Part shown: positions 1 through 64,000 of the stretch, in pieces
Layout: every line of letters starts with the position of its first letter
How positions within the stretch are numbered: position 1 is the first letter of the stretch
Source of the DNA: Botryococcus braunii
Lineage: Eukaryota; Chlorophyta; Trebouxiophyceae
DNA length: 64,000 nucleotides
Assembly (NCBI GenBank): GCA_002005505.1
Contig: MVGU01001202.1
Location: 1-64,000 of the forward strand
Direction of reading: 5' to 3'
Position numbers and translations under genes: made by a program
The notes under the pieces: generated by a model
The model's input: only the letters and a program-made list of their open reading frames with translations
What the model was told of the DNA's origin: nothing
Database searches by the model: none

Positions 1-306
1 ATATGCCTTTCAGGAAACATAAATCAGCAATACAGCATCAGTACTACAGTAGTGCATGTTCCCTTGGCAACTGGTGCACAATGCAATCAGTCTTCCAACA
101 TCTACAATTTTAAACTCTATTGCACCAACTGTTCAAAGTGTGAGTGCTACACAGGGAACTGCTGCACAGTCAACGGCACAAGTGTCTGCCCCACCTCCTC
201 CACCTCCACCAGGTGGTGGGCCTCCTTATAGTGGTCCACCAGGAGGTGGTGGCTGGCCTCCAAATCCACCAGGGGGTTCTTCCTCAGGCCCTCCCTGGTT
301 TAGTGG
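1..306 (+). pseudogene. Family C Copia gag fragment, cut off at window start and at 306
   Basis: The stretch matches the proline/glycine-rich N-terminal part of the family C gag found whole near 27840-28140, including a run of prolines followed by GGGPP and GGSSSGPPWFSG. It breaks off at 306, where the family A LTR begins. The first 90 bases carry at least four single-base deletions relative to the other C copies, mostly in doubled G or C, so the frame is broken. These may be real decay or sequence errors at a contig edge. No function is expected from this remnant. Confidence 0.85.
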
Positions 307-1116
307 TGTGATAAGGTTATGGGCAGAGAGAACACCTGTAAGTCCGCAAAAGGATTTGTCAATGCACTGTAGAGGTTTCGTCAGTCAGACCTCGACACAC
401 CCTTTGCGCGCGACTGATACAGGTTCGACAGGAGCGCCTTCCCTTGCGGCAACCAAAAAGCAAGTGCGACTGTCTCAAACACAAATCAAATATGCAATAG
501 CAAGCTTCAACTTGTAGCAAACAGACAGGACTTCCATTCCGTGGCACAGGATTCGGCCAACCAACGAATGACGAGTCTGTCGCCTCCAGCAGTTAAATAC
601 CTGACCGTGTTTGGCGCCCAAGGGACTTGATAAAAGTCGAGTCCCTGAAAGCTTCTCATTCCAAAAAGTCCCTAATTGGTAATCCAATACGGATGATGTG
701 TCCTAGAAAAAATACCTAAAGGTCCCATTTTCTGTACCTAATTAAACACACTGATGTGGCCGCCTAAGAGTTAGTTTGACTGACCTCGAAGACGTATTCG
801 AGGTCCCAAAAAACAAGTTCCACTGAGTGCCACGATGCTGTGTGAGTCAATGCAAAGTTGTCCAAACCTCTATGTGAAGTTACGTGAGGAAGACTGAGGT
901 CTGTCAAGGAATTATGTCGCTTCACAGCCAAGTTCCTAGGACTAGCTGGAAGAAGTATGCAGTAGTTTGCACCTAAGGCCCAACAGTGTTGTGCCGTCTA
1001 GGGCAGCCTGGCATTCACGACTGTTTTGCCTAGGATGAGTCAGAAGAATACCTCTGAATAAGTCCAACAGTAATGCTCCCTAAGTAATTACCTGATCTAG
1101 GTCATTACCTACAACA
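307..1116 (-). repeat. Family A 3' LTR, short form
   Basis: This LTR reads TGTTGTAGG... on the minus strand and ends CTTATCACA on that strand (other copies end CTTTCACA). It carries a single copy of the leader segment that is duplicated in the long 5' LTRs of the same family, and it lacks the 108-bp intron-like segment. The polypurine tract AAGGGGAAG lies directly beside it at about 1117-1127. Confidence 0.9.
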
Positions 1117-1303
1117 CTTCCCCTTGGACGTTTCAGAGGTCCAGCTATTGTACTACTTCTCAGGCAACGCCCACTGTAGTACATGCTTCTGGGTCAGGCG
1201 TGCTTCGGGGGAGTTACTAGTGAAGGAGGTAGCTAATCTCCTCACCCTCCGCCTTTGCCCGTGGTCACTCGGTCGTGGTGAACACCAGCCGGAAAATAAG
1301 ACG
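1117..1303 (-). other. Non-coding stretch between family A polypurine tract and RNase H stop
   Basis: The polypurine tract lies at its left edge and primes plus-strand synthesis in this type of element. The rest is a 3' untranslated segment nearly identical to 43727-43913 in copy 4. No gene was seen. Confidence 0.7.
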
Positions 1304-3733
1304 TCACTCGCGTGAAACGACACCAAGTGTATTGCGGTGAATCTTGAACAACACAGGGACAAGTGGTTTCGTAAAGATGTCCGCCACATTCTTCTGGGTG
1401 GGTACATACTTCACGTCCACGTCACCCTGAATGACAGCAGCACGTGCATGGTGAAATGCCACAGCAACATGCTTGGTGTACTTGGAATTTACAAGATTCC
1501 GTAAATTCCGAACACACCCAGAGTTATCAATGAACAGAGGAGGTTTCCACACATCAACATGAATCTCCTCCAAGAAACCGCGAAGCCAAATGGCTTCTTT
1601 GACAGCATGACTAGCAGCTCGAAACTCTGATTCCACTGTTGATGTAGCAGTGGCACTTTGTTTCTTGCTGCCCCAAACAACTGACCCACCATAAACTTGG
1701 AACACGAAACCTGTAGTGGATGCTCGCATATCTAGATCACCCGCATAGTCGGCATCGACATAACCCTCAAGAGGAGATGTGCCCCCACCAAGCTGGAGTG
1801 CAAGATCCCGAGTGTCCTTCAAATACCGGACCACTCGAAGACCTTCTTGCATATGTGCAGTGGTAGGTGTGCCTCTATACCGTGAAAGAACCCCTACCGC
1901 ATGAGCAATATCAGGACGTGTGGTATTAGCTAAATACAGAAGAGAGCCAATCAGCTCACAGTAACGATGCCCGGGTTCCAAAGCAACCCCAGCCCCATCA
2001 ATGGGATTGGACTGAGTGGAGTGACTGGTGTGCACAAATGATTTACTCATGGGTGTGTCATAGGCCCGTGTGTCACCACTAAGTCCAAAACTGTCCACCA
2101 ATGCATCTATCTTCAGCCCACTACTCATCCACATCAGCTTCCGCTCTCGATCTCGAACAATCTGACATCCCAAGAAATCCTTGACTTCCCCAAGATCATG
2201 AATAGAAAACTCTTTCCCTATAGTCTCCTTAAAGGCCAATACACGTGGGAGAGCCTTTGACATGATCAGCATGTCGTCTACAAAGAGAACCAAATACACA
2301 GGATCTTCCCCTGGAACATTTGACACATAGATTCCTGCATCTGACATGCATGCAGTAAATCCATGTTTAGCCAGTGTGGCATCAAGCGTATGATACCAGG
2401 CACGTGGAGCTTGTTTGAGGCCGTACAGAGCCTTACGCAAGCGACACACTTGGGGACCACCATTGTGAAATCCTGGAGGTTGAGTAACGTAAACCTCTTC
2501 CTCCAGATCCCCATTCAAAAAGGCCGTTTTTATATCGAGCTGATGAATTTCCATATCCTCAGCAGCTGCCTTACACAGAAGAACACGTCGAGCCCCAAAG
2601 CTACTGGTGGGTGCGAAGACCTCGTCCACATCAATACCCTGAATTTGACGACATCCTTGTGCAACAAGACGAGCTTTGTACCTTATAACATTACCATGGG
2701 CATCGACTTTAACAGAATAGATCCAGTGAACTGGGATGACTTTCTTTCCTCTGGGTCTTTCAGTGTACTCAAAGCTCTCATGAGCATCGAGAGAGTTCTT
2801 CTCCTCGATCATGGCTTGTTCCCAAAACACCCACTGATCAGACATTCGTGCCTCACGATAGTTACTTGGTACAGGAATCTTGCTAAATCTCACTCCTGCA
2901 GGACTAGCAAGGCAAGCACGTAGAAAAGCAATCCTGGCAGGTTCACTGGCATCCCCTCCTGAATCCGCCGTACGGAACACACATGAAGGCATCTCCCCAC
3001 TGGGTTCTGCCCCATCTTGCTCATGCAAAATGTCTCTAACAATCCTGGCAGATCCTGCCCATGGATTATCTGAGCTCTGCCTTGTGGCAGATGGCAGATT
3101 ATCAAAGAATGCAACCTTGCCTCTGGATCTCATCTGACCCACTACTCTCCGTGCTTCCTGACTCCCGCTCTCATCTTCTCTCACAGCAGCAGCAGTTATC
3201 ATCTCTTCATGTTCACATACCATCTCAGAATGGTCCACTGCGTCATGCACATTGCTAACTCGAAGTCGAGTTTCACGATCAGATTCACATTTTGCATTAA
3301 CAAGCCTCCCTACAGCCTCATCACGTACATGCATAGTAACAGCATTGTCATCGCTACACTGATCAACAGCACTTGAATCACCCTCCACTGCAGAGTCAGT
3401 GTCAACTCCAGTACCCCTCCCAGTACATTCTGCTTCTCCTGCTTCCCCTACGTCTCCTGCTTCCCCTGGTTCCCTGGACGTTGTAATCCCCCCTTCTTCT
3501 GTACTGATGTCATCATGTACAGTGACGGTGGTAGGAGCTTCATCAGCAGCTTCGATCCCAGCCTGCTCTGTGATGTCACCAGACTTGGGTTGCTGTTTAC
3601 GAGCATTTCGTTGCTGCAGACGCTCTGCACGTGTCAAAGCTCCAGGCTGCAGCTGGAAACGTGCCGTACCACCAGGCCAGGGGAATGCGCCCGGGGTGCG
3701 TGAAGTTGGAGACTTGGCCAGTGGTACTGCCAT
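1304..3733 (-). pseudogene. Family A copy 1 reverse transcriptase and RNase H
   Basis: The frame encodes about 800 residues. After an acidic, low-complexity linker it shows the Copia RT core: a KARLVAQGCRQIQGID block, FAPTSS, the DIKTAFLNGDLEEEVY block, the YGLKQAPRAWY block and the catalytic LFVDDMLIM motif. The RNase H part contains VDADYAGD, WGSKKQSATATSTVESEF and the C-terminal KNVADIFTKPL motif usual for the family. It would copy element RNA into DNA and remove the RNA strand in virus-like particles. In copy 4 this region is fused in frame to integrase; here a one-base deletion near 3803 separates it from the upstream frame. Confidence 0.93.
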
Positions 3734-3747
3734 GAGTCTCAGTCGGG

Positions 3748-5550
3748 CTATGGTGCGAATCCCTCCACTGGTGGTTGGTGCAGAGGTCCCATGCCTGGTG
3801 CAGCATGCATGCGCCTGGGCACCTCACTGACTCCAGGTGATTGGCTTGAGGATGCTGGACGAGGCGCTGTAGAGCCAGGAGACGCCACTGGGGATGACGC
3901 GGCGGGGGCGCAGGGTGCAGTGAGGTTGGAGTGCCTAGTGCGCGCAGGGGGTGCACAAGGTGCGCGGGATGCAGTGGGGTCTGGATGCAGTCGGGCAGTT
4001 TGAGGGCGAGCTGGGGAGGGTTCATCGTCCTCGCTACTGTTGTCCTCCATGGGAATTGTTGCCTCAGTGGATGCAGGGGTCTCCAATTCCACAGGATTCA
4101 GGTCCTGGTCCAGGCTGGGTCCCGGTTGAGGTGAGGCTGGGTCCGGATCCAGGCTAGATCCAGGCTGGGTTGCAGATACAGGACCGGGCCCAGCAGCTTG
4201 AAGCCCAATGGCAGACGCACCACTCTGGCTCTCCACAAAATGTACACTCGGAGACACCACTGTCCTACCAGGCAGTCGGACCTTGTACCCCTTGGTGTGT
4301 GGACAGTATCCCACAAACATACCTGCCTCAGACTGTGCACCCAAAGATGACACCTGGTGTTTGGCATGTTTCACGTATGCCAAACAGCCCCACTTGCGCA
4401 AATGGGACAGATCAGGGACAGAGCCAGTGAACATTTCAAATGGGGTTTTCTCCTGACCAGAGACTGGCATCACATTATGTAAATATGCAGCAGTAAGCAT
4501 CGCATCCACCCAAAGACTCTCATCTGCCTGAACACCCAACAGCAATGTTCTGGCCTTCTCTTTCAATGTTCGATTCATTCTCTCAGCAACTCCATTCTGC
4601 TGTGGAGTATACGCGGCAGAGGTCTCAGTGTGAATGCCATTCTCTGTACAGAACCCATGAAACGTTTTATTCAAGAACTCTGTGCCCCTGTCAGTCCTAA
4701 CCGCCTTAACCTTGGATTCTGTCTGTCTCTCCCAGTATGTAATAGTGTCTGTCAAATGAGATGCAATGGTAGCCTTGCTAGTGACTGGTAACACTGAAAC
4801 GAAATTAGACAACTCATCCACTACTGTGACAGAAAACTTTTCCCCTTCAACGCCAGGAGTTGACATGGCACCAACCGTATCCGCATGTATTCGATGCAGT
4901 ACTCGAGGCGGCTCATGTGAACTTGGCTTGAAAGATGGTTTACACTGCTTTCCCCGAACACAAGGGTCACAGTGAGTATCGCACTTTGAACAAGGAAGAA
5001 GGGACACAGGTATCCCAGTACACAACTCCTCCCTGCTCAAACGCTCTGTGGCTGTCTTCCCAGGATGCCCTAACCTCTCATGCCAAAGTTTTCGCAACTT
5101 GCAGTTATGTGCAGGTTTGTGCGCAGCATGATGTGCAGACATAGGGTTCACACACACTTGACAAGCCACCTGATATTTGGTGGGATAAATTCCCCTCAGA
5201 ACATACAACCCATATCTTTCTACAATGCTGCACTCCCAACCCATGGGTCCCACCAGACTGCTGTAGGTCCCATTCTCACGTGGAACAAATTGAATACCAT
5301 CCCTTACCCCAGCTGATACAGACAAGAGATTTGTGCTGGCCTGTGGAACACATTGTACATTATGGAGCCACAGTAACTTCCCTTCTGCATTCACCAGACA
5401 CACACTCCCACTAGCAATGATGGAACCATGAGACTCTGATGTAGCCAACTGCAGTTGACGTGGTTCTGTGTACACTGTGGGGTTCTGCAATACACCAAAG
5501 TCATTAACCAGGTGGACAGTAGCCCCAGAGTCCACAAGCCATTCCTGCAC
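3748..5550 (-). pseudogene. Family A copy 1 protease and integrase
   Basis: The frame opens with the aspartic protease motif LVDSGATVHLVNDF. A GAG-pre-integrase zinc-binding domain (HERLGHPG ... CSKCDTHCDPC, HHCC type) follows. The integrase core shows the DTVGAMSTPG region, TDRGTEFLN and PQQNGVAERMNRTLKEKARTL, consistent with the DDE triad. The C-terminal part is Pro/Ser-rich. It is separated from gag by a one-base deletion near 5545 (TCCTGC here, TCCTCGC in other copies) and from RT by another near 3803. Enzyme identity is well supported; activity of this copy is not. Confidence 0.92.
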
Positions 5551-6578
5551 GAGTGCCCTATCCCACCACTTTGTAATACATTAAACGTCACACTGGGCAG
5601 TGAGATAGGAACGGCTTCTGCGTTTTTAGGACATGGAACATGGGTACTGTTGGATGCAGAGGGAACACTTGGCAGTGAATGCTTACTTCTGTCGCCAGCT
5701 TGCTCCTCTCCAGTACCCTTTTTCCATTTTGTGCACTCCTTGCTGATGTGTCCACGGCTCCCACACTCCCAGCACCTGACTTTTCGTGACCTCTTTCTGT
5801 CTTGCTCTGACTGGTCTGCCTCAGGGTCCTGGGACTTTGGGAGGACTGCCGCTGCCTTGGGAAGAGGTCGAGGGAGCTGGTCATTGAAGCCAGCACCATA
5901 GGCATGGCTCTGCAGGATTTTTACCACATCTTCTGAGGAGCGCCCGCAACAATGCCCATAGAGTGCTCCTTTGAACTGTGCTAGCTCAGTGGGGAGACAA
6001 TCCACAATAGCATTAGTGACATCTTCGGGGTCAATGGAGTGGGAGTTGTCCAGGAGGTTCTGGAAAAGTATGAATTTTTTCATGACAAATGTCTCGAACG
6101 TCTCCTCCCTGGTCATGTGCTCTGTTTTGAGTGTGTGTAGCCACTGGCGGTTAACAGACTTGTTGTGTCCTCCAGTGAACTTATTGGCTATGTATAACAG
6201 GGCATCAAAGGCAGAGGGCTTCATTGTCAACATAGGACTCCACTCCACTGGGACACTGCCAGTGATCAGCATCATGGCAGCAGCATTTGCTCTCGTGAAA
6301 GGAAGGGGTTTCTGAAAGGCCTCCGTGCACTCCTTGTGGATGGCTGCAGTGGTCAGATCATAAAGCCAGGACTTGAAATTCCACCCATCCTTTAATAAGG
6401 GATGGGCTACCTTAACATTTGTTGTTGATGGCTTTGTTGTGTCCTCGTGCAGTAAGGCTGTCAGTATCGAAACCACTGGGAGTGCTGTCTTCTCCTGTTC
6501 TGTGGATTGACCACCCAGACTTACAGGAGGCTGTTGGTTCAGCTGGTCCATTGGAGATGATTCCGCAGACTGGGTCAT
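5391..6578 (-). pseudogene. Family A copy 1 gag
   Basis: The first in-frame ATG on the minus strand is at 6578 (start MTQSAESSPMDQ). The middle part resembles the Copia gag/UBN2 core with the block ALYIANKFTGGHNKSVNRQWLHTL-like residues, and it ends in a CCHC zinc knuckle CWECGSRGHISKEC that binds RNA during packaging. After the knuckle the frame runs off into non-homologous sequence because of the single-base deletion near 5545. A leader of roughly 140 bp separates the ATG from the primer binding site. Confidence 0.9.
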
Positions 6579-6716
6579 TGTGTGAAAGGTTATGGGTTTC
6601 TGCAAGTCTGGGTCACTTTGCAGATATGAATCGTTCTGGATATGACGTGCAGCAGGTATTCAAGGCGGACTCCTCGTACTCTGCAACCTTGGCTTCGGCG
6701 TAGCTCGATGGGCAGG

Positions 6717-6729
6717 TGGGCCCATAACC
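6717..6729 (-). other. Primer binding site, half-tRNA(iMet) type
   Basis: The plus strand reads TGGGCCCATAACC directly beside the LTR end; the minus strand therefore reads GGTTATGGGCCCA right after the 5' LTR. This is complementary to the anticodon arm of eukaryotic initiator tRNA-Met, as known for Drosophila copia, which is primed by a cleaved half tRNA. It does not match the 3' end of a tRNA. Confidence 0.75.
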
Positions 6730-8109
6730 TGTGAAAGGTTATGGGCAGAGAGAACACCTGTAAGTCCGCAAAAGGATTTGTCAATGCACTTGTAGAGGTT
6801 TCGTCAGTCAGACCTCGACACACCCTTTGCGCGCGACTGATACAGGTTCGACAGGAGCGCCTTCCCTTGCGGCAACCAAAAAGCAAGTGCGACTGTCTCA
6901 AACACAAATCAAATATGCAATAGCAAGCTTCAACTTGTAGCAAACAGACAGGACTTCCATTCCGTGGCACAGGATTCGGCCAACCAACGAATCGATTACA
7001 TGGGACAATATTACTGCTTGCCCTACTGGCACAATCTCATATACGCATAAATTACTTCTCACATCAGCTGGTTTTATAGCATCGTCTCAAACATGTTCTG
7101 TGCCGGACCTGAGTCCGGCACACTCGTTCCCTTGACGACCTAACAGCACAGCTTTGCGACAGTCAACGAAATATCTAACCAAATAGGAATTATATCATTA
7201 AATCACAACTACATCAATACCTGTAAGTCCGCAAAAGGATTTGTCAATGCACTTGTAGAGGTTTCGTCAGTCAGACCTCGACACACCTATTGCCCCGAGC
7301 ATTACGATTTAGCCAGAGCAATGAGCAACATTGCAAATGCAGTGGTTATCAAGTACATCATGCTATTCTATCATCTGTCAAAGTGCCAACGTACCCTTTG
7401 CGCGCGACTGATACAGGTTCGACAGGGGCGCCTTCCCTTGCGGCAACCAAAAAGCAAGTGCGACTGTCTCAAACACAAATCAAATATGCAATAGCAAGCT
7501 TCAACTTGTAGCAAACAGACAGGACTTCCATTCCGTGGCACAGGATTCGGCCAACCAACGAATGACGAGTCTGTCGCCTCCAGCAGTTAAATACCTGACC
7601 GTGTTTGGCGCCCAAGGGACTCGATAAAAGTCGAGTCCCTGAAAGCTTCTCATTCCAAAAGGTCCCTAATTGGTAATCCAATACGGATGATGTGTCCTAG
7701 ACAAAATACCTAAAGGTCCCATTTTCTGTACCTAATTAAACACACTGATGTGGCCGCCTAAGAATTAGTTTGACTGACCTCGAAGACGTATTCGAGGTCC
7801 CAAAAACAAGTTCCACTGAGTGCCACGATGCTGTGTGAGTCAATGCAAAGTTGTCCAAACCTCTATGTGAAGTTACGTGAGGAAGACTGAGGTCTGTCAA
7901 GGAATTATGTCGCTTCACAGCCAAGTTCCTAGGACTAGCTGGAAGAAGTATGCAGTAGTTTGCACCTAAGGCCCAACAGTGTTGTGCCGTCCAGGGCAGC
8001 CTGGCATGCACGACTGTTTTGCCTAGGATGAGTCAGAAGAATACCTCTGAACAAGTCCAACAGTAATGCTCCCTAAGTAATTACCTGATCTAGGTCATTA
8101 CCTACAACA
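6730..8109 (-). repeat. Family A 5' LTR, long form with duplicated leader
   Basis: On the minus strand the LTR runs from 8109 (TGTTG...) to 6730 (...TTTCACA). The leader segment occurs twice. The upstream copy is split into 7395-7563 and 7221-7286 by a 108-bp GT...AG segment (7287-7394). The downstream copy (6758-6992) is continuous, and its length of 235 bp equals 169 + 66. The plus-strand left part is nearly identical to the short LTR. Confidence 0.9.
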
Positions 8110-10497
8110 CCTGTTAAGCACTTGAGCAAAACCCCATTTGAAATGATGCATGGAAAGGCTCCCAATGTTTCACATCTCAGAATCTTTGGCTCCAAATGTT
8201 TTCTCCTTCTTCCTAAGTCAAAGAGGGGAGGGAAATTTGAGCCTGTCAGTGCTGAGGGTATCTTTGTAGGTTATGATGGCCTTAGCAAGAACTACAAAGT
8301 TCTTGTTGATGGAAAGATTGATGTTTACTGCAGAGAATATGTCAAAATCTCTGAACATGCTGTTCATGATCTGCCTGAAGCACTGGCTGAAGACGATGAG
8401 GATGACACTTGCCCATCACTAGTGAGTGTCTCTGATTCTGACTCAGAAGATGGTCATTCTGATGATGGTGATACCACTGAGCAAATGCCTGATGTCTCTT
8501 TTGCATTAGATATCCCAGAAATTAGCTTAGAGCTAGATCAGGGTACTACACTAGTTAGTGCTGGAGAGCAAACGGGAAAGGATCAGGACCACTTTGGTCT
8601 TGATCCTAGTGGGACTAAGCATGGTAAAAGTGCAGCCGCGGGAAGTACGGACGCTTTAGGTCCAGAACCCTGTTACACAAGTGCTGCAAGTCCGCGCCCA
8701 CTTAAGGGTGTTCCACAAGCGACTATCCATGAAATTAGTGGGGGGAGTGTCCCAGACCCCCAATTAGAACCTGGAGTAGACCAGGATGTGGTCCCTAAGC
8801 CTCCAGCAGGTGGTTTCAGCAGTAAGTATCCAGTTAGGAATAGGAAAAATGCAGAAACACATCCCTGGTGGTCTGGTGCACACACTACAGAAACCCAAAC
8901 CTCTTTCCTTGGATATGTTCAAGTCCAAAAAGACACAATATATGTTGAACCTGTCACTTACTTTCAAGCTATCAACTCCCCTGAAGCTGAAAAATGGTTG
9001 GATGCCATGAAAGATGAAATGCAGTCTCTCTCTGCTCTTGGCACCTGGACATATGTGGAAGTTTCAGATGCACAACGCAAAAAGGCCCTCCCTGTCAAAT
9101 GGGTTTACAAAATAAAGCTCACTGAAACAGGGGAGGTGGATAGATTTAAAGCAAGACTGGTAGCCAAGGGTTTCAAACAGATATATGGCATAGATTACAC
9201 TGAAGTCTATGCCCCTGTGTCTAAACATACCACACTAAGGTACCTGTTGGCGAAGGCTGTGAACAGGGACATGCATGTGCATCAGATGGATGTCAGCACA
9301 GCCTTCCTACATGGGAAATTAGCAGAGGAAATTTATGTGCAGCAACCAGAGGGTTTTCATGTAGGTGGACCCAATACTGTTTGCAAGCTGCACAAGGCCC
9401 TCTATGGGCTCAAGCAGGCGCCCAAGGCTTGGTATGACACTATCAGTCATGTCCTTGTGAGTTCAGGTTTTACTATCTCAGATGCTGATCCATCCCTATT
9501 CATCCTGAACAAGTCAGAGGGGTCTGTAGTCTATCTTCTGCTGTATGTTGATGACATACTATTACTATCACAGAGCATGTCTGTCATAACAGAAGTCAAA
9601 TCACTTATGTCCAGTCATTTCAGCATAAAGGACTTAGGGGAGGCAAAACACTTTCTAGGCATGCAAATAAAACAAGAGAGAGATGCAAATGGTGCTTTGT
9701 TGTCAATTACACTCTCAAATGAGAAATTGATCAGTGACATGCTTGAGAGTTTCGATTTAAAAGGGGACAAGCCCAAATCTACTCCCCTCGATAGATCAAT
9801 GAAACTCAAAAAGGGAGAAGGCAAACCACTTCCCCAAAACAACAGATATAGGGAACTGGTTGGGGGTGTTCTTTACTTGTCAAACACTACCAGACCAGAC
9901 ATTTCCTACTCTGCTTCTCTCCTAGCAAGATTCTCAAACTCCCCGACTTCTATTCACTGGGGGGCTGGGATTCATCTGCTCCAGTATCTGTCAGGGACCA
10001 AGGAGTTAGGTCTCAAATGGGAAAGGAGCAAGGGAGGGATCATTGGATATGTTGATTCAGACTTTGCAGGGGATCTGGATGGGTACAGATCCACCTCTGG
10101 TTTTATCTTCCTGTCTGATGGCACGGCTATCTCTTGGGGTAGCAAACTCCAAAAGCTGGCTGCCCTGTCAACTGTTGAGGCTGAATTCATAGCAATGAGC
10201 ACTGGTGTCCAGGAGGCACTTTGGCTGTCCAAGTTGGTGCAGGATGTTGGAGAGGATCTGGGAGCTGCAGTCATACTCTCAGATAATACTGGAGCCCTGG
10301 CCAACATTAGAGGCATACCCATTTCACCCAGGACGAAGCACATTGGAGTCCGCTATCACAGAGTCAGGGGTGAAGTGGTCAAGGGGAACATTAATCCTCA
10401 ATACATCCACACATCAGAAAATGTTGCTGATATGTTCACCAAAATTCTACCAAAAGCCTCATTTGTTAAGTTCAGGGAGATGGCAGGAATGAAATGA
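8110..10497 (+). pseudogene. Family C Copia integrase end, RT and RNase H (3' half)
   Basis: The frame starts in the C-terminal part of integrase (HLSKTPFEMMHGKAPNVSHLRIFGSKCF) and runs through an acidic linker into RT (ARLVAKGFKQIYGIDY, VSTAFLHGKLAEEIYV, YGLKQAPKAWYD, LLYVDDILLL) and RNase H (VDSDFAGDLDGYRST, ENVADMFTKILPKASF). It stops at 10495-10497. It is open over 790 codons and is nearly identical to 30149-31909. The gag, protease and most of the integrase are missing because a family A element joins at 8109. A C-type LTR follows after 278 bp, so this is the 3' half of a C element. Confidence 0.92.
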
Positions 10498-10775
10498 TTT
10501 TTTTTGTGCTTTTGACTATCAAGATAAATCAGACACCCTGCGCATCAACAGATACTCCCCACCATAAACCCATCTTGAAGAAGGGGGAGATGACACCGCA
10601 CCCAATAAAAAAGAGGGGGGGTCATTTGGTGGCTGGATGTCAAGGGGTTTGTGGCTGACACGGTTTGGAGCACCGAGCCATGGCAACATCTGATGATTTT
10701 CTTGATGCTCATTAGCCTTAAAATGTTACCAGTTAATGAATTGCATAAAAGTTTCATACTTCACATGAGGGGAGG
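10498..10775 (+). other. Family C 3' untranslated region and polypurine tract
   Basis: This stretch between the RNase H stop and the LTR contains purine-rich runs (GAAGAAGGGGGAGATGA near 10575 and AAAAAAGAGGGGGGG near 10607). It ends in ATGAGGGGAGG directly before the LTR start TGTTGG at 10776, the expected place for the plus-strand primer. No gene was seen. Confidence 0.75.
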
Positions 10776-11021
10776 TGTTGGCAAAGACATCTTTTATTGG
10801 ACATATAATGTCTTAGCATAAGTTGCATGTTCGTATGAACCTTAGTTTATGGCCCTACAATAATGAACAGTTATCTTACTTTGCAAAAATTGGGTCTTTG
10901 TTGGCAAAGACATCTTTTATTGGACATATAATGTCTTAGCATAAGTTGCATGTTCGTATGAACCTTAGTTTATGGCCCTACAATAATGAACAGTTATCTT
11001 ACTTTGCAAAAATTGGGTCTT
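10776..11021 (+). repeat. Tandem duplication of the first 123 bp of the family C LTR
   Basis: Two back-to-back copies begin TGTTGGCAAAGACATC at 10776 and 10899. The duplication starts exactly at the LTR terminus. The minus-strand C LTR at 37554-37825 has a similar duplication with a different period (147 bp), so the two appear to have arisen separately. Confidence 0.9.
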
Positions 11022-11160
11022 TCCGTAAAATCCGGAGGTTCTTAGAGATACGGATGTTTTAGGACGACAACGGATGTTTCGGACTCTTGTTGATTCGGTC
11101 GATTTCGAAGTACGAGTCGATCGGCCACGTACAATAAACAATTGGCTGCAAAGTGTACTT

Positions 11161-11676
11161 CCCACGAACCTTATGCGTGCCAATCCGCTTACACCATTTG
11201 GGTTTACTCCCGGTTGACTGACCTTTATGTGGTGGTATTAGGGCTTGGGAACCCTAAGCTGGTGAGTAATTTTCCACCAGACCATCCGGGTGGGCGGGCG
11301 GGACCAATGAAGGTGCGTAGAGCCACCCGTCCCCCGGGTATATCAGTCAAGAGGGAGGGACCCACCTAATGGTTTCCTCAGTTGCTTGTTTGAATCCTAT
11401 CCTTTGGTTTTCTATATCACCTAGCCTGTTCCCCCGTTGTTTCACCTGAAATATCCTTGATTGTCCATTCGTGATCTGGAGTCACGTGCTTGTTCGCCAT
11501 TAGTCAATCCTTTTGGGGGTTTACTAGCCCTCCCGTGGCAATGGAATTTCCCACGAACCTTATGCGTGCCAATCCGCTTACACCATTTGGGTTTACTCCC
11601 GGTTGACTGACCTTTATGTGGTGGTATTAGGGCTTGGGAACCCTAAGCTGGTGAGTAATTTTCCACCAGACCATCC
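11161..11676 (-). repeat. B2-A2-B1 repeat block of the YR element
   Basis: B2 (11161-11287) and B1 (11550-11676) both begin CCCACGAACCTTATGCG and end CCAGACCATCC. Between them lies A2 (11303-11549), which ends in GGAATTT directly before B1. A 15-bp G-rich spacer, 11288-11302, separates B2 from A2. The A2/B1 junction (GGAATTT-CCCACG) would be the junction of the circular DNA intermediate expected for this class. Confidence 0.9.
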
Positions 11677-12338
11677 ACCTTCCCAGTTCCCCCAACTGGC
11701 AGCCTGCTGACTAGCTGGCTGTCCTGCAGCATGCAGGATCCCCCTTGGCAGCCATCATAGGGTCCCCGGGACTCCTAGGCATGGCTGACACCTTGCTCCT
11801 GGGCCGCCAAATCCCCTGCCACACTGGCCCTCCCCTGAGTGCTACAGCTGCTGACCAGTACTTCCAGTGGCTCGCCCGGGCCAACTCCATCCAGCTGCTA
11901 GCAGTCAAGGGGGCCACCATGCAGAAGAAGATCAGTGCCTTCGATAAATTCTGTGAGTTCATGAGTGACACTGGCCGCCATGCCCTCCAAGGGACTCCTC
12001 AAGACATCAAAGTCTACATGACCTTGTGGGCTACCACCTGCGGTAGATATAAACATCAAGGCTTGGACCTTGCTGCGCCGGTTAGCATGCGCTGCCTATT
12101 GTCTTTCCTGGCCACTGAGTTTGACCGCTATGCCACCACCCATGGCAACTGGGACCCTCTCCGTGGTCGAGGTAGGCTGCCAGTGTCCCCAATACTAGCA
12201 TGAAGCCTCGCTACCTGATGGAAACTGTGTGCATGTGTTTGACTAACGTGTAACCGTTTTGTAAACGTGTAAGTGATGTACAAATTATATGTTGCAGGCA
12301 ATCCTGTGCGTTCTTTGGACGTGGCAGAATGGGCCACT

Positions 12339-13032
12339 TGTGAAAGGTTATGGGCAATCGGCTTTCCCTGTACAAAGCAGACAGGTCGTCAATAGACGAA
12401 GTTACTCCAGCTACAGTCCGTACGACTGTCTGCTGAGTGCCACACACAACTGTCGGACAAGACTAGCATCTGGTGATGCCCAGCATCTTTCACAACCAGT
12501 TCCGTTACATCATTATCTTGTACACAAGCACCGATCAAGCAATCACTAGATAAGGCTCTAGACGGCTACGTTCAAGTACATGCCTATACTCCCTGAAGTC
12601 ACTGTCCCTTATCTGTTTGAGTGACTACAGGGTACACTAAGCTTGTTCACTCTCACAATAGCAACAATGATACAACACACACTGCCGCACCGTACCTGTA
12701 CAAAGCAGACAGGTCGTCAATAGACGAAGTTACTCCAGCTACAGTCCGTACGACTGTCTGCTGAGTGCCACACACAACTGTCGGACAAGACTAGCATCTG
12801 GTGATGCCCAGCATCTTTCACAACCAGTTGGTATTCACTCCGGTGGGGCAGCCTTAAGAGTTCATCCGACAAACGTGTGATCTAGATAGGATTGTACCTT
12901 ATGTTCGAAAACGTCCAGAATCTGCCGTGTCTCAAGGTACCTTATGTTCTCAATGGACCCATATCCTAATAGTGCACACATGAAGATCACTTAAAGCACA
13001 AGGCATTCAATAATAATGTTCAGAACTCAACA
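12339..13032 (-). repeat. Family B 3' LTR with internal direct repeat
   Basis: The LTR contains a 134-bp direct repeat at 12368-12501 and 12696-12829 separated by 194 bp. On the minus strand the first copy ends TTTGTACAG followed by GTACGG, and the second ends TTTGTACAG followed by GGAAAGCC. Confidence 0.92.
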
Positions 13033-13052
13033 CTTCCCCTTGCCTGCATGCT

Positions 13053-15515
13053 TTAAGTGTATCTTCTCAAACCTAGTGAATCACGATGACCAACAAACAC
13101 GGGCTTGGCAAGTGGCTTGGTCATAATGTCAGCCACATTGCGTGCAGATTCCACATAGAGGATATCTACCTGCCCAAGTGCCATAGCTTCCCTAGCGTAG
13201 TGGAAGCTTACTGCAACGTGCTTTGTGAATTTGGAATACAGGGGGTTCCGTAAATTAGAAATGAATCCTTGGTTGTCACAGAAAATTTTGACCCTCCAAG
13301 GTGCAGCCCCTATCTCTTCCAAGAAGCCCCTTAGCCAGTTGGCTTCCTTCACAATATGGCCAGCTGCCATAAACTCAGCTTGCACAGTTGAGGTAGCAAC
13401 TGAGCTCTGCTTCTTGCTTCCCCAAACCACGGCACTACCATAGACTGATAGAACATAGCCAGTGGTGGAATACCTGTGGTCCAGGTCCCCAGCATAGTCG
13501 GCATCAACATAGCCTTCTAGCTCAGGGCCCTTTCCACCCAGAGTAAGAGCTAACTCTCTGGTATCTCTCAAGTACTTCAGCACTCGAATGGCCTCATTCC
13601 AGTGTGAGGTAGTGGGTGTCATTCTATACCTTGACAACACTCCAACAGCCTGAGAAATGTCAGGCCGGGTCGTATTGGCTATGTACAGTAACGATCCAAT
13701 TAACTCGCAGTATCGATGACCAGGTGGCAGAGGGGTACCAGCCCCATGTGACATACCATCTGAGGACTCGGGTCTGCTGCTAGCCACGAAGTCCTTGGAC
13801 ATGGGGGTATCAACCCCACGTCCATCATCAGCAACGCCAAACTTCTCCACAAGAGCATCAATCTTGGGAGTGCAACTCATGGAAATAGTGCCCTGAACTC
13901 TATTGCGTAGGACCTGACACCCCAGGAAATCATTCACCTCTCCCAAATCATGGATGGTGAAGTCCTTCTTCAATAACTCTTTCCCCCACTCAATCTCTGC
14001 AACCACTCTGGCAACTATGAGAAGATCATCGACATAAACAAGAATAAACGACAGATTACCATCAGGGGCCCTCCTGATGTATACCCCAGCGTCGCTCTTG
14101 CACACACTATACCCCATCACGCTCAACTTGTCGCTCAAGGTCTTGTGCCAAGCCCGTGGGGCTTGCTTAAGACCGTAGAGTGCCTTCCTGAGCTTGCACA
14201 CAACTCTCGTGTTGCCATTCTCAAATCCTGGTGGTTGGGTCACATAGACCTCTTCCTCCAACTCCCCATTGAGAAAAGCTGTCTTGATATCCACTTGGTG
14301 GATCTCAAGATTTTGTGTGGCAGCCACTGCCAGCACAGCTCTCCTAGCACCATAGCTGCTGGTAGGTGCAAAAACCTCACCAACATCTATACCAGGAATC
14401 TGTCTGCAACCCTGGGCAACCAATCTTGCTTTAAACCGAGTGACATTCCCATGTGCATCGTTTTTTGTAAAAAAAATCCAATGAACAGGGATAACTTTCT
14501 GCCCATGGGGTCTTTCCACATACTGCATAACCTCATGGGTGTCTAAAGACTCCATCTCCTCTTGCATTGCCTGCTGCCAAAACTCCCACTGAGGTGAGCG
14601 CTGGGCTTCCCTCAAGTTTGAGGGCACGTGAACTTTTCCCAACGTGACAGAAGGTACACTCTGTACCTTATGCTGTGGTGCAGCAGGGCTGTCAGCCTTA
14701 CTGATGCTGTTCCCTTCTCTCTCTCTCTCTCCCTGGTTGCCAGAATAAGGTACATTATGTACCTTATGCTGGGACTGGGCAGTACTGCCGGGATTATCTG
14801 ATTCCTTCTCAAGTCTCTCTCTCTCTCCTTGACTACTGGACTCATGTGCAGCACCCTTACATTCTCGCACCTTCCGCAATGCAGAGGGGAGCAGCAGCTC
14901 TCTCTCTCTCCTGGACTCACACTTGGGCACACTACCCAGACTTGCCTGAGCTGCGCCTACAATGTCAGCCTGCACACCATAAGCATGACTAGCCAGTGAC
15001 TGGGATTGGGCACCAGCTTCCCCTACTGCTGGCATGTCTAACCCACTGCTCTCATCTCTTACATCTGCACCGAACATAGCCTCGACTGTCTCAACCTGCC
15101 CCTGCATATCAGGGAGACCAACCATGTTTGGCTCACTCACAATTGCCTGACCTGGGTCAGGGGCATGCAATGGGATGTCAGAATGCTCTCTCCTAGCCAC
15201 GCGCTGTACATAACGCTGCTCCCTTGTAAGGGTGGTCCCTGGAGGAAGGGGAATTTGTGACTTCCCCTGCATTCGCAACCCCTCTTGTACCTTCTGCATT
15301 TTTTCTACCTGGGATTGAGTTTCTACACCCCCCCTGGCCAGATTCTGCATATGCTCAAGCACCGACCACGAGTGCTGAGATGGTTCTGGGGTCCCAACAG
15401 TAGAATCCAGGCTGGTGGGGTTTCCTTGGTCATGTGCTGCTGTGGTCCCGTCTCCAGACTGATCCCCAGCACAAAGTCCAGAGGTCCCAGGAGCCCCAGT
15501 GGAAAGCGTCTCCAC
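13053..15515 (-). pseudogene. Family B RT and RNase H
   Basis: The frame runs through a low-complexity acidic linker into the RT core (KARLVAQGCRQIPGID, DIKTAFLNGELEEEVY, YGLKQAPRAWHKT, LVYVDDLLIV) and RNase H (VDADYAGDLDHRYSTTG, WGSKKQSSVATSTVQAEF, RNVADIMTKPL). It is related to family A and D RTs. It has no own start: it is the C-terminal half of a polyprotein, put out of frame with integrase by an indel near 15600. The frame itself is open back to about 15610. Confidence 0.92.
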
Positions 15516-18265
15516 TCCATGGTCATCCTCCTCATCCCAGAACGTGGGTGGAGCAGCAGAGGGAATTGCTTGAGGCGTTGCCAGATTCTCACTGCCAAGG
15601 GGGGTGATATCCTAGAATCATAGACAGACCCAGGCTGGACCTTTGATAGACCCACTCTCTCAGCCCCCCTCAAGTGCTCGATAAAGCTGACGTCCCTACT
15701 CTCCTTCCACACTCCATTCCCCACGTACACACGATACGCTTTAGACTGGGGACAATAACCAGTAAACATCCCAGGGATGGTCTTGGGCCCAAAAACAGAC
15801 CTTTGGCCACTGGGAATGTGCACATGGGCTACACAGCCAAACGTGCGCAGCACAGACACATCAGGTTTGACACCAAAGAATAATTCCATGGGGGTCAGGG
15901 ACCTGCCTGAAGTAGGACCCACATTGTAGAGGAGGGTAGCTGTCTCAAGCGCCTCCTTCCAAAGGGAGGGGTCTGCTGCAGCATGGACCAACAGAGTCCT
16001 TGTTCGCTCCTTCAGGGTCCTATTCATCCTCTCCGCCACCCCATTCTGCTGAGGCGTGTAGGGCGCTGAGGACTCCATCTTAGTGCCCTGCTGAGCACAA
16101 AACTCTTTGAATTGCTGGTTCAGGAACTCTGAACCCCTGTCAGTCCTCACACACTTCACAACCGTGCCTCGTTGGGTCTGCCAAAAACGGAGCAGGTCTA
16201 TCACAGCCTTTGGGATGCAATCCTTTGACTTCACAGGCAGGGAGGCAACTTGGTGTGAACTTTCATCCACTACAGTGACCCAATATCGTTCACCTGTGAT
16301 GGCAGGAGGTGATATGGGACCCACAGTATCCACATGGACTCTATCGAGAGGGTGATGTGCAGGCCTGGAAGATACAGGGAAAGGAGGTCTGGAGTGTTTC
16401 CCTTGTATACACGATTCACAGTGCTTGGGGCACTCAGAGCAGGGAGCAAGGGAGATATTGATTCCTGTAACCAGATCTTCCTTGGAGAACCTCTGCATGC
16501 TGCTGGCACCAGGATGACCTAACCTAGCATGCCACAGAGATCTCTCGCTACACACGTGTCCTTTCCTAAGATGAGACGCCTCAGCCATGTGATCAATATG
16601 TCTGCAGCCAACTTGCTGCCCTCTGACAGGACTAACAAACTCCAAAAAAAACAGACCTCGTGCGCAGGTGATATCTCCACACCACCCTTCAGGTCCCTTC
16701 ATGGCTGTGTAACCACCTGCAGTGTCAGTCAGGAAAGATGCTCCATCCTGAATTGCACCAGTGACTGAAATGAGGTTGGTATGCGCAGAAGGAACACACT
16801 GCACATTGTGCAGCCAGAATACTTCGTGCCTTGCATTCACAAGGCATACAGACCCAGATGCAATGATTCCTCCCTTGGCGTCTGAGGTTGCCAAGTGCAG
16901 AGGAAGAGGCTGTCTATGCATAACTGGATTATGGAGCAATGAGAGATCATTGACTATATGCACAGAGGCACCACTATGTATTAACCAAGATGTGCTGCTA
17001 GCTCCATGCGAAGTTGGGGCAAGCACATTGAGAGAGATAAACATCGCCTCACCAGAAGGAGGGGGTGGAGGTGGTAAATGCCACCCCGGAAACGTGTGTT
17101 GACTTGTTGGATAGTTATATGCTGAAGGAGGTCCAGGGCTGGAAGCGGATGAAGGCGGGCCACCCCGGCCAGATCCATGGTCCCACCAGGCTTGAGGAGA
17201 CGACTGTGGGCCTCCCTGGCCCCAGTAAGCTGCAGGCCCAACGCTTGCCGCTTGCATGTTTTGATGCAGAGCCTGCAGCTGCCTGAGCGGTCCGCAGTCA
17301 GTCATGAAGTGGCCCTTTGCCTTGCAGAAGTGGCATGTAAGCTCCTCTCTGGGCCTTCTTGCCCTGCCAGGTCCACGCCCCCTGCCACCAAAAGTAGTTG
17401 CAGAGGGGCCAGCGGGAGGCTGTTCGTTTGCTGGTAGTGCTGCTCCAACTCCCGGTACTGCTCCCACTCCTGGTGCAGCTCCAGCGCTTGATGACGCTCC
17501 AGCTACCCCCCCAGAGGGACCAGCCACTGCTGCAGCTGCCATGGCCTGAGGTGTTCCCTCTGCAGGTGGGTCCTTGTACCCACGGCTGGCTGCGGCGCGC
17601 AGGATTCTTTGAATCAGCTCCAATGGCGGCTTGTCGGTTGCCATAACCTCCAGGGACTCGAGCCTCAGCACAGGAGGGAGGCCCTTCACCATCAGCTCCC
17701 CAACATTGTGGTCCAAGAGGATGAACGCGTTGTTTCTGAGACTTGTAGCCAGATCCATCATTCTGTAGAGGTAGACCTTGAGTGTCTCCCCTGTCTTGAT
17801 GCCCTGCTCCATTTCCTTGTACCACTCAAGGTTGATGTCTTGGTTGCTCCCTCCAGTGTGACTGTTCTTCACCCACGCGATGAAGTCGAACGCTGCTTTG
17901 TGGCATGAGATCTGAGAATGCCAGATGACTGGAACTGACTGGATCAGCCACTGCTTGATGGCTGAGTTCTCCACCGACCCTGGCATTGGCCTCTCCAAAG
18001 CCGCTCTGACCCCCTTGGTGTTTGCGCACGCCTCCAAATTTTCATACCAAAATTCAAAATTGCGCCCTCCATCATCAAGCATGACAGTCATCTTTGGATT
18101 AGAGGTATTGGGGATGTAGGCTGCCTTGTCAATCTCCACCTTTGGTTCTGCAGTGGCTGATTGTGTCCCGGTCATAGACTGCCCCGGAGTGGCCCCACTG
18201 ACTTCTCCAGGTTGAGACATTGCTGTTTCACTGCTACTTTCCTTTTCTTTGCCCCTTTTTGTCAT
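15323..18265 (-). pseudogene. Family B gag, protease and integrase
   Basis: The start is ATG at 18265 (MTKRGKEKESSSE). The order is gag core, a Gly/Ala/Pro-rich hinge with a CCHC knuckle CHFCKAKGHFMTDC, protease, HHCC domain (HARLGHPG ... CSECPKHCESC) and integrase core (VDTVGPISPP, TDRGSEFLN, PQQNGVAERMNRTLKERTRTLL). The protease motif reads LIHSGAS, so the catalytic Asp of the DSG motif is His. The last roughly 95 residues are out-of-frame sequence after an indel near 15600; the true continuation is the RT frame below 15610. Confidence 0.92.
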
Positions 18266-18642
18266 ACTATTGTCACTTCACCAGCCAAACTTACTCATAA
18301 ACTTCTGGAATGCAGCAATACCCTACAATTCCCTCCATGTCATGGAAATTTACCAGCCAGTCTTGCACAGTAGTAGCAGATATGTTCCCCTCAGAAGTTT
18401 GCGCCGGAGTCCGGCCCGACTCACTCAGTGCTTCTAGACAACGTCTATGAATGATAAAGCACAGCTAAAACTTCAATTATGAATTTCCCAGAAAGGTAAA
18501 CTGTGAGTAAGATAATGGTCCTGGTACACTCGAGTTCCCTTGCGCCGCTGCGCCATGCTCGAGCTCCTTTGTTGACGCTTACGTCTGACCCATCCGTAGA
18601 CGACCTTCACTCCTGCTTTTACTTGGCTCAGCTGGAAGGGCG

Positions 18643-18655
18643 TGGGCCCATAACC
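18643..18655 (-). other. Primer binding site of Copia B, half-tRNA(iMet) type
   Basis: The plus strand reads TGGGCCCATAACC immediately beside the LTR, identical to the family A site and complementary to the anticodon arm of initiator tRNA-Met. Confidence 0.75.
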
Positions 18656-19349
18656 TGTGAAAGGTTATGGGCAATCGGCTTTCCCTGTACAAAGCAGACA
18701 GGTCGTCAATAGACGAAGTTACTCCAGCTACAGTCCGTACGACTGTCTGCTGAGTGCCACACACAACTGTCGGACAAGACTAGCATCTGGTGATGCCCAG
18801 CATCTTTCACAACCAGTTCCGTTACATCATTATCTTGTACACAAGCACCGATCAAGCAATCACTAGATAAGGCTCTAGACGGCTACGTTCAAGTACATGC
18901 CTATACTCCCTGAAGTCACTGTCCCTTATCTGTTTGAGTGACTACAGGGTACACTAAGCTTGTTCACTCTCACAATAGCAACAATGATACAACACACACT
19001 GCCGCACCGTACCTGTACAAAGCAGACAGGTCGTCAATAGACGAAGTTACTCCAGCTACAGTCCGTACGACTGTCTGCTGAGTGCCACACACAACTGTCG
19101 GACAAGACTAGCATCTGGTGATGCCCAGCATCTTTCACAACCAGTTGGTATTCACTCCGGTGGGGCAGCCTTAAGAGTTCATCCGACAAACGTGTGATCT
19201 AGATAGGATTGTACCTTATGTTCGAAAACGTCCAGAATCTGCCGTGTCTCAAGGTACCTTATGTTCTCAATGGACCCATATCCTAATAGTGCACACATGA
19301 AGATCACTTAAAGCACAAGGCATTCAATAATAATGTTCAGAACTCAACA
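18656..19349 (-). repeat. Family B 5' LTR
   Basis: This copy matches the 3' LTR, including the internal 134-bp direct repeat. On the minus strand it starts TGTTGAG and ends TTTCACA. Confidence 0.92.
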
Positions 19350-20225
19350 CCACTGGCTACACCCGCTGGCTGGCCCACTTGGGCTATAATCCCCAGTCAG
19401 CTCACCCCTGGAGCTTGACAGACCTGCAGCAAGTCATGGCACGCTTGGATACTCGCATCAGCACCACCACCGGCGTCCCCTTGCTCCGCCTGCACCGAGA
19501 TGCCTTCACCATGACAATTTTGTGGGAGACATGCTCACGTGGGGCCACTGCTGTCTCCTGGTGCCTGGATGACCTGTGGCTGAATTCTGGTATGTCCCCC
19601 CCCCACTTTGTCAGCTCCTCCTCCATTCCCCCCTTGGGTCTCTGCCTCCTGTCCTCTCTCTCTCTTCATACCCCTTTTTCCTACATGCTCACATTCTGTC
19701 TGCCGGTGCAGGGACGCCTGCTGGGCCCAGCTTGTACCCCTCCCTGCTGATTCCTCTCGGCGGGGTAGTCTTATTTAAGGCCCTAGAAATCAAGCACAAC
19801 CTGCACCCTGAGGTGATGATCATCACTCGCAAAGATGACCCCCTCTGCCCAATCCAGCGTCTCCATGCCTTGCTGGTCCAGTCTGCCGCACTGGGTCACC
19901 CCGTCACCCAGTTTCTTTGCCGCCCCTTGTCCTCCAATAAGGACCATTTCATAGAACGCAGCCTCAGCGTGGCTGCTTTCGAAGAAGACATCGACTTCCA
20001 TTTTACAGCTGCCAACATCCCCTACCACGCCACCTTGCATGGGAGCAGGCGAGGCTCCCTCCAGCATCACGACCAGCAAGGTCAGACTCTGGAGGCTTTG
20101 GGCCGCCTCGCTCAGATCAAAACGCCCAGCGTGACCAAACGCTACATTGATCCAACCCGTCACTTGCCCCCTAAGCTGCCTAAAGGGAAACGCCCTAACA
20201 AAAAGGTTCGCCTAACCTGACGTGC

Positions 20226-22763
20226 TCAGCCCGTGCCTGTCCTTCTACGCTTGGCCCCTCTGACAGAGGCTGGCCTTCGGGGCTTCTCAAACAATATCAA
20301 GCTGCAAGTCAGGTGACACTGATAGTCTCCATCCTGCAGCATGTGAGGTGGGAAACGAGAACCTAACACAAACATGTGCTTTCTGGGGGGAACCGTCGTT
20401 TCTGCCCTGACTGGCAGATGGAGCAGCCAAGTCTTCCACTTGGTTGGTCTATTGCATACCACCAGTATACAGTTTTTTCTTTCTTGTGCTACTTTGGCTA
20501 TTACCTCCCTGAGGCAATCTCTGGGTGGGAATACCCACAGCAGAGGTGTGCCATCTATGGGGTCTAGTAAACTCCAGGGCATGATCAGTGCGTCTGCCCC
20601 CATACCCTCTGCAGCAGGGTACCTTGTAAAATATCTTTTCACTTGGTGGAACTTGTCTACTGTTCCTGCAAAGCAATCCCCTGTGGGAAAACCCCATATG
20701 CCTCCTTCTGGCAGACCCGTCTTACATATCTGTGTATATATACCCCTATCTAGTGCAAAGTCACTTGCATCATCACACCTAGACAGCAGGTCAGCCACCT
20801 GGATTTCAGGAGTGTCTCTTGGTACCCACTGGGCCCTCACTTCCACACCTACCTCGGCTGCAGCCTCAAACATCAGCCGTAGCTCTTTGAGGGTGTGAGT
20901 CTTACCATTCATGCTATTAACATTAGACACTGCACCCTGATTGTCGCAGAATACCAACAGCACCGCCCCCCGCAGCTTGTCCGTGTTGGATCTAATGCAT
21001 GTCCTGACCAATAGGCATATATTCTTCACCTCCCTGTGACACGAAGACAGTGCCCCCTTGCTCATGAGCTCCTGTTCCTCTGCTGTGAAACTCTCCTGCA
21101 TAGGTTGCAGCAGCAACTCTTCTGAGAATCCCCCATAACCCCTAGCAGATGCATCCCCATAGCACACGAAGACTGGTCCCTCCTGTCTCCATGGCTTGCC
21201 CTTCTGCCTTTCTAAAGCCTCCACCCAATACAGCAAATCTTCTTCAGTTAACGTTGCTAACTCCTCTGTCAAGCTTTCTCCCCATTCCCGGAGCTCCCCC
21301 ATGGCTTGAAACAACCTCCTGATGTATAAGGGGGCTAGCCGTACTGCAGGGGCCACACTCACTAACATGCCTGCCAACCTTGCCATGTCCCTCTTGGTAC
21401 CCCCAGCTGTCCTAACCTTGCCTATTTCCTCCAAAATGAACTCTGCTTTGTCCTGGGGCACCTTGAAAGCTTGTTCCTCTAAGTCCACTATCAAGCCAAG
21501 ATACTGCCCTTTCTTGGCTGGTTCTGACACACACTTGCTCCTGGACAAGCAAAAACCCAAATACGTTAACAGCAACAGCAGTGCCCTCATGCCCATCCAC
21601 CCCTGCATGCGACTAGCAGCCAGGAAAATTGCATCATCCACAAACGTGGTCATCCTTAGACCTCTCTCCCTGAGAGGAGCATACACCTGTAGCATGAACC
21701 TTGTGTAGGTTCTGCATGCAGAAGACAAACCAAATGGTAACACAGTAAATACAAAAAATTTTCCTTGAAAACTCAAACCCAGGTACTTCTGATCCTCCTT
21801 GTGCACCCTGAAATGATGGTAACCTGCTTTGAAATCTGTGAGACACAGCCAGTCTCCTGGCCTGGCATACTGTGGCACGTCAGTCAGTTTTTCATACGTG
21901 AAACTGACATATTTATCAAACAGGTTAATATACCTAGCGTCCAGAATCAGACGCAACTTGCCCTTTCTATTTGCCACCACCCCCAGCCCACTGCACACCT
22001 GTACTTTGTCGCCTGTGACTTCCATTAATGCCCCTGTGTGCAGTAAGTCTTCTAAAGACGCCTTGACAAACTCTGCATGCAGCTCAACCGATTTTCTATT
22101 AGCAAACTGTACCTTCCCAGGCCTGTCTCCCTGCAGCAGCTCTCGGACCCTTTGCCCTTGCCCTGGCAGTGTGGTCTTTAGTAATTCTACCACTTGCTGT
22201 TTCCTATCTTGATACCTAGGATGTTCCGACTGTGTCTTGGAATCTGCCCCTACCCATTCCAGCTTGATCCCATGCCTTAGCCAGTTCAGCACTTTCTGCT
22301 GTTCAGCAGTCAAAGGCGCCTGCCCTTGTGCCCACACGAAATACCTCTCCCAGGCTTTTAGCCGACTATTGGGTACCCCTGCCACAAACTCTTCGTCTTT
22401 TAAAGCCCTGTCCCACTCCTGCGCTAGTAGGCGTGGAGATCTTAGCTCAGGCCCTTCACCTGCAGACACGTCTTCCTCCTGCCACGCCCTTAACGCATGC
22501 TGCACCTCTTCCCATTCAACACCTATCTTTGGTAGGCCCCTGGTAAGCCCTGTTGCGCATCTGGCCACTTGTGGCGCTTGCCCCTGCTCCCTGCCAGTCC
22601 CAGCATGCTGCCCTGCTGCTTCTGCCCAACCTGCCTCCCTCCAGCCAGGTTCTCCAACCTCCAAATCTCCCATTGACACTCCCTCACCTTTTATAACCTT
22701 GGCTGGGCACTCGTAGATGCCATCCCCTGACCTCTGTGGGCAGGGGCATGCTGAAATTTGCAA
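20226..22763 (-). CDS. Reverse transcriptase/RNase H of the YR retroelement
   Basis: The RT core is of the DIRS/Ngaro kind, with RLILDARYIN, the WLCLTDFKAGYHHFRVH block, VLPFGLSSACRTYTRFM and the catalytic TFVDDAIFLA motif. RNase H follows with YGDASARGYGG, FCDNQGAVSNVN and VPRDTPEIQVADLLSR. It is clearly unlike the Copia RTs around it. Its stop lies only 5 bp from the stop of the recombinase on the other strand, so the two genes converge tail to tail. It overlaps the end of the gag frame by 73 bp in another frame, which suggests frameshifting or a splice join. The N-terminal start is uncertain. Confidence 0.88.
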   Translation of the reverse strand: MQISACPCPQRSGDGIYECPAKVIKGEGVSMGDLEVGEPGWREAGWAEAAGQHAGTGREQGQAPQVARCATGLTRGLPKIGVEWEEVQHALRAWQEEDVSAGEGPELRSPRLLAQEWDRALKDEEFVAGVPNSRLKAWERYFVWAQGQAPLTAEQQKVLNWLRHGIKLEWVGADSKTQSEHPRYQDRKQQVVELLKTTLPGQGQRVRELLQGDRPGKVQFANRKSVELHAEFVKASLEDLLHTGALMEVTGDKVQVCSGLGVVANRKGKLRLILDARYINLFDKYVSFTYEKLTDVPQYARPGDWLCLTDFKAGYHHFRVHKEDQKYLGLSFQGKFFVFTVLPFGLSSACRTYTRFMLQVYAPLRERGLRMTTFVDDAIFLAASRMQGWMGMRALLLLLTYLGFCLSRSKCVSEPAKKGQYLGLIVDLEEQAFKVPQDKAEFILEEIGKVRTAGGTKRDMARLAGMLVSVAPAVRLAPLYIRRLFQAMGELREWGESLTEELATLTEEDLLYWVEALERQKGKPWRQEGPVFVCYGDASARGYGGFSEELLLQPMQESFTAEEQELMSKGALSSCHREVKNICLLVRTCIRSNTDKLRGAVLLVFCDNQGAVSNVNSMNGKTHTLKELRLMFEAAAEVGVEVRAQWVPRDTPEIQVADLLSRCDDASDFALDRGIYTQICKTGLPEGGIWGFPTGDCFAGTVDKFHQVKRYFTRYPAAEGMGADALIMPWSLLDPIDGTPLLWVFPPRDCLREVIAKVAQERKNCILVVCNRPTKWKTWLLHLPVRAETTVPPRKHMFVLGSRFPPHMLQDGDYQCHLTCSLILFEKPRRPASVRGAKRRRTGTG

Positions 22764-23164
22764 CCCTCTATCCCTGCAGTGGCATTACATTCTCCATCCA
22801 GCCACCAGCCCCTGCAGCAGTGTGTGGGCTCTGGCTTGGCATTGGGATAATGGGTAAGGTCGTACCCTCCTTTAACCAATTCCTTACGTGCTCTCCCACC
22901 CGCCGGGAATCCACGGCCTCTCCCTGCCGGTGGCCTGTAGTTGGGTATGTAGCTTGGCGCGGATGCGGTACGTTGAACGTTTACCGCCAGCAGTTGAGCT
23001 GCAAATTGTTCCTTCCCAGCTTCTGAGGCCAGCTTCCTTAACTGGGCGCAGTGCAGCTCCCAGTGTTCGGCGAACAAGTAGTCCAGCAAGCCGATTATCT
23101 CTCCAGCCTGCATCCCGCGCCATTCTTGTACCATATTTCTTTCCTTAGCCTTGCATCCTTGCAC
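22691..23164 (-). CDS. C-terminal gag exon of the YR retroelement, zinc-finger-like
   Basis: The frame ends with a Cys/His cluster, CCRGWWLDGECNATAGIEGCKF followed by QHAP, that resembles a CCCH or gag-type finger. It also has a Gly/Arg-rich stretch (PAGRGRGFPAGGRAR) typical of nucleic-acid-binding gag ends. Position just upstream of RT supports gag. It probably joins the exon at 24044-24360 by splicing. The acceptor is not certain; AG near 23186 is a candidate. The family is not recognised from sequence alone. Confidence 0.6.
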   Translation of the reverse strand: MQGCKAKERNMVQEWRGMQAGEIIGLLDYLFAEHWELHCAQLRKLASEAGKEQFAAQLLAVNVQRTASAPSYIPNYRPPAGRGRGFPAGGRARKELVKGGYDLTHYPNAKPEPTHCCRGWWLDGECNATAGIEGCKFQHAPAHRGQGMASTSAQPRL

Positions 23165-23860
23165 CCATTGCCAACCTTCCTTATCCGTGGGAATCCGGGA
23201 GGCCTCCCCACCGACTCTCTCTCACGATCGTCCACCGTCCGGACCCCACTCGCTTGCCTCTGTGCCCACTTCCCCTACAACTAACTATGTTTTTCAAATA
23301 CAATAAGCCCAAGTGTCCCTCTGGTCGCAAGCAGTCATGTTTAGCGCGCCCTTCCCTTAGCCCCTAGGGGCTCCAGTCACCTGCCTTGCACCAGCCAGCC
23401 AACCTCCTCATCCCAGCCTTTGCAGCCAAGGTTTTTCTCACCCCTGCATGCTAAATGACAATTTTACACTGCACCAACCGGTCTGACTTTCCCAGTTATA
23501 CCCCCTCATGTGCTCCTGACCTTCCTACTGCCTGCCCTCTTAGCCCATCCAGCCTATTAACCTGCAACTCTGGCATTGCTGTTGTAACATGCACGCCCAT
23601 AATTCCTAAGTGTCTGTGGACGCTTGCTACCATAGAGTAAATAGTATGAGGTTACTCCCTTGCAGCTCTCTACTACCTGAGCGACCACCTTCTATACCGC
23701 CTGCAGATGCAACCTTTTGTCTAAGTGCAACGCCCAACGTGGAGAGTCATCCCTCCAGCCTCACCACTGGCTTCATATAAAAAAATAATCACACGGATAT
23801 AATCATGCATGCATTTGTGGAAACGTTGTTCTGGCCTGCATAGTTCTGAAACCCCCCCCC

Positions 23861-23996
<136 letters not shown>

Positions 23997-24051
23997 TCTT
24001 AACCTAGCAGACTTCTGAAACTTGCGCACTATCCCGTGGCTGGCTAATCAC

Positions 24052-24337
24052 TTACCTTTTCCTTAGCTTCAAGCTTCTTCATATCTGAAAACCAGGCCTC
24101 TATCGACAAGTCTGCATATTCTCCATTGACCAGGTTCTTGCCCTGCTTGAGCTCATCTGCAGCCAGTGCCAGCGCCTTCTTGTACAGGTCTGTCGCGCCC
24201 CTTTCCGTCTTCCTGTAAGCCTTACTGCAGTCCTGTCGCAGTTCTGCTGCCCTCCTGGCCAGCTCCCGCCATTTCTCTCTATTCTCGTTCTTAGTAGCTG
24301 GTGCCACTCTCTCCTCCAAGGCCTTGATTTTGTCCCT
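24052..24337 (-). CDS. Middle gag exon of the YR retroelement
   Basis: An acceptor-like AG precedes GGACAAAATCAAGGCC, and a clear donor (GAAAAG followed by GTAAGTGATT) lies near 24051. The encoded stretch is charged and helical (KWRELARRAAELRQDCSKAYRKTERG), with a predicted coiled-coil character. Joining it to the upstream exon at GTCAACAAG keeps an open frame. The role is inferred from position. Confidence 0.55.
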
Positions 24338-24364
24338 GGCGCTGCCCTGCGCCCCTGGCTTACC

Positions 24365-25480
24365 TCAGCCTCCATTGCACTGCCATAGCAGATACCAGCA
24401 CCTAGCTGGTCCCTTCTGCTATTCCTTGCCTTGTTACCATCTAACCTGCCCAACCCCTGGCACCCCTCCTAACTAGCTTTATTGAGGAGCATGTGACTGT
24501 GATCTTCAACCACCTCTATGTGTAGTTCTGTACAGCACGCCTGTTTGTAATCTAGCATAGCAGTATCACTTACCTTCACTGTACCTTTTTTTTTTTTTTT
24601 TTTTGTACCTTATGTCAAGACCTTGTACTGACTGTCCTGCTGGTTAAACGACAGGATTTTACAACCACGTATCAACACCTATATTCTTTATGTGGTTATG
24701 TGACTGCAAGTACCTCTATGTGTGTTCAAATACCAACGTCACTGGGCCTTAAATTTGCTGTACAGTTGTGTACTAAGCCTACCTAGTTCACAAGGGCTGC
24801 TCTGTCTTAATCAACATCCCTGCTTCCGTTTGCCTTGCTGGTCCAACCCATCCAGCTCCAACCTCTCTCCACGAGTATCCAGCCCCTTTGGGCACCTTAC
24901 CATCCAGTTCCATCCTCTCTCCACGAGGATCCAGCCCCCTTGGGCACCTTACCATCCGGTTCCATCCCCTCTCACGAGGATCCAGCCCCCTTGGGCACCT
25001 TATTATCCAGTTCCATCCTCTCTCCACGAGGAGCCAGCCCCCTTGGGCATCCCCCGCTGCCCCTACCTGGCAGCACCGTCTTGTGCCTTTACCTCCAGGG
25101 TCACAGCCCACCCTTCCCAGCTCAAGTCCCCTGGCTGGTCTTTGCCCTCCAGCCCCATCCTTTCTGCAAGCTACTCCACTCCCCTTTTGGCACACGCTGC
25201 TGCCCTGCCCTCGCAGCACCGTTTTTCCTCCCCCCTCTCCAAGGGATATGCCTCCCTTACTTAGCTAACCTGGTTTACCTCTCTCTCTCAACACTCACCG
25301 CTCACGACCACTAATTCTATCCTTACTTTTGCACACTTCAGGTCCCTTGCTCCCCTGGATAGGTCTCACAGCGTTAGCATGCCACACAGGTTAAACTTCT
25401 TGCAGCTGCACAATCAATCATGCCCTTGGGCCAAAATAACACAATCTTCGGCCAACCGAAATTGCCGTGCTTAACAATAA
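24365..25480 (-). other. Presumed first gag intron of the YR element
   Basis: This stretch lies between the donor near 25486 and the acceptor near 24338. It contains a run of 18 T near 24588 and a degenerate tandem repeat at 24849-25052 (period 51-52 bp, about four units sharing CACGAGGATCCAGCCCC). The open frames over the tandem repeat have no family features, so I call no gene. Confidence 0.5.
24849..25052. repeat. Degenerate 51-52-bp tandem repeat
   Basis: Four units start with ATCC(A/G)G(T/C)TCC at 24850, 24902, 24954 and 25005, each followed by TCTCCACGAGGATCCAGCC-like sequence and TTGGGCACC. Confidence 0.85.
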
Positions 25481-25486
25481 CTTACC

Positions 25487-26130
25487 TTGTTGACTTGGAA
25501 CACTTTCTCTGCTTCAGTTCGTGGCTTCTTTCTGTCCTCTTCGGACTGTGACGAAGACGCACTGCTTGAGCGGCTTCTTGATCTCTTGCTTGTGCCTTCG
25601 TTTCTCTCTTTGGATTTTACCTTTTTTGCTATCTTCGCTGGCGGCGAACCAAGACTTTGTCTGGCAATCTGTGCGCTGTATCCCACCCACACTGCCGGCG
25701 GTTCTATCTTCGTGACAAAAACCCGGTCTAGCCTATCGAATATTGATGGAGGAGTCAATAGCACCCTCTCAGGATCAAACTGTGCTACTGCATCTGGGTT
25801 TTTAAGCACAGCGTCAGAGTATTCGCGACCTGCGCTGACCAGACTAGTATGCACCACAACCACAGTGTGCGGAGCGTCCCCTGGGGACCGAACCGCCGTC
25901 TTACAGACTACCTTCACAAACTGGTTTTGCGTCAAAGCATCAATGTCGCCGAAATGAACCGCTGTCACCTCGTAAAGCTTATGTGGGGTTCCCTCCCTGC
26001 TTAACAGCACGCTACATAACGTCTTACTCGGCGGGGCTTGCACCCCAAGCTCGGCTGGGGCCTCTAAGTTCGCTGCCCAGGCTTCGAACTGCCCTGAAAA
26101 CCTCCCAGGTGCTCTGGCACCAAACTCCAT
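25487..26130 (-). CDS. First gag exon of the YR retroelement
   Basis: The frame starts at ATG 26130, just inside repeat A1, and encodes about 214 residues ending in a Ser/Arg-rich basic tail (KRSRSRSSSASSSQSEEDRKKPR). A donor AACAAG followed by GTAAGTTATT lies at its end. The N-terminal part matches no family I recognise; its place as the first frame after A1 suggests the gag start. Confidence 0.55.
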
Positions 26131-26188
26131 GCTTCGAAACTCGCACTATCGTCTTATATTACCAAAACCAGTGGCGACGGCCACTAAC

Positions 26189-26435
26189 ACCAATGAAGGT
26201 GCGTAGAGCCACCCGTCCCCCGGGTATATCAGTCAAGAGGGAGGGACCCACCTAATGGTTTCCTCAGTTGCTTGTTTGAATCCTATCCTTTGGTTTTCTA
26301 TATCACCTAGCCTGTTCCCCCGTTGTTTCACCTGAAATATCCTTGATTGTCCATTCGTGATCTGGAGTCACGTGCTTGTTCGCCATTAGTCAATCCTTTT
26401 GGGGGTTTACTAGCCCTCCCGTGGCAATGGAATTT
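26189..26435 (-). repeat. A1 terminal repeat of the YR element
   Basis: This repeat matches A2 (11303-11549) over its whole 247 bp, from ACCAATGAAGGTGCG to GGAATTT. It forms the end of the element. The base after it, 26436, resumes the family C LTR. Confidence 0.9.
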
Positions 26436-26653
26436 GTTTTTAAGTACGATCGGTTATTTTGCGAATGAGTCGACGAGGCCGATCGACAAGGCGTAGAAGT
26501 ATTTCTGTCCATAAGTGTCGACGGAGCTGATCGACTGGGCCGATCGACGCGGCATATAGCATTCTGGCAAGTAGTATTCTGTCAATAGGAATATGTTTTG
26601 CACGGAGCAACGATTCTAGGTGGATAAAGGGGTAGAGACAGAGTCGTATCCTC

Positions 26654-26903
26654 AGACATTCGATTGCTGTCTCCGGTGCCTCAAGTCGGACCTCTGTATT
26701 TCCGTTTGGCACCGTCCTTTGCCTGCATTAACTCAGCTGTCGCTTGCTATGCAGGTGTGTTTAGTTGTTTCGACCTTTATTGTATAGTTTGATATATGTA
26801 ATAGACATTCGATTGCTGTCTCCGGTGCCTCAAGTCGGACCTCTGTATTTCCGTTTGGCACCGTCCTTTGCCTGCATTAACTCAGCTGTCGCTTGCTATG
26901 CAG
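26654..26903 (+). repeat. Duplicated leader segment in family C LTR
   Basis: Two 101-bp copies, 26654-26754 and 26803-26903, are separated by 48 bp. The first ends GCTATGCAG followed by GTGTGTTTAG, and the second ends GCTATGCAG followed by GAATCCTG. The spacer starts with GT and the second copy begins AGACATT, so a GT...AG pair spans it. The mirror-image C LTR shows the same structure at about 36950-37198. Confidence 0.92.
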
Positions 26904-26951
26904 GAATCCTGAAACTGTTTTTTGATCAAATTGACATCAAATAATCGAATA

Positions 26952-26968
26952 TGGTATCGGCGACACCG
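26952..26968 (+). other. Candidate primer binding site of family C
   Basis: TGGTATCGGCGACACCG lies at the LTR/leader boundary, and the same sequence occurs in C2 (minus strand, ending at 36901). It begins TGG as expected for priming by a tRNA 3' CCA end; I cannot name the tRNA. It also forms half of a hairpin with GGTGTCGATA just downstream. Families A and B use a different primer type. Confidence 0.6.
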
Positions 26969-27302
26969 TTTGGTGTCGATACTGGTCACTGCTCCCGCCA
27001 GCAGCGAGGAGAATAATACGCATACAACTATTTGCAAGCTTCAGCAAGTCTCCAGAAATTCTCGCCCATTTCTCTGCTTTCAACGTAGTTGTTTGTAGTG
27101 TCTTGGGTTGAACGATCGCTTGGAACTTCGGGTTGCTGGATTGTCTCGCTGGAAAGGCACTTGTGTTGATCTAGTAGTGAGAGACAATTGGATGTATTGG
27201 CTGTTGGGATCTGGTGGTTGTGGAATATCTGTTTAAAGTGCAAGCAAGTTTGTTTTCCTTTTAATCTTTCTTTGCCAGTTGCCCGTCAAGGCTTCTGGAA
27301 TA

Positions 27303-29726
27303 ATGTCACAGACAGAATCACAAGATGAAGGATTCAATGTCAGTATTGAGATAGAACCTGCCAGCCCAATGGGCAGGAATGTCTTTAGGAATCCTACCTA
27401 TGATGCAGAAGCAGTCACTGATGACTCTGTGTCACATGTTACAGGGGTCCTAAATGGAATGCAGCAGCAAACTGATGAGGGTCTACAAAGACCACAGGGA
27501 GACTCAGAATGGGAAGCATGGGGATATGATCCACAGACTCAAAACATACCTCTAAACCCTGCTTTCTCAAGACGAGACAACCTTGGTACCTTTGTACCTG
27601 ATCAGCAAGCTGCTGCATCTCCTGCCCCTATGTCTTCTAGAGTGCTAGGCTTTCAAACAAATTTGCCTTCCTCCAGACCTGTCTTAAGCCCTTTGTTTGG
27701 GATACCTAGGACTGCAGTCAGGATCCCAGTGAGGCCTACACACTTACCTGTACCTAGTGCACCACTGGCAGGTGCACCAGTCAATGTTTCCTCATTCATG
27801 ACAAGTGTACCACACACAGGTATTATGCTCCTTTCAGGAAACATAAATCAGGCAAGTACAGCATCAGGTACTACAGTAGTGCATGTTCCCTTGGCAACTG
27901 GTGGCACAATGCCAATCAGTCTTCCAACATCTACAATTTTAAACTCTATTGCACCAACTGTTCAAAGTGTGAGTGCTACACAGGGAACTGCTGCACAGTC
28001 AACGGCACAAGTGTCTGCCCCACCTCCTCCACCTCCACCAGGTGGTGGGCCTCCTTATAGTGGTCCACCAGGAGGTGGTGGCTGGCCTCCGAATCCACCA
28101 GGGGGTTCTTCCTCAGGCCCTCCCTGGTTTAGTGGTGTACCTGGCAGTTGGGGTATGGTGAATTCCAACCCCTATGGTTACAGTGGGTATCCCTTCATGA
28201 AGTTCAATTCTCCTTCTCAAAGGCTTACTCCAAAGTTAGAGCCCCTTAAACTTAATGATGATAACTGGGTCATATGGTCTAGATATGTTCATGCAATGCT
28301 TATAGAGATGGGGGTAGAATACTGTATTCTTCATGACATGAGAGGTTATTTAGATGATTATAAGGCCCAGAGCATTATAACACAGTCTTGTTCAGAGGAG
28401 TATCAAATACAAATCTCTGATCATTTGTCTGCCTACTCTATGTGGGACTACTTGATGGCCTTATTTGTTACAAAAGCAAATGGCAAAATCATATCTCTCC
28501 AGGAAGAGTTCCGCACCTTCAAGATGCATACAAATGAGAAACCTTCCTCATATGTACTAAGGGGTAGAAAAATAGCCAACACAATTAAAAGCTTAGGACA
28601 TGAGTTCAGTGACCTCTCACTCTGCACTATGCTTTTAAATGGACTCCCTGAGGAGTATAATATACATAAGCAGGTTCAACAATCTATTATAGTGTTCAAT
28701 CCTGATGTGAATCTGCTACAACACTCTTTAGAGCTGGCACATATGCAGATAGTGAATAAGAAACTCCAAACCCCACCACCTAAAAATAACACCTTTAACC
28801 AGAAGTCCTCTCCTGGTCAAGGTTACAACCTTAAGTATAAGGCACCAAATTCCCCTACTTCAAATGCTGTAGAGAAAGGTGCTAATCAAGGTGGTGGTGG
28901 GCAGAGTGGTAAAACAGCCTTCCAACAGATAGGGAGGCCTTTACCATTTTGCAGGTACTGCAAGCAGGATGGACACAGCATAGAGACCTGCCCAAAGTTG
29001 GAGGGCAAGAGAGTTAGCTTTGCTTCTCCACCAAAGCAGAGCCACTGCACACAGCTATATACAGTTTGCTCTGAACCCTCTATTTCTGGTTGGCTGATAG
29101 ATTCTGGTTCAACAGATCATATTTCCCCTGACTGTGAGAATATGATGAATTATCTCAAGTATGATAAACCAGATATCCTGATAGTAGCAAATGGTGGTAG
29201 GGAGGAAATCATTGGTGAGGGTACTGTGCAGGTCTTCCTGGAAACAGGAAACTCTCTTTACCTGTACAATGTTAAACATGTACCCTCAGCTAAAAAGCGT
29301 TTATTGTCTGTAGGGAAGGCCTATCATGATGGGTTAGATGTTCATATAAATGGCATTCACTGTCACCTTACAGATTCAAATGGTGATCTTGTGGGCATTG
29401 CTGAACATGTATACCCTTATCAGTGGCTCACAGACCTTTCTATACAAAACAGTGTTCCCCTACCAGTGTCAAATGAAAAGACACAGTGCAACCATACAAA
29501 GGTGGATGTAGATCTGGTAAACATATGGCATCAGCGTTTTGGTCATCTCTCTGCTCAAAACTTGCAAAGGTTGAGCAGGGAGAAAATGGTAGAAGGCTTA
29601 AAACTCCCATCAGGTGACCTATCCAAGTGCATTTGTCATCAAGGTACTTGCGATGCCTGTATGCATGGGAGGCAGACAGCCTCACCATTTAAATCAACCC
29701 AAAATACTTGTTCAAAACCTCTTTAA
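27303..29726 (+). pseudogene. Family C copy 1 gag, protease and pre-integrase domain
   Basis: ATG at 27303 (MSQTESQDEG) is the likely start. A Pro/Gly-rich N-terminal region precedes a Copia gag/UBN2 core (LKLNDDNWVIWSRYVHAM ... SSYVLRGRKIANTIKSLG), a CCHC knuckle CRYCKQDGHSIETC, the protease motif LIDSGSTDHIS and the HHCC domain (HQRFGHLSAQN ... CHQGTCDACMHG). It stops at 29724-29726 where GAA is changed to TAA (CTTTAA here, CTTGAA in C2). The frame continues after the stop, so the break is one nonsense change. Confidence 0.93.
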
Positions 29727-31909
29727 GTCATTCACATGGACCTTATGGGCCCCATAGATCCTGAAACTCCTGAAGGATACAAGTATGCCCTTGTCATTTT
29801 GGATGAGTTCACAGAGTACTCATTTGTTGTTCTGATTAAATCTAAGAGTGATGCAGCAAAAGAAGCTACATACATTCTCACAGCTTTGCAAAACCAGCAA
29901 GACTGTAAAGTACAATTTATCAGAACAGATAATGGTACTGAGTTCAATGGGTTGTTCAAATTCTGTAGGGAGCATGGGGCAGTTCACCAGAAGACTGCCC
30001 CATATGCACATCAGCAGAATGGGAAAATAGAGAGGCTCAACCGTACGCTACAGGAGAAAGCAAGGTGTTTGCTAGCTGCCTCTGGTTTATCATCTGAAAA
30101 CTGGGGTGAAGCTCTTCTTACTTCAAATTATGTTAGAAATATGTCTCCTGTTAAGCACTTGAGCAAAACCCCATTTGAAATGATGCATGGAAAGGCTCCC
30201 AATGTTTCACATCTCAGAATCTTTGGCTCCAAATGTTTTCTCCTTCTTCCTAAGTCAAAGAGGGGAGGGAAATTTGAGCCTGTCAGTGCTGAGGGTATCT
30301 TTGTAGGTTATGATGGCCTTAGCAAGAACTACAAAGTTCTTGTTGATGGAAAGATTGATGTTTACTGCAGAGAATATGTCAAATTCTCTGAACATGCTGT
30401 TCATGATCTGCCTGAAGCACTGGCTGAAGACGATGAGGATGACACTTGCCCATCACTAGTGAGTGTCTCTGATTCTGACTCAGAAGATGGTCATTCTGAT
30501 GATGGTGATACCACTGAGCAAATGCCTGATGTCTCTTTTGCATTAGATATCCCAGAAATTAGCTTAGAGCTAGATCAGGGTACTACACTAGTTAGTGCTG
30601 GAGAGCAAACGGGAAAGGATCAGGACCACTTTGGTCTTGATCCTAGTGGGACTAAGCATGGTAAAAGTGCAGCCACGGGAAGTACGGACGCTTTAGGTCC
30701 AGAACCCTGTTACACAAGTGCTGCAAGTCCGCGCCCACTTAAGGGTGTTCCACAAGCGACTATCCATGAAATGAGTGGGGGGAGTGTCCCAGACCCCCAA
30801 TTAGAACCTGGAGTAGACCAGGATGTGGTCCCTAAGCCTCCAGCAGGTGGTTTCAGCAGTAAGTATCCAGTTAGGAATAGGAAAAATGCAGAAACACATC
30901 CCTGGTGGTCTGGTGCACACACTACAGAAACCCAAACCTCTTTCCTTGGATATGTTCAAGTCCAAAAAGACACAATATATGTTGAACCTGTCACTTACTT
31001 TCAAGCTATCAACTCCCCTGAAGCTGAAAAATGGTTGGATGCCATGAAAGATGAAATGCAGTCTCTCTCTGCTCTTGGCACCTGGACATATGTGGAAGTT
31101 TCAGATGCACAACGCAAAAAGGCCCTCCCTGTCAAATGGGTTTACAAAATAAAGCTCACTGAAACAGGGGAGGTGGATAGATTTAAAGCAAGACTGGTAG
31201 CCAAGGGTTTCAAACAGATATATGGCATAGATTACACTGAAGTCTATGCCCCTGTGTCTAAACATACCACACTAAGGTACCTGTTGGCGAAGGCTGTGAA
31301 CAGGGACATGCATGTGCATCAGATGGATGTCAGCACAGCCTTCCTACATGGGAAATTAGCAGAGGAAATTTATGTGCAGCAACCAGAGGGTTTTCATGTA
31401 GGTGGACCCAATACTGTTTGCAAGCTGCACAAGGCCCTCTATGGGCTCAAGCAGGCGCCCAAGGCTTGGTATGACACTATCAGTCATGTCCTTGTGAGTT
31501 CAGGTTTTACTATCTCAGATGCTGATCCATCCCTATTCATCCTGAACAAGTCAGAGGGGTCTGTAGTCTATCTTCTGCTGTATGTTGATGACATACTATT
31601 ACTATCACAGAGCATGTCTGTCATAACAGAAGTCAAATCACTTATGTCCAGTCATTTCAGCATAAAGGACTTAGGGGAGGCAAAACACTTTCTAGGCATG
31701 CAAATAAAACAAGAGAGAGATGCAAATGGTGCTTTGTTGTCAATTACACTCTCAAATGAGAAATTGATCAGTGACATGCTTGAGAGTTTCGATTTAAAAG
31801 GGGACAAGCCCAAATCTACTCCCCTCGATAGATCAATGAAACTCAAAAAGGGAGAAGGCAAACCACTTCCCCAAAACAACAGATATAGGGAACTGGTTGG
31901 GGGTGTTCT
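29727..31909 (+). pseudogene. Family C copy 1 integrase and RT, truncated at 31909
   Basis: The frame continues from the upstream stop into the integrase core (DLMGPIDPETPEG, RTDNGTEFNG, HQQNGKIERLNRTLQEKARCLL), then the acidic linker and RT with YGLKQAPKAWYD and LLYVDDILLL. It breaks off in the block RELVGGVL, where a family D LTR begins at 31910. RNase H is missing from this copy but present in 8110-10497. Confidence 0.93.
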
Positions 31910-32600
31910 TGAAATATTCTGGGCTTGGCGTATCCTGCATGGTGGCGGCACGGAGGGTGTTAGACGATGTCCTCCTACTTGTGCGTTGTTAAGTAGGCAC
32001 GGACATATACAAGTCAAGGACTGGTTGGCAACTGATTGATAGACACCCGGAGTGCTGCTATAGTTCCAATCAAGTCTTACAATATCTCTCATCTCTCCTA
32101 ATAAGGTGACGCAGTTCAAACACGCCTAACCTGCTCTCACTCAGGTCATGCTCGTTACTTTGTCCGATGAGCTAAACTCAACTCCATATGTCTAGCTTGT
32201 TCTAACAATGTTCATCTGAGTGCTAAATCCAGGAATACAATAAGGGTTAAGTCACCTGCATGGTGGCGGCACGGAGGGTGTTAGACGATGTCCTCCTACT
32301 TGTGCGTTGTTAAGTAGGCACGGACATATACAAGTCAAGGACTGGTTGGCAACTGATTGATAGACACCCGGAGTGCTGCTATAGTTCCAATCAAGTGCCT
32401 TCCCTCTCCGTGCTTGCCCCATATGCCTCCTTTCTACAAACGTGTCTGTAACTTGCGTTATGATAGTCTTCGTTCAAATGCATGTATTGCCTGGCAGAAC
32501 TCAGAGTTTTGCCTCTCCTTCCTAATTGGTATTGTCCTCATCCGGAGACTTGCCATTATTTCTCCTCTGAGGGAAAGGCATAAAATTAATTAACACAACA
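31910..32600 (-). repeat. Family D LTR with internal direct repeat
   Basis: On the minus strand the LTR starts TGTTGTGTTAATTAA (at 32600, next to an AAGGGGAAG polypurine tract) and ends AATATTTCA. It holds a 141-bp direct repeat, 31935-32075 and 32256-32396, spaced by 180 bp. On the minus strand the first copy ends CCATGCAG followed by GTGACT and the second ends CCATGCAG followed by GATACG; the spacer ends TGTAAG before the second copy. It interrupts family C RT. Confidence 0.88.
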
Positions 32601-32618
32601 CTTCCCCTTGCCTTTACC

Positions 32619-34060
32619 TCACAGAAACTTGGCCAGTCCCAGTGAGTTACGATGTCCCAGAAACACTTGTCTAACTAGTGGTTTGGTAAAAATGTCAGCC
32701 ACATTTCTAGCAGATTGAATGTACTTGAATTCAACCTGCCCCTTTGCAATAGCTTCACGGGCAAAGTGACAGCTAATTGCAATATGCTTTGTGTGTTTGG
32801 AGTACACCGGATTCCTCAGGTGGTTTATACACCCTTGGTTGTCACAATGAATCTTCACTATCCACGGTAACACTCCAATTTCCTCCAGGAAACCTCTCAG
32901 CCAATTTGCTTCCTTTACAACAGCACTTGCTGCCATGAATTCAGCCTCCACTGTTGAAGTGGCAACAGCAGATTGCTTTTTACTTCCCCACACCACTGCT
33001 CCTCCAAACACAGTGAGGACAAAGCCAGTGGTAGAGAAGCGATGATCCTGATCACCTCCATAGTCGGCATCCACATAGCCTTCTAGCTCTATCTCCCCCC
33101 CTCCGAGAGTTAGAACCAAATCTCGGGTTCCTTTCAGATACTTCAACACACGGATGGCTTCATTCCAATGTGCTGTGGTGGGAGATATGCGGTAACGAGA
33201 CAATACACCTACTGCTTGAGCTATGTCGGGACGTGTGGTGTTGGCTATATACAGAAGAGACCCTACTAACTCACAGTAACGGTGACCTGGAGGTAGTGGA
33301 CTGCCAGCACCAATGCTGTCGCTCCCATCTCTCGGTGCAGGCCTTTGGGACATTACGAAATCTTTTGTCATGGGAGTATCAGGTCCCACTGACTCAAGAT
33401 CCAAGCCAAATTTCTCTACAAGTGCATCGATTTTAGGGATGCAACTCAGGGTGATCAGCCCTTTATCTCTATCTCTCATCACTTGACATCCCAAGAAATC
33501 CTTTACTTCTCCAAGATCATGGATGGTGAACTCTTTCTTGAGGAGTCCCTTCACTCTCTCGATTTCTGACATACCCTTGGAAACTATCAGAAGATCATCA
33601 ACATAGATCAGCACATAGGACTTTCCTCCATCAGTAGAGCATCTCACATACACTCCCGCATCACTCTTGCACACCTCATACCCCATGACTTCAAGTTTAT
33701 CATTCAGGGTTTTGTGCCAGGCACGTGGAGCCTGCTTCAGGCCATACAACGCCTTTCTCAATCGGCACACAATATGCTTATCCCCATTCTCAAAGCCAGG
33801 AGGTTGCGTTACATATACTTCCTCCTCGAGCTCACCATTCAGAAAGGCGGTCTTAACGTCTACCTGATGAATTTCACAGCCCTCTCTTGCAGCAACGGCC
33901 AGCAGAGCTCTTCTAGCTCCATAGCTACTAGTAGGAGCAAAAACCTCCATCACATCCACTCCAGGGATTTGTCTGCATCCCTGTGCCACTAATCTGGCCT
34001 TGAATCTCACCACATTGCCATGTGCATCCATTTTCACTGAAAATATCCAGTGAACATGAC
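32619..34060 (-). pseudogene. Family D RT and RNase H, fused to family C integrase sequence
   Basis: RT shows KARLVAQGCRQIPGVD, DVKTAFLNGELEEEVY, YGLKQAPRAWHKT and LIYVDDLLIV. RNase H shows VDADYGGDQDHRFSTTG, WGSKKQSAVATSTVEAEF and RNVADIFTKPL. It is closest in motifs to families A and B. At about 34060 the D sequence joins family C integrase (the block MGPIDPETPEGYKYAL) in the same frame. The join deletes D gag, protease and integrase, and the rest of C pol. This is a rearrangement junction, not a working fusion, because C2 carries a stop upstream. Confidence 0.9.
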
Positions 34061-36550
34061 CAAGGGCATACTTGTATCCTTCAGGAGTTTCAGGATCTAT
34101 GGGGCCCATAAGGTCCATGTGAATGACTTCAAGAGGTTTTGAACAAGTATTTTGGGTTTATTTAAATGGTGAGGCTGTCTGCCTCCCATGCATACAGGCA
34201 TCGCAAGTACCTTGATGACCAATGCACTTGGATAGGTCACCTGATGGGAGTTTTAAGCCTTCTACCATTTTCTCCCTGCTCAACCTTTGCAAGTTTTGAG
34301 CAGAGAGATGACCAAAACGCTGATGCCATATGTTTACCAGATCTACATCCACCTTTGTATGGTTGCACTGTGTCTTTTCATTTGACACTGGTAGGGGAAC
34401 ACTGTTTTGTATAGAAAGGTCTGTGAGCCACTGATAAGGGTATACATGTTCAGCAATGCCCACAAGATCACCATTTGAATCTGTAAGGTGACAGTGAATG
34501 CCATTTATATGAACATCTAACCCATCATGATAGGCCTTCCCTACAGACAATAAACGCTTTTTAGCTGAGGGTACATGTTTAACATTGTACAGGTAAAGAG
34601 AGTTTCCTGTTTCCAGGAAGACCTGCACAGTACCCTCACCAATGATTTCCTCCCTACCACCATTTGCTACTATCAGGATATCTGGTTTATCATACTTGAG
34701 ATAATTCATCATATTCTCACAGTCAGGGGAAATATGATCTGTTGAACCAGAATCTATCAGCCAACCAGAAATAGAGGGTTCAGAGCAAACTGTATGTAGC
34801 TGTGTGCAGTGGCTCTGCTTTGGTGGAGAAGCAAAGCTAACTCTCTTGCCCTCCAACTTTGGGCAGGTCTCTATGCTGTGTCCATCCTGCTTGCAGTACC
34901 TGCAAAATGGTAAAGGCCTCCCTATCTGCTGGAAGGCTGTTTTACCACTCTGCCCACCACCACCTTGATTAGCACCTTTCTCTACAGCATTTGAAGTAGG
35001 GGAATTTGGTGCCTTATACTTAAGGTTGTAACCTTGACCAGGAGAGGACTTCTGGTTAAAGGTGTTATTTTTAGGTGGTGGGGTTTGGAGTTTCTTATTC
35101 ACTATCTGCATATGTGCCAGCTCTAAAGAGTGTTGTAGCAGATTCACATCAGGATTGGACACTATAATAGATTGTTGAACCTGCTTGTGTATATTATACT
35201 CCTCAGGGAGTCCATTTAAAAGCATAGTGCAGAGTGAGAGGTCACTGAACTCATGTCCTAAGCTTTTAATTGTGTTGGCTATTTTTCTACCCCTTAGTAC
35301 ATATGAGGAAGGTTTCTCATTTGTATGCATCTTGAAGGTGCGGGACTCTTCCTGGAGAGATATGATTTTGCCATTTGCTTTTGTAACAAATAAGGCCATC
35401 AAGTAGTCCCACATAGAGTAGGCAGACAAATGATCAGAGATTTGTATTTGATACTCCTCTGAACAAGACTGTGTTATAATGCTCTGGGCCTTATAATCAT
35501 CTAAATAACCTCTCATGTCATGAAGAATACAGTATTCTACCCCCATCTCTATAAGCATTGCATGAACATATCTAGACCATATGACCCAGTTATCATCATT
35601 AAGTTTAAGGGGCTCTAACTTTGGAGTAAGCCTTTGAGAAGGAGAATTGAACTTCATGAAGGGATACCCACTGTAACCATAGGGGTTGGAATTCACCATA
35701 CCCCAACTGCCAGGTACACCACTAAACCAGGGAGGGCCTGAGGAAGAACCCCCTGGTGGATTTGGAGGCCAGCCACCACCTCCTGGTGGACCACTATAAG
35801 GAGGCCCACCACCTGGTGGAGGTGGAGGAGGTGGGGCAGACACTTGTGCCGTTGACTGTGCAGCAGTTCCCTGTGTAGCACTCACACTTTGAACAGTTGG
35901 TGCAATAGAGTTTAAAATTGTAGATGTTGGAAGACTGATTGGCATTGTGCCACCAGTTGCCAAGGGAACATGCACTACTGTAGTACCTGATGATGTACTT
36001 GCCTGATTTATGTTTCCTGAAAGGAGCATAATACCTGTGTGTGGTACACTTGTCATGAATGAGGAAACATTGACTGGTGCACCTGCCAGTGGTGCACTAG
36101 GTACAGGTAAGTGTGTAGGCCTCACTGGGATCCTGACTGCAAACCTAGGTATCCCAAACAAAGGGCTTAAGACAGGTCTGGAGGCAGGCAAATTTGTTTG
36201 AAAGCCTAGAATCTAGAAGACATAGGGGCAGGAGATGCAGCAGCTTGCTGAGCAGGTACAAAGGTACCAAGGTTGTCTCGTCTTGAGAAAGCAGGGTTTA
36301 GAGGTATGTTTTGAGTCTGTGGATCATATCCCCATGCTTCCCATTCTGAGTCTCCCTGTGGTCTTTGTAGACCCTCATCAGTTTGCTGCTGCATTCCATT
36401 TAGGACCCCTGTAACATGTGACACAGAATCATCAGTGACTGCTTCTGCATCATAGGTAGGATTCCTAAAGACATTCCTGCCCATTGGGCTGGCAGGTTCT
36501 ATCTCAATACTGACATTGAATCCTTCATCTTGTGATTCTGTCTGTGACAT
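34061..36550 (-). pseudogene. Family C copy 2 gag, protease and pre-integrase domain
   Basis: This minus-strand copy is nearly identical to 27303-29790. The start ATG is at 36550. It has two breaks relative to copy 1: a frame change around 36205-36215 (the early gag frame ends near 36206 and resumes from about 36191), and TCA changed to TAA at 34158-34156, near the end of the HHCC domain. The nonsense change of copy 1 is absent here. The core features (UBN2-like gag, CCHC knuckle, DSGSTDH protease) are intact. It ends at the junction with family D at 34060. Confidence 0.92.
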
Positions 36551-36901
36551 TATTCCAGAAGCCTTGACGGGCAACTGGCAAAGAAAGATTAAAAGGAAAA
36601 CAAACTTGCTTGCACTTTAAACAGATATTCCACAACCACCAGATCCCAACAGCCAATACATCCAATTGTCTCTCACTACTAGATCAACACAAGTGCCTTT
36701 CCAGCGAGACAATCCAGCAACCCGAAGTTCCAAGCGATCGTTCAACCCAAGACACTACAAACAACTACGTTGAAAGCAGAGAAATGGGCGAGAATTTCTG
36801 GAGACTTGCTGAAGCTTGCAAATAGTTGTATGCGTATTATTCTCCTCGCTGCTGGCGGGAGCAGTGACCAGTATCGACACCAAACGGTGTCGCCGATACC
36901 A

Positions 36902-37825
36902 TATTCGATTATTTGATGTCAATTTGATCAAAAACAGTTTCAGGATTCCTGCATAGCAAGCGACAGCTGAGTTAATGCAGGCAAAGGACGGTGCCAAACG
37001 GAAATACAGAGGTCCGACTTGAGGCACCGGAGAGAGCAATCAAATGTCTATTACATATATCAAACTATACAATAAAGCTCGAAACAACTAAACACACCTG
37101 CATAGCAAGCGACAGCTGAGTTAATGCAGGCAAAGGACGGTGCCAAACGGAAATACAGAGGTCCGACTTGAGGCACCGGAGACAGCAATCGAATGTCTGA
37201 GGATACGACTCTGTCTCTACCCCTTTATCCACCTAGAATCGTTGTTCCGTGCAAAACAGATTCCTATTGACAGAATACTACTTGCCAGAATGCTATATGC
37301 CGCGTCGATCGGCCCAGTCGATCAGCTCCGTCGACACTTATGGACAGAAATACTTCTACGCCTTGTCGATCGGCCTCGTCGACTCACTCGCAAAATAACC
37401 GATCGTACTTAAAAACAAGTACACTTTGCAGCCAATTGTTTATTGTACGTGGCCGATCGACTCGTACTTCGAAATCGACCGAATCAACAAGAGTCCGAAA
37501 CATCCGTTGTCGTCCTAAAACATCCGTATCTCTAAGAACCTCCGGATTTTACGGAAAGACCCAATTTTTGCAAAGTAAGATAACTGTTCATTATTGTAGG
37601 GCCATAAACTAAGGTTCATACGAACATGCAACTTATGCTAAGACATTATATGTCCAATAAAAGATGTCTTTGCCAACACTAAGAACCTCCGGATTTTACG
37701 GAAAGACCCAATTTTTGCAAAGTAAGATAACTGTTCATTATTGTAGGGCCATAAACTAAGGTTCATACGAACATGCAACTTATGCTAAGACATTATATGT
37801 CCAATAAAAGATGTCTTTGCCAACA
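36902..37825 (-). repeat. Family C copy 2 5' LTR
   Basis: This minus-strand LTR starts at 37825 (TGTTGGCAAAG) and ends before the primer site at 36901. It begins with a 147-bp tandem duplication (37679-37825 and the copy before it) and holds the duplicated leader segment at about 36950-37050 and 37098-37198. It serves as the empty-site control for the YR insertion: near 37410-37435 the sequence runs uninterrupted across the point where 11160 and 26436 are separated. Confidence 0.88.
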
Positions 37826-39411
37826 GGAAGAAGGGACACAGGTATCCCAGTACACAACTCCTCCCTGCTCAAACGCTCTGTGGCTGTCTTCCCAGGATGC
37901 CCTAACCTCTCATGCCAAAGTTTTCGCAACTTGCAGTTATGTGCAGGTTTGTGTGCAGCATGATGTGCAGACATAGGGTTCACACACACTTGACAAGCCA
38001 CCTGATATTTGGTGGGATATATTCCCCTCAGAACATACAACCCATATCTTTCTACAATGCTGCACTCCCAACCCATGGGTCCCACCAGACTGCTGTAGGT
38101 CCCATTCTCACGTGGAACAAATTGAATACCATCCCTTACCCCAGCTGATACAGACAAGAGATTTGTGCTGGCCTGTGGAACACATTGTACATTATGGAGC
38201 CACAGTAACTGCCCTTCTGCATTCACCAGACACACACTCCCACTAGCAATGATGGAACCATGAGACTCTGATGTAGCCAACTGCAGTTGACGCGGTTCTG
38301 TGTACACCGTGGGGTTCTGCAATACACCAAAGTCATTAACCAGGTGGACAGTAGCCCCAGAGTCCACAAGCCATTCCTCGCACGAGTGCCCAATCCCACC
38401 ACTCTGTAATACATTAAACGTCACACTGGGTAGTGAGATAGGAACGGCTTCTGCGTTTTTAGGACATGGAACATGGGAACTGTTGGATGCAGAGGGAACA
38501 CTTGGCAGTGAATGCTTACTTCTGTCGCCAGCTTGCTCCTCTCCAGTACCCTTTTTCCATTTTGTGCACTCCTTGCTGATGTGTCCACGGCTCCCACACT
38601 CCCAGCACCTGACTTTTCGTGACCTCTTTCTGTCTTGCTCTGACTGGTCTGCCTCAGGGTCCTGGGACTTTGGGAGGACTGCCGCTGCCTTGGGAAGAGG
38701 TCGAGGGAGCTGGTCATTGAAGCCAGCACCATAGGCATGGCTCTGCAGGATTTTTACCACATCTTCTGAGGAGCGTCCGCAGCAATGCCCATAGAGTGCT
38801 CCTTTGAACTGTGCTAGCTCAGTGGGGAGACAATCCACAATAGCATTAGTGACATCTTCGGGGTCAATGGAGTGGGAGTTGTCCAGGAGGTTCTGGAAAA
38901 GTATGAATTTTTTCATGACAAATGTCTCGAACGTCTCCTCCCTGGTCATGTGCTCTGTTTTGAGTGTATGTAGCCACTGGCGGTTAACAGACTTGTTGTG
39001 TCCTCCAGTGAACTTATTGGCTATGTATAACAGGGCATCAAAGGCAGAGGGCTTCATTGTCAACATAGGACTCCACTCCACTGGGACACTGCCAGTGATC
39101 AGCATCATGGCAGCAGCATTTGCTCTCGTGAAAGGAAGGGGTTTCTGAAAGGCCTCCGTGCACTCCTTGTGGATAGCTGCAGTGGTCAGATCATAAAGCC
39201 AGGACTTGAAATTCCACCCATCCTTTAATAAGGGATGGGCTACCTTAACATTTGTTGTTGATGGCTTTGTTGTGTCCTCGTGCAGTAAGGCTGTCAGTAT
39301 CGAAACTACTGGGAGTGTTGTCTTCTCCTGTTCTGTGGATTGACCACCCAGACTTACAGGAGGCTGTTGGTTCAGCTGGTCCACTGGAGATGATTCCGCA
39401 GACTGGGTCAT
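37826..39411 (-). pseudogene. Family A copy 3 gag-protease-integrase N-terminus
   Basis: The frame is open from ATG 39411 through gag, knuckle CWECGSRGHISKEC, protease LVDSGATVHLVNDF and the HERLGHPGKTATERLS part of the HHCC domain, where the C LTR cuts it. The two one-base deletions that break copies 1 and 4 are not present here, which shows the unbroken reading for this family in gag. Confidence 0.9.
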
Positions 39412-39562
39412 TGTGTGAAAGGTTATGGGTTTCTGCAAGTCTGGGTCACTTTGCAGATATGAATCGTTCTGGATATGACGTGCAACAGGTATTCAAGGCG
39501 GACTCCTCGTACTCTGCAACCTTGGCTTCGGCGTAGCTCGATGGGCATGTGGGCCCATAACC

Positions 39563-40938
39563 TGTGAAAGGTTATGGGCAGAGAGAACACCTGCAAGTCC
39601 GCAAAAGGATTTGTCAATGCACTGTAGAGGTTTCGTCAGTCAGACCTCGACACACCCTTTGGCGCGACTGATACAGGTTCGAAAGGAGCGCCTTCCCTTG
39701 CGGCAACCAATAAGCAAGTGCGACTGTCTCAAAGACAAATCAAATATGCAATAGCAAGCTTCAACTTGTAGCAAACAGACAGGACTTCCATTCCGTGGCA
39801 CAGGATTCGGCCAACCAACGAATCGATTACATGGGACAATGTTACTGCTTGCCCTACTGGCACAATCTCATATACGCATGAATTACTTCTCTCATCAGCT
39901 GATTTCATAGCATCGTCTCAGACATGTTCTGTGCCGGACCTGAGTCCGGCACACTCGTTCCCTTGACGACCTAACAGCACAGTTTTGCGACAGTCAACAA
40001 AATATCTAACCAAATAGGAATTATCTCATTAAATCACAACTACATCAATACCTGTAAGTCCGCAAAAGGATTTGTCAATGCACTGTAGAGGTTTCGTCAG
40101 TCAGACCTCGACACACCTATTGCCCCAAGCATTACGATTTAGCCAGAGCAATGAGCAACATTGCAAATGCAGTGGTTATCAAATACATCATGCTATTCTA
40201 TCCTCTGTCAAAGTGACAACGTACCCTTTGGCGCGACTGATACAGGTTCGAAAGGAGCGCCTTCCCTTGCGGGAATCAATAAGCAAGTGCGACTGTCTCA
40301 AAGACAAATCAAATATGCAATAGCAAGCTTCAACTTGTAGCAAACAGACAGGACTTCCATTCCGTGGCACAGGATTCGGCCAACCAACGAATGACGAGTC
40401 TGTCGCCTCCAGCAGTTAAATACCTGACCGTGTTTGGCGCCCAAGGGACTCGATAAAAGTCGAGTCCCTGAAAGCTTCTCACTCCAAAAGGTCCCTAATT
40501 GGTAATCCAATACGGATGATGTTTCCTAGACAAAACACCTAAAGGTCCCATTTTCTGTACCTGATTAAACACACTGATGTGGCCGCCTAAGAATTAGTTT
40601 GACTGACCTCGAATGCGTATTCGAGGTCCCAAAAACAAATTCCACTGAGTGCCACGATGCTGTGTGAGTCAATGCAAAGTTGTCCTAACCTCTTCGTGAA
40701 GTTACGTGAGGAAGACTGAAGTCTGTCAAGGAATTATGTCGCTTCACAGCCAAGTTCCTAGGACTAGCTGGGAGACATATGCAGTAGTTTACACCTAAGG
40801 CACAACAGTGTCGTGCCGTCCAGGGCAGCCTGGCATGCACGACTGTTTTGCCTAGGATGAGTCAGAAGAATACCTCTGAATAAGTCCAACAGTAATGCTC
40901 CCTAAGTAATTACCTGATCTAGGTCATTACCTACAACA
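39563..40938 (-). repeat. Family A copy 3 5' LTR, long form
   Basis: The LTR is 1376 bp long. The downstream leader copy is continuous at 39591-39823 (233 bp). A spacer follows at 39824-40051. The upstream copy is split into 40052-40116 (65 bp) and 40225-40392 (168 bp) by 40117-40224. 65 + 168 equals 233. The spacer contains a GTGCCGGAC...GTCCGGCAC hairpin near 39930. Confidence 0.92.
40117..40224 (-). other. Candidate 108-bp intron in the family A LTR leader
   Basis: On the minus strand the segment runs GTACGTTGTC ... GGGGCAATAG. Its precise removal gives GCCAAAGG-GTGTGTCG, which is exactly the sequence in the second leader copy and in the short LTRs. Equivalent segments are at 7287-7394 and 49895-50002. 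Confidence 0.75.
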
Positions 40939-42919
40939 ATAGCCAATAAGTTCACTGGAGGACACAACAAGTCTGTTAACCGCCAGTGGCTACATACACT
41001 CAAAACAGAGCACATGACCAGGGAGGAGACGTTCGAGACATTTGTCATGAAAAAATTCATACTTTTCCAGAACCTCCTGGACAACTCCCACTCCATTGAC
41101 CCCGAAGATGTCACTAATGCTATTGTGGATTGTCTCCCCACTGAGCTAGCACAGTTCAAAGGAGCACTCTATGGGCATTGCTGCGGGCGCTCCTCAGAAG
41201 ATGTGGTAAAAATCCTGCAGAGCCATGCCTATGGTGCTGGCTTCAATGACCAGCTCCCTCGACCTCTTCCCAAGGCAGCGGCAGTCCTCCCAAAGTCCCA
41301 GGACCCTGAGGCAGACCAGTCAGAGCAAGACAGAAAGAGGTCACGAAAAGTCAGGTGCTGGGAGTGTGGGAGCCGTGGACACATCAGCAAGGAGTGCACA
41401 AAATGGAAAAAGGGTACTGGAGAGGAGCAAGCTGGCGACAGAAGTAAGCATTCACTGCCAAGTGTTCCCTCTGCATCCAACAGTACCCATGTTCCATGTC
41501 CTAAAAACGCAGAAGCCGTTCCTATCTCACTACCCAGTGTGACGTTTAATGTATTACAGAGTGGTGGGATAGGGCACTCGTGCGAGGAATGGCTTGTGGA
41601 CTCTGGGGCTACTGTCCACCTGGTTAATGACTTTGGTGTATTGCAGAACCCCACGGTGTACACAGAACCGCGTCAACTGCAGTTGGCTACATCAGAGTCT
41701 CATGGTTCCATCATTGCTAGTGGGAGTGTGTGTCTGGTGAATGCAGAAGGGCAGTTACTGTGGCTCCATAATGTACAATGTGTTCCACAGGCCAGCACAA
41801 ATCTCTTGTCTGTATCAGCTGGGGTAAGGGATGGTATTCAATTTGTTCCACGTGAGAATGGGACCTACAGCAGTCTGGTGGGACCCATGGGTTGGGAGTG
41901 CAGCATTGTAGAAAGATATGGGTTGTATGTTCTGAGGGGAATATATCCCACCAAATATCAGGTGGCTTGTCAAGTGTGTGTGAACCCTATGTCTGCACAT
42001 CATGCTGCGCACAAACCTGCACATAACTGCAAGTTGCGAAAACTTTGGCATGAGAGGTTAGGGCATCCTGGGAAGACAGCCACAGAGCGTTTGAGCAGGG
42101 AGGAGTTGTGTACTGGGATACCTGTGTCCCTTCTTCCTTGTTCAAAGTGCGATACTCACTGTGACCCTTGTGTTCGGGGAAAGCAGTGTAAACCATCTTT
42201 CAAGTTAAGTTCACATGAGCCGCCTCGAGTACTGCATCGAATACATGCGGATACGGTTGGTGCCATGTCAACTCCTGGCGTTGAAGGGGAAAAGTTTTCT
42301 GTCACAGTGGTGGATGAGTTGTCTAATTTCGTTTCAGTGTTACCAGTCACTAGCAAGGCTACCATTGCATCTCATTTGACAGACACAATTACATACTGGG
42401 AGAGACAGACAGAATCCAAGGTTAAGGCGGTTAGGACTGACAGGGGCACAGAGTTCTTGAATAAAACGTTTCATGGGTTCTGTACAGAGAATGGCATTCA
42501 CACTGAGACCTCTGCCGCGTACACTCCACAGCAGGATGGAGTTGCTGAGAGAATGAATCGAACATTGAAAGAGAAGGCCAGAACATTGCTGTTGGGTGTT
42601 CAGGCAGATGAGAGTCTTTGGGTGGATGCAATGCTTACTGCTGCATATTTACATAATGTGATGCCAGTCTCTGGTCAGGAGAAAACCCCATTTGAAATGT
42701 TCACTGGCTCTGTCCCTGATCTGTCCCATTTGCGCAAGTGGGGCTGTTTGGCATACGTGAAACATGCCAAACACCAGGTGTCATCTTTGGGTGCACAGTC
42801 TGAGGCAGGTATGTTTGTGGGATACTGTCCACACACCAAGGGGTACAAGGTCCGACTGCCTGGTAGGACAGTGGTGTCTCCGAGTGTACATTTTGTGGAG
42901 AGCCAGAGTGGTGCGTCTG
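40939..42919 (+). pseudogene. Family A fragment on the plus strand: gag end, protease, integrase
   Basis: This is the only plus-strand internal family A fragment. It runs from mid gag (ANKFTGGHNKSVNRQ) through the knuckle, protease (LVDSGATVHLVNDF), HHCC domain and integrase core to VHFVESQSGAS, and is open over its length. One change in the integrase motif gives PQQDGVAE where other copies have PQQNGVAE. Its left side abuts the copy 3 LTR and its right side the copy 4 LTR; neither junction has a matching target duplication. With copy 4 it forms a large inverted repeat. Confidence 0.92.
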
Positions 42920-43726
42920 TGTGAAAGGTTATGGGCAGAGAGAACACCTGTAAGTCCGCAAAAGGATTTGTCAATGCACTGTAGAGGTTTCGTCAGTCAG
43001 ACCTCGACACACCCTTTGGCGCGACTGATACAGGTTCGAAAGGAGCGCCTTCCCTTGCGGCAACCAATAAGCAAGTGCGACTGTCTCAAAGACAAATCAA
43101 ATATGCAATAGCAAGCTTCAACTTGTAGCAAACAGACAGGACTTCCATTCCGTGGCACAGGATTCGGCCAACCAACGAATGACGAGTCTGTCGCCTCCAG
43201 CAGTTAAATACCTGACCGTGTTTGGCGCCCAAGGGACTCGATAAAAGTCGAGTCCCTGAAAGCTTCTCACTCCAAAAGGTCCCTAATTGGTAATCCAATA
43301 CGGATGATGTTTCCTAGACAAAATACCTAAAGGTCCCATTTTCTGTACCTGATTAAACACACTGATGTGGCCGCCTAAGAATTAGTTTGACTGACCTCGA
43401 ATACGTATTCGAGGTCCCAAAAACAAATTCCACTGAGTGCCACGATGCTGTGTGAGTCAATGCAAAGTTGTCCTAACCTCTTCGTGAAGTTACGTGAGGA
43501 AGACTGAAGTCTGTCAAGGAATTATGTCGCTTCACAGCCAAGTTCCTAGGACTAGCTGGGAGACATATGCAGTAGTTTACACCTAAGGCACAACAGTGTC
43601 GTGCCGTCCAGGGCAGCCTGGCATGCACGACTGTTTTGCCTAGGATGAGTCAGAAGAATACCTCTGAATAAGTCCAACAGTAATGCTCCCTAAGTAATTA
43701 CCTGATCTAGGTCATTACCTACAACA
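42920..43726 (-). repeat. Family A copy 4 3' LTR, short form
   Basis: The LTR is 807 bp, with a single continuous leader copy and no intron-like segment. It is bounded by the polypurine tract on the right and by plus-strand family A integrase sequence on the left. Confidence 0.92.
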
Positions 43727-43913
43727 CTTCCCCTTGGACGTTTCAGAGGTCCAGCTATTGTACTACTTCTCAGGCAACGCCCACTGTAGGACATGCTTCT
43801 GGGTCAGGCGTGTTTCGGGGGAGTTACTAGTGAAGGAGGTAGCTAATCTCCTCACCCTCCGCCTTTGCCCGTGGTCACTCGGTCGTGGTGAACACCAGCC
43901 GGAAAATAAGACG

Positions 43914-46900
43914 TCACTCGCGTGAAACGACACCAAGTGTATTGCGGTGAATCTTGAACAACACAGGGACGAGTGGTTTCGTAAAGATGTCCGCCACATT
44001 CTTCTGGGTGGGTACATACTTCACGTCCACGTCACCCTGAATGACAGCAGCACGTGCATGGTGAAATGCCACAGCAACATGCTTGGTGTACTTGGAATTT
44101 ACAAGATTCCGTAAATTCCGAACACACCCAGAGTTATCAATGAACAGAGGAGGTTTCCACACATCAACATGAATCTCCTCCAAGAAACCGCGAAGCCAGA
44201 TGGCTTCTTTGACAGCATGACTAGCAGCTCGAAACTCTGATTCCACTGTTGATGTAGCAGTGGCACTTTGTTTCTTGCTGCCCCAAACAACTGACCCACC
44301 ATAAACTTGGAACACGAAACCTGTAGTGGATGCTCGCATATCTAGATCACCCGCATAGTCGGCATCGACATAACCCTCAAGAGGAGATGTGCCCCCACCA
44401 AGCTGGAGTGCAAGATCCCGAGTGTCCTTCAAATACCGGACCACTCGAAGACCTTCTTGCATATGTGCAGTGGTAGGTGTGCCTCTATACCGTGAAAGAA
44501 CCCCTACCGCATGAGCAATATCAGGACGTGTGGTATTAGCTAAATACAGAAGAGAGCCAATCAGCTCACAGTAACGATGCCCGGGTTCCAAAGCAACCCC
44601 AGCCCCATCAATGGGATTGGACTGAGTGGAGTGACTGGTGTGCACAAATGATTTACTCATAGGTGTGTCATAGGCCCGTGTGTCACCACTAAGTCCAAAA
44701 CTGTCCACCAATGCATCTATCTTCAGCCCACTACTCATCCACATCAGCTTCCGCTCTCGATCTCGAACAATCTGACATCCCAGGAAATCCTTGACTTCCC
44801 CAAGATCATGAATAGAGAACTCTTTCCCTATAGTCTCCTTAAAGGCCAATACACGTGGGAGAGCCTTTGACATGATCAGCATGTCGTCTACAAAGAGAAC
44901 CAAATACACAGGATCTTCCCCTGGAACATTTGACACATAGATTCCTGCATCTGACATGCATGCAGTAAATCCATGTTTAGCCAGTGTGGCATCAAGCGTA
45001 TGATACCAGGCACGTGGAGCTTGTTTGAGGCCGTACAGAGCCTTACGCAAGCGACACACTTGGGGACCACCATTGTGAAATCCTGGAGGTTGGGTAACGT
45101 AAACCTCTTCCTCCAGATCCCCATTCAAAAAGGCCGTTTTTATATCGAGCTGATGAATTTCCATATCCTCAGCAGCTGCCTTACACAGAAGAACACGTCG
45201 AGCCCCAAAGCTACTGGTGGGTGCGAAGACTTCGTCCACATCAATACCCTGAATTTGACGACATCCTTGTGCAACAAGACGAGCTTTGTACCTTATAACA
45301 TTACCATGGGCATCGACTTTTACAGAATAGATCCAGTGAACTGGGATGACTTTCTTTCCTCTGGGTCTTTCAGTGTACTCAAAGCACTCATGAGCATCGA
45401 GAGAGTTCTTCTCCTCGATCATGGCTTGTTCCCAAAACACCCACTGATCAGACATTCGTGCCTCACGATAGTTACTTGGTACAGGAATCTTGCTAAATCT
45501 CACTCCTGCAGGACTAGCAAGGCAAGCACGTAGAAAAGCAATACTGGCAGGTTCACTGGCATCCCCTCCTGAATCCGCGGTACGGAACACACATGAAGGC
45601 ATCTCCCCACTGGGTTCTCCCCCATCTTGCTCATGCAAAATGTCTCTAACAATCCTGGCAGATCCTGCCCATGGATTATCTGAGCTCTGCCTTGTGGCAG
45701 ATGGCAGATTATCAAAGAATGCAACCTTGCCTCTGGATCTCATCTGACCCACTACTCTCCGTGCTTCCTGACTCCCGCTCTCATCTTCTCTCACAGCAGC
45801 AGCAGTTATCATCTCTTCATGTTCACATACCATCTCAGAATGGTCCACTGCGTCATGCACATTGCTAACTCGAAGTCGAGTTTCACGATCAGATTCACAT
45901 TTTGCATTAACAAGCCTCCCTACAGCCTCATCACGTACATGCATAGCAACAGCATTGTCATCGCTACACTGATCAACAGCACTTGAATCACCCTCCACTG
46001 CAGAGTCAATGTCAACTCCAGTACCCCTCCCAGTACATTCAGCTTCTCCTGCTTCCCCTACGTCTCCTGCTTCCCCTGGTTCCCTGGACGTTGTAATCCC
46101 CCCTTCTTCTGTACTGGTGTCATCATGTACAGTGACGGTGGTAGGAGCTTCATCAGCAGCTTCGATCCCAGCCTGCTCTGTGATGTCACCAGACTTGGGT
46201 TGCTCTTTACGAGCATTTCGTTGCTGCAGACGCTCTGCACGTGTCAAAGCTCCAGGCTGCAGCTGGAAACGTGCCGTACCACCAGGCCAGAGGAATGCGC
46301 CCGGGGTGCGTGAAGTTGGAGACTTGGCCAGTGGTACTGCCATGAGTCTAAGTCGGGATATGGTGCGAATCCCTCCACTGGTGGTTGGTGCAGAGGTCCC
46401 ATGCCTGGTAGCAGCATGCATGCGCCTGGGCACCTCACTGACTCCAGGTGATTGGCTTGAGGATGCTGGACTGGGCGCAGTAGAACCAGGAGACCCCACT
46501 GGGGATGGCGCAACAGGGGCGCAGGGTGCAGTGAGGTTGGGGTGCCTAGTGCGCGCAGGGGGTGCACAAGGTGCGCGGGGTGCAGTGGGGTCTGGATGCA
46601 GTCGGGCAGTTTGAGGGCGAGCTGGGGAGGGTTCATCGTCCTCGCTACTGTTGTCCTCCATGGGAATTGTTGCCTCAGTGGATGCAGGGGTCTCCAATTC
46701 CACAGGATTCAGGTCCTGGTCCAGGCTGGGTCCCGGTTGGGGTGAGGCTGGGTCCGGTTCCAGGCTAGATCCAGGCTGGGTTGCAGATACAGGACCGGGC
46801 CCAGCAGCTTGCAGCCCAATGGCAGACGCACCACTCTGGCTCTCCACAAAATGTACACTCGGAGACACCACTGTCCTACCAGGCAGTCGGACCTTGTACC

Positions 46901-48887
46901 CCTTGGTGTGTGGACAGTATCCCACAAACATACCTGCCTCAGACTGTGCACCCAAAGATGACACCTGGTGTTTGGCATGTTTCACGTATGCCAAACAGCC
47001 CCACTTGCGCAAATGGGACAGATCAGGGACAGAGCCAGTGAACATTTCAAATGGGGTTTTCTCCTGACCAGAGACTGGCATCACATTATGTAAATATGCA
47101 GCAGTAAGCATTGCATCCACCCAAAGACTCTCATCTGCCTGAACACCCAACAGCAATGTTCTGGCCTTCTCTTTCAATGTTCGATTCATTCTCTCAGCAA
47201 CTCCGTTCTGCTGTGGAGTATACGCGGCAGAGGTCTCAGTGTGAATGCCATTCTCTATACAGAACCCATGAAACGTTTTATTCAAGAACTCTGTGCCCCT
47301 GTCAGTCCTAACCGCATTAACCTTGGATTCTGTCTGTCTCTCCCAGTATGTAATAGTGTCTGTCAAATGAGATGCAATGGTAGCCTTGCTAGTGACTGGT
47401 AACACTGAAACGAAATTAGACAACTCATCCACCACTGTGACAGAAAACTTTTCCCCTTCAACGCCAGGAGTTGACATGGCACCAACCGTATCCGCATGTA
47501 TTCGATGCAGTACTCGAGGCGGCTCATGTGAACTTGGCTTGAAAGATGGTTTACACTGCTTTCCCCGAACACAAGGGTCACAGTGAGTATCGCACTTTGA
47601 ACAAGGAAGAAGGGACACAGGTATCCCAGTACACAACTCCTCCCTGCTCAAACGCTCTGTGGCTGTCTTCCCAGGATGCCCTAACCTCTCATGCCAAAGT
47701 TTTCGCAACTTGCAGTTATGTGCAGGTTTGTGCGCAGCATGATGTGCAGACATAGGGTTCACACACACTTGACAAGCCACCTGATATTTGGTGGGATATA
47801 TTCCCCTCAGAACATACAACCCATATCTTTCTACAATGCTGCACTCCCAACCCATGGGTCCCACCAGACTGCTGTAGGTCCCATTCTCACGTGGAACAAA
47901 TTGAATACCATCCCTTACCCCAGCTGATACAGACAAGAGATTTGTGCTGGCCTGTGGAACACATTGTACATTATGGAGCCACAGTAACTGCCCTTCTGCA
48001 TTCACCAGACACACACTCCCACTAGCAATGATGGAACCATGAGACTCTGATGTAGCCAACTGCAGTTGACGCGGTTCTGTGTACACCGTGGGGTTCTGCA
48101 ATACACCAAAGTCATTAACCAGGTGGACAGTAGCCCCAGAGTCCACAAGCCATTCCTCGCACGAGTGCCCTATCCCACCACTCTGTAATACATTAAACGT
48201 CACACTGGGCAGTGAGATAGGAACGGCTTCTGCGTTTTTAGGACATGGAACATGGGTACTGTTGGATGCAGAGGGAACACTTGGCAGTGAATGCTTACTT
48301 CTGTCGCCAGCTTGCTCCTCTCCAGTACCCTTTTTCCATTTTGTGCACTCCTTGCTGATGTGTCCACGGCTCCCACACTCCCAGCACCTGACTTTTCGTG
48401 ACCTCTTTCCGTCTTGCTCTGACTGGTCTGCCTCAGGGTCCTGGGACTTTGGGAGGACTGCCGCTGCCTTGGGAAGAGGTCGAGGGAGCTGGTCATTGAA
48501 GCCAGCACCATAGGCATGGCTCTGCAGGATTTTTACCACATCTTCTGAGGAGCGCCCGCAGCAATGCCCATAGAGTGCTCCTTTGAACTGTGCTAGCTCA
48601 GTGGGGAGACAATCCACAATAGCAATAGTGACATCTTCGGGGTCAATGGAGTGGGAGTTGTCCAGGAGGTTCTGGAAAAGTATGAATTTTTTCATGACAA
48701 ATGTCTCGAACGTCTCCTCCCTGGTCATGTGCTCTGTTTTGAGTGTATGTAGCCACTGGCGGTTAACAGACTTGTTGTGTCCTCCAGTGAACTTATTGGC
48801 TATGTATAACAGGGCATCAAAGGCAGAGGGCTTCATTGTCAACATAGGACTCCACTCCACTGGGACACTGCCAGTGATCAGCATCAT
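43914..48887 (-). CDS. Family A copy 4 gag-pol polyprotein (most of gag, PR, IN, RT, RH)
   Basis: A single open frame of 1657 codons holds the gag core, the CCHC knuckle (CWECGSRGHISKEC), protease (LVDSGATVHLVNDF), the HHCC domain (HERLGHPG ... CDTHCDPC), integrase (TDRGTEFLN, PQQNGVAERMN), an acidic and Pro-rich linker of about 350 residues, RT (DIKTAFLNGDLEEEVY, LFVDDMLIM) and RNase H (VDADYAGDLDMRAST, KNVADIFTKPL). A continuous gag-pol is common in Copia elements. The annotated start at 48887 is internal; the natural gag start at 49189 lies in another frame because of a missing base near 48968. If that base is a sequencing error, the element could be intact. Confidence 0.93.
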   Translation of the reverse strand: MMLITGSVPVEWSPMLTMKPSAFDALLYIANKFTGGHNKSVNRQWLHTLKTEHMTREETFETFVMKKFILFQNLLDNSHSIDPEDVTIAIVDCLPTELAQFKGALYGHCCGRSSEDVVKILQSHAYGAGFNDQLPRPLPKAAAVLPKSQDPEADQSEQDGKRSRKVRCWECGSRGHISKECTKWKKGTGEEQAGDRSKHSLPSVPSASNSTHVPCPKNAEAVPISLPSVTFNVLQSGGIGHSCEEWLVDSGATVHLVNDFGVLQNPTVYTEPRQLQLATSESHGSIIASGSVCLVNAEGQLLWLHNVQCVPQASTNLLSVSAGVRDGIQFVPRENGTYSSLVGPMGWECSIVERYGLYVLRGIYPTKYQVACQVCVNPMSAHHAAHKPAHNCKLRKLWHERLGHPGKTATERLSREELCTGIPVSLLPCSKCDTHCDPCVRGKQCKPSFKPSSHEPPRVLHRIHADTVGAMSTPGVEGEKFSVTVVDELSNFVSVLPVTSKATIASHLTDTITYWERQTESKVNAVRTDRGTEFLNKTFHGFCIENGIHTETSAAYTPQQNGVAERMNRTLKEKARTLLLGVQADESLWVDAMLTAAYLHNVMPVSGQEKTPFEMFTGSVPDLSHLRKWGCLAYVKHAKHQVSSLGAQSEAGMFVGYCPHTKGYKVRLPGRTVVSPSVHFVESQSGASAIGLQAAGPGPVSATQPGSSLEPDPASPQPGPSLDQDLNPVELETPASTEATIPMEDNSSEDDEPSPARPQTARLHPDPTAPRAPCAPPARTRHPNLTAPCAPVAPSPVGSPGSTAPSPASSSQSPGVSEVPRRMHAATRHGTSAPTTSGGIRTISRLRLMAVPLAKSPTSRTPGAFLWPGGTARFQLQPGALTRAERLQQRNARKEQPKSGDITEQAGIEAADEAPTTVTVHDDTSTEEGGITTSREPGEAGDVGEAGEAECTGRGTGVDIDSAVEGDSSAVDQCSDDNAVAMHVRDEAVGRLVNAKCESDRETRLRVSNVHDAVDHSEMVCEHEEMITAAAVREDESGSQEARRVVGQMRSRGKVAFFDNLPSATRQSSDNPWAGSARIVRDILHEQDGGEPSGEMPSCVFRTADSGGDASEPASIAFLRACLASPAGVRFSKIPVPSNYREARMSDQWVFWEQAMIEEKNSLDAHECFEYTERPRGKKVIPVHWIYSVKVDAHGNVIRYKARLVAQGCRQIQGIDVDEVFAPTSSFGARRVLLCKAAAEDMEIHQLDIKTAFLNGDLEEEVYVTQPPGFHNGGPQVCRLRKALYGLKQAPRAWYHTLDATLAKHGFTACMSDAGIYVSNVPGEDPVYLVLFVDDMLIMSKALPRVLAFKETIGKEFSIHDLGEVKDFLGCQIVRDRERKLMWMSSGLKIDALVDSFGLSGDTRAYDTPMSKSFVHTSHSTQSNPIDGAGVALEPGHRYCELIGSLLYLANTTRPDIAHAVGVLSRYRGTPTTAHMQEGLRVVRYLKDTRDLALQLGGGTSPLEGYVDADYAGDLDMRASTTGFVFQVYGGSVVWGSKKQSATATSTVESEFRAASHAVKEAIWLRGFLEEIHVDVWKPPLFIDNSGCVRNLRNLVNSKYTKHVAVAFHHARAAVIQGDVDVKYVPTQKNVADIFTKPLVPVLFKIHRNTLGVVSRE

Positions 48888-48964
48888 GGCAGCAGCATTT
48901 GCTCTCGTGAAAGGAAGGGGTTTCTGAAAGGCCTCCGTGCACTCCTTGTGGATAGCTGCAGTGG

Positions 48965-49189
48965 TCAGTCATAAAGCCAGGACTTGAAGTTCCACCCATC
49001 CTTTAATAAGGGATGGGCTACCTTAACATTTGTTGTTGATGGCTTTTTTGTGTCCTCGTGCAGTAAGGCTGTCAGTATCGAAACCACTGGGAGTGCTGTC
49101 TTCTCCTGTTCTGTGGATTGACCACCCAGACTTACAGGAGGCTGTTGGTTCAGCTGGTCCATTGGAGATGATTCCGCAGACTGGGTCAT
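48965..49189 (-). pseudogene. Family A copy 4 gag N-terminus, before the frame break
   Basis: ATG at 49189 (MTQSAESSPMDQ) begins gag. The frame is lost after about 75 codons because GTCAGATCAT of the other copies reads GTCAGTCAT here. The main frame resumes in another phase from about 48960. Confidence 0.88.
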
Positions 49190-49191
49190 TG

Positions 49192-49207
49192 TGTGAAAGG
49201 TTATGGG
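49192..49207 (-). repeat. Extra copy of the LTR end sequence just before gag
   Basis: The 16-base sequence TGTGAAAGGTTATGGG (plus strand) is the LTR terminus plus adjacent bases; it recurs here, 3 bp upstream of the gag ATG, and at the same place in copies 1 and 3. Confidence 0.85.
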
Positions 49208-49340
49208 TTTCTGCAAGTCTGGGTCACTTTGCAGATATGAATCGTTCTGGATATGACGTGCAGCAGGTATTCAAGGTGGACTCCTCGTACTCTGCAACCT
49301 TGGCTTCGGCGTAGCTCGATGGGCAGGTGGGCCCATAACC

Positions 49341-50716
49341 TGTGAAAGGTTATGGGCAGAGAGAACACCTGTAAGTCCGCAAAAGGATTTGTCAATGCAC
49401 TGTAGAGGTTTCGTCAGTCAGACCTCGACACACCCTTTGGCGCGACTGATACAGGTTCGAAAGGAGCGCCTTCCCTTGCGGCAACCAAAAAGCAAGTGCG
49501 ACTGTCTCAAAGACAAATCAAATATGCAATAGCAAGCTTCAACTTGTAGCAAACAGACAGGACTTCCATTCCGTGGCACAGGATTCGGCCAACCAACGAA
49601 TTGATTACATGGGACAATGTTACTGCTTGCCCTACTGGCACAATCTCATATACGCATAAATTACTTCTCTCATCAGCTGATTTCACAGCATCGTCTCAGA
49701 CATGTTCTGTGCCGGACCTGAGTCCGGCACACTCGTTCCCTTGACGACCTAACAGCACAGTTTTGCGACAGTCAACAAAATATCTAACCAAATAGGAATT
49801 ATCTCATTAAATCACAACTACATCAATACCTGTAAGTCCGCAAAAGGATTTGTCAATGCACTGTAGAGGTTTCGTCAGTCAGACCTCGACACACCTATTG
49901 CCCCAAGCATTACGATTTAGCCAGAGCAATGAGCAACATTGCAAATGCAGTGGTTATCAAATACATCATGCTATTCTATCCTCTGTCAAAGTGACAACGT
50001 ACCCTTTGGCGCGACTGATACAGGTTCGAAAGGAGCGCCTTCCCTTGCGGCAACCAATAAGCAAGTGCGACTGTCTCAAAGACAAATCAAATATGCAATA
50101 GCAAGCTTCAACTTGTAGCAAACAGACAGGACTTCCATTCCGTGGCACAGGATTCGGCCAACCAACGAATGACGAGTCTGTCGCCTCCAGCAGTTAAATA
50201 CCTGACCGTGTTTGGCGCCCAAGGGACTCGATAAAAGTCGAGCCCCTGAAAGCTTCTCACTCCAAAAGGTCCCTAATTGGTAATCCAATACGGATGATGT
50301 TTCCTAGACAAAATACCTAAAGGTCCCATTTTCTGTACCTGATTAAACACACTGATGTGGCCGCCTAAGAATTAGTTTGACTGACCTCGAATACGTATTC
50401 GAGGTCCCAAAAACAAATTCCACTGAGTGCCACGATGCTGTGTGAGTCAATGCAAAGTGGTCCTAACCTCTTCGTGAAGTTACGTGAGGAAGACTGAAGT
50501 CTGTCAAGGAATTATGTCGCTTCACAGCCAAGTTTCTAGGACTAGCTGGGAGACATATGCAGTAGTTTACACCTAAGGCACAACAGTGTCGTGTCGTCCA
50601 GGGCAGCCTGGCATGCACGACTGTTTTGCCTAGGATGAGTCAGAAGAATACCTCTGAATAAGTCCAACAGTAATGCTCCCTAAGTAATTACCTGATCTAG
50701 GTCATTACCTACAACA
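49341..50716 (-). repeat. Family A copy 4 5' LTR, long form
   Basis: It has the same architecture as copy 3: continuous leader 49369-49601, spacer 49602-49829, and a split leader at 49830-49894 plus 50003-50170 with the 108-bp segment 49895-50002 between. Confidence 0.92.
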
Positions 50717-51000
50717 ATTAGGTACTGGAGTAATTCTATGTAATCGATTCTTTGGATCGCCGAATCTTGAGCCACGGACTGGAAGTCCTGTCTGATTGCA
50801 AATTGGAGCTTGCTGTTGCATATTTGATTTGTCTTTGAGACAGTTGTGCTTGTTTGGTTGCCGCAAAAGAAGGCGCTCCTGTCGAACCTGTATCAGTCGC
50901 GCCAAAGGGTGTGTCGAGGTCTGACTTACGAAACCTCTCCAGTGCATTCACAAATCCTTTGCGGACTTACATGTGTTCTCTCTGCCCATAACCTTTCACA
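50717..51000 (+). repeat. Old, diverged family A LTR fragment on the plus strand
   Basis: This is the downstream end of an LTR, read on the plus strand, ending TGCCCATAACCTTTCACA at 51000. It has many substitutions relative to the other LTRs. It still shows the spacer-leader junction (TGTAATCGATTC) and the intron-free leader (CGCCAAAGGGTGTGTCG), so the long architecture is older than the young copies. Confidence 0.82.
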
Positions 51001-51576
51001 TTATACCACAAGTCCTTGCGCCCTTGTAATTTAAATATACTAGAAGTGGACTAACTCAATTATCTGGGCAACTTATTCGGTTTAACAGCAACCTAATCCT
51101 TCAGTTTCAACAGCTTCGCCGCCGCCGCCCCCTTCCCTCAACCAGCAAATCCTGATCTTTAGCATACAAACGTCCAACAAATCGGTCAATCAGCATACAA
51201 AGGCACAAACGGCCAACAAATCGGTCAATTAGCAACAAGTCTCCACCAGATACACGTTTATACTCAAACACATATCCAATAGAAATGGACTTACCTCTTC
51301 CCTTGTGCTTTAATGTAGACTTTGACAGGACCCTTGTCACGGTTACGAAACTCAAAGCACTCATTCTTGAACTGATTAAGAGCAGCGGAGTCCTATTGCC
51401 AAACAAATGGTGCACGATTCATGGCGAATCGTCGACATAGCGAATATTACTTTTGTAGAGAGTGATGGAAAGAATTATTGACGGAAAACGCTATTTTCAC
51501 CTCATTGAGACAATCAATGGTTCCAAAAGCTGTCGCTCGCACGTGTCCAAGGGTGTTTGTTGGTCCGCGGTCGATG
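51001..51576. other. No gene recognised
   Basis: The stretch contains a local duplication of about 35 bp (CCAACAAATCGGTCAAT occurs twice near 51170-51235) and a GCC-rich patch near 51118. I see no conserved domain or RNA gene. Confidence 0.5.
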
Positions 51577-51682
51577 TGCGTGAGTGCGTGCGTGCGTGTG
51601 TGTGTGTGCGTGAGTGCGTGAGTGCCTGCGTGAGTGCCTGCGTGCGTGTGTGCTCGTGCGTGTGTGTGTGTGTGTGCGTGTG

Positions 51683-51714
<32 letters not shown>

Positions 51715-51741
51715 TGCGTGCGTGTGCGTGCGTGCGTGTTT

Positions 51742-51836
<95 letters not shown>
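51577..51836. repeat. (TG)n/(TGCG)n microsatellite
   Basis: A long run of TG mixed with CGTG and GAGTGCG units is followed by a pure TG tract of about 90 bp. All open frames across it are Cys/Val or His/Thr repeats and are not genes. Confidence 0.97.
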
Positions 51837-52059
51837 TGTGGCGCAAGATTTAACTTTTTCAGTTGCTATTCCGATGCGGATGAGAATTGGGCACAGCAAT
51901 CGCAATGTCAGTCGGTGTCGGGAGCGCCCTGTAAACGTCTAATATAATAGTGGCTATCGCAAACTTGGATCCACTATACATATCCGGGGGCATGTGCACC
52001 ACTACAAAGCAAGGAAGTGTCCAATTTCGTCTTTCTTTATAACTTATGAAGCTTTGCCA

Positions 52060-52233
52060 ATGAGACCGCCTCGCATGGCTGTAACACCCTAAAGGTCATA
52101 TCTATAAACCATACCCTACGAGATCAATTGCATGGCTGTCATTCCCCATAGGTCATACCCTATACACAACACCCTATGAGACCGCCTTGCATAGCTGCCA
52201 TAACCTGTGGGTCACTGCTATATTTGACCCTAG
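52060..52233. repeat. 58-bp degenerate tandem repeat, three units
   Basis: Units start at 52060, 52118 and 52176 with the pattern A(T/C)GAGA(C/T)C followed by TTGCATGGCTG-like sequence, AGGTCATA and ACCCT. The surroundings to 52638 hold no convincing gene; a 167-codon frame from 52176 has no family features. Confidence 0.8.
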
Positions 52234-52638
52234 GTGACACACATCACAGCGCAATGTGGGCTTGGAGAAAACCCCAAGAGCTTGGAGCAGTCACAGGGGA
52301 GTGTCTGTGTCTCGGATCGGACAATATACATCATATGTGCTATAGATATAATTCCTGTCAGTCCACCTTGCATAGCTACCACATGGTAAGCGATGCCTTG
52401 CATCAACTGCCGTGCGAAAAGCTCTTCGACGGGCCTATCCAGGCCCCACTCGTAACGCGCATAGCCCCTACCTGTTCACTAAACAACGACACTTGGCTAA
52501 AACCCCGGGATAAGCCAATGCCACAACAGATGGCAATGGTGAGGTCACACTCCAGCATAAACGGCCCAGATGTCAAAATCTGTTGTGGTTTAAGAGTACT
52601 CGTGGTTCAATGTTACAAGTTACAAAGAAGAAAGAAGT

Positions 52639-52850
52639 ATGACTACTCTTCAACATTCTCCACAATCCTTTCTTTTTGAGAGATCGACTTTGTTTCAATC
52701 CTCTCTTTTCGAGAACGATCTTACAGCACTTATTCCCGAACTTTTTCTCATATCAACCACTCTTTTTCTTCTAGTATACGGAGTGATTTTTACCACCAAA
52801 GGACCAACTGCAAGCCTTCTGGTATTAAATATTAGCGGTTACATTTTTAA
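52639..52850 (+). pseudogene. nad2: Mitochondrial nad2-like fragment (probable NUMT)
   Basis: From ATG 52639 the frame encodes ENDLTALIPELFLISTTLF followed by LLVYGVIFTTKG and SLLVLNISGY. This matches the known N-terminal pattern of NADH dehydrogenase subunit 2: a PE motif followed by a hydrophobic helix ending in (L/V)(L/V)YGV(V/I)(F/Y)(S/T)T and a block containing LLVxN(V/I). The stretch is richer in A and T than its surroundings. Only the first 70 or so residues are present; the match fades at about 52850, before a run of G. In the cell nad2 is a membrane subunit of complex I; here it can only be a fragment. The identification rests on motif recall. Confidence 0.5.
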
Positions 52851-53030
52851 AGCGGAGCGGTGTGTGTAGGGGGGGGGGGTGGAGTGGGCGATGCTAAAAG
52901 CAGGTCTAGTAAATTTCTTTCAATTATTTTAAAACGTAAGGTGATATCTCTTCGATGTGACTCCCCACATGTTTTCACTGATTTCCAAGATTTAATCGCC
53001 GATGATCGGAGTGATACCTTTGACTAGAAG

Positions 53031-53080
53031 AGATTTCCCGGCAGCCAAAAGGGGTTGCCCCCTTCGCTGCCGGGAAATCT
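53031..53080. repeat. Strong hairpin with 15-bp perfect arms
   Basis: AGATTTCCCGGCAGC (53031-53045) is the exact reverse complement of 53066-53080. The 20-base loop can pair further (AAGGGG with CCCCTT). Outside the arms CTTTGA and TCAAAG extend the symmetry imperfectly. It lies between two imperfect 31-bp direct repeats (52582-52612 and 53123-53153). It may be the end of a small inverted-repeat element. Confidence 0.75.
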
Positions 53081-53153
53081 TCAAAGTAACCGTTTCAATG
53101 ACTTTTAGCCTTACATTGTAAAGTTGTGGTTTAACAGTACTCATGGTTAAGTG

Positions 53154-55097
53154 TGTAGAGTGGCTTCCAAAGCCCATCCCTCCCGAAGGTGACAGTACCG
53201 CACAATACGTTGACCACAAGTACCGCAACCAAATCACCAATTGCTGCAGGTCATTCGCTCCCTTAGGCTTTGTTGGGAATTATAAAACCAGAAGTTTGGG
53301 ACTTTTTAGGACATATGTGTTGGTGGGTTTCTTTGTTTGTGGAACCTTGGCTGGCAGTGTGCGTGGATCTGCTATCGTCTAGTAGTCCTGCGGCTGTGCT
53401 GGCCAGGCCACTGCTACTTATGTGCGTGTTTGCCGTCTTTGTTGGATTTTGACGACAGTGTAATGCCCCCTTCTCAAGTCAAACCTGGTTGAGAAGCTAT
53501 TTTCATTGTTTAAGGTGTCACACAGAGGCAGTTGGGCGGTTTTAGTACTCATATTTGGCTTATCCTTGGCCCTGTCCTTTTTATGGGGGGAGGGGGGGTG
53601 TTCCTGTGCCCTTTGTTGAACCCCATGCATCATCGTTTTCGCCAAGTGTTTGCCGGGCTTTCGGGGTTCATTCCAATCTGTAGGCCACTGAAGGATTGCT
53701 CCAACTGGTTACCCTCTAGTGGCCGGACAATTGAATTCTGCTGTGACGGTAACAATTGTGTATGAAAAACAATCATTTGGAGCAAGTCGCAGCCCCATAA
53801 GACGGCGTTCATGCTACGAGACGATGAGGACCACCAGCAGCGCAGCAGCAGTAATGAAGCTGGCCCAACAAAGAGCAATATATCCCCCATGTGTTACTAT
53901 GGAACGATGGTTCAGAAAGCCTTGAAGACGCCTCCACATGCACACCCCCCCCCCCCCCAAAAGGGTCAAAACAAGATGGTTGGACCGCCACAGTGACTGT
54001 CGTCACAGGAGCAAGATGGCAGAGTGGGGCTGCTAAATTTGACCAGCCGGAACCCCATCCGGCCCTGGTGGGCTTCCAATACTGCTGGAACTTGGCAGCA
54101 ATTAGACAGGACGAGCCAACATGTCCACGTAAACGTCGCGAGGCCTTCCTCTCACGTATGGAGGTCTAAGCACTGGACGTTTCTGGCCATGGAAAGTCAG
54201 TTGAAGCCGGCTTTCCATTTGACGCGCTGCCGAGTTGCCACTTCGGCTTTTGCTGTGGTTACTAAAGAGAACCAGAGCACGTCACAACAGTCCAAACATA
54301 CCTTATCTCTACTACAGTTGCAAACAGTTCTGTACCTTTTTCTTGAAGTCGATTACATTATGTGCCCCAAATGTGCCAGAAGGGGACACAGCAGTGTCTC
54401 GAGGTGTGCAAATCGGTCGCTTGTCTCAACAGGCTTACAGGGACTTACAGGCCAAGCAAACCTCGGCAGAAGTATAGGGATACCAGTGCCCTCTTGCACA
54501 TGCCATGCAGGAAGTGTCTCACTCTCTCATCGTAATCATTTTCATTAATGAACGTCATATGCAAATCAATGTGAGTCTTGCTCGGCTGCAAAGTTCTCAC
54601 CTGCAGGCTACAATGTTACTCGAGCTTCTGGCTTTTTGAATATGGCCAGGCTGGCATTCCCACCACCATATAGTACATTAACAGACAGCCTGGCCAATCA
54701 CGCCATTTAGGTACTCAGCCAAACTGAATCCACTGGCCAAGCCTTTAAGAAGACGAAGTAATTACTCTCATGCAGAACCGCTCGAAGTGGGCGCAATGCG
54801 AGAAGTTTATACCCGTTCTACCGGGGTGAGCACATAGTACATGTTCTACAATATACATAATGATCCACCAAAAAAAAGTTGACCTCCACCATTCAAGCAC
54901 ACGTAGTCCAACTCAAACCTAGGCCAGGGTAAGCCCAGAAACAACCTGCCCTTGCATCCACAGTGTCTTTACAGCTCTCGGGCCCTAGCTAGGGGGCCAT
55001 ATGCTGCTCCTCACAAACTCCTCTACTTGACACACGCCCTCTTCAGAGGCTGATGTTCTTTTCTCATAGCGACAGTCTGGTAAAAGAATTTAAAACT
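53154..55097. other. No gene recognised
   Basis: I find only short open frames without family features, G runs near 53585 and C runs near 53947, and purine/pyrimidine-biased tracts. No transposon ends or RNA genes were seen. It contains the 3' flank of the Ycf45-like gene. Confidence 0.5.
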
Positions 55098-56678
55098 CTA
55101 ACGATTATGGGAAACAGAGAAAGATCGGGAGGGCCGGCGCTTGCTGCTCCGGCGTCCAGTGCCGCTTCCGAATACAAGCTTCTCACCACGTCCTCTGGAC
55201 GCCACAGGATCCGAATTTATGCAGCCCATCAAGGCCAGCTCCGCTAGTGCATCCTGCAAGTTATCCAGTTCCCAACACTTCAACAGAGCCTTCCCCCAGC
55301 ACACCCTAACATTATCTGGCACAAAATACTGCAAAGCCCCAGACAAAGACGCCTGCCTGACGCTTCCCCCCATGCCCAGACCATCCCACCATTTCAGGAA
55401 TGAACACAAATCATCTCATGACTTGAACACAGATTAAGGTGCTTCATACCAAGTCAATTACAAGGTCCTCGTCTTCGACATATCACTTGTAAATAGCAGC
55501 GACACATTACAAAGTGCAAAGCCCCCCATAGCACCTTGGCTGGAAAAGATACCCTTGTCGGGCATGTCACTTGAAATGGTTACCTTGTCAGGGATGTCAC
55601 GCAGGCGCTGAGCCCATGCATAGGGATCATCACTGTCTTCGTAGCTGCGGCCAAAGGATGTAGAGGAGCTAAGCCCTAGCCCCATTTGTGAGGCCATATC
55701 GTCGGAGCCCTCCACTACCTCCAACGAGCCCAGGGATGCTGAGAGGGCTCCCAGATCAGCTGTAGCGCTGCCAGGCTCGCCCTCCGTCTCATAGCGGGTT
55801 TCCAGCACAACCACTTTACGTGTCTGTGAGTCTCTTTTGCGGACCTTCAGCCCCACGCACATAACTCAGCTCTATCGCCATTGCCAACAGCACCTAAGGT
55901 CATAACCGCTGTCCAATTATGTGAAGGACTGACATCCATCATATGCATTCAGCCACTCATTTACTCCAATCTTAAGTGTGATGGCATATATAGACAAACA
56001 GTGCCCCTATCAATTTGAGCAGTGACAGAGCACGGCCCAACTCGACATGCAAGGAGCAGGGGTCGCATTAGTCAGATGCAAGGCCATGTTCACATGCTCT
56101 GAACATGCCAATCCACAGCTGGGCTCCGGGCACAACGAGTAGAGACATTCGGGCATGAGGCTGAGCTCATCAGCTTATGGGCAGCTAAATGTGCATTCCA
56201 GCAATCTGGAGGGGTGGCGTGGGGGCCCCCCGGGGGTGGGGGGAAAAAAGAGGATAAAGAATCACCTGGACTATGGGCACTTTGTTGTGCAGCAGGCAGT
56301 CCACAGAATCTTCGGTCCAATGAGTAACCCAGTGTGCGCGCTCCCGCATCTCTATGACAAGAGGAAATGTGGGCGGTGCCTTTCTCTCTAGAACACTCTT
56401 CTGAGTGCCCCGTATACGCGCCTCCTCATCCCCTGGCCAATGGCGCCGTTGAATCAGTTGTAAAGCCCAATCGCAACTCACCCTAATCTACCAGCAGCTA
56501 CACCATTTTCAGGTAATGTGGGCTCTCTACAAGTTTCCTCCCTGCCCCTCTGTCCTTCCCCCCCTTTCATCTCTCCCCCTTTTTCCCCCTAGTCATAATG
56601 CCACTCCCCCCCCCCCCCCCCCGCGGCCCATCTCCCTCCCTTCGGCCTTGATAAGGCCCCCCTTATCCACCTCCCCCC

Positions 56679-56751
<73 letters not shown>

Positions 56752-59700
56752 TGCTAGACTACAATCCCATGCTGTCTGCTTCCTCTCTAGGACTCATCCC
56801 TTTGAAGCTTCAGGACTATCACAGTTGCAATAACCAACTGACAAGTGAAACAGCCCCATGTAGACCCCCCGAATACATGCCCAAGTACAACCGCTTCAAA
56901 GAGGACTGAGCATCGTCGTCATACAGCAGAGCCAGTAAACCCCTCCTAACACTTGGGCATCCTGCACACTAGAGAGAGCAGATGAGAGGAGAGGGAAGCA
57001 CCAAGGGTGACGGACTGGATACCCCCCACCAAGTCTGACAATGTGGGGTTCTTGAGCAGGTTCTCCAAAAGCTGGCCATGCGCTGTCCCCACAAGTTGCA
57101 CTCCTCTCTCTGAAACCCCATTCCATGTCAATCCATTAACATTTCATGCTACACTTCAACCTCTGATCATCACCATCACATAAAAACAGTGCAGAAATGT
57201 AGAAATATCGACTATGCCATAACAGAGACCATCTTGCCTCTGCTTCAAATCAGCCGAAGAATTCTTGCAACCGCTTCATGTGAACTTCTTGTGCTCTAGA
57301 TCGTCCGCTCTTGTTGAGTGTCCATGTTTGGCCAGTTGCGAGCAACCGTCCAAAAATGGACAGTTCAACAAGCTAAGATCCCTACAGAAACAACTTGGTG
57401 CAATCTGTTTGCCATGCAGTGCGTCCTCCTTTCAATAGAACCTTCCTTGGAGAGCCTTCCATAGAGTAATGTCCACAACTTACACAGACTGCAAAGTTTG
57501 AGACCACTAAAGGCCACCAATGGCTGCTGAGGTGCTGCGCACACCACCGTGTGTGGAGACGGCTCTCAACTGCTCAAATAACCGCGTGAAATACTCCTTC
57601 CTTAGGAAACATCAAGAAACACGCTACATGTGAGGGTAAAGACAATGCGCACGACAGGACAGATGAAAGAAAACCAATATTGCTTTGGAAGGCGTCAAAA
57701 GTCGCAACGTGCGTGGGAAAACGACGATTAGCTAAGTACAAAGTTTGTTTCAAGGGGAAAAATAATATCGCTCACGTCATGCACACAATAGACTAATTCG
57801 TGAAGGGAACAGGGATTGTGTACCGGCAATTGTGCGGCAGGCGAGAGCTTCGGCCTCTGTCCCAATCTCATCTACAATCACCACTTCAGGCATGTGGTTT
57901 TCTACAGCCTCCACCTGTTCAAGTGCCCCCCAGTCAGTCCCTCTAGAGCTTATGGCATAACAGATCAACCATGATTCATAGCACCCAGCAGATGCAGTAA
58001 TCCAAGCAGTGCAAGCAACAGTAATGTGTTGAGAGCGAATCTTGCTTAGGGTACAGCCAATGGAGTCTAGTCTTGCAGAATGAGATGTTGTCATACACTG
58101 CCCCATGCTGGCATGCTCAGCCTTGCCTGCACACATATGCTCAGCTCCGAAGGGCCTTCCGTTCACTTTCAAAATCCAGATTGCTTCTGAACCCTCCCCC
58201 CACTCACTGCTAGTGGATCAGAGGAACACATACAGGAGAACGGTTCGACACTTACAAGAACCCTAGTGGCAACCAGGGCAGGCACATTACCGGGGACGAC
58301 AGGCTCCTACCATAATGCGGTGTTGCAGGGATGGGTCAGGAACTTGCATGCGGCGGGCACCCCCAATAGCAGGATGCGGCACGTCCCCATCACCCCCGAT
58401 CTCGTTGGAGGTGTCCACAATGACCACCCGCTTGTGCAAATCATCCGCCAAAACACGGGCCATTTCCCGAATCACTGTGGTCTTACCCACTCCAGGCCGC
58501 CCCAAGAAGAGCAGTGAGTTGGGTGCTGCGCCACCAGCAGCTTCATCAATATTGCACACAGGAACGTGCAAATTGAGATGGTAGCTAGCCAGTGCCTTAT
58601 ACATTGATGCCAATGTACAAAAGTATATGGCAAGGCGCTTGTTGACAGCCTTCCCCCCCCCCCCTTTTGCCCAGCCTTCCAAGAACCCCCTCAGAATTAT
58701 TTAACACACACCAGAGGAAAGACCGCATGGGCCAGAGACATGCCAAGGTGCATTGATTTCAATTGAAGCAACGGCTATCACAAATTACTCCTAGCAGTTT
58801 TCAGAGGGCATCCCGGAGGCAATGGGTGTTTCCTGAGATTTTCCTGTTAACAGCAGAGTCCAAGAAAGCCTGACCTCCCCAGCATACTTCCACACACCGA
58901 GCCCAATCAAAAGGTAAAAAAAGAGTAGTTCGCACAACGTGCATTAGCTTGAAGGGTTCGCGGGGCGCACTGTCTAGGATATCCCGGATCATGTCGATGT
59001 GGCCGGTCACTGCCCGGCCAACCCGACACGTGAGACCTATGATTGTGCCCTTGCGATTACGGATGGCACTGATGCGATGCAGTGTGCCCTGAACTCCAGC
59101 ACGATTGTCCCCACCAAAATCCCCAACGGCTGTCTCAGCCGCCTTGAGGTCCTCCCAAGTGATCTGCAATAAAGAATGCAAGAATTAGGCGGAACCATAA
59201 CAGAGACTGAAAAGGGCCAGTAACTCAAATGCTTCTGACACTCATTCTTGAGCCCAATTTAACTTCCTGAATGGATCAATTCGGCAGTGGCTCTGCCATC
59301 TTGACAATGAGGGGGCCCTGCGGACAAATTGTGGGCAAGTCAGCAAATATAGTGTTTCTTGTTGCCCATGAAATGCAACATCCAACCAATATCCCTAGCT
59401 CTCGCCTGCCCTGTGTTCCTTATGATGTTTTGTCCCCAGGTTTTGTGCTGTATTCCTGTAAAACTAAACCCCCATTTACAGAAGGCTGCCAGCCACGAGC
59501 GGAACGGGGCTCCGTCTTACAAGCAGGTGGGACACATTCAACTTAGAAGGAATTTCCCTTACATAGAAGGACACATGACCCTTATTAACATAAGAAGCTT
59601 TGGGCTCATTAAGAAAAAACAGAACTAACTACCTCAACAGGCAACACCGGGCTTCTACTGGGACCCCTGCCTTCTGCACAGGCCATGAAGGTACCCCCAT

Positions 59701-60665
59701 CAAGGTTGAAAAGCAGATAATGGCACACACAAAACTGGGAATGCCTGAAGTCTGCTTGCACAAACTGGTCTAGGAGGCAAGAAGACAATTATCATTGAGT
59801 TTCCCATGAAGGAGGAAGTGGAGCACCTTTCTACGGAAAATCACCATGGAACTAATCTGGTGCTGTGTAAAGCAGAGTCGCTGTACTTAAATTCTACATT
59901 GCAAGGGCATGGAGATCAAGGGTAGAGCACCTACCTCCGCTTCCCGTAGATACTCACCCCCGCGACCACCAAGAAACCGTGCTTCAGGTCTTCTCCCCAA
60001 ATCAAGAACTACCTGATTAAGAGAAGGGAAATTCAGCAAATCATCATTGCACAGTGCCTTACAAGCCGACTCTGATATCATGCAAGCCTTGCATGTATAG
60101 AGACCAAAATTTTATACGAAACCAGTTACCTCGAGCAGAGATGGGCGGTTTTCGTGATTTACAAGGGGGCCACGAATGTCTGGTGGAAGGACCTGCCCAC
60201 AAAAACAGTCTTAGCAGATCCACAAAAATATCCTATCACCGATAGGAATACCAACACCACCACAACATGCCTTTTATGAAAGCACACGATCAAAGCCAAT
60301 ATAAATCAAAAGCACAACAACAAATGCAATAGACTAAGTGAACAGGGCCTTGCCTGCAAAAGTGCGTCCAAGTCGTCCCTGACCATCACAGTTCCGTCTT
60401 CCTCATGCAAACAACTGTCACCTGTGAATACACCACAAAAGAACAGTCATGAGCCACTTACCATAATTTCAGTGGAGTAACAAAGCCTTTTCAATATTTT
60501 ATCCGTACCTTGGCAGAGGCTGTTGTCACCAACGACGGAGGCATAACACGACGTCTGTCTTACGTCGTCCTTAGAATGTAAGCAGGACCTAGAAGAAGCT
60601 TTAAAAGAGCCAACCAGATGATGGAACTGGGTCTGACACCTGCCCATGCACATCGGCGCCATCAT
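55098..60665 (-). CDS. ycf45: Nuclear gene for Ycf45/SpoIIIAA-type plastid P-loop ATPase, 11 exons
   Basis: Exons on the minus strand, in order: 60509-60665, 60354-60421, 60130-60192, 59935-60012, 58971-59163, 58311-58525, 57824-57914, 57002-57109, 56266-56432, 55584-55844, 55098-55328. They join with matching phases and total 1632 bp, 543 residues plus stop. Key parts are [58 protein letters not shown]; Walker [30 protein letters not shown]; Walker [52 protein letters not shown]. This is the R-rich AAA+/RecA-like family of Ycf45 and plant SEEDLING PLASTID DEVELOPMENT 1. The first exon is Ser/Arg-rich with few acidic residues, consistent with plastid targeting. The function in plastid development is inferred from plant relatives. 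The first and last exons and the 58971/58525 junction (weak donor GTGCGC) are least certain. Confidence 0.85.
56433..57001 (-). other. Intron of the Ycf45-like gene with poly-C and (CA)n tracts
   Basis: This intron lies between exons 57002-57109 and 56266-56432. It holds a run of about 17 C near 56608 and about 33 CA units at 56683-56750. Donor GTGCTT and acceptor GGCCAG fit a phase-1 intron. Confidence 0.8.
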
Positions 60666-61030
60666 TGCCTCACAATGCCCTACTTAAGCGGAGCACAGCT
60701 ACAGGAGGGGAGAACCAACAGAAAAGGATATACCTCCTGTAACTCGGTAAAGGGACTCCAACACATCTGGGCGAAGCTTTGACGCGGAGACTCGTCGGGC
60801 CCGTCCCTAAGGAAATGATGGGAGTGGGAGCCATCTGAAAACCCAACTAGTGCCAACAACTTTAACAGCGAGAAAGCATCCTGTATGTACCCCAAGAACT
60901 GTTAAACTTGTAAATGACAATACGAGGTTTCCAATCCGTCCCTTCTGCGTTTAGCAGTTGCATTTGTCTCAGTATTCCTCAAAGATTCTCGAGCTTTACA
61001 ACAGTCGGCAGATTGCGATTCGGGAGTCAC

Positions 61031-61063
61031 GATTCGTGAGTTACGAATCGTAACTCACGAATC
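61031..61063. repeat. 33-bp near-perfect palindrome
   Basis: GATTCGTGAGTTACGA (61031-61046) and its exact reverse complement (61048-61063) are separated by a single A. It lies in the shared promoter region beside a GC-rich block. Confidence 0.92.
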
Positions 61064-61245
61064 GCGCGCGCAGCGAGTCTGGCCACTGGCCACGGGTTGT
61101 TGAACCGTTGTTCCCCGGAGGCCCTCAGGCTAACGGGCCCCTGTGGGCCGCCCGCCCCTCGAAGGCAGTGCCCGAGCCGGCCCCACTTCGCTCTCCCCCG
61201 GGGGTGACCGGGGGCCACTGTCGGTGACTCACTGACCCCCAGCTG

Positions 61246-61300
61246 GGCCCCCTAACTGGGGGCCTTCTTTGGGCCGATCGGGCCCAATTGGCCCAAAGAA
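61246..61300. repeat. Two GC-rich inverted repeats
   Basis: GGCCCCC (61246-61252) pairs with GGGGGCC (61258-61264), loop TAACT. TTCTTTGGGCC (61265-61275) pairs with GGCCCAAAGAA (61290-61300), with a 14-base loop that itself holds GGGCCC. Confidence 0.85.
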
Positions 61301-61502
61301 AACGCCGCATCGTTGGGCTGCTGTGGCAAGCTCTTCATTTTTACATCAAGTATGAAGGTTGCTGAACAGATTTTTTTTGGAAAGGCTGAGCAGATGTTGG
61401 GGAAGGAGGCAGCAACCAGGTTTCAACTCGTCCGGTAAACCTCGTCGGGGGAAAGCGAGGTAACTTTGCAGTTCTCTCGAAATACCGCAGGTAGCCCTGT
61501 TC

Positions 61503-63065
61503 ATGGGGTTCTGGTCCTGGAACGTGGTGGGAGTATTGTGGCTCCTTGCCGCAACTGATGCAGTTGATCACTTCCAGTATCAGGTATGATCACTTACTCA
61601 GCAAGCGGTGTTTTAAAACGTGACAATATATCGCGGGTTTAAACAATTGAAATAAATTTTTCTATGTTATCGCCCCAAGAGGTATTGCATTGCAACGGGG
61701 GTGCGTTTGGGGCATGAAGTGGTTTCTCCTGCGGTCTGAAACTTCGTTATCTATGGGTACCTGCAGTGCTGCTACAAAAGGAATTTCAAGACCAGCCCTA
61801 GTACTCTTGGCTTACATAACGGAAGTGCATCTACCATATTTCTAGCTCTAACACGGGGGACTTTGGTGCGGCACTGGCTTCACGGTTTGGCACGGCTTTA
61901 AAGCTGTGTTGTGCACTATGCATAGTTCTTACATCAGGGCAATCAGGATTGCTGTGCCCTTGAAAAACTCCCATCTGAACTGGCTTGTTATGCAGACTGG
62001 CTTAGCATTTGCACCAAACATCCAGCCCTTGCCGCCAGGTGGATTTGTGAAGGCAGAAGGATTAGATCCATCTTCTCTTAGTTTCCAGCAGCACTGGTCT
62101 GAATTGCTCCATTGGCTCCAGGGAATGACCTGCTCATGGCTTTCAGTGTGGCCAGAACCCTTGCATTGCACACGACCTTCAAGCTCGACACCAACTGCGT
62201 GCATCTTTACCTACTTGCCAACTGCGGATTTATGTCTTGACACCCTTATTACTTGGGAGAATAGAGTAAGCAGTGGGACACTCTGGGGAAATCCAGGCAT
62301 AGGAGATGTTGCCACTCTTCTGAAAGCAAAGTATCTTTCGATGAGCATCAAGCTTCACTGTGACACAAAGAACCTCAATGATCCACTTAGACACTGGGTC
62401 GGGACACTTTCCATTGCTGCATTCTACGCAGGACCCAATGATCAAATCGTGGAAGAAGCCAGAAATTGGGTACTTGGGCAGAACATACCCAGCTGGTGCA
62501 CCGAAAGTGATTTGACACAGAGCGCGACAGGTTTTGAAGATTCAGGCCGTCTGCCAAAGCTTCAAGGAACTGTGAAATACAGGGGCCAGGGGAACACGCA
62601 AAGATGGGAACAATTTGGACATGTTGAGCAAGCAAGCTCACGAAGTAGACTAGGGGGATGCAATGGGGAAACAACAAGGGTTACACAGGCGCTACGCAGC
62701 GAGGGAGGCTCCATGGCATTAGTCATCCACATTACGGGGTTCCTGGCAGCACAGAAAATGCACGGCAAATACTGTATCAGAGTGATGTTTCCTCGTGGGC
62801 TGCGACCCGTGGTACATCTTATACAGTGTGGAGATATTAGCCAGGTAAGTCAAGCACCAACACTTGCAGTGTAGAGATATAGCCAGGTAAGTCAAGCACC
62901 AACATTTTCATTCTTATTAGGGATCAAGTCAGGTTCTGAGCAAGAGCAAAATCCTGGTACTTGCACTTCGATCACGTGAATGAAGTATTGCACTGGCTCT
63001 TGACCACATTTTTCAAAGCAACAAAATCTGGTTCCTGTGAAATTCCAACGGGCGGGCGCGCGCGC

Positions 63066-63138
<73 letters not shown>

Positions 63139-64000
63139 TGACAGCCAGGTCAAGAAACACCAGACGGTCTTCTCATCCTTTCCTTTTCTACTTTGTGTTT
63201 GGGGGGGGGGGGTAGTTAGCGAAAATGATTACTAAGATCTTCTTGTAATTAAAGTTGTGTGTCGACTTTAGGTCACATCGCTCAATGTGCAGCATGCCAG
63301 CCAGTTGGTTGGAATTGTCGAATCAACCATTTCGATTTGTTTCATTCCCATGAAAAACAAAACAACACTGACGGTTGTAATGCCGATGAGATACGTGTTG
63401 TTGCCCGCGAAAATTCACGGCAAGGAGCCTGAAAAGGGCATCTCAGTGCCAGCGGCTGTTGTAACAGCCAAAAACTCAGCTGGAGAGGTACGACCATACT
63501 TCGCAATGTAAGTACTCTATTTGCTGTGTAACATTCATGCTAACGTGCATCACAATCCCTCCAGTTTCAAATCTGTTATTTTTTTTTGTTTTTTTTTGGG
63601 GGGGGGGGGGGGGGGATCTTAAATGCATCAGCATCGCAACTTACACATGCACAATCCTTACCCCACCTTGTTTGGCCCACAAAGTTGCATTCAAAGCCAA
63701 TAGCAACAATAGCAAGGGTTCCCACCATATCCAACCCAAACTCTAACATGCACACAGAGGAGCTCCCTGCCAAGCACGGGATGTAAGAGACCCATTAAAT
63801 CGAGTCGGACAAGGCCTCCTCACCAGTACGAGTGATATGCAGGTGTTTGTCTTTTCAAATGCGCTGCTTGTTCCGCCATCAGTGCCAGACTTCAGTATGC
63901 TTGCTAATGTGTTATGCATGACAGCCACAACTGCAAGTGCATACATCCTTGGGGTTTTCAAACACCTGATGAGAGCCAAGAGGATGCCCACGAAAGAGTC
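61503..64000 (+). CDS. PIGT: GPI transamidase subunit PIG-T/Gpi16, 5' and C-terminal exons, runs off window
   Basis: Exon 1 (61503-61583) encodes 27 residues starting MGFWSWNVVGVLWLLAATDA, a signal peptide, followed by donor CAG-GTATGA. An exon inside 61906-62844 carries a LPTADLCLDTLITW block and DVATLLKAKYLS, matching the PIG-T pattern of LP...vCtENLtpW followed by a Gla-LL-ly motif. Exon 63272-63507 holds GKEPEKGISVPAAVVTA, like the conserved DANxGFDIPSA region. The last exon (63758 onward) has ALLVPPSVPDFSMLANVLCM and a hydrophobic helix, matching the PIG-T C-terminal LLV-PTPDFSMPYNV signature and membrane anchor. The junctions 62844/63272 and 63507/63758 keep phase. PIG-T helps attach GPI anchors to proteins in the ER. 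Middle exons between 61584 and about 62000 were not resolved. Confidence 0.68.
62824..62909 (+). repeat. 43-bp tandem duplication carrying a splice donor twice
   Basis: CAGTGTGGAGATATTAGCC and the following AGGTAAGTCAAGCACCAACA recur 43 bp later with a one-base deletion. Each unit contains CCAG-GTAAGT, with donor GT at 62845 and 62887. The first keeps the PIG-T frame (QCGDISQ then donor); the second would pass a TAG stop. Confidence 0.85.
63056..63133. repeat. (GC)n(TG)n microsatellite in a PIG-T intron
   Basis: GCGCGCGCGCG is followed by about 32 TG units, between exons ending 62844 and starting 63272. Runs of G at about 63201 and 63599 lie nearby. Open frames here are repeat artefacts. Confidence 0.95.

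Follow-up and report, generated by a model that had tools for sequence, protein, structure and literature searches.

A presumed RNA start carried twice within each LTR by most sampled Copia copies of Botryococcus braunii

In Drosophila copia the primer site (PBS) is complementary to the interior of tRNA-iMet (half-tRNA priming), a feature that is not required of all Copia elements. Splicing of LTR element RNA has been described for Ogre, EVADE, BARE1 and Cer1 (PMC12786077), and in foamy virus R holds the major splice donor, which precedes the poly(A) signal (PMC3694450). Spliced integrated elements, or SpIREs, have been reported for L1 (PMC5860796). In the chlorophytes studied, with the exception of Pyramimonas, UGUAA is found about 15–20 nt upstream of the cleavage site (PMC1868727).

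The window analysed here, a stretch of 64,000 nt from the Botryococcus braunii genome, holds LTRs of four Copia families, A to D. The initial annotation had described a leader repeat that occurs twice in an LTR of each family, and the repeat pairs lie exactly where it had placed them, the first copy running into CAG|GT and the second into CAG|G. Read in the sense of the element, each LTR is composed of U3, a first repeat (R1) ending in CAG, a spacer starting with GT, a second repeat (R2) also ending in CAG, and U5, after which comes the PBS or, for the 3′ LTR of family D, flanking DNA instead. R1 is followed by GTATTG, GTACGG, GTGTGT and GTGACT in families A, B, C and D, and R2 by GTGTTC, GGAAAG, GAATCC and GATACG, respectively, with G as the first base in all. 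The copies are identical in the B, C and D pairs. The window has further examples in the long 5′ LTRs of elements A1 and A3, in the other B LTR and in a second, inverted C LTR.

Family B lies on the minus strand. Its 5′ LTR (694 nt, 18656–19349) has R1 at 19013–19146, a spacer at 18819–19012 with TGTAA at 18822–18826, and R2 at 18685–18818, and is followed by the PBS; in its 3′ LTR (12339–13032), R1 spans 12696–12829, the spacer 12502–12695 with TGTAA at 12505–12509, and R2 12368–12501. The 5′ LTR of family C (518 nt, 26434–26951, plus strand) contains R1 at 26654–26754, a spacer at 26755–26802 with TGTAA at 26797–26801, and R2 at 26803–26903, and leads to the PBS TGGTATCGGCG; the inverted second C 5′ LTR, on the minus strand at 36902–37418 (low end approximate), has R1 at 37098–37198 and R2 at 36949–37049. 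The family D 3′ LTR occupies 31910–32600 of the minus strand, its high end being approximate and taken from a 691-nt relative (L009), with R1 at 32256–32396, the spacer at 32076–32255, TGTAA at 32077–32081 and R2 at 31935–32075.

The two copies in family A, which also lies on the minus strand, differ by one clean 108-nt segment (GTACGT...CAATAG). In element A2, R1 (40052–40392, 341 nt), the putative exon 1, contains this GT..AG segment at 40117–40224 as a putative extra intron that is present only in copy 1. The spacer (39824–40051) begins with GTATTG and carries TGTAA at 39827–39831 directly before R2 (39591–39823, 233 nt), which corresponds to R1 without the 108-nt segment and has the same CAG end. 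The long 5′ LTR of A1 (6730–8109) has R1 at 7221–7563 with the segment at 7287–7394, TGTAA at 6996–7000 and R2 at 6758–6992; that of A3 has R1 at 49830–50170 with the segment at 49895–50002, TGTAA at 49605–49609 and R2 at 49369–49601. The segment is present in R1 of all three long LTRs and absent from all three R2 and from both single R copies of the short LTRs, namely that of A1 (307–1116), which consists of U3, a single R (336–569) and U5 and lacks the 108-nt segment, the spacer and a second R, and that of A3 (42920–43726, single R at 42948–43180). By exact patterns, the R adjoining U3 contains the segment in 134 family A LTRs of the genome and lacks it in 25; R2 was checked for the segment in three LTRs, as against the 134 places that have it in R1.

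The assignment to Copia follows from the Pol order protease, integrase and reverse transcriptase with RVT_2 in the window's ORFs of families B and C. In family B, one minus-strand ORF (15323–18265) carries Pol_BBD (just under the cut-off), gag_pre-integrs, rve and an SH3-like domain, and the RVT_2 ORF (13053–15515, minus strand) lies downstream of the integrase, as in Copia. The PBS of A1, A2, A3 and B, of the CAGGTTATGGGC type, pairs over 14–15 nt with positions 26/27–40, in the interior of a tRNA-Met gene. Such a tRNA-Met-interior PBS was not found in family C and L065–L068, which have TGGTATCGGCG or a variant of it. Judged by eye, and provided that ARAGORN's call runs one base past the true gene end, TGGTATCGGCGA would be the complement of the 3′ end of the same tRNA-Met together with CCA.

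The genome assembly searched comprises 176 Mb in 989 contigs. The primer-site motif CAGGTTATGGGC occurs in it 1590 times, compared with 3 copies of the reversed control, and TGGTATCGGCGA 1572 times, compared with 7 of its control. RuBisCO small-chain matches in it come in two pieces each on one contig; with the TGTAA of the elements they suggest a green algal host in place of the diatom considered at first. Among 40 of the first 45 listed CAGGTTATGGGC places, some of which lie in one cluster or have identical LTRs, the repeat is present at 34; five have a single R joined as CAG|U5 (L006, L025, L030, L034 and L038), and one (L021) has no recognisable LTR. The repeat is also found at each of four RVT_2 matches chosen from the 150 listed for having no CAGGTTATGGGC site nearby; these four fall into two R clusters. 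A genome search with the family C LTR gave at least 44 matches, 40 of the 44 covering both copies, where only the best candidates were scored. Most sampled Copia copies of this genome carry what is presumed, from sequence, to be the RNA start twice within each LTR.

The two-R layout is not universal among the LTR elements of the genome. At the first 20 listed TGGTATCGGCGA sites the repeat was found in 5, and no repeat was found within 460 nt at the other 15, one of which is mostly N and among which an R of family A length could be missed. Eight of these 15 form three groups, recognised by eye from their LTR-end sequence, and for each group one retrieved locus contains Gypsy-type domains: beside L093 a gag match under the Pfam cut-off, downstream of L094 gag together with protease, and, 1.8 kb downstream of L096, RVT_1 with protease. 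The remaining seven are unclassified.

Repeat boundaries were compared in 36 distinct repeat-bearing LTRs, drawn from the fetched loci and the window, in which the repeat adjoins a primer-site motif; they represent two primer-site types and include family C loci fetched by similarity. GT follows the CAG of R1, and G the CAG of R2, in all 36, although, with the final CAG of copy 2 as the anchor of the count, the CAG itself is partly given by construction. When no anchor is used, the first difference between the copies comes 1 nt past CAG in 33 of the 36 and 2 nt past it in three, the latter being family A-like LTRs with GTA versus GTG. Repeat ends away from CAG, which the initial annotation would have taken as refuting its proposal, did not occur in the 36. 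Together with the D LTR and L065, these LTRs fall into 11 R1 clusters at 80% identity, over which the layout is thus spread. The repeats are not, as the initial annotation had put it, unrelated between all families: the R1 of D clusters with those of L004 and L009.

A second shared element of the layout is the position of TGTAA. In all 33 LTRs whose repeat is undivided it ends 0–3 nt before R2, compared with 1.4% of points in the same LTRs at which a TGTAA ends within −3 to 6 nt, and in the window's three family A LTRs it takes the form TGTAATC directly before R2. Of 12 distinct R1 records, none has TGTAA in R and 11 lack it in the 200–350 nt of U3 examined; the spacer contains it once or twice. 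Single-R LTRs contain no TGTAA in L006 (5′ LTR), L025, L030 and L034; of the short A LTRs one lacks it and that of A3 has one, in U3. With UGUAA about 15–20 nt upstream of cleavage, as described for most chlorophytes studied (PMC1868727), the cleavage site should fall inside R2.

R1 and R2 of one LTR are near-identical, whereas the repeats of different families differ. Over 38 LTRs the mean identity within an LTR is 99.5% (family A being compared over a block of 66–73 nt only) and the minimum 94.6%, in L065; in 16 unique records it is 98–100%. Between families, R1 identity does not exceed about 81–83%, pairs under 62% being unlisted and about 65% representing the alignment background. In family B (20 distinct pairs, 22 counted), four of six variable sites have the same change in both copies, but just two elements account for these shared changes, L039 with three of the sites and L005 with one, there in both LTRs, which weakens the support they lend to a renewal of R2 from R1. 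The other two sites are altered in R1 only, and at one site the L010 pair is mixed. R1 and R2 of family A have a 2-nt length shift in common, and of seven variable exon columns two are common to both copies, one is mixed and four are single-copy changes. The one-copy-only changes and the mixed cases in both families count against a renewal of R2.

From these features of the DNA, we consider that these Copia LTRs probably have the organisation U3-R1-GT...spacer...TGTAA-R2-U5, in which a leader intron is spliced out and R2 is renewed in each cycle by strand transfer; the transcription start, the splicing, the poly(A) site and the transfer onto an R2 stub are the parts of it that we infer. The first base of R1 would be the transcription start. 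R1 would serve as exon 1 of the 5′ leader, and GT, the spacer and R2 with its CAG end as the intron, so that splicing would place R1 directly before U5 and the PBS. With the poly(A) signal inside the intron, directly before R2, RNA from the 3′ LTR would be cleaved slightly into R2 and end in a short R2 stub. Minus-strand strong-stop DNA with the spliced leader as its template would pair with this stub at the RNA 3′ end, because R2 and R1 begin with the same bases, and would be extended through the spacer, R1 and U3. The order R1-spacer-R2 would return in the new DNA, its R2 newly copied from spliced R1; the intron would be lost from the leader and yet rebuilt in every copy, because exon 1 ends in a usable 3′ splice site. 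The initial annotation had proposed that copy 1 is R with its donor and copy 2 an R taken from a spliced leader and moved to an unspliced 3′ end at first-strand transfer. This proposal gains support from the TGTAA before copy 2, the likeness of the copies while families differ, the lack of the intron-like segment in copy 2 of family A, and the occurrence in many families with two primer-site types. It is rather likely that splicing is an obligate step of replication in a large Copia group, with exon 1 being copied into the 3′ end of its own intron.

Two considerations speak against such a cycle. The donor, the poly(A) signal and the acceptor are the same in the 5′ and 3′ LTR, and an unspliced leader could also replicate through ordinary transfer, with R consisting of R1, spacer and stub. 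Recognition of the donor close to the cap may be the cause of splicing in the 5′ LTR as opposed to polyadenylation in the 3′ LTR.

The LTR pairs bear on the same question. Two R copies stand at both ends of the TSD-flanked insertions L001, L005, L009, L010, L011 and L017, and 5-bp TSDs also flank family B (AGTGG). A single R with an exact CAG|U5 junction stands at both ends of L025 (TSD CATAT), L030 (AAGTC) and L034 (ATATC), and at both ends of the 5′-truncated L038/L044, which has no TSD. L006 (TSD GATAC), in which the 5′ LTR has one R and the 3′ LTR two, departs from the expectation of the renewal cycle that both LTRs of a new copy are alike. Single-R LTRs could arise without splicing, by recombination or by template switching of the reverse transcriptase between direct repeats. 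In family A, 9 long-long and 6 long-short LTR pairs were counted from 100 of the 134 long places listed. No 5-bp TSD was found in A1, A3 or the five A elements with a readable 5′ start (of ten tested), and two short A LTRs are followed by a PBS; for both reasons the pairs are not interpretable, and pairing long with short LTRs to learn which end is short was dropped.

An unlikely alternative to the splicing cycle is a tandem duplication kept homogeneous by gene conversion at the DNA level or by template switching of the reverse transcriptase (with triplication and contraction), with no splicing and with a fortuitous CAG|GT end. Close direct repeats do recombine, L006 with its one single-R and one two-R LTR resembles the outcome of such recombination, and the shared changes of family B stem from just two elements; this explanation, however, leaves unaccounted for that the break falls at CAG|GT and CAG|G throughout the different R families, that TGTAA stands at R2, and that R2 of family A lacks the 108-nt segment while other variants are common to it and R1. 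Nor was a triplication seen among the 40 CAGGTTATGGGC places examined.

It appears distinctly improbable that the leader intron, although genuinely spliced, retains copy 2 through selection on the intron's 3′ end and some other route of homogenisation, with no role for strand transfer. The end of exon 1 must indeed serve both as exon end and as acceptor, and a donor upstream of a poly(A) signal can block early polyadenylation, as described for foamy virus (PMC3694450), but selection on splice signals alone would not hold 101–147 nt near-identical between the copies. Tandem regulatory repeats are frequent in LTRs, and R1 and R2 might on these grounds be two start sites or tandem regulatory units with incidental splice-like ends; this has very little probability, given that the two are preceded by different signals, R1 by TATA-like words in 30 of 36 LTRs (from a loose word list used without a control) and R2 by TGTAA in 33 of 33.

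In the open-licence literature searched, including PMC2806351, PMC3694450, PMC6413133, PMC5542766 and PMC12786077, no LTR is described in which a duplicated R surrounds an intron; the initial annotation, too, knew of no described retroelement with such a pattern. A search of viral and genome collections for relatives with the two-R architecture gave no viral match, and four loci in records titled bacterial have internal repeats and, at a glance, no such R pair. New here are the TGTAA before R2, the near-identity of the copies as against the differing families, and the absence of the 108-nt segment from copy 2 of family A. If the splicing cycle is true, an LTR element could keep an intron through its RNA phase, splicing would be tied to replication, and there would be a bearing on how identical LTRs escape early polyadenylation at the 5′ end; the model gives exact predictions for any transcriptome of the organism.

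With Drosophila copia and Copia in general, the algal elements share an integrase that precedes RVT_2 and, in families A and B, a PBS that pairs with the tRNA-Met interior; they differ in the duplicated R around a putative intron, of which we know no case in another Copia LTR. The foamy virus LTR is alike in having a donor in R before the poly(A) signal, and unlike in that, to our knowledge, it has no second R copy to serve as acceptor and transfer target. L1 is a non-LTR element for which we know of no regenerated intron. Its SpIREs are nevertheless genomic copies of spliced element RNA (PMC5860796), as the single-R LTRs might be. In Ogre, EVADE, BARE1 and Cer1, splicing, where described, makes subgenomic RNAs or alters the coding part (PMC12786077), whereas the putative intron of the algal Copia elements would sit in the LTR itself, on the path of replication.

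At one locus of the window's genome (L006), an element lying between TSDs carries a 5′ LTR with a single R joined to U5 and a 3′ LTR of the two-R form (R1, spacer and R2). The interior of a tRNA-Met gene at another locus (L098, positions 1474-1547) matches the primer-site type of Copia families A and B, and its 3′ end perhaps matches the second type, found in family C among others.

Within the window, the TG/AC-rich simple repeats at 51575-51840, 56680-56750 and 63068-63137 are similar to one another, and a region with tandemly repeated units 123 and 147 nt long is present as an inverted pair of copies (10775-11160 and 37417-37825).

Among the first 100 of 134 places in the same genome where family A LTRs carry the 108-nt segment in the R next to U3, the LTRs are concentrated on a small number of contigs (C38, C62, C119, C127, C245, C249, C308, C334, C340 and C379), several of which also contain family C. 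Could this crowding represent centromere-like nested clusters?
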